Positions 1-42,168 of a stretch of DNA of 42,168 nt are shown here, piece after piece (within the stretch, counting starts at the first letter, position 1; each line of letters starts with the position of its first letter). Made by a program: the position numbers and the translations under genes. Under the pieces are notes generated by a model. It was not told the origin of the DNA, did not search any database, and saw only the letters and a program-made list of their open reading frames with translations. Source of the stretch: a virus; the IMG/VR virus record IMGVR_UViG_3300044733_001878, positions 1 to 42,168 of that record; one strand, given 5' to 3'.

Positions 1-797
1 AGAAGTTGGTTTTCTTGTTCTACCCTGGATAGTTTAATTCTGTCGTAGCGTTTACCACGACTAGCTTGGACAGGTTGTTCTTCTTCCATGCTTTCTTCTG
101 GCATAGGCTCTTCGCCCATACCATCATCCATAGGTGGTTCTTCACCCATGCCAGGATCCATGCCTTCTTCAGGCATAGGAGCTTCTTCACCGGGCATACC
201 ATCAGGTGGCATACCACCTTCCTCAGGTGGTGCTTCACCACCTTGCTGTGAGAGTTGTGTAAGAAATTGCCAAACATCCGTTTGTTGGAGTCCAGCTAAC
301 ACACCGTCAATAATGCCTTGTTGATCATTCATTCCTATAGTCCTTTGATATTTTTTAACTCCACCTTTAGACAGGCGGAGAAGTCCAAGATCCCGTTCTG
401 GTGTAGTTGCGCCGAGCAAACTAATCGGGTCTATCTTGTAATCACTAAGCCAAAGCTCTATTGATCTCCTTGGGAAACCACGAACTTTATCAGCAGCATG
501 TTTGAAGAACTTAAAAGTTGCTGTGATACACTTTCTTCCTGTTTTGAAGAATGGCTCAACCTTTAGGTTAGTAGCGTATCCAACAATCTCAGGTTGTTCA
601 CCTTCAGGGGCATCATCTTTGGTATGCCCTATGACAAGTGGTATCTCGTCACCAGTAGTACCCATGCGCTTATTGTTAACCTTAACTATCTCTGATAGTT
701 TCTTCTGGTCGAGCCGGATCACCACATTCCCCTTACCATCCTTAAGCTCATGCTCGTCCAGAATGGGAACATGGTGTTTAACAATCATTTCTTCCAT
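1..797 (-). CDS. Head maturation protease/scaffold fusion, N-terminal half (cut by window edge)
   Basis: The open frame starts at ATG 797 and overlaps the TAA of the preceding gene by one base (TAATG). A GAGGAG-like ribosome site precedes it. It runs off base 1 after 265 codons with no stop. Residues 1-150 resemble Mu gpI-type or DUF2213-like capsid proteases: a V-I-G-H segment near 55-58, P-R-R-S-I-E-L at 109-115 and I-S-L-L-G at 125-129. Residues 185-243 are an acidic Met/Pro/Glu-rich low-complexity stretch, and 250-265 begin a coiled coil, as in protease proteins that carry an internal scaffold. If the molecule is circular, the frame joins the open frame at 42168 exactly in phase, giving 563 residues, and the coiled coil continues across the join. 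The protease role is inferred from motif pattern and position after the portal; the catalytic residues are not established. Confidence 0.65.
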   Translation of the reverse strand, partial: MEEMIVKHHVPILDEHELKDGKGNVVIRLDQKKLSEIVKVNNKRMGTTGDEIPLVIGHTKDDAPEGEQPEIVGYATNLKVEPFFKTGRKCITATFKFFKHAADKVRGFPRRSIELWLSDYKIDPISLLGATTPERDLGLLRLSKGGVKKYQRTIGMNDQQGIIDGVLAGLQQTDVWQFLTQLSQQGGEAPPEEGGMPPDGMPGEEAPMPEEGMDPGMGEEPPMDDGMGEEPMPEESMEEEQPVQASRGKRYDRIKLSRVEQENQL

Positions 798-3700
798 TAA
801 GCTCCTCGCAGTTTTCTAATCATGTGTGTTAGGTTGGAGTCTTTTTCAAATCGTTTTACACCATCGTCTTTTGGTGCAAATTGTCCACCGTTGTAGTTTC
901 TTCCACGGAAGGTTACACCGTGTTTACCTGCACGGTACTGATCTTTAGCGTGTTCAGATTTAGCAAACTTTTGTGGCTGTGGCTGTGTTCGCATTTTATC
1001 CCACACCTTTCCTGCTTTGTTGTACTCCTTCTCTGCGGCTTTCGCAAAAGCCCGCAGTGAAGGTACACCATGTTTTAGCTCTGAACTGATGGCTTCTAAT
1101 GAAAAGTAATCGCCATCTTTAGCGTCTTCTATCAAGTGCTGTGCGTGTTCAGGTATCATTTTTTGCACTTGCAGGCTATCTATTAACTTTTTTAAACCAC
1201 TGCTTTGTAATACTGTTCGCGCATGTTCTTTGCAGTACATCTCTTTGCGGTTAGATTCACTAGTCATATCGTCATAGAGGCTAGGATCTTGTTGCAGTGA
1301 AGTTACAGCGCCTTCTATGTCTGACCACTTCGCATCTGGAATCAACTGTTGATATTTTGATAGATGCTCTGGCTTGATGTTCTGTAGGTCTTGGCTTAGT
1401 AAATCCCCAACAGGTGGTAACTCTCTGTTGGGTGTGTTGTGCTGTCGTAGAAATCCTTCTAAGATTCTTCGACTACGGTCAAATTTTATTTTGGCCTTGG
1501 TTGTGGTTTTGCGGGAGAGTTGCTGGGCTTTCCCTGCGCTGGGGCTTGTGCCATTGGTGGATGCCCCACTAGGATTGTTGGTAGGCCCGGCTTGGTTACT
1601 ATTCTGCTCATATTCACCTATAATATTTTGGTAAGCTTGTCGTGACTTAGGTAGAGCACCTGCACTGTTCCAATCACCATTATGACCTACAATTTCGCCT
1701 TGTCCAATGTTTTCTTCTACATTTAAGTTATTTAATGTAGCAAATTGGTCTACGGTGTTCCTCATTCCTCTATTTGGATCGTACACCACTACTCTAGTGT
1801 TTGTCTTTCCCGGTAGAAGAGTTTTGTAGTTTATACCTGCTGCAATTAGTTGTTCTCTTACTTCGCCCATGTCTGTTGAAGGGTGAACCATGTGGTACAA
1901 GCTGTCTGGACCTTTTGGATTTGGGTGGAACACAAGTACAGATTTCTTCTGTCCTGAGATACCATGCCAAGCACCTAGGTATTTTAATTTAAATGGGTCT
2001 GTGCCTTGTGGTGCTGTGTGTATGATTGATTCTTCAGAACCATTAGGCCAATCACCCACTGCGTTTTGTGCTGTGGTATTTACACCACCCTTAGCATTAA
2101 TTTGGTTACCAAGTGCACCTTGTGCTAGGTTCTTTCCACCTGGAGATTTAGCTACAGCGTTTGAGAATGGTTGATTAGTTCTAGTCGCAACAGGTGCCCC
2201 GGTCATACCACCGGGTGCTGGTTTAAACTGTGCAAATTTTACAACTCCCCTTCCTCTTCCGGGTAGTCTTGTCTTTCCTTTTCCTTTAGCTTGTTGGCGT
2301 GTTCTGTTAGATGGGTTGTCCATCGTGAACGGCTTCCTCGTAAGGTCGCTATTACTTTTTCCAAGGACGGCATAAGCCCTTGCGAGATTAGCTGCTGAGA
2401 AATTTTTTGGCACTCCTGCTCTGTTAGAGGGAGGTCCATTTGGGTTTTTCTTTGCATATGCATTAGCTTTATCCTTTGGTATTTCTGGCATAGGTTCGGG
2501 ATCCTCTCCCGCGCCTGTTACCATAGCGTCATAATGTTTTTTTGATGCGGATGTGTAGTTTTCCATACCCGCAGTTTTTACACCCATCCTAGTGCAAAAG
2601 TTTTTCCAATGATACCAACCTACAGCTTGTACTTGTTTGTTAGTTAATTTAAATTCATTAGCTGTAAAGTTATTTATTAAGTCAAAAACACCAGCTAATT
2701 GAGTTGGGGGAGTATCTATAAGTTTACCACTTTTATTTGTCATAGTACCTAGACCCCAAAGCATCCATCGTGTGAACCACAGATCCTTTGTTGGGTAACC
2801 ACCGTTGTATGACAAATCTTGATGAAAGTTTCCACCTTTAGGTCCAAATATATATGAACCCGATACACCTAGTTTGCCTTCTTTTATTTGATCTCTTAAA
2901 CCTGCTGGAGCAGCTTTTATAAATTTAGCTTCTGTTTTTTTTATAAATCTAACATAATCATCTTTTACATCTTCAATTGCCTTAGCCCGATTAAACGGGT
3001 TTTTAATACTTCTAGCTTCTTCCATATCAACTTGAAAAGAATTTTTACCATTTTCATCTGTTGCTAAAGAATACTTAGCCCATTCTTGTGCCATAAATGC
3101 TGCGCTATGGGATCCTTGTAAAAATGATGACAGTTGGTGATCACCATCTTTACCAAACGCAAGTGAGTAATTTTTTATAAATCTTAACATAGGATTTATA
3201 GACCCGCCTCGAGTTGTCCAATCTTTTTGAAGATCGTCAGAGGAGAACTGCATATTTTTTAAATCTTTTTTTAGTTGTTCTTTTTGCTTGTCTGACCAAG
3301 TGTTTGTTTCTGAACCTGTAGCAGCTTTGTCTGCCCAAGTATTTATCATTGTTTGATCATCCCCACGCTTGTGGTTGCGTGTAAGCGCGGAAAGACTAGG
3401 TTTTTTTAAAGCACCTTTTACTGTCATATCTAAGTCATCTTCTTGTGATTCCTTACCAGAAGGAATAACAAAATTAGGATCTAATGCCGCAAGCCTTATT
3501 TTTTCTATAGTGTTTGTAAAAATATTGTTTGCTTTAATATTGACAGATTTTAATTCGGCTTTTTCTTCTGATTCATCGTCATCTTTGTTATTTTTTTTTG
3601 GTGGTCTTAACTTTGCATCTTCGTCTTTTTGTATAAGTATGTCTCTATATTCAAGCCGAAGCCATTCTTTTTGAAGATGTATAGCTTTTCTTATGTTTTC

Positions 3701-5611
3701 TTTATCTTCACTTGCATACAGGAAATTTATATTTTTATAAAGTTCTGGATCTAGTATTTCCATAGAGTTTGATACAGCTTTAGCTCTTCCGTAAAGTCTA
3801 TTTTCGTGCTGTAAATGCAAAACCCCGTCTGGGTCGCTAGATTCATCTTGTTTAGTATTTATGTATGAAAATACGCTACGGTTTTGGCCATTCTTATCAG
3901 CTTTTTTTTCTTTAAGTGCCTGAAGATACATTTTAGTGGCAACCCCTAAATTAGCCCCAGGTTGCATTCCAAAACTTGTAGGTGCCATTAAAGCTTTAAA
4001 GCATGTTAAATATATATTTTGTTCATTTCCAGAAACATCTGTTGGGGGAACTGTGTCATTAAGTTCTTTTATTTTTTTCCACTCATTGTTATCTTTGTTT
4101 ACAAAATTTAACATTCTTATGATATTAGAATCCGTCTGAGCCATATCATCGTCATACCACAATGCACCAGAGTCTTGTGTGGCGTTATGTTCTTTTATTA
4201 GTTTATTTTTTTCACCTGCGTCTTTGTATTCTTTCCATTCGCCATTAGGTAAAATTAAAAATCCTTTATTGTTATTTCCTGAGGTTTTACCTTGGCCTTC
4301 TGAAAATAACGCTTGTGCTACATGATCTGTTGCAAAAGTTAAACCTAACGCAACTAGTGCACGCATACGCTCATCTTCAATTACAGCTTGTTCTTTATCT
4401 CCGGCTGGTCCTTTCTTCCTGGCTTCTACTAACTTAGCTTCCGCAAGTCGTTCGATTACACCACGACCGCCAAATTCATGGTAAAGTGCCATTTTTTCAG
4501 AAGATGAGTGATCTTTACCTATTGTAGTGCCGTCAATTAAATCCCATACTTCTTGGTGCATAACAGCGTGCCACATGCGTGTAAAATTTGCATTGTCTGT
4601 AGGGCTGTATCCACCTTTATTACTAAAATCTTGATCCAGCATATGTAATTGTTCGTTGGTAAATTCTCCGTTTTTACCCGCAGGCTGTAGGGGCATCATT
4701 GTGTCATCAGGTTTAGTGTTTTTAGCTAACCCAACAAAAGATGCCGCTCCCTTTATCATTCCCCTTACTACCGAAGGAAACATATCCACAGTTTGGGCTA
4801 CGGTTAGTTTACCACTTTCAGATTTAGTGTCAGACCCAAACCTATCTCCACCTGACATTTCTGGAAGTATTGATTTTCTTACTCTTTCGTGAATACCACT
4901 TAGTGAGGATTTAGTAACTTCCCATTTTGGGCTTAGTCTGGGTTTACCATTTTTGTCTAAAAGTGGTTTACCATCTTTATCTAGCAATGGCTTTTCTGAG
5001 CCTGCTTGTTTGTTTGCTATTTCTTGTCTCATTAAATCAAAGTATCTTGATTGTTGATACCTATCAGAAACTACAGGTGGCGCGTCCTTTAATATGTCGT
5101 GACTATCTAAATACAACAATGCATGAAGTTGAGTTTCATTAAGTCCGTGATCTATGCTGTTGATTTCATTAGCATGATCTTCAGACAGTCCTGTAGTTTT
5201 AAGGTTAACTTTAGCTTGTTTTTCTTTATCTACTCTGGAACCAAAAAAGTAATGGGTGTTATTTAAAATTGATAAAAGATGGTCTTTTTGCCCAATTCTA
5301 GAGCTTCTAAGTTTTGCGTATTCTCCGTTATCGTGACCTTTAGTTTTTAAAAAGTCTGTAATATTTTGATCATTGTCAGGTGGCGCAGCTTTTCCATAAG
5401 GAAGAAAATCAGTTTTTTTTCTGTCGTTATTAACTGAATCTGAACTATCTAATTGTGAATTCGCAAAATCTGCATGATTAGCGTTTTCTGGAGGAGTAAT
5501 ACCTTTAGTTGGAGTATTTGTTTCTAATTTTTTAAATTTTAATTTGTGGGAATACGCTAACTTTTTAAAAGCTATAACGCCGTCTATAAATTTGCCAAAT
5601 TGTGCACTCAT
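797..5611 (-). CDS. Very large virion-associated protein (1604 aa), function unknown
   Basis: This is the longest gene in the genome, starting at ATG 5611 after an AAGGTGAT site. It lies between the portal block and the protease, where Mu-like phages place the MuF/gp30 minor head protein, but it is far longer. No enzyme motif is certain. It is charged and largely hydrophilic. A duplicated short unit (D-G-K-P-L-L-D-K then N-G-K-P-R-L) lies near residue 220. A region near 1010-1030 reads N-K-Q-V-Q-A-V-G-W-Y-H-W-K, like a conserved segment of large polyvalent phage proteins. Residues 1250-1370 form a compact domain with V-L-V-F-H, L-P-G-K and V-V-V-Y-D strands. The C-terminus is basic and ends with a G-R-N-Y-N-G-G-Q-F-type stretch. 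A DNA-ejected internal protein or minor head protein is the likeliest role, by inference. The 2600-5600 part is visibly more AT-rich than the genes around it. Confidence 0.85.
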   Translation of the reverse strand: MSAQFGKFIDGVIAFKKLAYSHKLKFKKLETNTPTKGITPPENANHADFANSQLDSSDSVNNDRKKTDFLPYGKAAPPDNDQNITDFLKTKGHDNGEYAKLRSSRIGQKDHLLSILNNTHYFFGSRVDKEKQAKVNLKTTGLSEDHANEINSIDHGLNETQLHALLYLDSHDILKDAPPVVSDRYQQSRYFDLMRQEIANKQAGSEKPLLDKDGKPLLDKNGKPRLSPKWEVTKSSLSGIHERVRKSILPEMSGGDRFGSDTKSESGKLTVAQTVDMFPSVVRGMIKGAASFVGLAKNTKPDDTMMPLQPAGKNGEFTNEQLHMLDQDFSNKGGYSPTDNANFTRMWHAVMHQEVWDLIDGTTIGKDHSSSEKMALYHEFGGRGVIERLAEAKLVEARKKGPAGDKEQAVIEDERMRALVALGLTFATDHVAQALFSEGQGKTSGNNNKGFLILPNGEWKEYKDAGEKNKLIKEHNATQDSGALWYDDDMAQTDSNIIRMLNFVNKDNNEWKKIKELNDTVPPTDVSGNEQNIYLTCFKALMAPTSFGMQPGANLGVATKMYLQALKEKKADKNGQNRSVFSYINTKQDESSDPDGVLHLQHENRLYGRAKAVSNSMEILDPELYKNINFLYASEDKENIRKAIHLQKEWLRLEYRDILIQKDEDAKLRPPKKNNKDDDESEEKAELKSVNIKANNIFTNTIEKIRLAALDPNFVIPSGKESQEDDLDMTVKGALKKPSLSALTRNHKRGDDQTMINTWADKAATGSETNTWSDKQKEQLKKDLKNMQFSSDDLQKDWTTRGGSINPMLRFIKNYSLAFGKDGDHQLSSFLQGSHSAAFMAQEWAKYSLATDENGKNSFQVDMEEARSIKNPFNRAKAIEDVKDDYVRFIKKTEAKFIKAAPAGLRDQIKEGKLGVSGSYIFGPKGGNFHQDLSYNGGYPTKDLWFTRWMLWGLGTMTNKSGKLIDTPPTQLAGVFDLINNFTANEFKLTNKQVQAVGWYHWKNFCTRMGVKTAGMENYTSASKKHYDAMVTGAGEDPEPMPEIPKDKANAYAKKNPNGPPSNRAGVPKNFSAANLARAYAVLGKSNSDLTRKPFTMDNPSNRTRQQAKGKGKTRLPGRGRGVVKFAQFKPAPGGMTGAPVATRTNQPFSNAVAKSPGGKNLAQGALGNQINAKGGVNTTAQNAVGDWPNGSEESIIHTAPQGTDPFKLKYLGAWHGISGQKKSVLVFHPNPKGPDSLYHMVHPSTDMGEVREQLIAAGINYKTLLPGKTNTRVVVYDPNRGMRNTVDQFATLNNLNVEENIGQGEIVGHNGDWNSAGALPKSRQAYQNIIGEYEQNSNQAGPTNNPSGASTNGTSPSAGKAQQLSRKTTTKAKIKFDRSRRILEGFLRQHNTPNRELPPVGDLLSQDLQNIKPEHLSKYQQLIPDAKWSDIEGAVTSLQQDPSLYDDMTSESNRKEMYCKEHARTVLQSSGLKKLIDSLQVQKMIPEHAQHLIEDAKDGDYFSLEAISSELKHGVPSLRAFAKAAEKEYNKAGKVWDKMRTQPQPQKFAKSEHAKDQYRAGKHGVTFRGRNYNGGQFAPKDDGVKRFEKDSNLTHMIRKLRGA

Positions 5612-5623
5612 TACATCACCTTT

Positions 5624-7129
5624 TTATTTGCGTAATCGTCCGCCTAGGCGTGGAAATAAGGGTTTTCTTTGTTGAGTTGGCTGTTGGATCGGTTTAGGCG
5701 GATTTGCCTCAGGAATAGGCGTATTTGAGGCTTTAATCGTGTCTGTTATAGGGCTAGACTTCTTGATTTTAGGCATCTTGTTTACACCCTCTATACTTGG
5801 TGTAAATTTTGGAGAAGTCGTTGAACCTCTAAGGCCTGAAGATGGGGGGGCAATTGGCCTAATTGGCATGCGTTGTGGTTTAGGTGCAAAACTTGGATTT
5901 GGTTTAAGGGTGGGCGGGGCTGGCATTTTTGCATCTTGGGGTTTAACACCTAAAATGTCTTCCCCTCCACGCATTAAAGGGTATCCATCATTTAATTTTT
6001 GCGGTTCCCCTGGGTCATTCCATATGGGTTTAGGGCCTGCTGGTGGGGCTTTAGGTGTAAAGTTAACATCAGGTGCAGGTAAACCTAATGGGTTGTCTGG
6101 TCCTGGTATACCTGCTGGTGGGTATTGTTCTTCAACATCTAAGCTGCCTTCTGAGTCAGGAGGGCCTAAGACTCTATCCCTAGTAACCTTCATCGCCTGT
6201 GCTTGTTTTTGACCTTCTGGTGTGTTAAACCACTGCTCATCCGTCATTCCATATCTACCAGCGGGTCTAGGGGCCATCTGACCGGATGCTTGGAGTTCCG
6301 CAGTAGTTTGTTGTCCACCGGGTAGGCTAGATATTTTAGGCCTCTGTGCTGCGGCACCACCTAATGAGCCACCACCCATATCAACATTTCCGTTATATCC
6401 TGAATTTGGTTTGTTAACCGAATCGTCGTACAGTTTTTTAGCTCTTTCAGACTTCCATTGATACTCAGTTGGTGCAGGTGTAGCTTGTGCAACAGGTGGG
6501 GGTGTAGGTGCTGCAACAGGTGCAGGTAGTTTTTTTGGCCCAGCGTAGTTTACGCCGCCCTCATCTCTAGAAAATTTAGGTTCGCCGTTTTTAATTTCTA
6601 ATTTCCGTCTTTCACCTGAGATATCTACTCTATTGGATGGATTAACTGTATTAACACCTTTAGGCTGGAACTGTTCCCCCCTAGCTCTTGCTTCAGCACC
6701 CTCTCGTTTAATATCTGCCATAACTTGATTGTGCTGTGCATGTTGAGCAGATTCAGACCTTGTGTCTCTGGTATTAACACCTGGAGTGCCAAGTTTATAC
6801 CCATTAGCATCAAGCATACCTGCGCGAATCATTGCATTGCCAGTACCGGGCCCACCTCGTGCAATCTGCTCTTGATCAACAGCTATCTCAGTATCTTTTT
6901 GTAGCTTATTACCGTAGTTTACGCCTCCGTAAACTGTGTCTATGCTTTGTTGAGGTATAGGGTTATTTTTTAACCACGCAGCTTGAGCTTCTCTACCAGC
7001 GTGTGTGGTAGGATCGTTGTATATTTGCTGGCCTCTGTAGTTAGCGCCTTGTTGTCTTACATTTTGTAAGTGTTGTGCATTTGACGCAGCTTGACCGGGA
7101 ACGCCTAAACCGTTTTCTCTTAGTGGCAT
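5624..7129 (-). CDS. Proline/glycine-rich disordered structural protein (501 aa)
   Basis: The start at ATG 7129 follows an AAGGAAA site. It lies 12 bases before the 1604-residue gene and just after the small basic gene, inside the head operon. Composition is dominated by Pro, Gly, Ala, Gln and Asn. There are many P-x-P runs, a V-A-A-P-T-P-P-P segment near 200, and a basic tail ending R-L-G-G-R-L-R-K. The N-terminal 110 residues (Q-Q-G-A-N-Y-R-G-Q-Q-I-Y-N) are less proline-rich and may fold. No catalytic motif or transmembrane segment is visible. Its position suggests a minor head or connector-associated component, or a flexible linker protein. I do not recognise a family. Confidence 0.8.
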   Translation of the reverse strand: MPLRENGLGVPGQAASNAQHLQNVRQQGANYRGQQIYNDPTTHAGREAQAAWLKNNPIPQQSIDTVYGGVNYGNKLQKDTEIAVDQEQIARGGPGTGNAMIRAGMLDANGYKLGTPGVNTRDTRSESAQHAQHNQVMADIKREGAEARARGEQFQPKGVNTVNPSNRVDISGERRKLEIKNGEPKFSRDEGGVNYAGPKKLPAPVAAPTPPPVAQATPAPTEYQWKSERAKKLYDDSVNKPNSGYNGNVDMGGGSLGGAAAQRPKISSLPGGQQTTAELQASGQMAPRPAGRYGMTDEQWFNTPEGQKQAQAMKVTRDRVLGPPDSEGSLDVEEQYPPAGIPGPDNPLGLPAPDVNFTPKAPPAGPKPIWNDPGEPQKLNDGYPLMRGGEDILGVKPQDAKMPAPPTLKPNPSFAPKPQRMPIRPIAPPSSGLRGSTTSPKFTPSIEGVNKMPKIKKSSPITDTIKASNTPIPEANPPKPIQQPTQQRKPLFPRLGGRLRK

Positions 7130-7146
7130 TGTGTTTTCCTTAGTTG

Positions 7147-7473
7147 TTAGCAGGGGCCAGAAGATCCGTCTTTGCGCTTGCCCCAGTTAGGTAGATGTGT
7201 GTTTGTGCCTGAGGGTTCTGAACCTGCTTCGTATTTAATTTTTGGTACTTTAGATTTAGGCCCAAAAGCTCTTTGGTATTGATCCCTAGGTCTACCTTTG
7301 CCTGTCATTGCGGTATAGTCGTTCCAAGCTCTAGCTTGTGAGTTTTTATTTTTAGTCCTTCTTACTTGATCTTTAATAGTCTCACCCTTTTCAGGAATAT
7401 CATCTTTTTTAGGCACTTTTGTGTCTTTTTTAGTTTGAAACTTTTTGTACTTGTCCTTCTTAGACTCTTCCAT
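7147..7473 (-). CDS. Small basic protein downstream of portal (108 aa)
   Basis: An upstream in-frame ATG exists at 7524, but an AGGAG site ending 7 bases before ATG 7473 favours the shorter start (M-E-E-S-K-K-D-K). The N-terminal 50 residues are almost entirely Lys, Asp, Glu, Thr and Pro (K-K-D-T-K-V-P-K-K-D), so probably disordered. The middle has an R-A-W-N-D-Y-T-A-M-T-G-K-G-R-P-R-D-Q-Y segment and the tail is glycine-rich. It sits between portal and proline-rich gene, so a virion or assembly role is likely, but no family is recognised. Confidence 0.7.
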   Translation of the reverse strand: MEESKKDKYKKFQTKKDTKVPKKDDIPEKGETIKDQVRRTKNKNSQARAWNDYTAMTGKGRPRDQYQRAFGPKSKVPKIKYEAGSEPSGTNTHLPNWGKRKDGSSGPC

Positions 7474-7521
7474 TGCAAAACTCCTAAGGTTGTAAATAGA
7501 ACACGAAACATTAAAATTACA

Positions 7522-7558
7522 CACAAGGGCAGGGGGCTTTATGCCCCCGCGCCTTGTG
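7522..7558 (-). terminator. Strong stem-loop spanning the portal stop codon
   Basis: Outer arms CACAAGG (7522-7528) and CCTTGTG (7552-7558) and inner arms GGGGGC (7532-7537) and GCCCCC (7543-7548) make a very stable hairpin. The loop holds the portal TAA (7539-7541). There is no long U-tract, so it may attenuate transcription, stabilise the upstream mRNA end or adjust portal-to-downstream gene ratios rather than terminate fully. Confidence 0.5.
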
Positions 7559-9014
7559 CCCCGTCCGGTGTAGGATTTTGAGTCGCTTCTGCACCTTGTT
7601 CAGGCACAGGCCCTGGTTGCCCTTGTGTTGGCACACCTGTTGGCTGACTTCCCATTGTGGACGGGTTTAGTGGCATATTTTGTGCTAATATCGCATGACC
7701 TGGTTGTGGTCGGCTCAAGCCTAGAATAGCCCTAAGTTCATCTTCATCGAGTGTTCCACCCATCTGGTAGAACGCCTGTGCTGCTTGTAGGGTTTCCCCT
7801 GCATTAGGCTTATCAATGTCGAATACCCAGCGTATCTGCGGTAGTCCGGGGAAGTTATATTTTTGAAGAACCGCAACAAGTTCTTCTGTAAGTGTGTCTT
7901 GTAGATTTAGCGCGTCATATCGCACCATCCTAGAGTGCGTATCGCCGATCTCCTGTGCCTCTCCTGAGGTCATTTCATTGTCATCCGCACCTTTTATAAA
8001 CCTTCTAATCTGTTGATCAAAATAAGCCGTAATAAGGTCGTACAATAGCTGTGCGCCAGCGGGGGATGGGTCGATTCTTTCGATCCCAGGACCCGCAGTT
8101 GAGTTGTCACGGTATCTAGGGAATAGAATTGTGTTGTTTCGCATTTGCTCTTCGGCACACTGTTTAACTTCTGCTAGTGATTGTGGGTTACCCGCCTCAA
8201 AGTAATACACTGTGAGTCCGCCCGCGCCGATTCTTTCTAGGTAGTCCATTAAGAATGTGAGTACTTGTGAGCGAAGATACCACAACCAATAAATCTTACT
8301 GCGGATGCCTACGCCATGAATACCACCAGCTAATTCCCCCTCATAGAAATCTGCGTCTTCTGGTTCGTGTTTGTGGATTATTATTTGTTCGCGCTCATCA
8401 GGTGTGAAGAAGTGTGCTCTTCCACGGTCTGTAATAGCCCAACTACCGTCAAAAGTAGCGTGCACTAGGATTCCAGCTTGGCCTGAATACCGGAATACAA
8501 GTTTATCACCGTTGATAGGTTTAAAATCCTTAACCAACATACGGCGTTTCTTTGTGGTGAAATCCCACTCGTAATTAAGCTGAACGGCGTACCTGCCATA
8601 GAACATAGCTTCTAACAGGTGCATCATTAATTGCTGTAATCTTGGAGTTTGTTTGATTATGTCGGTTAGTTCTTTAGCTGCTTCTGTTTGTGCAGTATCT
8701 TCTGGGTTTTGTGGCTCTAAATGCCAACCTAGTTGCGAGGTAGGCATCTGTCTAGACCGTATACATTCCATAATCACAGGGTCACGCCGCATCGCAAGGG
8801 TGTTTTTAGCACTGTGTCTTAGTGCTTCGTCAAATGTGTAACGGTATGTGCGTGAGGCCCAATTTACGACCTGACTAAATGTCATGAAGTGTGGTAATGG
8901 TTGACCACCATCTCCAGGTACACGGCCTTCCTTCATCTCTGCCTGTGGGAAGTCGTAACCACGCTCTTGTGGTATTTGTGCAAATGGATCAGGTATTACA
9001 TCATCATTAGCCAT
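7539..9014 (-). CDS. Phage portal protein, DUF935/Mu gp29-like (491 aa)
   Basis: The portal forms the dodecameric DNA channel at the capsid vertex. Evidence is the family pattern: G-V-G-I-R-S-K-I-Y-W-L-W near 240-250, then a long segment with L-E-R-I-G-A-G-G and E-A-G-N-P-Q-S, then I-L-F-P-R near 290, A-G-A-Q-L-L near 315, and Y-F-D-Q-Q-I-R-R-F-I-K-G near 330, as in DUF935 portals. The length is usual for the family. The C-terminal 60 residues are a Pro/Gln/Gly-rich tail. Start ATG 9014 overlaps the end of the ASCH gene by 8 bases, so translation is probably coupled. It is separated from the large terminase by the rightward methyltransferase unit and the non-coding region, which is unusual, since the two are normally adjacent. 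Confidence 0.9.
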   Translation of the reverse strand: MANDDVIPDPFAQIPQERGYDFPQAEMKEGRVPGDGGQPLPHFMTFSQVVNWASRTYRYTFDEALRHSAKNTLAMRRDPVIMECIRSRQMPTSQLGWHLEPQNPEDTAQTEAAKELTDIIKQTPRLQQLMMHLLEAMFYGRYAVQLNYEWDFTTKKRRMLVKDFKPINGDKLVFRYSGQAGILVHATFDGSWAITDRGRAHFFTPDEREQIIIHKHEPEDADFYEGELAGGIHGVGIRSKIYWLWYLRSQVLTFLMDYLERIGAGGLTVYYFEAGNPQSLAEVKQCAEEQMRNNTILFPRYRDNSTAGPGIERIDPSPAGAQLLYDLITAYFDQQIRRFIKGADDNEMTSGEAQEIGDTHSRMVRYDALNLQDTLTEELVAVLQKYNFPGLPQIRWVFDIDKPNAGETLQAAQAFYQMGGTLDEDELRAILGLSRPQPGHAILAQNMPLNPSTMGSQPTGVPTQGQPGPVPEQGAEATQNPTPDGAQGAGA

Positions 9015-9456
9015 TATTTATTTTTCTCGCAACATTGCCTCTTGATGTAACTGGAACTGGCGTAATCGAAGAGACATTGTTAAATGGGTATCCCCATTTT
9101 GTTGTTGGTGCGGGTTTTCCCTTTTTAGGTTTAGCTTTACCTATGTAGTGTTTAGAATCTTTACCAACTCTGTGCTTTTCAAAATCTAAATCAAAACTTT
9201 TCTCGTCTTCGTAGTGAACAGGTTCACCTACAGTTGCGTACCCAACTAAATGTGCTTTACCTTTACCTGTTCTAATAATTCCCATTTGTCTACCAACATA
9301 TGGGTGAAGAGATTTAGAGTTTCTAGTTTCAATAGTTTTCTCGCCGCTTAATATCTGATCAGTGAATGGCTGGCTTTTGTCGTTTACATTAATGCCGTGT
9401 GTAATAGCGATAGAGCCATCACTCCTTCGTACAAATTGTAAATTAGAATCCTGCAT
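9007..9456 (-). CDS. ASCH/PUA-like domain protein, first gene of the late operon (149 aa)
   Basis: Residues 27-100 show an ASCH-like pattern: F-T-D-Q-I-L-S-G-E-K-T-I-E-T-R-N, then P-Y-V-G-R-Q-M-G-I-I-R-T-G-K-G, H-L-V-G-Y-A-T-V-G-E-P, and near the end K-W-G-Y-P-F-x-N-V. ASCH domains are PUA-related folds proposed to bind RNA or modified nucleobases, and some are nucleases or deaminase-like enzymes. The gene starts at ATG 9456 directly behind a GC-rich hairpin and overlaps the portal by 8 bases. Related domains occur inside larger phage proteins; here it stands alone. Its role in a structural operon is unknown; RNA binding or autoregulation is an inference. Confidence 0.75.
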   Translation of the reverse strand: MQDSNLQFVRRSDGSIAITHGINVNDKSQPFTDQILSGEKTIETRNSKSLHPYVGRQMGIIRTGKGKAHLVGYATVGEPVHYEDEKSFDLDFEKHRVGKDSKHYIGKAKPKKGKPAPTTKWGYPFNNVSSITPVPVTSRGNVARKINNG

Positions 9457-9461
9457 AATAT

Positions 9462-9486
9462 GGACCCCCGCCGTTAAGCGGGGGCC
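9462..9486 (-). promoter_or_regulatory. GC-rich leader hairpin before the ASCH gene
   Basis: Arms CCCCCGC (465-471 of 9xxx) and GCGGGGG (478-484), with flanking GG/CC pairs, form a hairpin ending about six bases before ATG 9456 in the leftward transcript. The only G-rich ribosome-site candidate lies in its 3' arm, so folding would hide it. It could equally stop rightward readthrough toward the methyltransferase. Confidence 0.5.
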
Positions 9487-9535
9487 TCTTGTGGGTGCAC
9501 CCAGTCTAGGGGGAACTAGACTTCTGGATCTATCT

Positions 9536-9563
9536 AAGATAACATTAGTATTTTATTAGTCAA
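9536..9563 (-). promoter_or_regulatory. Candidate promoter of the leftward late operon
   Basis: On the minus strand, TTGACT (9563-9558) is followed after 16 bases by TATCTT (9541-9536). Transcription would begin near 9529, leaving a leader of about 73 bases that contains the 9462-9486 hairpin, ahead of the ASCH, portal and downstream genes. Confidence 0.45.
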
Positions 9564-9601
9564 GATTAATTCTACTTCTATATACAATTTAGCTATACAC
9601 A

Positions 9602-9630
9602 TTGTAGCAATATAGATTATACTGTATAAC
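9602..9630 (+). promoter_or_regulatory. Candidate promoter of the methyltransferase unit
   Basis: TTGTAG (9602-9607), a 17-base spacer and TATAAC (9625-9630) give a sigma-70-like promoter ending 20 bases before ATG 9650. The surrounding 9540-9640 stretch is AT-rich and serves both divergent units. Confidence 0.5.
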
Positions 9631-9649
9631 CATTAAAATAAGGGGTTTT

Positions 9650-10894
9650 ATGCAGTATTTATCTGTTTGTTCTGGAATTGAAGCAGCAACTTGTGCTTGG
9701 GAAAACCTAGGGTGGCAACCCGCAGGTTTTTCCGAAATAGAACCTTTTCCATGTGCGGTTTTAAAACACCACTACCCTAAAGTTAAAAACTACGGAGATA
9801 TTAATGACCACAAGAAATGGAAACTACCACCAATCAACCTTTTGGTCGGAGGAACACCTTGCCAATCTTTCTCAATCGCAGGACTTAGAAAAGGACTCGA
9901 AGACCCTAGAGGTAACATCATGCTTACCTACCTTAGAATCCTTGAAAGTAGACGGCCTAAGTGGACTATCTGGGAAAATGTCCCCGGTGTGTTGTCATCT
10001 AACAGAGGAAGAGATTTTTCTACCTTCATCACAGCGTTGGGGAACATGGGGTATGGGTGGGCCTACCGTGTGTTGGACGCTCAGTGGTTCGGATTGGCCC
10101 AAAGACGCAAGCGTGTGTTTGTTGTCGGATGTCTTGGAGACAGAAAAAGTGCACAAAAGGTACTATTTGAGTCCGAAAGCGTGCGCAGGGATACTCCGCC
10201 GTGCAGAGACAAGAGGAAAGAAGTTACCGGAACTATTACAGGTGGCTTTGGAGAGCGTGGTATTGACCACATCCAAATAAGTGATGGTGCGTATAAGATT
10301 GAATACTGTGAACCAATTACAGGTGCACTAGCTGCTGCTGATGGGCCTAAGGGGGTTAGTGATCAGTACGCACATGAAGGTAAGCTAATTACAACCTACG
10401 ACATGGCTAATCACCATAATCCTCAAGAAAGTTCTACTGCACATTTAACTACTCGTAACTGTGCTTTTGTTTGTGGTAACACGCCTTTAGCTGCTATATC
10501 TTTTGAACCCGGCATCGCAGTTAGAGAAGGTGATCCTAGCCGATTTATACCGGAGTTAACAGGTACACTAAGGGGGGTTATGGGAGATAACCGAACTGCG
10601 GTGGCACACATTGTGCATGGCACACAAGATCCATGTGTTTCGGATATTGCATTTGCCCAAGGTAGAAATAATGGCGGCGAAAATGTGCTAATTAGAAATA
10701 CGGCTGTTAGAAGACTTACACCTCGTGAATGTGAAAGGTTACAAGGATTTCCTGATGACTACACATCTATTGCGTGGAAGAACAAACCTGCTGAACTATG
10801 TCCAGATGCACCCAGGTACAAAGCCCTAGGTAATTCTATGGCTGTGCCTGTGATGCGCTGGATTGGCGAACGCATAAATAAACTAAAGGACTAA
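9650..10894 (+). CDS. DNA (cytosine-5) methyltransferase (414 aa)
   Basis: All main C5-methyltransferase motifs are present in order: motif I S-V-C-S-G-I-E-A-A at 5-13, catalytic P-C-Q at 70-72 (Cys71), E-N-V at 109-111, Q-R-R-K-R-V-F at 151-157, R-E-C-x-R-L-Q-G-F-P near 360, and G-N-S-M-A-V-P-V near 394. The enzyme adds methyl to cytosine C5 in double-stranded DNA. The region between motifs VIII and IX (about 185-345) is the target-recognition area and is unusually rich in short T-G-T-I/T-G-A-L units. AAGGGG four bases before the ATG is the ribosome site. There is no partner endonuclease, so it is an orphan enzyme; protection from host restriction or modification of the phage genome is the expected role. 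It is transcribed against the flanking late genes. Confidence 0.95.
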   Translation: MQYLSVCSGIEAATCAWENLGWQPAGFSEIEPFPCAVLKHHYPKVKNYGDINDHKKWKLPPINLLVGGTPCQSFSIAGLRKGLEDPRGNIMLTYLRILESRRPKWTIWENVPGVLSSNRGRDFSTFITALGNMGYGWAYRVLDAQWFGLAQRRKRVFVVGCLGDRKSAQKVLFESESVRRDTPPCRDKRKEVTGTITGGFGERGIDHIQISDGAYKIEYCEPITGALAAADGPKGVSDQYAHEGKLITTYDMANHHNPQESSTAHLTTRNCAFVCGNTPLAAISFEPGIAVREGDPSRFIPELTGTLRGVMGDNRTAVAHIVHGTQDPCVSDIAFAQGRNNGGENVLIRNTAVRRLTPRECERLQGFPDDYTSIAWKNKPAELCPDAPRYKALGNSMAVPVMRWIGERINKLKD

Positions 10895-10895
10895 T

Positions 10896-11054
10896 ATGGA
10901 CGAACGCCTAAGAGAGGCCTTAGAACGCATTGAAATTGCGTTCAAGGCCTCTAAACCATACATACAACTACAAGACGCACTTGTACTGTATAAATTTATA
11001 CTAGAGCTTCCCCCTTCTATATCTCAGTCTGAGAAACATACTGGACAAAACTAA
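10896..11054 (+). CDS. Small acidic/helical protein after the methyltransferase (52 aa)
   Basis: The ATG begins one base after the methyltransferase stop and is preceded by AAAGGA. The product starts M-D-E-R-L-R-E-A-L-E-R-I and looks helical, followed by L-Q-D-A-L-V-L-Y-K-F. No family is recognised. The DNA encoding residues 7-18 is itself a near-perfect inverted repeat (915-929 with 937-950 of 10xxx), so the mRNA would fold there. Co-transcription with the methyltransferase is nearly certain if expressed. Confidence 0.6.
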   Translation: MDERLREALERIEIAFKASKPYIQLQDALVLYKFILELPPSISQSEKHTGQN

Positions 11055-11069
11055 TCACATAGTGTAGGC

Positions 11070-11089
11070 TCACACATATATGCGTGTGA
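11070..11089 (+). terminator. Hairpin after the methyltransferase unit
   Basis: TCACAC (11070-11075) pairs with GTGTGA (11084-11089) around an 8-base loop, 15 bases after the stop of the 52-residue gene. A T7 run lies 22 bases further on, not directly adjacent, so terminator activity is uncertain. Confidence 0.3.
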
Positions 11090-11261
11090 AGGTTTTGTGA
11101 AGAGGGTGTCATTTTTTTGTCCTGTAAATTTTAGGTACCCCCCCCGTGGGTGCCCCCCCCTAGCGCAAAAAACATTTTGAACGCAAAACGCCGTACTCGC
11201 ATATTAGCTACCTGCAATGTCCACTATAGGTAATAGTGCACTAAGCGTGTCTCTAATAGGT

Positions 11262-11811
11262 GTGATGAAACCCCTATTTTTATAGGCTTTGGTGAACATG
11301 CGATGTTGTAATTACGCACACACTAGGTATAAATATATTGGGACTAGAAATATCCGTTATTCGCCGCTATTGTGCAGTAGAAGAAAGAGGCATGCACGAA
11401 ACACCTATATTTATAGGGTTTGGTGCACATCGATGCAGGCAATAAAATATTTACGCACACTCTTTGTCTCTAATGTTGTGCATGTCACGAAACCCCTATA
11501 AACATAGGCTTTGGTGATAGCTAGCGGCATTAAGTATATAAGACATCTTAACTCTTTAATTCGCCCCGTTAGTTCCGGGAGCGTAGCGACCGGAACACCA
11601 CCAACTACAGATGTGGTGCACGAAGTGCACTACAAGAAATGTGTGAGCGAAGCGAACACCATTAGACACTGATACACATTGCAGGCTATCGCGCAGCGAT
11701 GCCTACATTAGTGTAAGACATGCAGGCAACACGCCTTTTCTCTCTCTCTATACTCAGTGTAAGAGTTGCAGGCAACCCACCCCCAAACACCTATAATCAT
11801 AGGGTTTCGTG
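11262..11811. repeat. Four copies of a CACGAAAC-CCTAT / ATAGG-TTTGGTG dyad
   Basis: Copies lie at 11262-11294, 11395-11425, 11486-11516 and 11783-11811. Each has core CCTAT, four variable bases and ATAGG, flanked by CACSAAAC-like and GTTTSGTG-like arms with one extra base on one side. The four-base loops differ (TTTT, ATTT, AAAC, AATC) while the arms are kept, as expected for a protein site or a selected hairpin. A fifth core copy lies at 24362-24391 beside int. Confidence 0.75.
11572..11707. repeat. Cluster of four GNA-triloop mini-hairpins
   Basis: Hairpin 1 (11572-11596): arms GTTCCGG/CCGGAAC with inner GAGC-GTA-GCGA. Hairpin 2 (11613-11633): GTGGTGCAC/GTGCACTAC with loop GAA. Hairpin 3 (11641-11659): GTGT/ACAC with inner GAGC-GAA-GCGA. 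Hairpin 4 (11680-11707): ATCGC/GCGAT with loop GCA, extended by GGC/GCC. Hairpins 1, 3 and 4 contain GCGNAGC, a heptamer known to form exceptionally stable DNA mini-hairpins. Hairpins 1 and 3 also share tandem G-A mismatches. Confidence 0.75.
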
Positions 11812-11918
11812 CAGGCTATCAACTACATTGTTTGTCTCTTATTACTTTCAAAAAATAAATGCAGGCTAACCAATTACGCACTATCCCACTCCCTTATTCC
11901 TAATCACATGCAGGCTAA
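11680..11918. repeat. Array of six TGCAGGC direct repeats, 41-50 base spacing
   Basis: TGCAGGC followed by TA or AA begins at 11680, 11721, 11767, 11810, 11860 and 11909; spacings are 41, 46, 43, 50 and 49. The last copy overlaps the terL stop codon. An outlying copy lies at 11434, and related CAGGCTA occurrences continue into terL (about 11991, 12018, 12161). The spacing is roughly four to five helical turns, like iterons or operator arrays. Confidence 0.7.
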
Positions 11919-13489
11919 CCAAATATATTTCTAGTTGTGCCCTGGGGTTTTAGACCTAACCCAAACATGCCATTGAACTTGGGTGTGCGCAGGCTATAGT
12001 CTGTTGGTGCTGGTTTTTGCAGGCTACCCGGTGCTACCCACGGACCTACCTGTTGTTGTGCAGCTAGTGTGACTAGCGCCATGCCCATCGATACTGTGCG
12101 GTCATCGTGCAGGCCATTGGAGTGGTCGAACCTGTAAGACGCACCTGTAGTCTTGATAATCAGGCTAGCCATCTCATCAACAAGCGTCTCTTTTCTCTTA
12201 CCAACTATGAGTGGTGCAGGGTCAGAATACCACGCTAATTGGTTGTTCACCAATAGGCTTCTAAGTAGTTCAGCCATCTCATAATTACTCTTACCTGAAC
12301 GCCCATCAAACCTAGTGCAACGCAGTCGATGTTCATACTTTTGAACTGTAGCTTCCATCTGCCAAGGATCTATAATTATAGTGGGATTGTTGAAGTTACT
12401 AGCTACATTTTCTATCCATGCATCAACACTAGCAATAGGCACTGGGTTAGCTGGTGTACCCTGTATAATGTCCATACGGTCAAGCACATACACACCATCC
12501 AAATCACGGTGCATAACACACATGGAAGTCCTATCTCTTCTGGCTCCGTAATCAATTGCGGCAACATACTCCATGCCATGCAGACCGGAGGTGGTGTAAA
12601 CAAGGTTTTTTGTTGCACCTAGTTGTGTACCCAGGTTGATTTCCTGTCTAGTTAAATAACCTGATTCTTCTGCTGGATCTATCCACACATTGTCTAGCAC
12701 TCTACGCGCTACACCATTAGGTAGAAGTGCTCGATCACGCTGTATAGCTTCAGCATCCATCCAAGAGTCCAATTGTCCGGGTGCTTCGTAGACTGTCCAG
12801 CTATCATCAGTCTTTACCTGTTCTAGAATATCATGTTGCCAAGATCCTAATGTACCTGCGTTAGTAATAACAACAAACACAGACCCAGGGCGCTTCTGTC
12901 GCCCTGACCACAATGTATCCCACAGATCTCTTTTCTTCCAATGTGTCACTTCATCACAAACGACCAAATCCGCTCTAAGACCAAATGATGTTGCACTATC
13001 CGCTGTAAGAATTTTTAATACACCACCTGGGCCTTTTATTCTTTTAGCACCATACACAATGCGTTTAGCTAGCCAAGGATTCAGTCTAGCTTCAGCTGCC
13101 ATAGACTCTACTAGTAGTGCTGCCTGATCGAAATCTGCCGCTGCCGCTACGATTTCGATAGGCTTCCTAGAGAATGCTAATACCCAATTACATATACGCG
13201 CTAGGCCTGTAGTCTTGTCGTGTCCGCGCGGAAGTGTTTCCCAAGTGTTTCTAGGCCCTTTAAACTCAGGGCGTAAACCACATAGAGCCTCAATAGGTGA
13301 TAACATGTAATCAGTACGCTTCCACTGCCAAGGGCGTGCAACATGTGCAAACCTTTTAGGTTCTGGCCGTGAGTCTATGATTACACTTTCTAAATAGCCT
13401 TTTATACTGCGCGCGGAGGCTAATTCCGCAACAGTATATGCCTGCTGTAATTTTGTCTCAAGTTCTGCTCTAGTCATGCCTGCTGACAT
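11915..13489 (-). CDS. terL: Terminase large subunit, ATPase-nuclease (524 aa)
   Basis: TerL pumps DNA into the prohead and cuts it. Visible motifs: a Walker-A-like P-R-G-H-D-K-T-T at 87-94, Walker B L-V-V-C-D-E at 175-180, a coupling-motif-like V-I-T-N-A-G near 207-212, and the RNase H-like nuclease acids at D313 (A-I-D-Y-G-A), D374 (I-I-I-D-P-W) and H-D-D-R at 461-464. The length is normal. The start at ATG 13489 follows AAGGAAA. Unlike most phages, it is not beside the portal: the methyltransferase unit and the repeat-rich non-coding region lie between, and the probable small subunit is 1.5 kb upstream. The gene's 3' end overlaps the TGCAGGC array. Confidence 0.93.
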   Translation of the reverse strand: MSAGMTRAELETKLQQAYTVAELASARSIKGYLESVIIDSRPEPKRFAHVARPWQWKRTDYMLSPIEALCGLRPEFKGPRNTWETLPRGHDKTTGLARICNWVLAFSRKPIEIVAAAADFDQAALLVESMAAEARLNPWLAKRIVYGAKRIKGPGGVLKILTADSATSFGLRADLVVCDEVTHWKKRDLWDTLWSGRQKRPGSVFVVITNAGTLGSWQHDILEQVKTDDSWTVYEAPGQLDSWMDAEAIQRDRALLPNGVARRVLDNVWIDPAEESGYLTRQEINLGTQLGATKNLVYTTSGLHGMEYVAAIDYGARRDRTSMCVMHRDLDGVYVLDRMDIIQGTPANPVPIASVDAWIENVASNFNNPTIIIDPWQMEATVQKYEHRLRCTRFDGRSGKSNYEMAELLRSLLVNNQLAWYSDPAPLIVGKRKETLVDEMASLIIKTTGASYRFDHSNGLHDDRTVSMGMALVTLAAQQQVGPWVAPGSLQKPAPTDYSLRTPKFNGMFGLGLKPQGTTRNIFG

Positions 13490-13517
13490 TGTGTGTTTCC
13501 TTGATACTTAGTATACT
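13489..13517 (+). promoter_or_regulatory. Candidate promoter for the 89/42-residue gene pair
   Basis: TTGTGT (13489-13494), 17 bases and TATACT (13512-13517) precede ATG 13560; the start of transcription would be near 13524. The -10 sits in the palindrome AGTATACT, and the whole site overlaps the 5' end of terL. Confidence 0.35.
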
Positions 13518-13559
13518 TGCAAACTGTGTTGACTATACCACAAAGTAAGGGGAATTACT

Positions 13560-13829
13560 ATGTTGAAGAGAGGCTTATGTTTCAGGATCAATGTTTTGTT
13601 CACAGATAACACAGATTATCAATGTGACTGGCAGCTAAACCTAGGGAAGATGTATAAGTTTATAGGTAGTATGCTGAAGTTTAGAGATGATGTGGAATAT
13701 TGGACTATTGAAGCTAACGATGGTACATTTGTAGCCACCCAGGACAACCCAGTTGAGTTAGAGGCTTATTGTGCTTCTATGTATAACCTGATGGGGTTTT
13801 GTTCTGCTAGTGCACAGGATGATGATTAG
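13560..13829 (+). CDS. Hypothetical protein, divergent from terL (89 aa)
   Basis: ATG 13560 follows an AAGGGG site five bases upstream. The product has four Cys residues, aromatic-rich beta-like segments (W-Q-L-N-L, V-E-Y-W-T-I-E-A) and an acidic C-terminus ending in three Asp. No transmembrane segment or known motif is visible. It is transcribed away from the late genes, together with the overlapping 42-residue frame. Rightward islands like this often carry accessory or host-interaction genes; that is inference only. Confidence 0.65.
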   Translation: MLKRGLCFRINVLFTDNTDYQCDWQLNLGKMYKFIGSMLKFRDDVEYWTIEANDGTFVATQDNPVELEAYCASMYNLMGFCSASAQDDD

Positions 13830-13950
13830 TGCACAGTATATAGCAAAGACAATTAAGGGAGAGATTCATGTGCCTGACGCTCGCGCTCTGGCACTGAATC
13901 TCCCTAAGATTAATTATACCTATCAGGTATTTTATGTGTCAAGTAAATAA
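13822..13950 (+). CDS. Small protein overlapping the 89-residue gene (42 aa)
   Basis: ATG 13822 overlaps the preceding gene's stop by 8 bases, a typical coupled arrangement. The protein begins M-I-S-A-Q-Y-I-A-K-T and reads like a short beta-helix-beta peptide. A long imperfect inverted repeat lies inside it (857-874 with 890-904 of 13xxx), so the region might be a structured RNA instead of, or as well as, a gene. A terminator follows directly. No family is recognised. Confidence 0.45.
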   Translation: MISAQYIAKTIKGEIHVPDARALALNLPKINYTYQVFYVSSK

Positions 13951-13985
13951 AAAAACCCAACTACATTTAAGCAGTTGGGTATTGT
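13951..13985. terminator. Bidirectional intrinsic terminator
   Basis: ACCCAACT (13955-13962) pairs with AGTTGGGT (13973-13980) around a 10-base loop. It is flanked by an A-run on the left and a T-rich stretch on the right, so it can end both the rightward 42-residue unit and the leftward 110-residue gene. Confidence 0.75.
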
Positions 13986-13997
13986 TTTAATAATTGT

Positions 13998-14330
13998 TTA
14001 TCTAGTACCACAACACCTATCCATTGCCCATTCATATTCTAGCTGTTCATATCGTTGAATAATAGGCTTTCCTGTCTTCCTATCATATTTATCCAAGGTA
14101 GGAACGCTATATCTATCTTGGGCATTAAACTCATCAGTTTCAATGTAGTAATAGGGGTTCTCATTGGTGCACAATTTCTTTGAATAGTTATCAGTGCACT
14201 CATTAGCCTCTTCTATAGAAATCGTGCAAACCTTAGGCTTCCTAGGGGCTATATTAGCCCCTGTAGTTATGTAACCATTAGCAAGTAACGCAGGTATGAT
14301 TTGATCGTTTCTAACGAATTGAATAGCCAT
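13998..14330 (-). CDS. Hypothetical protein (110 aa)
   Basis: ATG 14330, one base after the preceding gene's TAA and preceded by GAGGA, is preferred over the in-frame start at 14363. The protein has scattered Cys and Tyr residues, I-Q-R-Y-E-Q-L-E-Y-E-W and a terminal M-D-R-C-C-G-T-R. No family recognised. It forms a two-gene leftward unit with the 88-residue gene, ended by the 13951-13985 terminator. Confidence 0.6.
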   Translation of the reverse strand: MAIQFVRNDQIIPALLANGYITTGANIAPRKPKVCTISIEEANECTDNYSKKLCTNENPYYYIETDEFNAQDRYSVPTLDKYDRKTGKPIIQRYEQLEYEWAMDRCCGTR

Positions 14331-14331
14331 G

Positions 14332-14598
14332 TTATGCGTCCTCCCCTGTTTGGTTGCACACAAAAGCGTCTATCTTGTGTTCTAAATTTCTAAGTTGGCT
14401 TAGGGTGTTGTTAAAATCCTTTAATTCATCGTATAAATCACACTTTTTAACACAATTTTTAACAGTTGATGATTTAGTTGAATCTATTGCTTTTTTACAG
14501 CGTCTTTTGTTTTCTTCAGTCACTATCAGCTTGGTTGTAATAGCGTTTCTGATTGCGTTAATTTCTGACATGTTAAATTCTAAACTTACTGTTGTCAT
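14332..14598 (-). CDS. Hypothetical helical protein (88 aa)
   Basis: Start ATG 14598 follows GGGAGTGAAGAG. The sequence is mostly charged helix (S-E-I-N-A-I-R-N-A-I-T, then L-S-Q-L-R-N-L-E-H-K-I), consistent with a short coiled coil, with three Cys in the middle. It is the first gene after a clear promoter and is separated from the early operon by a terminator, so it is independently expressed. No function can be assigned. Confidence 0.6.
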   Translation of the reverse strand: MTTVSLEFNMSEINAIRNAITTKLIVTEENKRRCKKAIDSTKSSTVKNCVKKCDLYDELKDFNNTLSQLRNLEHKIDAFVCNQTGEDA

Positions 14599-14651
14599 CT
14601 CTTCACTCCCTCAAGTGGTTCAGGCAACTAAGTGTTACCTGTATACTGAGT

Positions 14652-14679
14652 ATTGTAAGACACTGAGTTACAGAATCAA
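14652..14679 (-). promoter_or_regulatory. Candidate promoter for the 14598 unit
   Basis: Minus strand TTGATT (14679-14674), 16-base spacer, TACAAT (14657-14652); transcription would begin near 14645, giving a leader of about 47 bases. A TGTAAGA string here also occurs in the non-coding region near 11714 and 11758. Confidence 0.45.
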
Positions 14680-14705
14680 GCTTAGCAGAAAAAAATAAAT
14701 AAAAA

Positions 14706-14731
14706 AAACACCCAGATTTTCATCTAGGTGT
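14706..14731 (-). terminator. Intrinsic terminator of the early operon
   Basis: The arms (14707-14716 and 14721-14730; one mismatch, TTTC loop) are followed in the leftward direction by an eight-base U-run and more U-rich sequence. It closes the operon that begins at 22630. The 75 bases between it and the gene at 14811 show nothing else. Confidence 0.75.
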
Positions 14732-14810
14732 TCTGTTGTCGTCTTCGCTAACAAGATCCAACGAGCCAACATTAGTTATTCGCTAAATGTTGCAGATTAT
14801 TTCTACAAAT

Positions 14811-15029
14811 TTAGAAAAAGATGTCATCATTTGCATTTCCTAGCAAATTCTTCACAACCTGGGTTTGGGTTGGATTAAGTGAGATGTGATCAAGAACATT
14901 ATTCTTATCATCTTTAAGAATTATGTTCACACCATCATTATTGAAGGATATATCTATGAAAGATGATTCATCATTCCATAAAGCCTTCACGGTAACAAAA
15001 GTGACCTGACCGGGCGAACAACTAACCAT
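14811..15029 (-). CDS. Hypothetical protein, last gene of the early operon (72 aa)
   Basis: ATG 15029 is preceded by AAGGATAGGG and lies six bases after the small terminase stop. Alternating hydrophobic residues (F-I-D-I-S-F, V-N-I-I-L) suggest a small beta-sheet fold, then L-N-P-T-Q-T-Q-V-V-K-N-L-L. The acidic terminus ends in D-D-I-F-F, which recalls the tail of single-strand DNA-binding proteins but is too little to assign. Expressed with the replication genes. Confidence 0.6.
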   Translation of the reverse strand: MVSCSPGQVTFVTVKALWNDESSFIDISFNNDGVNIILKDDKNNVLDHISLNPTQTQVVKNLLGNANDDIFF

Positions 15030-15035
15030 AAATCC

Positions 15036-15575
15036 CTATCCTTCCTGAGTTTGAGTAAATGTACTGGACTTTTGTATATTATCAGTAATTTGACCGGATT
15101 GCAAGGATAACTGGTCTAAAGGAATAGAAATTCCCCACATACTAGCTTGTTGAATAAGCTCTTGGTCACTCAGTGTCTGATAGGTGATTGTAGATTCAGA
15201 TTTTTTGGGTGCTTCTAATCCTAGTATCTTAATCTGCCTGTCTATGATAGAAAGCGCGGAGTGTAATGACTCCCTATTGCCCTCTTTAGCTTCTTTATAG
15301 TACACCTTTAGCAATTCATCGAATCTAGCTAATGTAAGCGATAGGGCCTTTTCAGCTACTACACTGCCCTCCTTCATCAGGCTCTTGAACTCCCTTTCCA
15401 CATACGAATAGGCAGCCTGCCTTGTCACACCCATTGCACGACCAATCTCCGCATATGTTAAGCCCTGTTTTCGCATGGCTATTGCTTCTAGTCTCCTTTC
15501 CTTCTTTATTATTTTGTGCTGTGACATCCTGTTCTTCTGTCCTGCATTGTTCTCGCCTGTGTTGTCCATTGACAT
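15036..15575 (-). CDS. Probable terminase small subunit, HTH protein (179 aa)
   Basis: Residues 28-65 form a clear helix-turn-helix (E-A-I-A-M-R-K-Q-G-L-T-Y-A-E-I-G-R-A-M-G-V-T-R-Q-A), followed by helices and I-L-G-L-E-A-P-K-K at 116-124, a signature seen in many phage small terminases that bind the packaging site. ATG 15575 has a strong AGGAGAAGG site six bases upstream. It lies 1.5 kb upstream of terL on the same strand, with the 88- and 110-residue genes between. A transcription regulator remains possible. Its first 224 bases are shared with the MazG-like frame. Confidence 0.65.
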   Translation of the reverse strand: MSMDNTGENNAGQKNRMSQHKIIKKERRLEAIAMRKQGLTYAEIGRAMGVTRQAAYSYVEREFKSLMKEGSVVAEKALSLTLARFDELLKVYYKEAKEGNRESLHSALSIIDRQIKILGLEAPKKSESTITYQTLSDQELIQQASMWGISIPLDQLSLQSGQITDNIQKSSTFTQTQEG

Positions 15576-15921
15576 AACCTTCTCCTAGTTGGGGCGGAAG
15601 TTTACCTTCTGTAACTTGTTCTGCTGTCCACATTGCTGCCATTACATTCCAACAGCACGCAGCTAGGTGGTCCTCATCACGATAGCCCATGCAATACTTA
15701 GTTATGTGGCGTATAGCACTGTTGATATAGCGTGCAACTGGTTGACCCTTCTCCCAGTTACGATCACCGTATTTAGCAGCACCTAACTCTGTGTGAATGG
15801 CAATCCTCTCCAGGGCAGAGAAGGGTAATAGGTCGTACCTACCCTTAGCCCACTGAGAGTCACGCACAGAACCACTTGGAAACACCTCACGCTCACCACT
15901 GTCTTTTATTTCGTATTTCAT
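15352..15921 (-). CDS. MazG-like dATP/dGTP pyrophosphohydrolase, DUF5664 type (189 aa, long overlap)
   Basis: Residues 28-105 carry the DUF5664 pattern: R-Y-D-L-L-P-F-S-A-L-E-R, then G-A-A-K-Y-G-D-R-N-W-E-K-G, and H-L-A-A-C-C-W-N-V-M-A-A. This all-helical MazG relative hydrolyses dNTPs to dNMP and pyrophosphate, adjusting nucleotide pools during phage replication. ATG 15921 overlaps the polymerase stop (TAATG). The domain ends near residue 112, but the frame stays open for about 75 more residues across the start of the small terminase gene. That tail is Cys/Gly-rich and unlike the family. A one-base shift in the CCGCCCC tract at 15591-15597 would stop it at TAG 15587-15585, which overlaps the next gene's ribosome site. 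Confidence 0.8.
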   Translation of the reverse strand: MKYEIKDSGEREVFPSGSVRDSQWAKGRYDLLPFSALERIAIHTELGAAKYGDRNWEKGQPVARYINSAIRHITKYCMGYRDEDHLAACCWNVMAAMWTAEQVTEGKLPPQLGEGYVNGQHRREQCRTEEQDVTAQNNKEGKETRSNSHAKTGLNICGDWSCNGCDKAGCLFVCGKGVQEPDEGGQCSS

Positions 15922-18041
15922 TATTTACTCCATGTGTCAGATACAACCCATTCAACTTCAGATTTAACAAACCCGTTAAGAACCTTATCCATGTTTTCGC
16001 ACATTAGTTTTTCAATCACCTTACCGTGTGCTTCAGGTGCATCGTTGGGAACCTCTACAACTAATTCATCGTGCACAAACGCAACGACCGGATATAGCTG
16101 TGACACAGCATATAGTGCAAGTTTTGCACCATCAGAAGCCAAGCCTTGGAACTGTGTGTTGCAGCTTTCAGTGTACTCTGCTGCACCTCGCACACGGCCT
16201 GTAAGTGTAACCACAGTATTTCCAAATATTCTGCGTCTTAAACTAGGGCTTCCGCGCTGTGATCGTAGTGGCATTTCTAATGAACTATCTTTGTTTATCT
16301 TGGATAAGGCGTTCCAAACATGTCTTCTAAATGAACTGTTGTATGCTGTGCCTTTCTTAGATCGTAGATTGCCTGACACAACATCTTGTATGGGTGTGAA
16401 TGCGTATACCCCAGCGGATCTCAGATTAAAAGCATCACAGACATCATCAGGCCCACATTGCAAGTTAAAACACAATGCACCTAATACATCGTTGAACAAG
16501 TACCTGGACAATTCTGGATACACTTCTGTGATTAGTTTGTTCTTCCATTCCTTAGCTTCGTCTAGTGTCATTTGCACACCATATGATGCTAATGCGTATT
16601 CCATTAAAGACTTAGCACCAAGACCACCGGGTACACCAAAGTTTACGGCCTTGGCAGATTGTCGAAACTTCTTATATTTCTCAGGATCTGTTTTCTTAAG
16701 ACTCATGAACTCTTTAAATGGTATATTTGATAGGCTAGCTGCTGTGTAGGCATGTGGGTCAACACCTTCATGAAATGTATGTGCTAACTGACTAAAGCCA
16801 TAACGACTTTTACAGATCGCGCCTAAACATCTAAGCTCTACTGCGTTGTAATCAGCAATAATGAACTTAGAACCTTGGCTAGGAACAAATAGTTTCCTGA
16901 ACCATTGTGCTTTTGGCATCTGTTGCAAGTTAGGCTTGCTGCATGATGTTCTGCCTGTGCGAACTAAAGGTTGATAATTAGGATTAACTCTGTCTGTTTT
17001 AATTTGATCAACAAAGTTTAAAAGTTTGGCTTTAGTAGCCATGTCTTGCCATTTTTGAATAAACTCATGCTTATGCTCTGACCAATAGTCAGCACTAGTC
17101 GTTATCTCACCGGACTTATCTGTTTTAGGTATGCTCTTATCTTTTAGCTTTAGTTCTGCGGCAATGCTTAACAAATATACACGCAGTGCCTTTGAATCTA
17201 TTGCAGGTACGCCTGTAGTTTCGTTGTACATCAACGCACCCTTATACTTCTTGCGTACATCTCGCTTAAACAGGGAAGGGTAGTTTGTATCCAGCCATTG
17301 CACTAGGTCATTAATCTGTAGCCTAATTTCTACGCCAATATTTTGTTGTGCTTTAGTGTCTACCTTTATGCCAACTCTACTACAATCTGTGAGTGCGATA
17401 GAACCTTTAACCTGGGTGTGATGTGTCAACGGCCCGTGTGCGTCTATTAAACAACTGTTGTGATTCGCAATGTGCACCGCAACTGGGTGAAGCTCATTGA
17501 ATAGCTCCCTAGTTACCGCGCTATCCTTTAATGCGTACTCTAGGTATTCATCAGGGATTTCATGCATTGGCTGATGTAGGTGTTTGTACCATTCAGTTTG
17601 TAAAGACTTATCAAGTTTTATATTTAGGTAATGCTCACACAGGTCACTGAGGCTTTTAGGCCTCAGTGGACCGTCCTCTTCTCCATTAGCTAACCTAATA
17701 AGAAAGTCTAGAATCATGGTATCCCAAACACGATTCTGCTCAATCATCCGTTTCCAAATCTGCACTTCTTCAACATACTTCAACGCAGCAAATACAACAT
17801 GGTAGTCAAACGCAGCATTATGTGCGACAATGTTACAGCCACTGTGATAGATCATCTCTACCCAAGCACCAACCATATCTGGAGATACAATGTAGCTACG
17901 CTGATTGTCGCTAAATGTAAGTACGATTAGTTCTGGAATTACTCCAGGTTCAATCATGGTAGTTTCAGTATCAAAACCAAAAGCACCATCACACTTAATT
18001 TGCTGGCCCATCCACAGATGTGTTTTTAATAGTATTCCCAT
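15921..18041 (-). CDS. Family A DNA polymerase with 3'-5' exonuclease (706 aa)
   Basis: This is the replicative polymerase. The exonuclease domain shows D-T-E at 24-26, N-A-A-F-D at 75-79 and Y-x3-D at 169-173. The polymerase domain shows motif A with Asp397 (D-Y-N-A-V-E-L-R), motif B R460-x3-K464-x2-N-F-G at 467-469 followed by an unusual P-G-G-L-G, and motif C H-D-E at 657-659. There is no 5' nuclease domain. GAGGAG precedes ATG 18041. It overlaps the PDDEXK nuclease upstream by 47 bases and shares a base with the MazG-like gene downstream, so the block is translationally linked. Confidence 0.97.
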   Translation of the reverse strand: MGILLKTHLWMGQQIKCDGAFGFDTETTMIEPGVIPELIVLTFSDNQRSYIVSPDMVGAWVEMIYHSGCNIVAHNAAFDYHVVFAALKYVEEVQIWKRMIEQNRVWDTMILDFLIRLANGEEDGPLRPKSLSDLCEHYLNIKLDKSLQTEWYKHLHQPMHEIPDEYLEYALKDSAVTRELFNELHPVAVHIANHNSCLIDAHGPLTHHTQVKGSIALTDCSRVGIKVDTKAQQNIGVEIRLQINDLVQWLDTNYPSLFKRDVRKKYKGALMYNETTGVPAIDSKALRVYLLSIAAELKLKDKSIPKTDKSGEITTSADYWSEHKHEFIQKWQDMATKAKLLNFVDQIKTDRVNPNYQPLVRTGRTSCSKPNLQQMPKAQWFRKLFVPSQGSKFIIADYNAVELRCLGAICKSRYGFSQLAHTFHEGVDPHAYTAASLSNIPFKEFMSLKKTDPEKYKKFRQSAKAVNFGVPGGLGAKSLMEYALASYGVQMTLDEAKEWKNKLITEVYPELSRYLFNDVLGALCFNLQCGPDDVCDAFNLRSAGVYAFTPIQDVVSGNLRSKKGTAYNSSFRRHVWNALSKINKDSSLEMPLRSQRGSPSLRRRIFGNTVVTLTGRVRGAAEYTESCNTQFQGLASDGAKLALYAVSQLYPVVAFVHDELVVEVPNDAPEAHGKVIEKLMCENMDKVLNGFVKSEVEWVVSDTWSK

Positions 18042-18369
18042 CCACGAACTCCTCTCGTGCTAGTTTCTCTACAATACACTTCCATAACCACCACGGTAAT
18101 ACTGCTAACGGTTCCTTATTATCTGCTTGCACATGCAGCACATCATTCTTGCCTAGCCAGTCGTATAGTTGTTTAAATCCGGTAGAACGGCACTTGACCT
18201 CTCCGGTCCATTCGTGCACGCCTGCCTGTATTTTTAAATCACCTTTATAATTAGAATCCGCGCCACTCAGTGGTACACGGTGAGCAAACACACCGGGCAT
18301 CTTCATATACCTGTGCACAAATTCTCGTTCACGCCTCATACCCTTATCACGGCTAAATTTTCCACTCAT
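17995..18369 (-). CDS. Small PDDEXK-type nuclease, possible Holliday junction resolvase (124 aa)
   Basis: ATG 18369 overlaps the primase-helicase TGA (ATGA), better than the in-frame start at 18390. Basic N-terminus G-K-F-S-R-D-K-G-M-R-R-E-R-E-F, then S-G-A-D then K-G-D-L near residue 45 and W-T-G-E-V-K-C-R near 55-62, matching the G-x-D and E-x-K active-site pattern of PDDEXK nucleases. Phage proteins of this size and context resolve branched DNA during replication and before packaging. Specific substrate not shown. Confidence 0.75.
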   Translation of the reverse strand: MSGKFSRDKGMRREREFVHRYMKMPGVFAHRVPLSGADSNYKGDLKIQAGVHEWTGEVKCRSTGFKQLYDWLGKNDVLHVQADNKEPLAVLPWWLWKCIVEKLAREEFVDGNTIKNTSVDGPAN

Positions 18370-20087
18370 AGTTCGGATCTTCCTTTCCAATTTAGGCGAG
18401 TATCTTGCCAGTTAGCTCCTTCTAAAAATTCAAACGCCCAAGACGCTTGTGTAGGGGCTAAATTGTTTTTAACTTGGCCTAGGATCCTATCCCCTGTGTC
18501 TTCATCTTGCAGCATGTATAAGCACACTCGTGCAGCAGCTACAACTGCAATGCTTCCTGAGCCCTTATACATCTTGTTAACCTGAGCACTAGATTTATTT
18601 AGGTGGCGTATAAGCAACACAGCACAACCTGTGCGTTCTGCCATCTTAGATAGCGGTGTTAATACCTGCCTAATGTTCTGGTCTTTATAGCTGTCGATAT
18701 CATCATCAAGGAACGCAAGGAATGGATCTAGCACAACTAACACAATTCCAAGCTGTTCAATAATGTGCTCCAACTGTGCTAACTTCTCTGGGAATGTAGG
18801 ATGGAAATCCCAAAAGTAAACTTTATCTAAGTCAGCACCAGCGGCACGCATCCTAGGAACTGTGATTCGCCCTGGGTCATCCTCTGCTGATAAGAACAAC
18901 ACAGAACCGCACACAGGTTTTTCTGTCTCGCCCGGAAACGGAGTACAGGTTGTTAGCCTCATAGCAATGTCAGCACATAGGGTAGATTTACCCAACGAAG
19001 GATCACCTTCAAGAACACACAACATGCCCTTAGGAATCCAACCCTTCCACACCCATTCCACAGGTACAGTCTTATAGCTGCTTGCAGGCCTAACACCTTC
19101 AACAGCCTTATTACCGGGTATCGCACTGTGTATAGTTATTTCCGATCCGGCTATAAGAGCATCATCAATGCCCTTATAAACCGGATCCCACATTTCTATG
19201 AATGTGGTGATTCCTTCAGATTTTAGAGCAAAAAACAACTCAGCTAACTGCGTCTTTACTGCGTCATTAGTCATCCAATCCATATCAAACGCAATAAAAA
19301 CTTCTGTACACTGGAGTGACCGGATAACCGGAAGTGCTGTTGACCAGTTAGATGTTCCGGGCACCCCAATACTCAGCGTAGTTTTATCTACGCAACAAGC
19401 TATATCAGCCTTAAGTATACCCTCAGTGATTCTAACTCTATCACGGTCTTGTGCTTGCCAAGGCACATGGCATGTGACCTTAGCTTGTGCGTCACCTGAC
19501 AGCCAAATGTATTTTGGATTACCCCCTGTAGCTATTTGAAAACCACGCACCCTTTGGTGTGTGTCAGTCACAGGTAATAGTATACCTTTAGTAGGTTTTA
19601 TTCTTGGGGCTTGATCTTGTTTCCTAGTGAACCCCGGCACAGATAGCAGGGATTCACCATACAACTCCGACAACTTAATAACACTGCGTCTAGTGGTGGG
19701 GTTTGACAAAGAGCGGTACCCGCCCAAAGTAATCCACTCCTCACTCAACCCCCGCACAACAAGTGCGTTACTATCACTAGACGACAGTTCGCTCAAATGA
19801 ATTAGGTCTTTATAGACTTCATGCCACAGATCATAATCTGGATCAGTGAAAAGGTCTTTCCATTCTAAATTTATGCTAGACATTATGTCTAGTATTTTGC
19901 AACCTGCGTGACAGTGTAGAAGTATTTGACCGTCACGCTCCCTAATAGTCAATGATGGTGAACTGTCATCGTGAGAGGGGCACAATGCTTTAAATTCACC
20001 ACCACTGGTGGTCACACCTTCAAGTAGATTCAATACCTTCTGAATTGAGGTATTTGTCATTCCATTTTTTTTGCTGATTAAAGACAT
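18366..20087 (-). CDS. Bifunctional primase-helicase (573 aa)
   Basis: The N-terminal zinc-binding domain has C36, H39, C59 and C63 (C-P-S-H...H-C-H-A-G-C). A TOPRIM-like primase core has E222 and the D-x-D pair 268/270. A RecA-type ATPase follows, with Walker A G-D-P-S-L-G-K-S-T at 361-369, Walker B V-V-L-D-P at 451-455 and R-H-L-N-K-S-S near 494-500, as in RepA-like hexameric helicases. It would unwind the fork and lay RNA primers for the polymerase two genes downstream. ATG 20060 is an alternative start; neither has an excellent ribosome site. The 5' end overlaps the preceding gene. Confidence 0.92.
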   Translation of the reverse strand: MSLISKKNGMTNTSIQKVLNLLEGVTTSGGEFKALCPSHDDSSPSLTIRERDGQILLHCHAGCKILDIMSSINLEWKDLFTDPDYDLWHEVYKDLIHLSELSSSDSNALVVRGLSEEWITLGGYRSLSNPTTRRSVIKLSELYGESLLSVPGFTRKQDQAPRIKPTKGILLPVTDTHQRVRGFQIATGGNPKYIWLSGDAQAKVTCHVPWQAQDRDRVRITEGILKADIACCVDKTTLSIGVPGTSNWSTALPVIRSLQCTEVFIAFDMDWMTNDAVKTQLAELFFALKSEGITTFIEMWDPVYKGIDDALIAGSEITIHSAIPGNKAVEGVRPASSYKTVPVEWVWKGWIPKGMLCVLEGDPSLGKSTLCADIAMRLTTCTPFPGETEKPVCGSVLFLSAEDDPGRITVPRMRAAGADLDKVYFWDFHPTFPEKLAQLEHIIEQLGIVLVVLDPFLAFLDDDIDSYKDQNIRQVLTPLSKMAERTGCAVLLIRHLNKSSAQVNKMYKGSGSIAVVAAARVCLYMLQDEDTGDRILGQVKNNLAPTQASWAFEFLEGANWQDTRLNWKGRSEL

Positions 20088-20388
20088 CTTCTATATCCCC
20101 CAAGTCGATTTTATAGCCTGATATCTTGTTACATTCCCTGGACAAATGTTCTGCTGTAAGTGATAAGGTGTGTGCTACATCCGCTATAGCTGCCCAATAG
20201 GCCGCGCCATTTACCAAAAACAAATCAGAAGATTTATCAATCTGTTTACCATTTTTAGTAAACTGCTTCACAAGAAGCTCAAACGCATCAATACTATCTG
20301 TCTGTACCTTCCGAACACGAGTACCCCACAAATTAAAGGCGTGCGAAAATATTCTAAATGCGTCTAGGTCAGCTTTAACTTTTTTCAT
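20020..20388 (-). CDS. Hypothetical protein in the replication operon (122 aa)
   Basis: ATG 20388 lies just beyond a hairpin at 20399-20422. The protein is helical, with F-S-H-A-F-N-L-W-G-T-R-V near the start and an aromatic stretch A-A-Y-W-A-A-I-A-D-V-A-H in the middle. No catalytic motif. It sits between the ssDNA-binding protein and the primase-helicase and overlaps the latter by up to 68 bases, so a replication accessory role (for example helicase loading) is plausible but unsupported by motif. Confidence 0.65.
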   Translation of the reverse strand: MKKVKADLDAFRIFSHAFNLWGTRVRKVQTDSIDAFELLVKQFTKNGKQIDKSSDLFLVNGAAYWAAIADVAHTLSLTAEHLSRECNKISGYKIDLGDIEDVFNQQKKWNDKYLNSEGIEST

Positions 20389-20398
20389 GTTTTGTATA

Positions 20399-20422
20399 GG
20401 GATCGCCTGTAAGAGCGATCCC
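20399..20422 (-). terminator. Intergenic hairpin inside the early operon
   Basis: GGGATCGC (20399-20406) and GCGATCCC (20415-20422) form a perfect 8-bp stem, with no U-run afterwards in the leftward direction (the sequence passes straight to the next gene's start). More likely an mRNA processing or stability element than a full terminator. Confidence 0.4.
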
Positions 20423-20440
20423 CCTCCAAAAGTAATAAAA

Positions 20441-21031
20441 TTAAAAAGGTGTTTGATATCCGCCCTTAGATCTAGCTACCTTGGCAGGTTGTTTAGTACT
20501 TGCCTGCGTAACTTTCTTAGCCGGAGCAACAACCACCGCTTCTTCTTCATCATTGTCATCCACATCGCTAGACTCCTCCTGAGTTAGTTTTCGTTGCTCT
20601 TCTCTGAACAACTTGGAAAAAACAGACAGCGTATCAGCAGGTAAAGGTTTAGCATTGTTTGTTGCGACAAACATACCCAGGCGTTCTCTCACAACACCAT
20701 TGTGATCTTCTGCGTGCTTACAAGAGATACGCACCTGAACACCAACTAGTCCTGCTGTGTCTTCGTTCTCCATACTTAGGCCTTTAATATCGTCCTTGGT
20801 GTACCCAAGGGAACGAATATTTTTTACGGTGTATGGAAGTGCTTTATCGGTCAACCACATTAGTATCTTTTTACGCACACCTTCGCAGTCAACATGTTGT
20901 TTATCTGAGTCTTTGCCATCACGCAAAACCACATCGAACACAACACATGGCGTACCCTTATCACCCAGGGCAGTTAGGTCATGGCCTTCAATCTGGCCAT
21001 TGTAATTTCCAACAGGTAACATATCTGACAT
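20441..21031 (-). CDS. DUF669-like single-strand DNA-binding protein (196 aa)
   Basis: Residues 5-125 have the beta-rich layout of DUF669/ssDNA-binding phage proteins: L-P-V-G-N-Y-N-G-Q-I-E-G then G-T-P-C-V-V-F-D-V-V-L-R-D-G, and a second strand pair around G-V-Q-V-R-I-S-C. An acidic linker (S-S-D-V-D-D-N-D-E-E-E) precedes a basic stretch and a terminal Y-Q-T-P-F, similar to partner-binding tails of single-strand binding proteins. GGGAG precedes ATG 21031. It lies next to recT, consistent with a joint role in annealing and replication. Confidence 0.75.
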   Translation of the reverse strand: MSDMLPVGNYNGQIEGHDLTALGDKGTPCVVFDVVLRDGKDSDKQHVDCEGVRKKILMWLTDKALPYTVKNIRSLGYTKDDIKGLSMENEDTAGLVGVQVRISCKHAEDHNGVVRERLGMFVATNNAKPLPADTLSVFSKLFREEQRKLTQEESSDVDDNDEEEAVVVAPAKKVTQASTKQPAKVARSKGGYQTPF

Positions 21032-21033
21032 GA

Positions 21034-21756
21034 TTACTCTCCCTTATAAGAATTAGCGAATTGAACAGCCCTTAAATACTCAGCCTCACTCATCGTTTCA
21101 AACGATTGAATGCCCAAATGTTTGCACATTTTTGAAATTTGAATACCTTGCTTGCTGCAACTTGTAAGAAGTTTGTAGCGATCATCCAAAGAAACTTCTG
21201 AGGACGGAGTATAAGATTTCTCCTGTTTTTCGTCCTCAAGTATGTCTTCTTCACAGAATGCACCCCCTAATTCTTCATGTGTATAGTAAGGAAACACAGT
21301 CAAGTCAGGGCAGTGCACCCGCGCTCCAGCCGTTATGCATCGTGCAAACAGCATACTTTTTGGATACTTCACCCACACCTCCTTTGTGTGTAATCCAGCT
21401 TTCTTGGCATCCTCCCATGTAAACTGGTGTACCCCAACCGCCTCCTTGTCTTCGTAAAAATCAACTGTACACTCTGTAGCAGTCAGATTTTTAACCCGGT
21501 AGTTATACCTAGGTCGTGATTTTTTAATCAGTGCTGCAATGAAGTTTGCAGAAAATGTGGGTGTGCCCTGGATTAGTTGTATAGCTTTCAATGATGCTGC
21601 CGCTCCTAATCCTAATTCCCTACCAACCTGTATTCGCACCATCGCACTAGCAGCATCTTTTACATCTTTGTAGATACCGGACTTTACAGCAGCTACAGCA
21701 AACCGCTCCATGTCTGACACACTGTTAAATGTGTCAGCAACAACAACATTACTCAT
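21034..21756 (-). CDS. recT: RecT-family single-strand annealing protein (240 aa)
   Basis: ATG 21756 (M-S-N-V-V) overlaps the preceding gene by 8 bases and follows GAGGAG; the frame opens at 21831 but the extra 25 residues are not RecT-like. The core shows R-I-Q-V-G-R-E-L-G-L-G, I-Q-L-I-Q-G-T-P-T-F-S-A-N-F-I-A-A-L-I near 60, Y-N-Y-R-V, F-T-W-E-D-A-K-K-A-G-L, and W-V-K-Y-P-K-S-M-L-F-A-R near 130, all typical of RecT. It coats and anneals complementary single strands. The expected exonuclease partner (YqaJ type) is not adjacent; it lies at 24817-25419 in another transcription unit. Confidence 0.9.
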   Translation of the reverse strand: MSNVVVADTFNSVSDMERFAVAAVKSGIYKDVKDAASAMVRIQVGRELGLGAAASLKAIQLIQGTPTFSANFIAALIKKSRPRYNYRVKNLTATECTVDFYEDKEAVGVHQFTWEDAKKAGLHTKEVWVKYPKSMLFARCITAGARVHCPDLTVFPYYTHEELGGAFCEEDILEDEKQEKSYTPSSEVSLDDRYKLLTSCSKQGIQISKMCKHLGIQSFETMSEAEYLRAVQFANSYKGE

Positions 21757-22105
21757 CAGATGACTCCTCGTTAGAGTTAGGTGGATCTCCAGCGGCGATA
21801 TATTCACAGCTAGAGTAATGAACAAACACAATTTGCATCTTGCCTATAGCTGCGCCGTCTGTGCGCGAGACATATAATGGATCGTCTAGTTTGACTAGGT
21901 ATCCCATTGAGGTTGATTCGCCGTAGTAGTATGGAAGTAAAGGGCTACAGATTAATCCATGTAAAACATTCTCAGGATCATTTTGTCCGTAGCCCCAGAC
22001 ATGCACCCTGGAGTACAAGGGATAGAACTCACAGGTATCTACAGGTTCCCTAGGCTCCTCCTTCCATTCACCAGTATCAGGTATAGTTTCTTTAATCTTC
22101 GACAT
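21749..22105 (-). CDS. Hypothetical early protein (118 aa)
   Basis: ATG 22105 shares a base with the TAA of the upstream gene and follows GGGAGAA. The middle is beta-rich and aromatic (Y-S-R-V-H-V-W-G-Y-G-Q, P-Y-Y-Y-G-E-S-T-S-M-G-Y-L-V-K-L) and suggests a small SH3-like barrel; both ends are acidic. Encoded directly before recT. No family recognised. Confidence 0.65.
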   Translation of the reverse strand: MSKIKETIPDTGEWKEEPREPVDTCEFYPLYSRVHVWGYGQNDPENVLHGLICSPLLPYYYGESTSMGYLVKLDDPLYVSRTDGAAIGKMQIVFVHYSSCEYIAAGDPPNSNEESSDE

Positions 22106-22281
22106 TAGTATTCTCCCATAAAGTAGTAAGGATCGTCACTGTTATCATCGTGCTCTGAGTCTTCTGAGGATGCCTCGAAAGCATCCTCAGCACTATCATC
22201 TTCATGTTGTTGGTATTCTCTAGGGTCTTCACCATGATCGTACTGATCTAGGTCGTAGTCATTCCAATCTGGACTAGACAT
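22105..22281 (-). CDS. Highly acidic small early protein (58 aa)
   Basis: Of three in-frame starts, ATG 22281 has the best spacing from the AGAGGAGA site; the 22287 ATG is too close to it. More than 40 percent of residues are Asp or Glu, with only a few basic ones, ending in Y-Y-F-M-G-E-Y. The composition resembles DNA-mimic or low-complexity early proteins, but no specific function can be assigned. Confidence 0.55.
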   Translation of the reverse strand: MSSPDWNDYDLDQYDHGEDPREYQQHEDDSAEDAFEASSEDSEHDDNSDDPYYFMGEY

Positions 22282-22630
22282 TGGCATTCTCCTCTGCGTA
22301 GATTTTTTCAATTAGTTCTGCAATCTTGCGATTACACTCTTGATCACACCATTCCAAAGACAGAATTGTTTCTTCAAACCAATTGCCAATGATCGGGGGG
22401 TACACTGTGTAGCCGTGCACCATTTTACAGTCGTATGTTTTGACTTGAATTTTAAGTTCTACATGCAGGTTAATTTTGGTTTGCGTAGACAACACTTTAA
22501 AGTTTCTAGCTTCACCCAACTTCATGAGCATGTGAAAGAAACGATCCCACTGAGTAACTTCCTTGTTATATAAGTCAAACTTTTCCATGCAGTGAACAAC
22601 ATAATCAGAAACATGATACTTTACTGACAT
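22274..22630 (-). CDS. Hypothetical protein, first gene of the early operon (118 aa)
   Basis: ATG 22630 follows GAGGGGAG; a TTG two codons upstream is less likely. Sequence includes V-H-C-M-E-K-F-D-L-Y-N-K, W-D-R-F-F-H-M-L-M-K-L-G and a C-terminal acidic helix. No motif recognised. As the promoter-proximal gene it would be made earliest after infection or induction. Confidence 0.65.
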   Translation of the reverse strand: MSVKYHVSDYVVHCMEKFDLYNKEVTQWDRFFHMLMKLGEARNFKVLSTQTKINLHVELKIQVKTYDCKMVHGYTVYPPIIGNWFEETILSLEWCDQECNRKIAELIEKIYAEENANV

Positions 22631-22686
22631 GACCAATCTCCCCTCAAAGATTTGTAACTGCGATCCACAGTAGATTGCATATATTC

Positions 22687-22715
22687 GTTCTACAATCTGC
22701 TAATGCAGACTGCAA
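22687..22715 (-). promoter_or_regulatory. Early leftward promoter with an operator-like dyad in its spacer
   Basis: Minus strand TTGCAG (22715-22710), a 17-base spacer and TAGAAC (22692-22687). The spacer contains TCTGC-TAAT-GCAGA (22696-22709), a perfect inverted repeat. A protein bound there would block RNA polymerase. The half-site TGCAGAC recurs at 22768-22774, in the -35 of the divergent promoter. Confidence 0.5.
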
Positions 22716-22766
22716 GCTCAGCTTAATAAAAATTCCAAAGTATTTTTTATATTTGCCGTAACTCAG

Positions 22767-22795
22767 TTGCAGACATGCCCTTAAATCCGTATAAT
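22767..22795 (+). promoter_or_regulatory. Strong sigma-70-like promoter of the RHH regulator
   Basis: TTGCAG (22767-22772), a 17-base spacer and consensus TATAAT (22790-22795) precede ATG 22836, with transcription from about 22802. AAAGGAG lies six bases before the ATG. It is the closest match to consensus in the window, as expected for a gene kept on in the lysogen. Confidence 0.7.
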
Positions 22796-22835
22796 ATTTT
22801 TAGGAAGTGCTGTTGGTCTAACAAAAGGAGTCGTA

Positions 22836-23033
22836 ATGGTTACTAAACCCGCCCCAGCGGAGGATGAACCCACAGAAACCACAACTGTGCGTGTTAATCG
22901 TAAAACTTTGAGGCTTATGCAGATCATAAGTGCGTGGAAAAATTGTACTCTTTGTGAGTATGTCGATCACCTGGTCCGCACACAGGGGCAAAAAGATATT
23001 GAAGAAATGAAAAAAGGAGTTTCAAATCTGTAG
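22836..23033 (+). CDS. Ribbon-helix-helix regulator, candidate lysogeny repressor (65 aa)
   Basis: An acidic/proline-rich N-terminus of 14 residues precedes T-T-V-R-V-N-R-K-T-L-R-L-M-Q-I-I-S-A and C-T-L-C-E-Y-V-D-H-L-V near 16-47, the beta-strand plus two-helix pattern of Arc/CopG-type DNA-binding proteins, with a positively charged strand. Such dimers bind short dyads. It is divergent from the early operon, next to the integrase, and no CI-like or Cro-like gene is present, so it is the best candidate for control of the lysis-lysogeny choice. Anti-repressor or excisionase roles are alternatives. Confidence 0.7.
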   Translation: MVTKPAPAEDEPTETTTVRVNRKTLRLMQIISAWKNCTLCEYVDHLVRTQGQKDIEEMKKGVSNL

Positions 23034-23048
23034 CTATAGCTAGTTTAG

Positions 23049-23086
23049 AGTATTAGTTATTTTCTTTTAAGAAAATAACTAATACT
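23049..23086. repeat. Perfect 18-bp inverted repeat between the regulator and attP
   Basis: AGTATTAGTTATTTTCTT (23049-23066), centre TT, then its exact complement (23069-23086). It begins 15 bases after the regulator's stop. Very AT-rich, without a following T-run, so a poor terminator; it could be a binding site for integrase accessory factors or the regulator. A smaller perfect dyad, TATACCT-CGA-AGGTATA, lies at 23157-23173. The remaining bases to 23234 are AT-rich with no gene. Confidence 0.6.
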
Positions 23087-23234
23087 TAGCTATATCTATA
23101 AGTAGATAAGTGTTAGTAGTATATATAGTATATAAAAGCAAATTGTATGCCAAACCTATACCTCGAAGGTATAAATTTAAAAAGTCATTACACTAAGTGT
23201 TTTTTTTCTTTCACTTTTCCCCTGCTTTTCTCTT

Positions 23235-23313
23235 TCCCTAGTAGCTCAGGGGATAGAGCATCGGTTTCCTAAATCGAGGGTCGCTGGTTCGATTCCAGCC
23301 GGGCGCACTAGGG
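23235..23313 (+). other. attP core derived from a tRNA-Arg(CCU) gene
   Basis: Bases 23242-23307 match a tRNA body: D-arm GCTC/GAGC, anticodon stem with loop TTCCTAA (anticodon CCT at 23268-23270), T-arm GCTGG/CCAGC with TTCGATT loop, 3' acceptor strand CGGGCGC and discriminator A, no encoded CCA. The first seven bases (TCCCTAG) do not pair with CGGGCGC, so it is not a functional tRNA. This is the usual attP form: recombination would restore the host gene's 3' end. Curiously CCCTAG (23236-23241) is the exact complement of CTAGGG (23308-23313) just after the tRNA end. The integrase gene starts three bases away. Confidence 0.75.
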
Positions 23314-23315
23314 TT

Positions 23316-24308
23316 TTAGGCTTTTTTCTTAGATGAAACTATACCCGCTGGGGTATAGAAAGCTGTTACAGAGTCATCTAAAACATAGTGATCGTAGATT
23401 TTTAAGGTTGTAGTTGGGCTTGTGTGACCTAGCCTAGCAGCTACCATGCGTACATCGCATACACCGAGTAAAAATGTTGCGTTTGTATGCCTTAAATCAT
23501 GTATCCGCAGTGGGGTACCAAACTTTTTAACTAATGGCGCCCACCATCTACGCAGGTTCCACCTGGATACTCTAAAACCCTCTGGTGAGGTAAAGATAGG
23601 TAGCTTGCTATCCTTAGGCCTTAATTGCGTCAAAATTTGATTTAAGTTGTCAGATAGAGTTACTTTCCGATTTCCTTTAGAAGTCTTAACCTGCGTTGTT
23701 TTAGAGGCCTTATTGTTTTGATTATAGGCCTTGTTAATTACTATCTTTCCGTTCTGAAAATCGCCCCAATTTAGCCCAAGTGCTTCACCTAGCCTGCAAC
23801 CTGTATCAAGCAAGAAAAGTAGTAGGGAATGATAGTGCGTAGGACTTGACAACTTTATTAACTTTGCTACCTCCTGTTGCGTTAAAGCGCGTCCAGGTTG
23901 ATGAATGTGTTTTGGTGTAATGTCGTAAGGTGGCACAACACCAGCTACCTTACACAAGGTAAGTAGTCGTTTAATAAGCCTATACGCCTTAGCTGTTGAA
24001 TACTTTTTGTTAATTATAGACGCAGTGAGTGATACTGTGTCTGTGGTTAATTGATCTGAAATAATGCATTCTTTTAAAGATGCAATTTCTTGTTTGTATC
24101 GCGCAAGGGATGTGTATCTTACATTTCTAGACTGTAAAAATTTATTCATGATGTCAGAAAAACTATGTACTTTTTCTGACACGGAGGTCTGAGGCATTAA
24201 AGCCTCAGCCTCCTCTCGTGTGCTGTGGTACGAGCGTCGTTTTTTACCTTTGTGGCTAGTTTGAAAAGCCCAAAGTTTATGTAATTTATCCCAAAATACT
24301 GTAGCCAT
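23316..24308 (-). CDS. int: Tyrosine recombinase (phage integrase, 330 aa)
   Basis: ATG 24308 (M-A-T-V-F-W) is preferred; the frame is open to 24401, but that extension overlaps the promoter. An N-terminal arm-binding-like part (W-A-F-Q-T-S-H-K-G-K-K-R) and a SAM-like core-binding domain (50-120) precede the catalytic domain: R172 (T-G-C-R-L-G-E-A-L), the beta-hairpin lysine near 208, H270-x2-R273 (R-I-H-D-L-R-H), H295 (L-G-H-T-S) and Tyr305 (K-I-Y-D-H-Y). All catalytic residues are intact. It should integrate the phage at the tRNA-Arg(CCU) gene through the adjacent attP. Confidence 0.95.
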   Translation of the reverse strand: MATVFWDKLHKLWAFQTSHKGKKRRSYHSTREEAEALMPQTSVSEKVHSFSDIMNKFLQSRNVRYTSLARYKQEIASLKECIISDQLTTDTVSLTASIINKKYSTAKAYRLIKRLLTLCKVAGVVPPYDITPKHIHQPGRALTQQEVAKLIKLSSPTHYHSLLLFLLDTGCRLGEALGLNWGDFQNGKIVINKAYNQNNKASKTTQVKTSKGNRKVTLSDNLNQILTQLRPKDSKLPIFTSPEGFRVSRWNLRRWWAPLVKKFGTPLRIHDLRHTNATFLLGVCDVRMVAARLGHTSPTTTLKIYDHYVLDDSVTAFYTPAGIVSSKKKA

Positions 24309-24314
24309 AAGTTG

Positions 24315-24344
24315 GCTATACAATAACCAGACTTTACGAGTCAA
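24315..24344 (-). promoter_or_regulatory. int promoter predicting a leaderless transcript
   Basis: Minus strand TTGACT (24344-24339), an 18-base spacer and TATAGC (24320-24315). The expected transcription start falls at about 24308, the A of the chosen ATG, and no Shine-Dalgarno site exists between. Confidence 0.45.
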
Positions 24345-24361
24345 GGTCAAAAACACCGTAT

Positions 24362-24391
24362 AGCAAATACCTATAAAAATAGGCTTTTGCT
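24362..24391. repeat. Fifth copy of the CCTAT/ATAGG dyad, upstream of int
   Basis: AGCAAATACCTAT, AAAA, then ATAGGCTTTTGCT. The core CCTAT-N4-ATAGG is the same as in the four copies at 11262-11811, with the outer arms changed to AGCAAA/TTTTGCT. It lies 18 bases upstream of the int -35 element. Confidence 0.6.
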
Positions 24392-24392
24392 G

Positions 24393-24422
24393 TTTGATCA
24401 CGAAACTAATTTCGTGATCAAA
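24393..24422 (-). terminator. Perfect 13-bp hairpin ending the late operon
   Basis: TTTGATCACGAAA, CTAA, TTTCGTGATCAAA begins immediately after the acetyltransferase stop. It lacks a U-run, so it may instead be a binding site: its CACGAAA/TTTCGTG arms are the same as the outer arms of the 11262-11811 dyads. Confidence 0.5.
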
Positions 24423-24857
24423 TTACATATCAAGACGCATAGTTGTACCGTTTACATAAAAGCCAAATGTTGAATAATACTTTTCTAAAGATGGTGCACA
24501 ATCTAATATTATTTTAAAACAACCCTTGTTGTGACAGTAGTTAATTGCATGTCGCATTAATTGCCTGCCTATGCCTTTACTTCTCCAAGCTTCCGCAACA
24601 ATAAAGTCATCTACAAACGCATAGGGAAGTCTATAAATCATTTTATCTACTAAGTGCACTGTAATACTCCCTAATGGTTTTCCACAGTCACTGAAATATA
24701 AAAAAGTAGGACAGGTGCCAGTGAAGGCCCTGTCCAAGTAGCACCTTTTCATTTCCTCTAAAGTCGTAAACACAGGTGCGAATTCATTTAGAAGATCTAA
24801 GTAATGTTGGTCTAGATCATGTAGGTCGAGCCTTCTGATGTTCGAGTGATTGGACAA
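24423..24857 (-). CDS. GNAT acetyltransferase resembling glucosamine-6-phosphate N-acetyltransferase (144 aa)
   Basis: The acetyl-CoA binding motif is V-D-D-F-I-V-x4-R-S-K-G-I-G-R-Q-L-M at about 82-101. After it comes G-C-F-K-I-I-L-D-C, then K-Y-Y-S-T-F-G-F, then a Met near the end, a layout like eukaryotic-type GNA1 (C-Y-K-V-I-L-D-C and F-Y-x-K-x-G-F). GNA1 acetylates glucosamine 6-phosphate on the way to UDP-GlcNAc. The start is TTG 24857, decided by AAAGGAG seven bases upstream; no in-frame ATG lies there. It overlaps the YqaJ gene by 41 bases and ends the late operon. Another small amine substrate is possible. Confidence 0.75.
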   Translation of the reverse strand: MSNHSNIRRLDLHDLDQHYLDLLNEFAPVFTTLEEMKRCYLDRAFTGTCPTFLYFSDCGKPLGSITVHLVDKMIYRLPYAFVDDFIVAEAWRSKGIGRQLMRHAINYCHNKGCFKIILDCAPSLEKYYSTFGFYVNGTTMRLDM

Positions 24858-25419
24858 ATGATAGCTCCTTTAAGAAGAGTTCTTTAATATATCCCTCGTT
24901 CGGACGCATCTCTACCAAGGCTAGCCTTTCATGTGGTTTAAACTTTTCAGCATCTGAGTAGGACACATAGTGTGCTACTTTTGCCCCAGTTACACCTAGT
25001 TGATGTTGTACTTGGGGGTAGTAATACTTCGGAATCCATCCTCTCAGAGCTTCTGAGTGTGCCCTGTCGTTAGGACATTTAATCTCTACAATCAATCGAC
25101 CATCCTTGGTAATACCGTCTAAGCTTGCCATAAACCAAGGGTAGGATTCGTGCTCTACGCAAGCTGGTTCCACCTTTAGTCCTGTCAGGTCTTCGTACAT
25201 TTCGCGCACAATAGGCTCTAGGCGCTTGCCTCTAGCCATTCGCTCGTTTTCGTACTGTTCGGATACTGTGCCTAGTTTTCTATCCCTTAGTTCGTCTGGT
25301 TTGCACCAAGGGTTAGAACCCATTAGTACAGCCGCATCAGAACCACCTACCCCTCCCTGTCTCCATTTCAACCATTCTGCACCGCTCTGATCTAGAGTCA
25401 CATACTTGCAATTCAACAT
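24817..25419 (-). CDS. YqaJ/lambda-type exonuclease (200 aa)
   Basis: ATG 25419 (M-L-N-C-K-Y) with a GAGGA site is preferred over 25464. Motifs of the YqaJ viral recombinase family: G-G-S-D-A-A-V-L-M-G at 25-34, E68 (K-R-L-E-P-I), A-S-L-D-G at 98-102, E-I-K-C-P at 112-116 and P-Q-V-Q-H-Q-L at 135-141. The enzyme degrades 5' ends to leave 3' single strands for RecT annealing. It is in the tail of the late operon, away from recT (21034-21756), with integrase and regulator between, an uncommon split of a usual pair. Confidence 0.9.
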   Translation of the reverse strand: MLNCKYVTLDQSGAEWLKWRQGGVGGSDAAVLMGSNPWCKPDELRDRKLGTVSEQYENERMARGKRLEPIVREMYEDLTGLKVEPACVEHESYPWFMASLDGITKDGRLIVEIKCPNDRAHSEALRGWIPKYYYPQVQHQLGVTGAKVAHYVSYSDAEKFKPHERLALVEMRPNEGYIKELFLKELSFVQSLEHQKARPT

Positions 25420-25567
25420 GCTTGTTGTCCTCAGTGTGATGTAGCGGTAGTTCCAGTTCTGCACGAATTTGCATTACCCTGATTTTCTCAGGTGAACCGG
25501 GTGGATATACCGTAGGCAGGTACGGGTCTATTGTACCATGCCAGTCATACACACGCCTAGACTGCAT
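25337..25567 (-). CDS. Small phage protein before the exonuclease (76 aa)
   Basis: ATG 25567 and ATG 25588 are both possible; neither has a strong ribosome site. It shows Y-P-P-G-S-P-E-K-I-R-V-M-Q-I-R-A-E-L-E-L-P-L-H-H, a pattern I recall from small conserved phage proteins of unknown function. The final 28 residues are translated from DNA shared with the exonuclease start and may be a neutral extension. Overlaps both neighbours. Confidence 0.55.
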   Translation of the reverse strand: MQSRRVYDWHGTIDPYLPTVYPPGSPEKIRVMQIRAELELPLHHTEDNKHVELQVCDSRSERCRMVEMETGRGRWF

Positions 25568-26276
25568 TGTTAAAATACCAAGATCCATCTTTACGCCTGC
25601 TCATTTTAACCTTGTTTTCTGAGGGTGGAATTAGAGAGTGTATATGTTCTGCAATAGCCTTAGCCACCTGAGGCCTTGTGCGTGATCTGTCTGTACCTCT
25701 TTGCGCGGATGGTGCTTCCTTGGGGTACACTTTTCCATTTTTACCACGGATCTGATTGTTCCAAAGACCATTGGCAGGCTTAGGCACAACTTGTGTAGGC
25801 TTTAATGGTGGCACATTGCGAGTGTGAAACATAGTCCTCTTAGACTCTTGCACACCGTGATGATATGGCTGTATAGAGAAGGTTGGTTTCTCACCTATTA
25901 TCTTCGCAGCGTGTCCGTGCATTACTGGGTTTTCTAACATCACCCTGGATGCGTGTGGTGTGTTCAATAGGCGTTTGAAATCTTCAGCATCTCTTTGCAT
26001 GTCTTGCATTCTAGTAGGGTAGGCTAGAGTACCGTCTGGTCTTTGCTGAGTTAGCCTGCTAACTGAACTGTTAGCCATGTTTGTGCAGGTAGGGTGACCT
26101 AGAAGTAAATCCCAATGGTGCTTACCATCTAGTAGATCCCAATAGTTGCCCTGGTAATGATTTGTCTGATCAACCTCGTTAGGTTTAAAATCAGCAGTGG
26201 TGACATGGTGTCCCAGCGCACGCAGGTGCGATGCAACACCATTACTACATTCACCAGCTATAAGTACTCTTCCCAT
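25557..26276 (-). CDS. Methyltransferase-like protein (239 aa)
   Basis: It starts with a Rossmann-like strand R-V-L-I-A-G-E-C-S-N-G-V-A, then V-T-T-A-D, W-D-L-L-L-G-H-P-T-C-T-N-M-A-N-S near 55-70 and V-M-L-E-N-P near 112-117. These match phage proteins annotated as DNA methyltransferase-like (an S-adenosylmethionine fold with a P-x-C motif and E-N-P in place of E-N-V). The typical C5 signature Q-x-R-x-R is not obvious, so chemistry is uncertain. It sits between the lysis genes and the exonuclease. The genome thus has two methyltransferase-type genes, on opposite strands. Confidence 0.7.
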   Translation of the reverse strand: MGRVLIAGECSNGVASHLRALGHHVTTADFKPNEVDQTNHYQGNYWDLLDGKHHWDLLLGHPTCTNMANSSVSRLTQQRPDGTLAYPTRMQDMQRDAEDFKRLLNTPHASRVMLENPVMHGHAAKIIGEKPTFSIQPYHHGVQESKRTMFHTRNVPPLKPTQVVPKPANGLWNNQIRGKNGKVYPKEAPSAQRGTDRSRTRPQVAKAIAEHIHSLIPPSENKVKMSRRKDGSWYFNNAV

Positions 26277-26278
26277 GC

Positions 26279-26434
26279 TTAGGCCACATTCTTTAGTGCG
26301 TTTCGCAGTCCATATGCAGCTAGTGCTGCTAAAAATGACTGATACGCCTGTTCAACATGACCTTCTGAGAGTTGGTATATTGCTAGTCCTATTAACCCAG
26401 CGCACGCAAGATATGTTTTGTATCCTTCAAACAT
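26279..26434 (-). CDS. Small membrane protein of the lysis region (51 aa)
   Basis: ATG 26434 follows a strong AAAGGAGG site and shares a base with the upstream TAA. The product begins M-F-E-G-Y-K-T-Y-L and has one or two short hydrophobic helices (A-G-L-I-G-L-A-I-Y and A-A-L-A-A-Y-G-L-R). Similar short proteins starting with this helix occur beside phage endolysins. Holin-like or lysis-accessory function is inferred. Confidence 0.7.
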   Translation of the reverse strand: MFEGYKTYLACAGLIGLAIYQLSEGHVEQAYQSFLAALAAYGLRNALKNVA

Positions 26435-26619
26435 TAAACACCTCCTTTTAGTTTTTTAAGTTCTTCTTCCACATCGATTTGTTTTGATTCTTTAGCCTTT
26501 TGTGCAATTAGCTTTCGCACAGCGTCTAAGATCGGATGGTCTTTAGGCCTACAAGTTTCCCGCGCAATCCAACCACCTGCAAATCCAGCTAATGCAATCG
26601 CAATAGTTAAAATGCTCAT
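26434..26619 (-). CDS. Small single-span membrane protein (61 aa)
   Basis: An N-terminal hydrophobic segment (residues 2-18, I-L-T-I-A-I-A-L-A-G-F-A-G-G-W) is followed by a charged helical tail rich in Lys and Glu, topology similar to holin-type or spanin-like proteins. ATG 26619 overlaps the previous gene's stop (ATGA). Part of five consecutive membrane-associated genes. Confidence 0.7.
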   Translation of the reverse strand: MSILTIAIALAGFAGGWIARETCRPKDHPILDAVRKLIAQKAKESKQIDVEEELKKLKGGV

Positions 26620-27359
26620 TGTTCATCACTCCTTCTGAAAAAAAATACAGCCAAAACAAGGGTTATAACGATAACAAACACCAACAGAGATCCTTCAAGA
26701 GTACCTCTGAGATCTGGATCACCCCCTCTCCTATAGTTAGGGTCTACCTTCCTTAGTGCTGCCGCCAAACCTACCGCGCCATCCTTGTAGTCGTTTTGTT
26801 TGTGTAGAACTGTGCCATCAGGAGATTGCACATAAATTGCAACTTCCCCAGTAAGTTCAAATCCAATATCTGCTACAGCCCAGTGACTAGGGGGATAGTC
26901 TTGAACCACAGTAAAACTTTTAAAATCACTAAGAGCTGGGTCATTAAATAGATCGTCTCGAACCCTTTTTCTAATTGCATCAGGCCCAATGACAGTGAGT
27001 CTTAAAAACTCACTGTCATCAGGTATGTCCTGTGTGCCCATTAGTGAAAGTGCACTTTCTTTAGTAATAGCCCTACCGTTGTGATAGTAGGATTCTGGCT
27101 TTCCTTTAAGCTCTGATAAATCAATTCCATAATTAAGAATCTTTTTTGTAGGAAATAGGTCTAAATATTTTTGAGGTACTGGCGTAGGCAGTGTAGATTC
27201 TTTAAATTCACCTTTTGAATCTATCTCTAGGTAAACTCGTTCTGGCACTTTAAACACACCTACCTGTAGATTGTCCTGGTATAGTGCCACCTGACGCGCA
27301 TCGTCAGTGGGAACCCAGCTAAAGTCTAAGAACATGAAAACAGCAAATAGTAAGTTCAT
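26616..27359 (-). CDS. Membrane-anchored protein of the lysis region (247 aa)
   Basis: ATG 27359 has AGGAG seven bases upstream; the longer frame to 27416 lacks one. It has an N-terminal hydrophobic segment (L-L-F-A-V-F-M-F-L), a soluble middle with W-A-V-A-D-I-G-F then Y-V-Q-S-P-D-G-T-V-L-H-K-Q-N-D-Y, and a C-terminal transmembrane helix (L-L-V-F-V-I-V-I-T-L-V-L) followed by R-R. The middle resembles a conserved, possibly thioredoxin-like domain of environmental phages, recalled from memory. Likely periplasmic with membrane anchors; role in lysis inferred from neighbours only. Confidence 0.7.
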   Translation of the reverse strand: MNLLFAVFMFLDFSWVPTDDARQVALYQDNLQVGVFKVPERVYLEIDSKGEFKESTLPTPVPQKYLDLFPTKKILNYGIDLSELKGKPESYYHNGRAITKESALSLMGTQDIPDDSEFLRLTVIGPDAIRKRVRDDLFNDPALSDFKSFTVVQDYPPSHWAVADIGFELTGEVAIYVQSPDGTVLHKQNDYKDGAVGLAAALRKVDPNYRRGGDPDLRGTLEGSLLVFVIVITLVLAVFFFRRSDEQ

Positions 27360-27367
27360 ACTAGCTC

Positions 27368-28129
27368 CTAGTGTGGTACAGGTGGTGGGGGTGGTGCGAG
27401 CCATACAAAGGCCCAACCGTTACTATCATTAGTCCATCGAGTTTTAAATTCTTCTGGAGTCATCCATATTAGTTCCCCCGCAGTGCCGTTATTATCCCAA
27501 ATGCAAGCCCATTTATCATCTAGGTGAGCCAAACACACCATGTGGGCGATTGTGCCAGAATATCGCACTTTATCGCGCCCTGAGTAGGTCACAGCAGGGA
27601 ACCTACCTGTCTTAAGTGCTAGTTTAAGCAGGTCTAGTTCTTTACCCTCGTATTGCACATATTCAGGTGTGCTAATCTTTTGTGCCTGAGAGTACTCTTT
27701 TAGCTGCTTATCGACTTTAGAGGGGTATCCTCCACCTGGCTTATTGGCACACCAGTTTCTTAGGCCACGCACCTGCTCTAGATTCTGCCATCTGCCTGCC
27801 ATTTCTATAGAAGACATTACACACATACCCGCACCATCCACATGAGATCCAATATTGCTAATGTGCTGTGTTAAAGGGTAGTCAATCTGTAGTGGTGTTG
27901 AACCGTCAGGCGCGATAGAACCGCCTAGAGTAATAGACTCAACTGAGCCTTCTAGGTCTGTGCCCCAGGGCCTTTTAGGCTTAGGTTCGTCTGGTTTAAT
28001 TGGTACTGGTGTTGGTGCTACTTTTGGCTTAAGCAGTGGAATAGGGTCAAACTTCATTCGTCCAAAATATACTTCGTTGGCTGTGATAAGCCCAACAGCT
28101 AAAATTAGCATTCCTATCACTTTATTCAT
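27368..28129 (-). CDS. Secreted papain-like cysteine peptidase, candidate endolysin (253 aa)
   Basis: Hydrophobic signal-anchor at 4-17, a Pro/Lys-rich linker (34-53), then a papain-like fold: Cys103 in D-G-A-G-M-C-V-M-S-S, His196 in T-I-A-H-M-V-C-L, and Asn213/214 in W-D-N-N, giving a Cys-His-Asn triad. It ends in a polyproline tail. ATG 28129 overlaps the upstream stop (ATGA). No muramidase or amidase is present elsewhere, so this may be the cell-wall peptidase for lysis; an alternative is processing of a host or virion protein. Surrounded by small membrane proteins. Confidence 0.75.
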   Translation of the reverse strand: MNKVIGMLILAVGLITANEVYFGRMKFDPIPLLKPKVAPTPVPIKPDEPKPKRPWGTDLEGSVESITLGGSIAPDGSTPLQIDYPLTQHISNIGSHVDGAGMCVMSSIEMAGRWQNLEQVRGLRNWCANKPGGGYPSKVDKQLKEYSQAQKISTPEYVQYEGKELDLLKLALKTGRFPAVTYSGRDKVRYSGTIAHMVCLAHLDDKWACIWDNNGTAGELIWMTPEEFKTRWTNDSNGWAFVWLAPPPPPVPH

Positions 28130-28290
28130 GATGCTCTCCTGTTAGTTAAGAGGAACAACACAAAGAACGCAACGCCCCCCATAGTCACACCGTCCTTAAA
28201 ACCCCACCAATATATTCTATCAATAGTCCACTTTAAAGGTAGTAAAATATCCTCTAAAAGTTCAATTGGGGGTAAGTCTTGTGGGGTCAT
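28126..28290 (-). CDS. Small membrane protein, holin candidate (54 aa)
   Basis: ATG 28290 has GGAG six bases upstream and its TGA overlaps the peptidase ATG. It encodes an amphipathic acidic N-terminus (P-P-I-E-L-L-E-D-I-L), W-W-G-F, then a transmembrane helix (V-A-F-F-V-L-F-L-L) and a terminal N-R-R-A-S. Size, topology and coupling directly ahead of the secreted peptidase fit a class III-like or accessory holin. Confidence 0.65.
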   Translation of the reverse strand: MTPQDLPPIELLEDILLPLKWTIDRIYWWGFKDGVTMGGVAFFVLFLLTNRRAS

Positions 28291-28645
28291 ATTCGCTCCA
28301 TTTCCCTAAGGGGCATTTTTCAGTAATCCAGCTAGTTTTAGGTTTTAAAAAACAGCCACAAACTCCGCATTTTTCGTCTTTTTTAAATTCACAGTTTGCA
28401 CATATATGAAGCCTATCTTCATGCACTTCTAAAGGTACTCTTTTGCACCCTGAGAAACCCCAACTTGTAACAGAGGATATTAAAGAGCTAGCTTGTTCTA
28501 ACATAGGTGGAACTTGTATTGGCTCGTCATTATCCCAAGCTGCCCTTACCCTTGTGTTATGGTGGTAATGCCAACAAAGTTGGCACTGTGTGTTATCCCA
28601 AGTGCTATTAGGAATTACATTATTACATGTGCAAGGTCTTGACAT
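28262..28645 (-). CDS. Cys-rich, zinc-ribbon-like protein (127 aa)
   Basis: Thirteen cysteines, many in pairs: C-x-C-x(13)-C-x2-C with His near the N-terminus, and C-x2-C-x(6)-C-x-V-C-x-C near 83-96, followed by C-P-L-G-K-W at 113-118. The C-terminal block resembles small metal-binding phage proteins with this ending. ATG 28645 shares a base with the preceding stop (TAATG). It lies between fibre genes and the lysis cluster. Structural zinc binding is likely; the partner is unknown. Confidence 0.75.
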   Translation of the reverse strand: MSRPCTCNNVIPNSTWDNTQCQLCWHYHHNTRVRAAWDNDEPIQVPPMLEQASSLISSVTSWGFSGCKRVPLEVHEDRLHICANCEFKKDEKCGVCGCFLKPKTSWITEKCPLGKWSEYDPTRLTPN

Positions 28646-30915
28646 TAGCTACATGCTCCTACTGTAATTGTTGGTGCAGGGGCAGTACCATTACCATAAA
28701 CAATCCATCCAGTTAAAGGTAGTGTAGTAGAACTACCGGATGCGTAATAACCAACATCAGAACTATAAAAAACCCATTCGCTGTATTCGCTATCAAAATA
28801 AATTGCTATAGAAGGGCTTCCTGTTTTTTGATAATTTCCGTTATCTAAGATTTCATATGTGCCGTTGTAAGTTGTAGTGCCAGCACCTGCCACGCAAACA
28901 TTATTTAGGTAGGTGTAAAGTGTATTAGCAGGATTTGTACCATTTGGTGTGGTAACTAAAACGCTTGCATTTCCAGTAGTTCCGGCCGGAGTCTTGGCGG
29001 TAATGGTAGTTGCATTAACCACAGTAACATTAGTTGCAGCAACACCCCCAATAGTAACAGAAGTTGCCCCAGTAAATTTAAATCCTGTTATTGTTATTGA
29101 CCTATTGCCAGCAATAGAACCACTAGTAGGGCTAACAGATGTAACAAAAGGTGCAGTTGTACAATCACCGCCAGTTATTGTTGGTGCTGGGGATGCACCA
29201 GAAATAACACTCCAAGTTGCTAGAATTGGATTCAATTGGTAATTATTTCCACCATAAAGAGTAGAATTCCCACTTATGAGCCTAAATCTGTCGCTGTCGT
29301 AATCATAATAAAAATATGTAGTAGGGCTTCCAACTTTTTCCCACCCACCAGAATTAAAACCAATGCTTGCATTATAAGTATAAACTCCATTTGCTGCTGA
29401 AGTACCTGCACCAGAAACGCAACGAGGGTCTATTAAAGTTACCGGAGTTTCGTAAGTAAACAATGTGTTAGCTGCATTAGTACCACCTGAAGTTGTAACT
29501 AACACACTTGCAGTTCCAGCAGTTTTAGCTGCTGTAGTTGCTGTAATACTTGTTGAGCTAACAACAACAAGATTAGTAACTGCAACACCACCTATAGTTA
29601 CAGCAGTTGCACCTGTTAAATTAGTTCCAGTTATTGTTACACTTGTTCCACCTGCCGTAGTGCCTGTGGTTGGTGAAATTGATGTGACCGTTGGCGTAGG
29701 TGTTGGGGTTGGAGTAGGTGTGGGTGTTGGAGACATACAATACCTGTGCCATGCGTAGCTGTTCCAATACCATGCTCTACCTGCAAAGCTGTAAATGTCG
29801 TTTGTTGCTTTTGTAGTTGGGAAAAAGAATGGGCCTGTGTTTGTGTTTGCTGGTGCTAAACATGGGCTTAGTGTTGATGTTGGAGTTGGACTAGGTGTTG
29901 GTGTAGGTGTAGGAGTTGGTGTAGGTGATGTACAAGATCCTGAAACTATTGTTGGGGCTGGTGCATGACTACTATTTACCACATTCCAACCAGTAAGTGG
30001 GGGAGTAGCAGAATTTCCAAAATTAACATGTGAGTATGAGTTTCCACCTCCACTTATATTATTATAAATAAGCCAACCCCCGCCACTCGACCGAGCAATT
30101 CTTAAATTAGTTTGTCCAACTTTTTCAAACTCTACTGTCGCCCCAGATGATGGGGTTATTCTAACATATGTTCCATTGAACCAATTTGCCCCAGCACCAG
30201 AAACACAATAATTATTTGCAATGCACTCTGTGTGGTATAGCGTAGGTGTTCCTGTGCCATACGCTGCTGTCCACCCTGTAAGAGGTACCGCACTCTGCTG
30301 CCCTGTGGTGTTGCTATATAACCAAAAATTACCTTCTTTTATAACCCACCTAGAGGCATCCCATTCTATTGTAATATTAGGATCAGCTAAGTTTTCGTAA
30401 ACTCCATTATTTAAAGTGTACGATCCGTTAGCTCTACTCGCACCAGCATCACTGACGCAATAATTATCTCCTTGTAATGCAAGTGTTGGCTCTACAATAA
30501 CGGTAAAGAATAATATTGTGGATGGCCCTCGAAACTCTACAATGTATGTTCCTGCTGGGGTTGAATTAAAATTTAGTGTGTAGTCTGTGCTGCCCTCGTT
30601 GCAGTCTAGCTCTATGAAATCAAATAAAAAGTATCGAGTTGAATCTTCTGGCCCGCCCCCTAAAGCAAATGCAAAAGTTCCGTCATTATAGCCGTGGCCA
30701 GATATTGGGCTTCCTGTTATTCCATAACTGCTAGCGTTAGTAGGTGCTGGACCTTGATGAGTTTGTTGAAAGTTTGTACTTCTTATATTAACAACACTTA
30801 TACCTCTTATATAAAAATTTAAAGATTTATTTGGGGCACTACGAACTTTTACAGATGTATCAGATACTTGCGTACCTCTAGCGTCTTTATATACAGCATC
30901 GTAAAAACAAGTCAT
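28645..30915 (-). CDS. Modular adhesin: four lectin-like modules plus two TIG/IPT domains (756 aa)
   Basis: An N-terminal 130-residue beta domain is followed by four related modules (about 150-230, 232-325, 492-590, 673-756), each beginning C-V-x-G-A-G or similar, N-G-x-Y, and ending L-T-G-W...A-P-A-P-T-I...C. Two TIG/IPT immunoglobulin-like domains (412-490 and 592-672) carry V-T-S-I-S-P-T-T-G and V-T-I-x-G. Two T-P linkers (near 330-350 and 400-412) separate blocks. This is a receptor-binding or surface-adhesion fibre by architecture. The modules recall a repeat known from algal and environmental proteins; sugar binding is an inference. Confidence 0.8.
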   Translation of the reverse strand: MTCFYDAVYKDARGTQVSDTSVKVRSAPNKSLNFYIRGISVVNIRSTNFQQTHQGPAPTNASSYGITGSPISGHGYNDGTFAFALGGGPEDSTRYFLFDFIELDCNEGSTDYTLNFNSTPAGTYIVEFRGPSTILFFTVIVEPTLALQGDNYCVSDAGASRANGSYTLNNGVYENLADPNITIEWDASRWVIKEGNFWLYSNTTGQQSAVPLTGWTAAYGTGTPTLYHTECIANNYCVSGAGANWFNGTYVRITPSSGATVEFEKVGQTNLRIARSSGGGWLIYNNISGGGNSYSHVNFGNSATPPLTGWNVVNSSHAPAPTIVSGSCTSPTPTPTPTPTPSPTPTSTLSPCLAPANTNTGPFFFPTTKATNDIYSFAGRAWYWNSYAWHRYCMSPTPTPTPTPTPTPTVTSISPTTGTTAGGTSVTITGTNLTGATAVTIGGVAVTNLVVVSSTSITATTAAKTAGTASVLVTTSGGTNAANTLFTYETPVTLIDPRCVSGAGTSAANGVYTYNASIGFNSGGWEKVGSPTTYFYYDYDSDRFRLISGNSTLYGGNNYQLNPILATWSVISGASPAPTITGGDCTTAPFVTSVSPTSGSIAGNRSITITGFKFTGATSVTIGGVAATNVTVVNATTITAKTPAGTTGNASVLVTTPNGTNPANTLYTYLNNVCVAGAGTTTYNGTYEILDNGNYQKTGSPSIAIYFDSEYSEWVFYSSDVGYYASGSSTTLPLTGWIVYGNGTAPAPTITVGACS
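29690..29930. repeat. Two GGTGTWGG-type microsatellite tracts encoding T-P linkers
   Basis: Tracts at about 29690-29735 and 29876-29930 consist of near-tandem hexamers of TGGTGT/AGGTGT type and encode alternating Thr-Pro in the adhesin. They can change length by slippage in steps of two residues without a frameshift. Confidence 0.7.
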
Positions 30916-30926
30916 ATTAAATATCC

Positions 30927-31871
30927 TTAATTATTAAACTGCACCCAAGCTGTTTGGTAGTATGTGTATAAAACAGCATCTGTGGTGTTAACCCATCGAT
31001 CCCCTTGAGCAGGTGATGTTGGTGCTGTTGCACTTGATGTAAATGTTCCTGATCCACTCCCCCCGCCACTAGTACTAATAAGAACAGGTGTTCCCGTTTG
31101 ATCTGCAACCCATAACTGCTTATCTGGAATATTAATAGCTATCTCAAAAGGTACTAAATCTCCAGAAACAGGAAAATCGCCTGCAACTAAGCTTCTTCTA
31201 GGTTTTATTATGTCTAAATATTGAAGATTTAAATTAAGTGTTGCGGGTGTCATTCCTTGAGAAGAGAATGTCACTACTGCATTAGCGCCACCTGAAAAAG
31301 TTAACTGTGTAAATATTGCAAAACCACCAGAGGCGCTTTGTAGTGTCGTTGTACCGCTTAAGGTAGCTCCTACTGCTGTTGCTACAATTGAAATACCCTC
31401 TAAAGGTATGTCATTGTTTGACGCATCTCTAAATTGCACTTTTACAGGTATCTGCATCACACGGTTTAATACCGTAGTCGTTGGTACAGGTGATGATGTT
31501 ATAACTAACTTAGAAGCGTTAGAAATTGAAAATGTTATTGAAGACACAACATTTAAATTAGTCGTAACGAAAGATAGAGACGCAGGTGTAATATCTAATG
31601 TGCTATTTGCGGAATCTGGTACAAATCCCACATTAGTAAATGTTGCTACACCATTTACAAACGGTATTGATAGTGTACCGCTTAAGTTATAACCAGCATT
31701 ACCAGCACCCTCAACAACTAGAACCGTACCAACATACGCAGTATCTACGGTGAATGCGTTAGTAACCGTATCTAAATTACCAACCTGAATAACAGGTTGT
31801 GTGCTTAGTGTAGCGTTATACCGTGCGCCCTGGGGCTGTGTCAGTATTTTAAGTGCTTTAATAATTGCCAT
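30927..31871 (-). CDS. Ig-like tail fibre protein (314 aa)
   Basis: Beta-rich throughout with two Big/invasin-like domains: residues 8-112 (Q-P-Q-G-A-R-Y-N-A-T-L then G-V-A-T-F-T-N-V-G-F) and 118-215 (I-P-V-K-V-Q-F-R-D-A-S-N-N-D then G-F-A-I-F-T-Q-L-T-F). The C-terminal 90 residues have G-S-G-S-G linkers and A-P-T-S-P-A-Q-G-D-R-W-V-N-T, a motif common in phage fibre tips. ATG 31871 shares a base with the upstream stop. Probably a trimeric appendage component. Confidence 0.75.
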   Translation of the reverse strand: MAIIKALKILTQPQGARYNATLSTQPVIQVGNLDTVTNAFTVDTAYVGTVLVVEGAGNAGYNLSGTLSIPFVNGVATFTNVGFVPDSANSTLDITPASLSFVTTNLNVVSSITFSISNASKLVITSSPVPTTTVLNRVMQIPVKVQFRDASNNDIPLEGISIVATAVGATLSGTTTLQSASGGFAIFTQLTFSGGANAVVTFSSQGMTPATLNLNLQYLDIIKPRRSLVAGDFPVSGDLVPFEIAINIPDKQLWVADQTGTPVLISTSGGGSGSGTFTSSATAPTSPAQGDRWVNTTDAVLYTYYQTAWVQFNN

Positions 31872-33073
31872 TAGTAGCTACCTCCGTCTATTACCAAACC
31901 AGCCGATGCGTTAGTTGGTGCACCTGATGTTCCAGGTTGCCACCTGTTGTTGGCTGTGTTCCATACTAGGGCTTGACCATCTACAGCATTATTACGCCCT
32001 AATAGGAGTTGTAATGTGTTCATATTGTACTCCAGAGGGTAAACAGGTGTCAACACTTCTAGGTTGTCCTGTGGCCTCCACTCCTTTGCTGTGTCATCCC
32101 AACCTAAAACCTGCCTGTCTGTTGCACCAGCTTGTGCTATTTTTAAAACACTTCCTGTGGACTGATAGTTAAGAGGTAAAACAGGATTTAGTGCTATAGA
32201 ACCACTACTGCCGGATCCTCCAGATCCGCCAGTTCCACTAGTGTAGTCTTCTATTTTTTGATAAGTGTTTCCATCACTCCACCAACTCTTGTTAGGTGCT
32301 AATTCGCCGTCAAAAAGATAACCTTGTAAATTGCTTGATGTAGGAGGCCCAAAACCTAATTTTATGCGAATAGTTTTTGCACTGCTGTTGTAAAGACAGA
32401 TTTGTTTTATAATTGTAGAGTTAGGTGATGCAGAGGTTGGTAACTTGTAAATTGATGTGTTACCTGCGCCTGTGATTACCTTCTGTGTTAGTGTCTCCGT
32501 TATTCCCCAAGTAGTGTCTCCAGTAATTCCGTGGGAGACAGTCACATGCACAGCGTCTGAACTGTTTAGAGTCTGTGTGCCTGTTGGTGCGGTTACTATG
32601 GATATTTCATCCATATTTTGATTGTCTAAAACAATTACGGAAGGGTAGCTAAGTAGAAACGCTTCAGATAATCTCCACACCTTTTCAGGTGCTAAGTTAA
32701 GGTCTATTAGGCATGTGTCTTTGTAGTTATCAGGATTATCTTTTTGTCCTGTTGATGTTCCTGTTGGCAAAGTTAAATCTGTGTAGCTACGAATTCTTAA
32801 GCTATACACTTGCGAGGTTAGCGCGTTGTTGTATAGGTAAATCTCTCGCACAATTCTTGTCTTTTCTGTAGTGTGCTCAACAAGAGTATTTACATTGTTC
32901 TGCGAGGGTTGGCTGTAGAAAATACGCTCGTAGTTTTCTTCTCCTATAGACCCAGGGTACAAATTAGAATTTTTTACAAATTCCATCAAATGTGTGGTTG
33001 CCGTAACATTGCACGCAACACCTTGTGATTGAACATATAGCCTAGATTTATTGTTTAAAATTATTGTTTTCAT
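31871..33073 (-). CDS. Tail fibre protein with W-Q-P repeats (400 aa)
   Basis: The N-terminal 270 residues are beta-rich with alternating short strands. A glycine/serine hinge (G-G-S-G-G-S-G-S-S-G) near 285-295 leads to two repeats of the form G-Q-x-L-x-W-x2-x-A-x-x-x-W-x-P (Q-V-L-G-W-D-D-T-A-K-E-W-R-P and Q-A-L-V-W-N-T-A-N-N-R-W-Q-P), which also occur in the adjacent 1027-residue protein. The two genes overlap by four bases (ATGA), suggesting balanced production of interacting fibre subunits. Confidence 0.75.
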   Translation of the reverse strand: MKTIILNNKSRLYVQSQGVACNVTATTHLMEFVKNSNLYPGSIGEENYERIFYSQPSQNNVNTLVEHTTEKTRIVREIYLYNNALTSQVYSLRIRSYTDLTLPTGTSTGQKDNPDNYKDTCLIDLNLAPEKVWRLSEAFLLSYPSVIVLDNQNMDEISIVTAPTGTQTLNSSDAVHVTVSHGITGDTTWGITETLTQKVITGAGNTSIYKLPTSASPNSTIIKQICLYNSSAKTIRIKLGFGPPTSSNLQGYLFDGELAPNKSWWSDGNTYQKIEDYTSGTGGSGGSGSSGSIALNPVLPLNYQSTGSVLKIAQAGATDRQVLGWDDTAKEWRPQDNLEVLTPVYPLEYNMNTLQLLLGRNNAVDGQALVWNTANNRWQPGTSGAPTNASAGLVIDGGSY

Positions 33074-36000
33074 ATGCCAAAAAAGCTCCTTCTTTGGGAT
33101 GCGTTGTTAGATACAGGTCTAAGCCTTAATTGATTAAGACTGTCTAAATAAAACACACCTAAAGCCCCTAAATCTAAAGCTAAATGTGGGCTTGTGGATG
33201 TTCCAATATTTTTTAATACTAGGCCTGTGCCTGTGGTAGTTTTTACAGCTAGTGTTGGGTTTTGTGTTGTGCCTGTGTTGAACAAACCGCCATTTATATC
33301 GGATAAAGCTGGATTAGGTGAAACACCTGCTGGTCCCTGTGGCCCTGTGCTTCCTATAGATCCTGAAGGCCCGCGCAAATTTCTAGGAGTTCCCCAAGGG
33401 TCAGTCGTATTAGTGGTTTTAGGCCCAAACAAAAAACTACCAACATATTCACCTAAGGAGGTGTTTAGTTCTGTAATATGAAAATCACCTACAGCACCTA
33501 AAGATGAAGATGGGTCGGGCGGTATAGATAAATTTGAATTTACTACAGCACTGTGGATAATTTGACCTGCCTGAGGTCCTTGAACCCCCTGTGCGCCTGT
33601 GTCACCTTTTAAACCTTGTAAACCAGCGGTTCCCTTTAGTTCTATAAATGTGGAAGGCCATGCGCCGCTAACCTTAGGTCCGTACCACCGTACACTTGAT
33701 GCGCCGTTTACAATTAAGAAATCGCCGTTGTTCCCAAGGTAGTTGTAGTCTGTAGATGGTGGCATTGTAGCCCCAACAAAATCTACTTTACGAATTAGAT
33801 TTTGTGTGGAATTTCCTTGTGGACCCATTGGCCCTATTAAACCTTGTACTCCCTGAACTCCCTGACTTCCAGCAGCACCTGTAGGTCCAGCAGGCCCAAC
33901 TAAATTTACAGGAGCTTGAATAGTAGTCCATTTGTTGTTTAAACAACCGCTACACTTTGGACCGTACAAATAGTGTCCTACAGTGTCGATGTAGAAATCA
34001 CCAGATCTTCCAAAACCCTGTTCTGGTACACCTTCACCCCACAGTATGGTTGGTCTAGAGTGGTCGTAGGGTGTTCCTGCAACCCAATTAACACCATCAT
34101 AAATCAACACATTACCCGATTGTGCGTTAACACTAAACGAAAGTGTCTTATCTGTAGAATTCCAGAATAGTGGTTGATTAGCAGTTATATCAGCAGGGGG
34201 AAGTGAGTTTATTTTCCATGAAGAAGAGGTAGTATCCCATAACAAAGCCTGATTGTTTTTTGTACCCGCTGTAATGCTAATAGTGGATTTAGTTTTATCC
34301 CAGGACAAAGGTAAAGTTGCGTTAATGGTGCTTACTGTATCTGCATTTTTCCAAATAGTGCCATTAAAGGATAGAATTTGACCGTTTGTAGGCGTAGTGG
34401 TTGTAACATCTAAAAGTGAGTCTAAGGTTATTTCGCCGTTAACCCACTTTGTGCCGTTGTAGGTTAAAACCTCACCAGACTTAACACTTGTTATTACAAC
34501 ATCATCTAAACCATCTAAAAGTATATTTGGTGCAACTGATGACCATGATTTAGTTGTGTTATTCCAAGTTAAAACATCACCTGTGTTAGTACCCGCAGAT
34601 AGTGCCACAGTGAGTGTTGTTACTGTGTTAGGTGCAGTACCTGTTGTGTTTGAGGTAATAACAACAGGCGCGGTTCCAACCACATTAGCAGGGTCGCCCT
34701 GTGCACCCTTAGCAACTAGTAGATCCCAATTAGCAGTGGTGTTCGGCGTGATGTTTAAGGTGTTGTTAATTTCACAAATATACACCGATCCTAGGTAGTA
34801 AACTACCGCGCCCTTGGAGTAGTTTACGGTAGGATCCCATGTGCCGTTCCACTCCATACCTGCGGTGCCATCAGCACCAGCAGGACCAGCTATACCATTT
34901 TGTCCACTAGCCCCTAAAAGTGACACACCAGAACCCCACCCAGGTGCTGTTTTAGGCCCAAATAGTATTGGAGCACCTGTACCTGCCATTTGCATGTAAA
35001 AGTCGCCAATTACCCCTATTGTGGAGGTTGGAGCACCTGTTCCAGAGTGTATTGATTTAGCTGCATCACTAGTTCCGGCTACCCATGCTGTTCCGTTGTA
35101 TTTTAGAACATTGCCCGTAGCTGCATTTGGCACACTAAAGGTAAGTGAGCTTGTGGTTGAATCCCATACTAATGGTTCATTTGCAATTATATTTGCAACA
35201 CCACTTCCTGTGCTTCCTGTGCCCTTAGACGCTACTAAATCCCAATACTCGGCGTTAGTCGGTATATTGGTTGTAGTTTTTATTGATACATAGCTAGAGC
35301 CTAGATATTGAACAACCGAATGTTCAGGGTAGGTTGTTCCCGATGACCATGTTCCGCGCCATTCTAGACCAGCACTACCTGCATTACCCTGTGGGCCTGC
35401 TACACCTTGTGGGCCTAGGAGAGATACACCTGCCCCCCAACCTTGTGAATTTGTGTAACCACCGTACAGCCTGCCTGTGACTAGATTTATAAAAAAGTCA
35501 CCTTCCCTACGCTCTGTAGGGTTAGGAAAGTTAGTAGTTGGTACTTCGTTTCCGTAGAAAATTTTAGAACCTGCGGGTCCATCAGCACCAGCTAAACCCT
35601 GAATTCCCTGTGGCCCTTGTGCCCCGGTTTCTCCTTTTAGGTCTATTGCGCCGCCCCAACTGACAACGCCGTTTGTAGTGACCCTAGGGCCGTATAATAA
35701 GCGTGTTGTTGTATTAAGGAAGTAATCCCCATCTATCGCAGTAGTTGTTGAAATTGGGCCTGTTGTGCCTGATAAAAAGGTAGATCCACGAACGCCTTGA
35801 ATACCTTGTAATCCTTGTGCGCCTATTGCGCCTATTGCGCCAGTTGGTCCGGCAGGGCCTGTTGACCCTGAAGCTAGAACACGAGTCCACGCGCCTGTGC
35901 CACCAGCGTACTTCCAGATGTATAAAAAGTTATCGTCTGTATCAAACCAAAAAGCTTTAGCAGTCTCAGGGTTAGTTGGGTCTGTGGGTTGTGTGCCCTG

Positions 36001-36153
36001 GACATAATAAGTAGCACCTGTGGATAGTAGAACCCCACCAATGTATAGACTATTGGTGTTGTTTGCGTAGGCTGGTTCACCAGCTAGGTACGCATTAGCT
36101 GCTGCGTTTGCTTCTATTACAGAAGATGGGCCATTTTTAAATTGGATCTGCAT
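33070..36153 (-). CDS. Collagen-like modular tail fibre (1027 aa)
   Basis: At least six Gly-X-Y stretches (for example around 95-120, 178-200, 250-265 and 765-790) alternate with modules of the form G-D-F-Y-I...L-Y-G-P-K...W-G...L-x-G. About seven such modules can be seen. Two more segments (W-R-G-T-W-x4-Y-x3-S-V-V-Q-Y and W-N-G-T-W-x4-Y-x3-A-V-V-Y-Y) resemble CBM5/12 carbohydrate-binding modules, and the middle has five G-x-V-L-x-Y-N-G-x-x-W repeats. Collagen triple helices form stalks in phage fibres. A long trimeric host-binding fibre is likely. Confidence 0.8.
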   Translation of the reverse strand: MQIQFKNGPSSVIEANAAANAYLAGEPAYANNTNSLYIGGVLLSTGATYYVQGTQPTDPTNPETAKAFWFDTDDNFLYIWKYAGGTGAWTRVLASGSTGPAGPTGAIGAIGAQGLQGIQGVRGSTFLSGTTGPISTTTAIDGDYFLNTTTRLLYGPRVTTNGVVSWGGAIDLKGETGAQGPQGIQGLAGADGPAGSKIFYGNEVPTTNFPNPTERREGDFFINLVTGRLYGGYTNSQGWGAGVSLLGPQGVAGPQGNAGSAGLEWRGTWSSGTTYPEHSVVQYLGSSYVSIKTTTNIPTNAEYWDLVASKGTGSTGSGVANIIANEPLVWDSTTSSLTFSVPNAATGNVLKYNGTAWVAGTSDAAKSIHSGTGAPTSTIGVIGDFYMQMAGTGAPILFGPKTAPGWGSGVSLLGASGQNGIAGPAGADGTAGMEWNGTWDPTVNYSKGAVVYYLGSVYICEINNTLNITPNTTANWDLLVAKGAQGDPANVVGTAPVVITSNTTGTAPNTVTTLTVALSAGTNTGDVLTWNNTTKSWSSVAPNILLDGLDDVVITSVKSGEVLTYNGTKWVNGEITLDSLLDVTTTTPTNGQILSFNGTIWKNADTVSTINATLPLSWDKTKSTISITAGTKNNQALLWDTTSSSWKINSLPPADITANQPLFWNSTDKTLSFSVNAQSGNVLIYDGVNWVAGTPYDHSRPTILWGEGVPEQGFGRSGDFYIDTVGHYLYGPKCSGCLNNKWTTIQAPVNLVGPAGPTGAAGSQGVQGVQGLIGPMGPQGNSTQNLIRKVDFVGATMPPSTDYNYLGNNGDFLIVNGASSVRWYGPKVSGAWPSTFIELKGTAGLQGLKGDTGAQGVQGPQAGQIIHSAVVNSNLSIPPDPSSSLGAVGDFHITELNTSLGEYVGSFLFGPKTTNTTDPWGTPRNLRGPSGSIGSTGPQGPAGVSPNPALSDINGGLFNTGTTQNPTLAVKTTTGTGLVLKNIGTSTSPHLALDLGALGVFYLDSLNQLRLRPVSNNASQRRSFFGI

Positions 36154-36154
36154 G

Positions 36155-38821
36155 TTATGCCTCTTGAATAATTATTTTTGTGGTTGAGCCTACGCAAGAG
36201 AATGAAGTTAAATTACCTGCCATAAACTGTAATTTAAAAGGTGTGCAAATACAGGTAGTTCCAGAAGTCAGTTGTACTTGGGGCTTAGATACATTGACTA
36301 TATCTTTAAATGTAAGGTCAAATCCGTTGTTACCTACTAACCTTAGCTTGGCTTGGATTATGTCTTTTAAAGGGCCAAACTGATCATTTATTCCAGCCCA
36401 ACCACCATCAAAAACAGATTGCTGTAATGGTATTGTGATGTCTTTTAACCACTTGCAAGAGTCAGGAGGTGATTCAAAAGACATTATAAGGTTTGCAGGT
36501 ATAGTGCAATTTACCCCACCGCACTGAAAGTCTGATTCTGCTGCGTCCGCTACACATACTGAGGTGTTTGGTACTAAACCATTGCTGCTCGATGGTATGT
36601 TAATTGGAATACTAGTAAACATACCTAAGGTAAATATTCCACCAACCTCATCCAGCTTCTGATCGCACGCAACCGCCCTGGGTGCAGGGTATGGCTGTGA
36701 ATCTACACACCTCATATTCATGTACCAATTTTGGTTTTGTAATAGCTGTAAATCTGTGTCGTAGTCGTTTACTTTTTCAATTACTACGGTTGCGTACGCA
36801 GGGGTTTTTGCAGTTTTTGCAAATGTGAGTCTTCCCCAACATTGTGCACATCCTTGGCAGGTAAAAGATTTTGCACCGTTAATTTGGCGTGATGTTACCT
36901 TGCTACCATTCCAATACACCGATACCATTGCCTGTGTTTGGAAATGATAATCCAGGGCAACATTACCAACAGCAGATCCTAAGCAAAATTTAACTACATA
37001 TGGTGGCTTGTGGTAGTTCGGGTAGTTAGCTGGATCGGCATTAATTGGAAGTGTAGAGTTTTTTACCTGCACCGGGCTGTAGGGTAAAAACATACTAGAG
37101 TTACCAAAACCGTATAGCTGGCTAGTGAGACTACCGCCCTGCATACCCTTGCATTGACCGCATGGGTAGGCATCAGCATCACACCCTGATTCATCACCTA
37201 GGTACGACTCAATGTAAATATCTTGTACTGGGTCGTTGTAGGGTGCTCTTGCAACTTTAGTTACTATATTGCCGATGTCGTACAGAACATAGTCAAACAT
37301 TCCGGTAGGATCTATCTTTTCTATACCGTTTAAAATTAGATTAACATCGCTCATCTGATACAGAAGCCAGTCGTTCTTATACACCTCAATAAAGTTGTTT
37401 AGCTGGGTTTGGCTAAATTCTTTATCTGTCTTGTTGCTAGGCTTTTGCGCGTATTCTGGACAGCTTTTTACCTTTAATTTATAGCTAGATGCATTAATTT
37501 TAAAATATTTAGAAGGTAGTGATTTCCCTGATGATGGTTCGCCCCAAGTTGTAGTGAATGGGTATAGTAGTTTCTTATTTAGGTCGTAAGCGTAATCTCC
37601 TGAAATAGGTGTAACAACTTCTGTAGTTGTACCGCCAATGTTGCGCGTAAATGTGCTTGGTGGTAACGGAGATGCATCTGTAGAGGTATAATAGTAAACC
37701 TGACCACCTGACATAAAAGCAGAATTAGTGTTGTCATCACCTTCGGCGTTAACAACATTACCTGTCTCTCCGCCACCTTCTGTTGTAACTGTGGCGTACA
37801 CTGACCCAGACATTAAAAAGCTAATTGCCCTGGGTATTACACCCGCAGTATCGCGCATGATACTTTTTAGTTTTTTAAACTCTGTTTCACTTTTTGTAAT
37901 GTCAGAATTAGTTGAGTAATTAGAAGCCATTGAATCTTTTGCAGTAGATATCAAGCTTCCAAAACCACCAGACCTCTGCGTGTTTGATGTAGAGTATCTT
38001 GTGCTGTCCTCTTCAAAACTTTTCTGTGCGTTCATCACACGAACACTACCATCGTAGTTTAAAATAATCCTAGTGCCGCACGAATGTGCAATTGTATCTA
38101 GGAGAAGAGGAACCTTAGTCAATTGCGAAGCTGTTCTAAATATAGAGTGCGGAAACAAGTAATCTACTGAGATAGGGTCTATTATAATTTGTGAATCTGT
38201 GTACCCTAAGTTTTTAAAAATAGCTTTGAATAGGTTTTCCCAACTAGTGCATGTAGGAAGTTTAAAATCGCCTGTGGTAAAGTTCCACCAAAAATACCTA
38301 TCATCCACTAATGGAAGTACCCAAATACCATTAAGGTGCGGGTAAGGAATTCGTGCGGTGTTTTCTGCTAATCCTGTAGGAACCCTACGCTGTTGAAATA
38401 GTGGCCTAGGGGGCAACATCCACATTTTAGCTTGTAGTGGTTTGTAGCCTTCTGAAAGATCTAAATTTTTTGATGTGTACCTATGCAGGTGGTTTACGGT
38501 GGAGCGTAAACCACCTAATGTGTCTTCTGAATCCGCACTACCTGATAAATCAAACTTTGGTAATTTTTCTAAAAAGTCTGAACTGACTAAGAATAACCCA
38601 CAGCCAAATCTTTTAGCTCCAGTAGGCCAGTACAACTGCCCTAATTGTAATTTGCTGTAAATGTTTTGTTGGGTAGGGGAGTAGATATCTGTGGAATCTA
38701 CATTTGTATTATAAATTCCTTGAAGGTAGTCTTCAATCAATAGCATACCGTCTGTACTTGCATATTGAAGTACATCTTCGCTGGGGTGCAACAGTGGCGT
38801 TCCATCGTAGTATGCTTGCAT
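36155..38821 (-). CDS. Cys-rich tail/baseplate-hub-like protein (888 aa)
   Basis: ATG 38821 shares a base with the preceding stop. The N-terminal 260 residues include G-I-W-V-L-P-L-V-D-D-R-Y-F-W-W-N near 165-180 and W-E-N-L-F-K-A-I-F then T-S-like segments, resembling hub or tail-tip proteins of environmental phages, recalled only. C-x2-C groups near 555-570 (C-D-A-D-A-Y-P-C-G-Q-C) and 660-672 (C-Q-G-C-A-Q-C) and further cysteines near the end suggest metal sites or disulfides. It is the last gene before the fibre cluster, so an adaptor linking fibres to the tail is plausible. Confidence 0.65.
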   Translation of the reverse strand: MQAYYDGTPLLHPSEDVLQYASTDGMLLIEDYLQGIYNTNVDSTDIYSPTQQNIYSKLQLGQLYWPTGAKRFGCGLFLVSSDFLEKLPKFDLSGSADSEDTLGGLRSTVNHLHRYTSKNLDLSEGYKPLQAKMWMLPPRPLFQQRRVPTGLAENTARIPYPHLNGIWVLPLVDDRYFWWNFTTGDFKLPTCTSWENLFKAIFKNLGYTDSQIIIDPISVDYLFPHSIFRTASQLTKVPLLLDTIAHSCGTRIILNYDGSVRVMNAQKSFEEDSTRYSTSNTQRSGGFGSLISTAKDSMASNYSTNSDITKSETEFKKLKSIMRDTAGVIPRAISFLMSGSVYATVTTEGGGETGNVVNAEGDDNTNSAFMSGGQVYYYTSTDASPLPPSTFTRNIGGTTTEVVTPISGDYAYDLNKKLLYPFTTTWGEPSSGKSLPSKYFKINASSYKLKVKSCPEYAQKPSNKTDKEFSQTQLNNFIEVYKNDWLLYQMSDVNLILNGIEKIDPTGMFDYVLYDIGNIVTKVARAPYNDPVQDIYIESYLGDESGCDADAYPCGQCKGMQGGSLTSQLYGFGNSSMFLPYSPVQVKNSTLPINADPANYPNYHKPPYVVKFCLGSAVGNVALDYHFQTQAMVSVYWNGSKVTSRQINGAKSFTCQGCAQCWGRLTFAKTAKTPAYATVVIEKVNDYDTDLQLLQNQNWYMNMRCVDSQPYPAPRAVACDQKLDEVGGIFTLGMFTSIPINIPSSSNGLVPNTSVCVADAAESDFQCGGVNCTIPANLIMSFESPPDSCKWLKDITIPLQQSVFDGGWAGINDQFGPLKDIIQAKLRLVGNNGFDLTFKDIVNVSKPQVQLTSGTTCICTPFKLQFMAGNLTSFSCVGSTTKIIIQEA

Positions 38822-40182
38822 TATTGTATTAATGAGTCCAATACACTTGGTACGGTGCTAAAAGGTAATGTAATGCCTTTTTCCGCAGTAGAAAAAAGCC
38901 TGTTAAACAAAACTTGAAAAGTGTTGTTGGTGTATGTTCCAGAACCACCGTCTAAAGTTTTTGTGATGGAAATGTTGACACGCTGTCCGGTGTACATAGG
39001 CTCTGAATCTAAACCTAGAAGGGAGATGTATGGACCACCTGTGTACAGTTCGTTCATCTCAGTTAGAACAAGCCTGTTAAGCTCAACTGTAACCCCGGTT
39101 TGATTTGTACCATTGCACATGATTCTTAAAAACACCGTAGTTGGTGTTTTAGACCCAACCACAAAGGTGGCACTAACATTTTGATAAACGCCTAAGTTTG
39201 CTGCGTTTATTGAACTAAATAAAACGCTCTTGGCTAGGTATGCGTTAGAATTGTCCACCATAGTGTTGTCAGCAGAATCCACTAAATCTACTGTGATTGA
39301 ACCACTAGACAAGACAGCGGCCGAATTTAATTTAAACCTAAAATACACATGATAAACCTTCTTAGCACTTACATACGATGACACATTTTGCTTTAGTCGA
39401 ACACTTGCTAAGTTTTGGATTTTTAGGCCGTTTGAAGATACGAGCCAGTTTGTTCCGGCTACACCATAGGATGTTACAGCATCCCAATTAGCAGGTATAG
39501 TAGGTGTTGCTGCGTCTGTAAGATTAAAATTACCGTTGGTGATAGAGTTTCCTTCAGAGGCACTGGCGTTCATGTTTACGCGCTCAACTGTAATATCTGC
39601 ACCTGATCCAGATGGGTAGTCGTAGTTAAACACCCCGGTGGCAATGTCTTTTGCTCTAACCGTTAGTGTTTCGTTACCTGCACCAGTGCCACCTGTGAAT
39701 GAATCAGAAGTTACTTCTAGTCTTATATTTTCTGCCAGGGTGTGTTGGTTAGAACCACCATCCGAATTTACAACGGCAACACTAATTAAATTTAGTCCGC
39801 TAGGGTCTGATACAGTTACAGTGTTTAACATCTTTTGAACGGTGATGTTATCCGCCTTCATTTGAGATACTAGTTCTAACAGGCAATCATCTACGGTGGC
39901 TGGTATTAGAGGGTCGTTTGCTGTTACAGAATCTATTAAAACACCTTCCGCCACATTTACAAAAACATCAGGAACTAGATTGCTTACAGAACTAATTTGG
40001 CTATCAATAGCAGGTATGTAATCAAGTACTATTTTAGTCTTACCGTTGGATGTAAACTTATTAGTTAATGTTGGAGATTTTACATTAACTAAGGATTTTT
40101 GAAATGTGTTTATATCGGATATAAACCCACCAATAAGCCCTAGTTTAGTAAATAAACCGTAGGTTCCTGTGTAATCTATCAT
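38821..40182 (-). CDS. Structural protein with a beta-sandwich domain (453 aa)
   Basis: The N-terminal 75 residues are helical (Y-G-L-F-T-K-L-G-L-I-G-G-F). Residues 205-370 form a carbohydrate-binding-module-like beta sandwich beginning with S-I-T-N-G-N-F-N-L-T-D and containing Y-H-V-Y-F-R-F-K-L-N. The start and end are beta-rich with Asn/Thr/Ser/Val. No HK97 signature is visible, but its size and place after the protease fusion make it one candidate for the main capsid or tail protein. A weak AGGAT site precedes ATG 40182. Confidence 0.6.
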   Translation of the reverse strand: MIDYTGTYGLFTKLGLIGGFISDINTFQKSLVNVKSPTLTNKFTSNGKTKIVLDYIPAIDSQISSVSNLVPDVFVNVAEGVLIDSVTANDPLIPATVDDCLLELVSQMKADNITVQKMLNTVTVSDPSGLNLISVAVVNSDGGSNQHTLAENIRLEVTSDSFTGGTGAGNETLTVRAKDIATGVFNYDYPSGSGADITVERVNMNASASEGNSITNGNFNLTDAATPTIPANWDAVTSYGVAGTNWLVSSNGLKIQNLASVRLKQNVSSYVSAKKVYHVYFRFKLNSAAVLSSGSITVDLVDSADNTMVDNSNAYLAKSVLFSSINAANLGVYQNVSATFVVGSKTPTTVFLRIMCNGTNQTGVTVELNRLVLTEMNELYTGGPYISLLGLDSEPMYTGQRVNISITKTLDGGSGTYTNNTFQVLFNRLFSTAEKGITLPFSTVPSVLDSLIQ

Positions 40183-40193
40183 GTTTTATCCTG

Positions 40194-40730
40194 TTAGTTT
40201 GTAGGGGTTGTGCTGTATTCCATTCCACCCATCCAGTCGTAAACAAAGGATGTCCAATCTTCTGTGTTTTCGCCGTTTAGTGAAGATGTATGAGCAAAGA
40301 TATCGTTTCCATCAATAGGGCTTCTAGGGTAGAAAAACCTCTTCGACTTAAGACTATAAATATCCGAATATTCTAACATGTACACTGCGGAACCGCTACA
40401 GGAATATTCCGTAGTTCCTGTGGTATGGTTGACTTCTGGAGCCTCCATGCGAACAGTGTGGCTTATAAGTGTTCTTTTGTTTAAAGATGTGTATTGGCTT
40501 AGGAAAGACGGTATGTCAGGGGGTTTGTTTGACCGCACAAATGAGAACACAACTGTCTCTGTAGCAGTTGACCCAAGTTCAAATATTTTTGAGGATGATT
40601 GCAACCCAAGAACTCTAGTTTTAAGTATGTCGTTTTCCGTTAAATACGACACAGAAATGCTAGCCATAGTGTATGGGAATCTGGCGTGCGCTAGAGATAT
40701 TAACACTTTTCTAGAGTTAGGGTTACTCAT
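40194..40730 (-). CDS. Structural-region protein, function unknown (178 aa)
   Basis: ATG 40730 has GAGGAG eight bases upstream and overlaps the previous gene. Alternating hydrophobic residues (S-I-S-V-S-Y-L-T, E-T-V-V-F-S-F-V) suggest a beta barrel of the tail-completion or head-tail connector type, and the C-terminus has W-T-S-F-V-Y-D-W-M-G-G. No family recognised. Confidence 0.65.
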   Translation of the reverse strand: MSNPNSRKVLISLAHARFPYTMASISVSYLTENDILKTRVLGLQSSSKIFELGSTATETVVFSFVRSNKPPDIPSFLSQYTSLNKRTLISHTVRMEAPEVNHTTGTTEYSCSGSAVYMLEYSDIYSLKSKRFFYPRSPIDGNDIFAHTSSLNGENTEDWTSFVYDWMGGMEYSTTPTN

Positions 40731-41277
40731 CGTACTGCTCCTCTATTTTTCTTAAAAGTTCGGTTAGATGGAGTCCGGGCATGAATTGTTGGTCATGGTA
40801 ACCGCCACTCATCAGCTTGTTAATTGCTAGCATCCAGAACCCTGTGCCACCTTTAGCAGAAGAGCGATTAGCATCTGAAGGTTTGTAAACCTTGTACCAA
40901 CTGTTGAAAGATTCAAACCCAGTTAGCATTACATCATCTTCCCAAACATCCTGTTCAATCCAATACTCTCTAGGTTTTTTAGTTTTATCCCAGGGGAAGT
41001 TTTTAAAAATAAAATTACTTACTTGAGAATTTAGGATTTTATCGAACTTTACTTTATCTTCAGCGCTTAGTTTAGCTCGTTTAGAAAGTTGAGGTTTAGC
41101 TACTACTACATCGATGAACACATCTTTTAATTCTTCCTCACGCACCGGAAGTTTAGGCTTGCCCTTGTTAGGGTTTTTATCTTCTCTGTAATACCGAATA
41201 CTTTTTCTAGGGTATAGAGAACCTTCTACCCTTATTGCTCCACCATTCTCCTGTTTTATTCTGTTGTAATAGCTCAT
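40723..41277 (-). CDS. Structural-region protein, function unknown (184 aa)
   Basis: ATG 41277 overlaps the TGA of the protease/scaffold fusion (ATGA). A Lys-rich N-terminal third (Y-P-R-K-S-I-R-Y-Y-R-E-D-K-N-P-N-K) is followed by aromatic-rich helices (F-I-F-K-N-F-P-W-D-K, F-N-S-W-Y-K-V-Y-K) and an acidic end. Could be a connector or completion protein by position; no motif supports this. Confidence 0.65.
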   Translation of the reverse strand: MSYYNRIKQENGGAIRVEGSLYPRKSIRYYREDKNPNKGKPKLPVREEELKDVFIDVVVAKPQLSKRAKLSAEDKVKFDKILNSQVSNFIFKNFPWDKTKKPREYWIEQDVWEDDVMLTGFESFNSWYKVYKPSDANRSSAKGGTGFWMLAINKLMSGGYHDQQFMPGLHLTELLRKIEEQYDE

Positions 41278-42168
41278 TTGTTTTTATCCCCTAGGTGTTG
41301 TTCAGGGCTATTATCTTTACGATCATTGTTATATTCCTCATGTGTATTCTGATGAGGATCAATTGGGTATTCTGAAGGGTTAGAGCGTACGCCTTCAACA
41401 AATATCTGCTCCATGAAAGATCCGCGCATCTGATCGCTACCTGATCTAGCAGATATAGGTGATAAATCTATAAGATCGGGATTTAGCTGCCCCTTTACAT
41501 AAGTCTTGATGAAAACACCATCCATACTTTCTCCGTAAGTTTTTTTATCTTTTTGGAGATCTGCGAAAAAGCTCTTGTTGTGAAGTCGATTTAAATCAAA
41601 TTTATCCCCAGTTAGAATTACTGAAGCATCTAAAAATCTGTTGTGTAAGTCGGCGTTTTTTTGTGGCCCAAATAACCACTTGGTTAGATCGTTTCCTAAT
41701 AAACTTGCAAGCCCCTCGCCAGTAACATTTAATGGGCTACTTGTGCGGTTTACTTGAATACGCGCGTAACTGCCCATAGCATCAATTTCAAGTTTAAAAT
41801 TGTATTTCCCTGCTGACTGTTGGTAGGGAAGCTTTTTTTGAACTATGTAATAAATAAGGTATTCTAAATCAGATTTATCAGACAAGTTGTTACCATAAAC
41901 CTGAATGGTTAAATTCTCTTCAGTGACAGGTAAAGCAGCACCAATAGCGGCACCAACATTAGACAAGGTTCTCCACCTCTGCATACCTTTACCAGATTCG
42001 TTCATAGTCGCGCTAGCAGCTTTATATGCGTCTTGTGCTGCTGAGTATGTGGTAGGTTGCATACATGTCACGCCTTGGGTTATTTCCAAGCGTGTTATGT
42101 TTTTCATGTTGGGTTTAGGAAAGGTTGTGTAACTGTCTACTGCTTTATTAAGACGATTATCTAAGTGG
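41274..42168 (-). CDS. Head protease/scaffold fusion, C-terminal half (cut by window edge)
   Basis: The frame is open to base 42168. An internal ATG at 42107 exists but has no ribosome site, while the 20 codons before it (H-L-D-N-R-L-N-K-A-V) continue the coiled coil begun at the other end of the window, so the true start is 797. This half adds about 297 residues: a small-residue helix (S-A-A-Q-D-A-Y-K-A-A), a mixed region with Y-L-I-Y-Y-I-V-Q-K-K-L-P-Y and L-T-K-W-L-F-G-P, and an acidic, His/Asn-rich tail. No HK97 capsid motif is seen. Such a long extension after the scaffold part is not standard for the protease family. Confidence 0.65.
   Translation of the reverse strand, partial: HLDNRLNKAVDSYTTFPKPNMKNITRLEITQGVTCMQPTTYSAAQDAYKAASATMNESGKGMQRWRTLSNVGAAIGAALPVTEENLTIQVYGNNLSDKSDLEYLIYYIVQKKLPYQQSAGKYNFKLEIDAMGSYARIQVNRTSSPLNVTGEGLASLLGNDLTKWLFGPQKNADLHNRFLDASVILTGDKFDLNRLHNKSFFADLQKDKKTYGESMDGVFIKTYVKGQLNPDLIDLSPISARSGSDQMRGSFMEQIFVEGVRSNPSEYPIDPHQNTHEEYNNDRKDNSPEQHLGDKNK

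Follow-up and report, generated by a model that had tools for sequence, protein, structure and literature searches.

The DNA considered here, the window, is a virus record of 42,168 bases (G000) whose genes include an integrase, RecT/RecE, a primase-helicase, polymerase A, a portal, a large terminase (terL) and tail genes. Between positions 22687 and 22795 lie two putative promoters that point away from each other. The leftward one would serve an early operon. The rightward one would serve the gene for a 65-residue protein with an RHH-like predicted fold, beyond which are an inverted repeat, a sigma-54-like element, a copy of a tRNA gene and the integrase. The features on which the argument turns are these.

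12579–12585, plus strand: TGCAGAC copy within terL, the third in the window, conserved at GGT CTG codons
15036–15575, minus strand: conserved HTH protein, 179 residues (HTH_23, E 4.3e-7)
21034–21831, minus strand: RecT-like annealing protein of the early operon (phrog_561, E 3.3e-21)
22274–22636, minus strand: open reading frame of 120 residues that opens the leftward early operon
22687–22715, minus strand: putative early promoter (TTGCAG at 22715–22710, 17 bp, TAGAAC at 22692–22687)
22696–22709: dyad TCTGC-TAAT-GCAGA (TCTGCTAATGCAGA), its right arm within the proximal operator, its left arm not conserved
22705–22715, minus strand: candidate proximal operator, TTGCAGTCTGC on that strand, core GTCTGC/GCAGAC at 22705–22710, overlapping the early -35
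22767–22795, plus strand: putative RHH promoter (TTGCAG at 22767–22772, 17 bp, TATAAT at 22790–22795)
22769–22775, plus strand: candidate distal operator GCAGACA, core GCAGAC at 22769–22774, 64 bp away from the proximal one and overlapping the RHH promoter's -35
22836–23033, plus strand: gene for the 65-residue RHH protein, the proposed repressor, with low dN/dS and an RHH-like predicted fold
23049–23086: long, perfect inverted repeat, rich in A+T, downstream of the RHH gene (18-base arms)
23138–23152, minus strand: sigma-54-like -24/-12 element, TGGCAYRNNNNTTGC/T, between att and the 3' end of the RHH gene
23235–23306, plus strand: attP-like copy of tRNA-Arg(CCT), adjoining the integrase gene
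23316–24401, minus strand: tyrosine integrase (PF00589, E 4.6e-19; phrog_1)

The initial annotation saw in these 109 bases a regulator promoter and an early promoter, with a dyad in the spacer of the early one and a half-site of that dyad recurring in the -35 of the other. Both are where it placed them: TCTGCTAATGCAGA occupies 22696–22709, between the leftward TTGCAG and TAGAAC, and TGCAGAC recurs at 22768–22774, inside the rightward TTGCAG. Neither promoter appears in a sigma-70 scan of the window, since TTGCAG shares only three of six positions with TTGACA.

The phage group and its probable host

Among 50,697 phage records there was no near match for positions 20000–30000 of the window, and no protein match for terL or the RHH protein. 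The relatives that we compared fall into five groups. Group A is the window itself and G001, about 90% identical to each other, with RHH proteins 100% identical. G001 has 49,476 bases and a 127-base terminal repeat, and because it is the longer of the two and carries that repeat, the window is probably incomplete. Group B comprises G002, G003 and G009 (RHH 56–58%, primase 68–69%). Group C comprises G004–G008 and L019 (primase 83–84%), in which the GNAT–E1 interval holds neither the RHH gene nor the integrase; one of its members, G008, is probably a complete genome, judging from a 127-base terminal repeat of its own. Group D is L248/L249, the same as G013/G014, where G013 is a fragment overlapping G014 (RHH 58%, RecT 64% and primase 63–66% identical). 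Group E is a single 6.4-kb fragment, L250 or G015 (RHH 44%). Searched again for the RHH protein at an E limit of 10, G004–G008 gave no match, and no further RHH loci came from a second RHH scan or from a last viral scan with RecE. Since group B is the outgroup by primase identity, we infer by parsimony, without a tree, that group C lost a cassette of RHH gene and integrase.

The clue to the host is the tRNA copy beside the integrase gene. An exact match of 39 bases occurs in three Planctomycetota MAGs only (genome_contigs searched) and, compared by eye, about 71 bases (23241–23311) are identical to a tRNA gene of UBA969, a planctomycete MAG. From this match the host is probably a freshwater planctomycete. 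Group D is seen as an integrated prophage, in which the RHH gene is followed by the 3' part of tRNA-Arg and then by bacterial genes (L248, 4511–4551 onward), named by eye as a MoxR-like ATPase and a VWA protein. Of the 392 Planctomycetota genomes sampled, the one with the closest VWA protein is again the UBA969 MAG, at 41%. No prophage of this phage type was found in those 392 genomes or in 95 from the host's family, which is a weak negative.

Two boxes are conserved, the dyad is not

Taken in the window alone, neither the dyad nor its half-site goes beyond chance. Of random 109-base segments of the window, 54% contain some perfect 5-bp dyad whose loop is 3–8 long (15% with a loop of exactly 4), and TGCAGAC is rarer than expected in the window as a whole, with 3 copies observed against 5.15. 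It was the comparison with related phages, proposed in the initial annotation, that separated the two. The dyad as such is kept in only 2 of 11 records, the window and G001, and given that and its chance rate we rejected the whole dyad as an operator. The half-site is a different matter: GCAGAC occurs twice, exactly 64 bp apart, in all 11 records. These were aligned from the distal box, and in 200 bases no run of four or more columns is invariant except TGTCTGC and TTGCAGTCTGC. Invariant columns number 17 of 17 in the boxes and 15 of 53 in the spacer (Fisher p 7e-8, to be read as a guide only, the 11 records being related and several near-identical). In the relatives the early -10 reads TAGATT or TAAATT, at the same distance within one base.

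Group D widens the comparison. It too has GCAGAC twice between the RHH gene and the early operon, here 53 bp apart, which is 11 bp, or about one helical turn, shorter than 64, and its distal box again lies inside the TTGCAG of the RHH promoter. The boxes are thus kept in three diverged groups that carry the RHH gene (A, B and D). The early -35 of group D reads TTGCGT, yet GTCTGC is retained; in the RHH-less records the distal TTGCAG has become TAGCAG and there is no RHH promoter, and GCAGACA is still retained. Because GCAGAC stays where the -35 has changed, in groups C and D, what is conserved, on the evidence of these alignments, is the box and not the -35 hexamer.

Both boxes are also present, at 64 bp, in the RHH-less G004–G008 and L019. 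We could not use this as proof of selection without the RHH protein: there are only 4 variable columns between the boxes in these records, so group C cannot separate selection from recent loss. Group E has no GCAGAC upstream, and instead a TAGTG-GTAA-CACTA dyad. In viral contigs at large the spaced box pair is found in at least 119 stretches; among the matches listed, 20 loci have the 64-bp spacing, 12 of them from this phage group and 8 with unrelated flanks that look like chance.

The first gene of the early operon (22274–22636) was a candidate reader of the boxes. Group B (G002-type; L009, 9322–9743) is without it and keeps both boxes, and we therefore rejected it.

The 65-residue protein

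The substitution rates of the RHH gene give a low dN/dS (dN 0.000 and dS 0.100 against L003; dN 0.33 and dS 2.7 against G002). The gene goes with the lysogeny part of the genome, being present or absent together with the integrase in ten of ten records compared: both are in the window, G001, G002, G003 and G009, and neither is in G004–G008. The fragment G013 has the RHH gene and no integrase match, and the overlapping G014 has both.

What sort of protein is it? Members of the RHH (MetJ/Arc) superfamily have a beta-strand followed by two helices and are obligate dimers in which the strand reads DNA; the short ones often miss curated models. Ours had no hit in Pfam up to E 0.5, none in NCBIfam, and nothing significant or credible among PDB sequences. 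A model from three sequences was poor (pLDDT 61.9). One from five sequences (mean pLDDT 72.6) has helices at residues 22–34 and 39–63, with the strand region unformed in the monomer. Foldseek pairs it mainly with RHH proteins (Arc, KacA, AtaR, ParG and CopG), all at E of 0.25 or above, and VIA-align again finds mainly RHH proteins, with Z up to 6.3, a middling value. By hhalign it matches, at 93%, an antitoxin-like protein encoded beside a PemK/MazF-family toxin gene; this was its only profile match, and the antitoxin-like protein itself has a weak RHH_10 match. We conclude, at moderate model confidence, that the protein is predicted to have an RHH-like fold. In planctomycete genomes it is matched in 2 of 392 sampled and in 0 of 95 from the host's family, and the one match whose neighbour was checked adjoins a PemK/MazF-family toxin gene.

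Arc supplies a hint about DNA reading. Aligning by eye at the strand–helix boundary, we take its reading residues Q9/N11/R13 to correspond to T15/T17/R19 of the 65-residue protein. These three are identical in groups A, B and D and are P/N/Q in group E, which is without the GCAGAC box, although this is one contrast only.

Avoidance of GCAGAC and a third copy

In the pooled window, G002 and G014, GCAGAC occurs 11 times, 6 operator copies included, against 60.3 expected under an order-2 model and 45.2 under a maximal-order model, which ranks it 4 and 2, respectively, for depletion among 2016 non-palindromic hexamers. Minus the operator copies there are 5 against 45–60 expected, and the ranks are 2 and 1 of 2016, a comparison that favours GCAGAC in that its operator copies alone were removed. 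Depletion in a single genome is milder (4 in the window against 11–15 expected, rank 21–38). The RHH-less group C is less depleted: without operators, G004 has 4 against 17–20 and G008 has 7 against 19–23. Set against the pooled RHH-bearing genomes, G008 (7 against 19.2) differs with a one-sided p of 0.04, or 0.01 minus the terL copy, on few counts. A control of 66 distant viral loci (785 kb) holds 486 GCAGAC against 462–497 expected, which is no avoidance. The 48 kb of group D phage DNA contain 4 copies, the two boxes included, while 9.6 kb of host DNA on its flank have 3.

One copy outside the control region has persisted. The TGCAGAC in terL lies at GGT CTG CAT/CAC, in the same orientation, in seven of seven genomes aligned by codon. 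When four diverged terL representatives are compared, both codons are unchanged in only 8 of the 237 two-codon windows whose residues are invariant (Leu 3 of 38, Gly 5 of 32). This hints, weakly, that the terL copy is a candidate remote site.

Two other short sequences are scarce in these phages. ACGT is absent from the 42 kb of the window and from G004–G009; it occurs once in each of G002 and G003, 27 times in G001 and 83–90 times in group D. The strong avoidance is perhaps due to a restriction enzyme. CTGCAG, too, is absent from the window.

Neighbouring elements

The initial annotation also pointed to TGCAGGC repeats near 11.8 kb, which differ from the half-site by one base, and thought that one protein might see both. 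The repeats are a true cluster. The window has 13 where 5.5 would be expected, a number reached in 0 of 100 shuffles, with 8 in 600 bases at 11434–12114, a non-coding stretch beside terL. Defining a cluster as at least five TGCAGGC in 600 bases, we find it in the window, G001 and G014, which have the RHH gene, and in G004, G006 and G008, which do not; TGCAGGC is wholly absent from two further RHH-bearing records, G002 (51 kb) and the 23-kb fragment G009. On these grounds we rejected the idea of a shared reader, with the reservation that the array region may lie outside the fragments G005, G007 and G009. In G002, GCAGGC is absent and is the most depleted hexamer.

Downstream of the RHH gene, the inverted repeat is found in groups A, B, D (L248, about 4258–4315) and E and persists in group C, conserved as a structure and not as a sequence. 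The element at 23138–23152, which resembles the sigma-54 consensus, points at the early operon and is antisense to the RHH gene. It sits in the same place in G001, G002, G009 and groups C, D and E, as an exact TGGCACGN4TTGC in C and D, with GT for GC in G002 and as CGGCA in E. All three candidate host MAGs carry Sigma54_DBD.

There remains the matter of other regulators. The HTH protein at 15036–15575 is found at 68–96% identity in groups A–D, the RHH-less phages included, which is every group that could be searched; it also matches terminase-small-subunit and RNase E-like PHROGs, and is possibly a terminase small subunit or a regulator. The scan for a CI/Cro-like gene covered 41 of 46 presumed genes of the window (all but five from the structural region) and 10 ORFs from the part of G001 that the window lacks, and found none. 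The neighbour of the control region being RHH-like, the suggestion of a switch different from CI/Cro stands within that set of ORFs.

A proposed lysogeny switch and its rivals

We consider it fairly probable that these 109 bases control an RHH lysogeny switch, one that represses the early operon and its own gene. The RHH protein is the probable reader of GCAGAC because its gene keeps company with the integrase, because the boxes are kept in three diverged groups and because the motif is avoided elsewhere. The position of the boxes, at both putative -35 hexamers of promoters that are themselves predicted, is that of a regulator like F55, to which we return below. Dimers of the 65-residue protein would bind both GCAGAC boxes. 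At one box this would block the -35 of the leftward early promoter, which serves an operon that includes the RecT, primase and polymerase genes, and at the other the -35 from which the protein itself would be transcribed. Since spacings of 64 bp, and of 53 bp in group D, place both boxes on the same side of the helix, two bound dimers would probably cooperate, via a small loop or by spreading. RNA polymerase would be excluded from both promoters, leaving the early genes off and the repressor self-limited, and a lysogen at tRNA-Arg(CCT) would be maintained and immune to superinfection. What was computed is the boxes, their spacing, the co-occurrence of RHH gene and integrase, the RHH-like predicted fold and the avoidance of the motif; from these we infer binding, repression, looping and immunity.

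Counting against the RHH protein as reader are the RHH-less group C, which keeps both boxes, and the shared HTH protein, which could be what binds them; the failure to match curated models and the middling fold scores weigh on the same side. A phage protein common to all groups, such as that one, might then read the boxes as an early/late regulator while the RHH protein does something else. We think this unlikely, if deserving of attention: the HTH protein is present where the RHH gene is not, yet in A, B and D the distal box falls in the -35 of the RHH promoter, the avoidance of GCAGAC is weaker where the RHH gene was lost, and the HTH protein has its other PHROG matches to answer for. It is rather unlikely that the boxes are parts of promoters, with TTGCAG as an unusual -35, or sites for a host regulator, no phage repressor being involved. 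In groups A and B both promoters do have TTGCAG followed, after 16–18 bp, by a -10-like hexamer, and the boxes do persist without the RHH gene; the altered hexamers, TTGCGT in group D, which keeps GTCTGC, and TAGCAG in RHH-less records, which have no RHH promoter and still have GCAGACA, argue otherwise, and a -35 role needs neither a fixed 64 bp nor avoidance across the genome.

The avoidance itself might have another cause. If a host restriction enzyme made the phages shun GCAGAC and the boxes survived for other reasons, the depletion would be uninformative about a repressor. Other motifs are indeed avoided in these phages, ACGT being absent or nearly so in all genomes of groups A–C except G001, and GCAGGC being absent from G002. 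Group D, however, does not avoid ACGT (90 copies) and still has so few GCAGAC in its phage DNA, with three in the short stretch of host DNA beside it, and we regard this explanation as unlikely too. Least probable, to the point of being very doubtful, is a role for the RHH protein as the integrase's recombination directionality factor. Its gene adjoins attP and is present with the integrase, and Apl of phage 186 is reported to be both excisionase and regulator; the boxes, however, are about 470–540 bases from attP, at the divergent promoters, and there is no GCAGAC near attP itself, where such a factor might still use sites of another kind.

The lysogeny switch that we favour has a more ambitious version, which we offer as a long shot. 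It would be a one-protein RHH immunity system of an undescribed planctomycete phage family, with two phased boxes, a synonymously conserved terL site some 10–12 kb away and nearly all other copies purged. The switch would be tripped by a host sigma-54 promoter reading from the att side through the long hairpin, antisense to the repressor, so that host physiology and not SOS would decide induction.

Precedents and significance

Lambda CI and Cro are HTH proteins, two that oppose each other, with three palindromic operators per region. Like lambda, the present locus has divergent repressor and early promoters around a common operator region; unlike lambda, an HTH repressor pair and three palindromic operators were not found here. 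In P22, Arc and Mnt belong to a secondary immunity region that exists alongside a CI-like repressor. They are RHH repressors of a temperate tailed phage, and Arc folds are among the closest matches of our model, but unlike P22 no second repressor was found here in the same 41 of 46 window and 10 G001 ORFs. The plasmid repressors Omega and CopG are RHH dimers that read short direct or inverted boxes and regulate themselves, and short boxes with autoregulation are what we propose; unlike the present case, theirs is the control of plasmid copy or partition, with no integrase.

The nearest precedent in role, by analogy, is F55 of SSV1, a dimeric RHH protein reported to occupy tandemly repeated sites in the early promoters and in the promoter of its own gene, and to sustain the carrier state (PMC5569661, PMC9608457). 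Both would be very small single RHH proteins of integrating viruses with sites at early and own promoters, and holding the lysogenic (carrier) state, as F55 does, is the role proposed here. F55 differs in that its virus and promoters are archaeal and its sites are tandem ATAGATAG, with no evident sequence link to the 65-residue protein; here there are direct GCAGAC boxes, one per promoter, in a tailed phage with bacterial promoters. The minimal switch with a single RHH protein, as first suggested, keeps its probable regulator, and it has precedents in F55 and in Arc and Mnt.

Lysogeny control in planctomycete phages seems little studied: in the titles and opening lines of abstracts that we searched, there was no study of it or of this phage group. 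Avoidance of an operator hexamer across a genome could reveal the specificity of a repressor from sequence alone. One set of phages offers natural replicas of the switch (groups A, B and D), its loss in nature (group C) and a change of specificity (group E), so that RHH–DNA recognition, and whether a second regulator is needed, can be tested directly.
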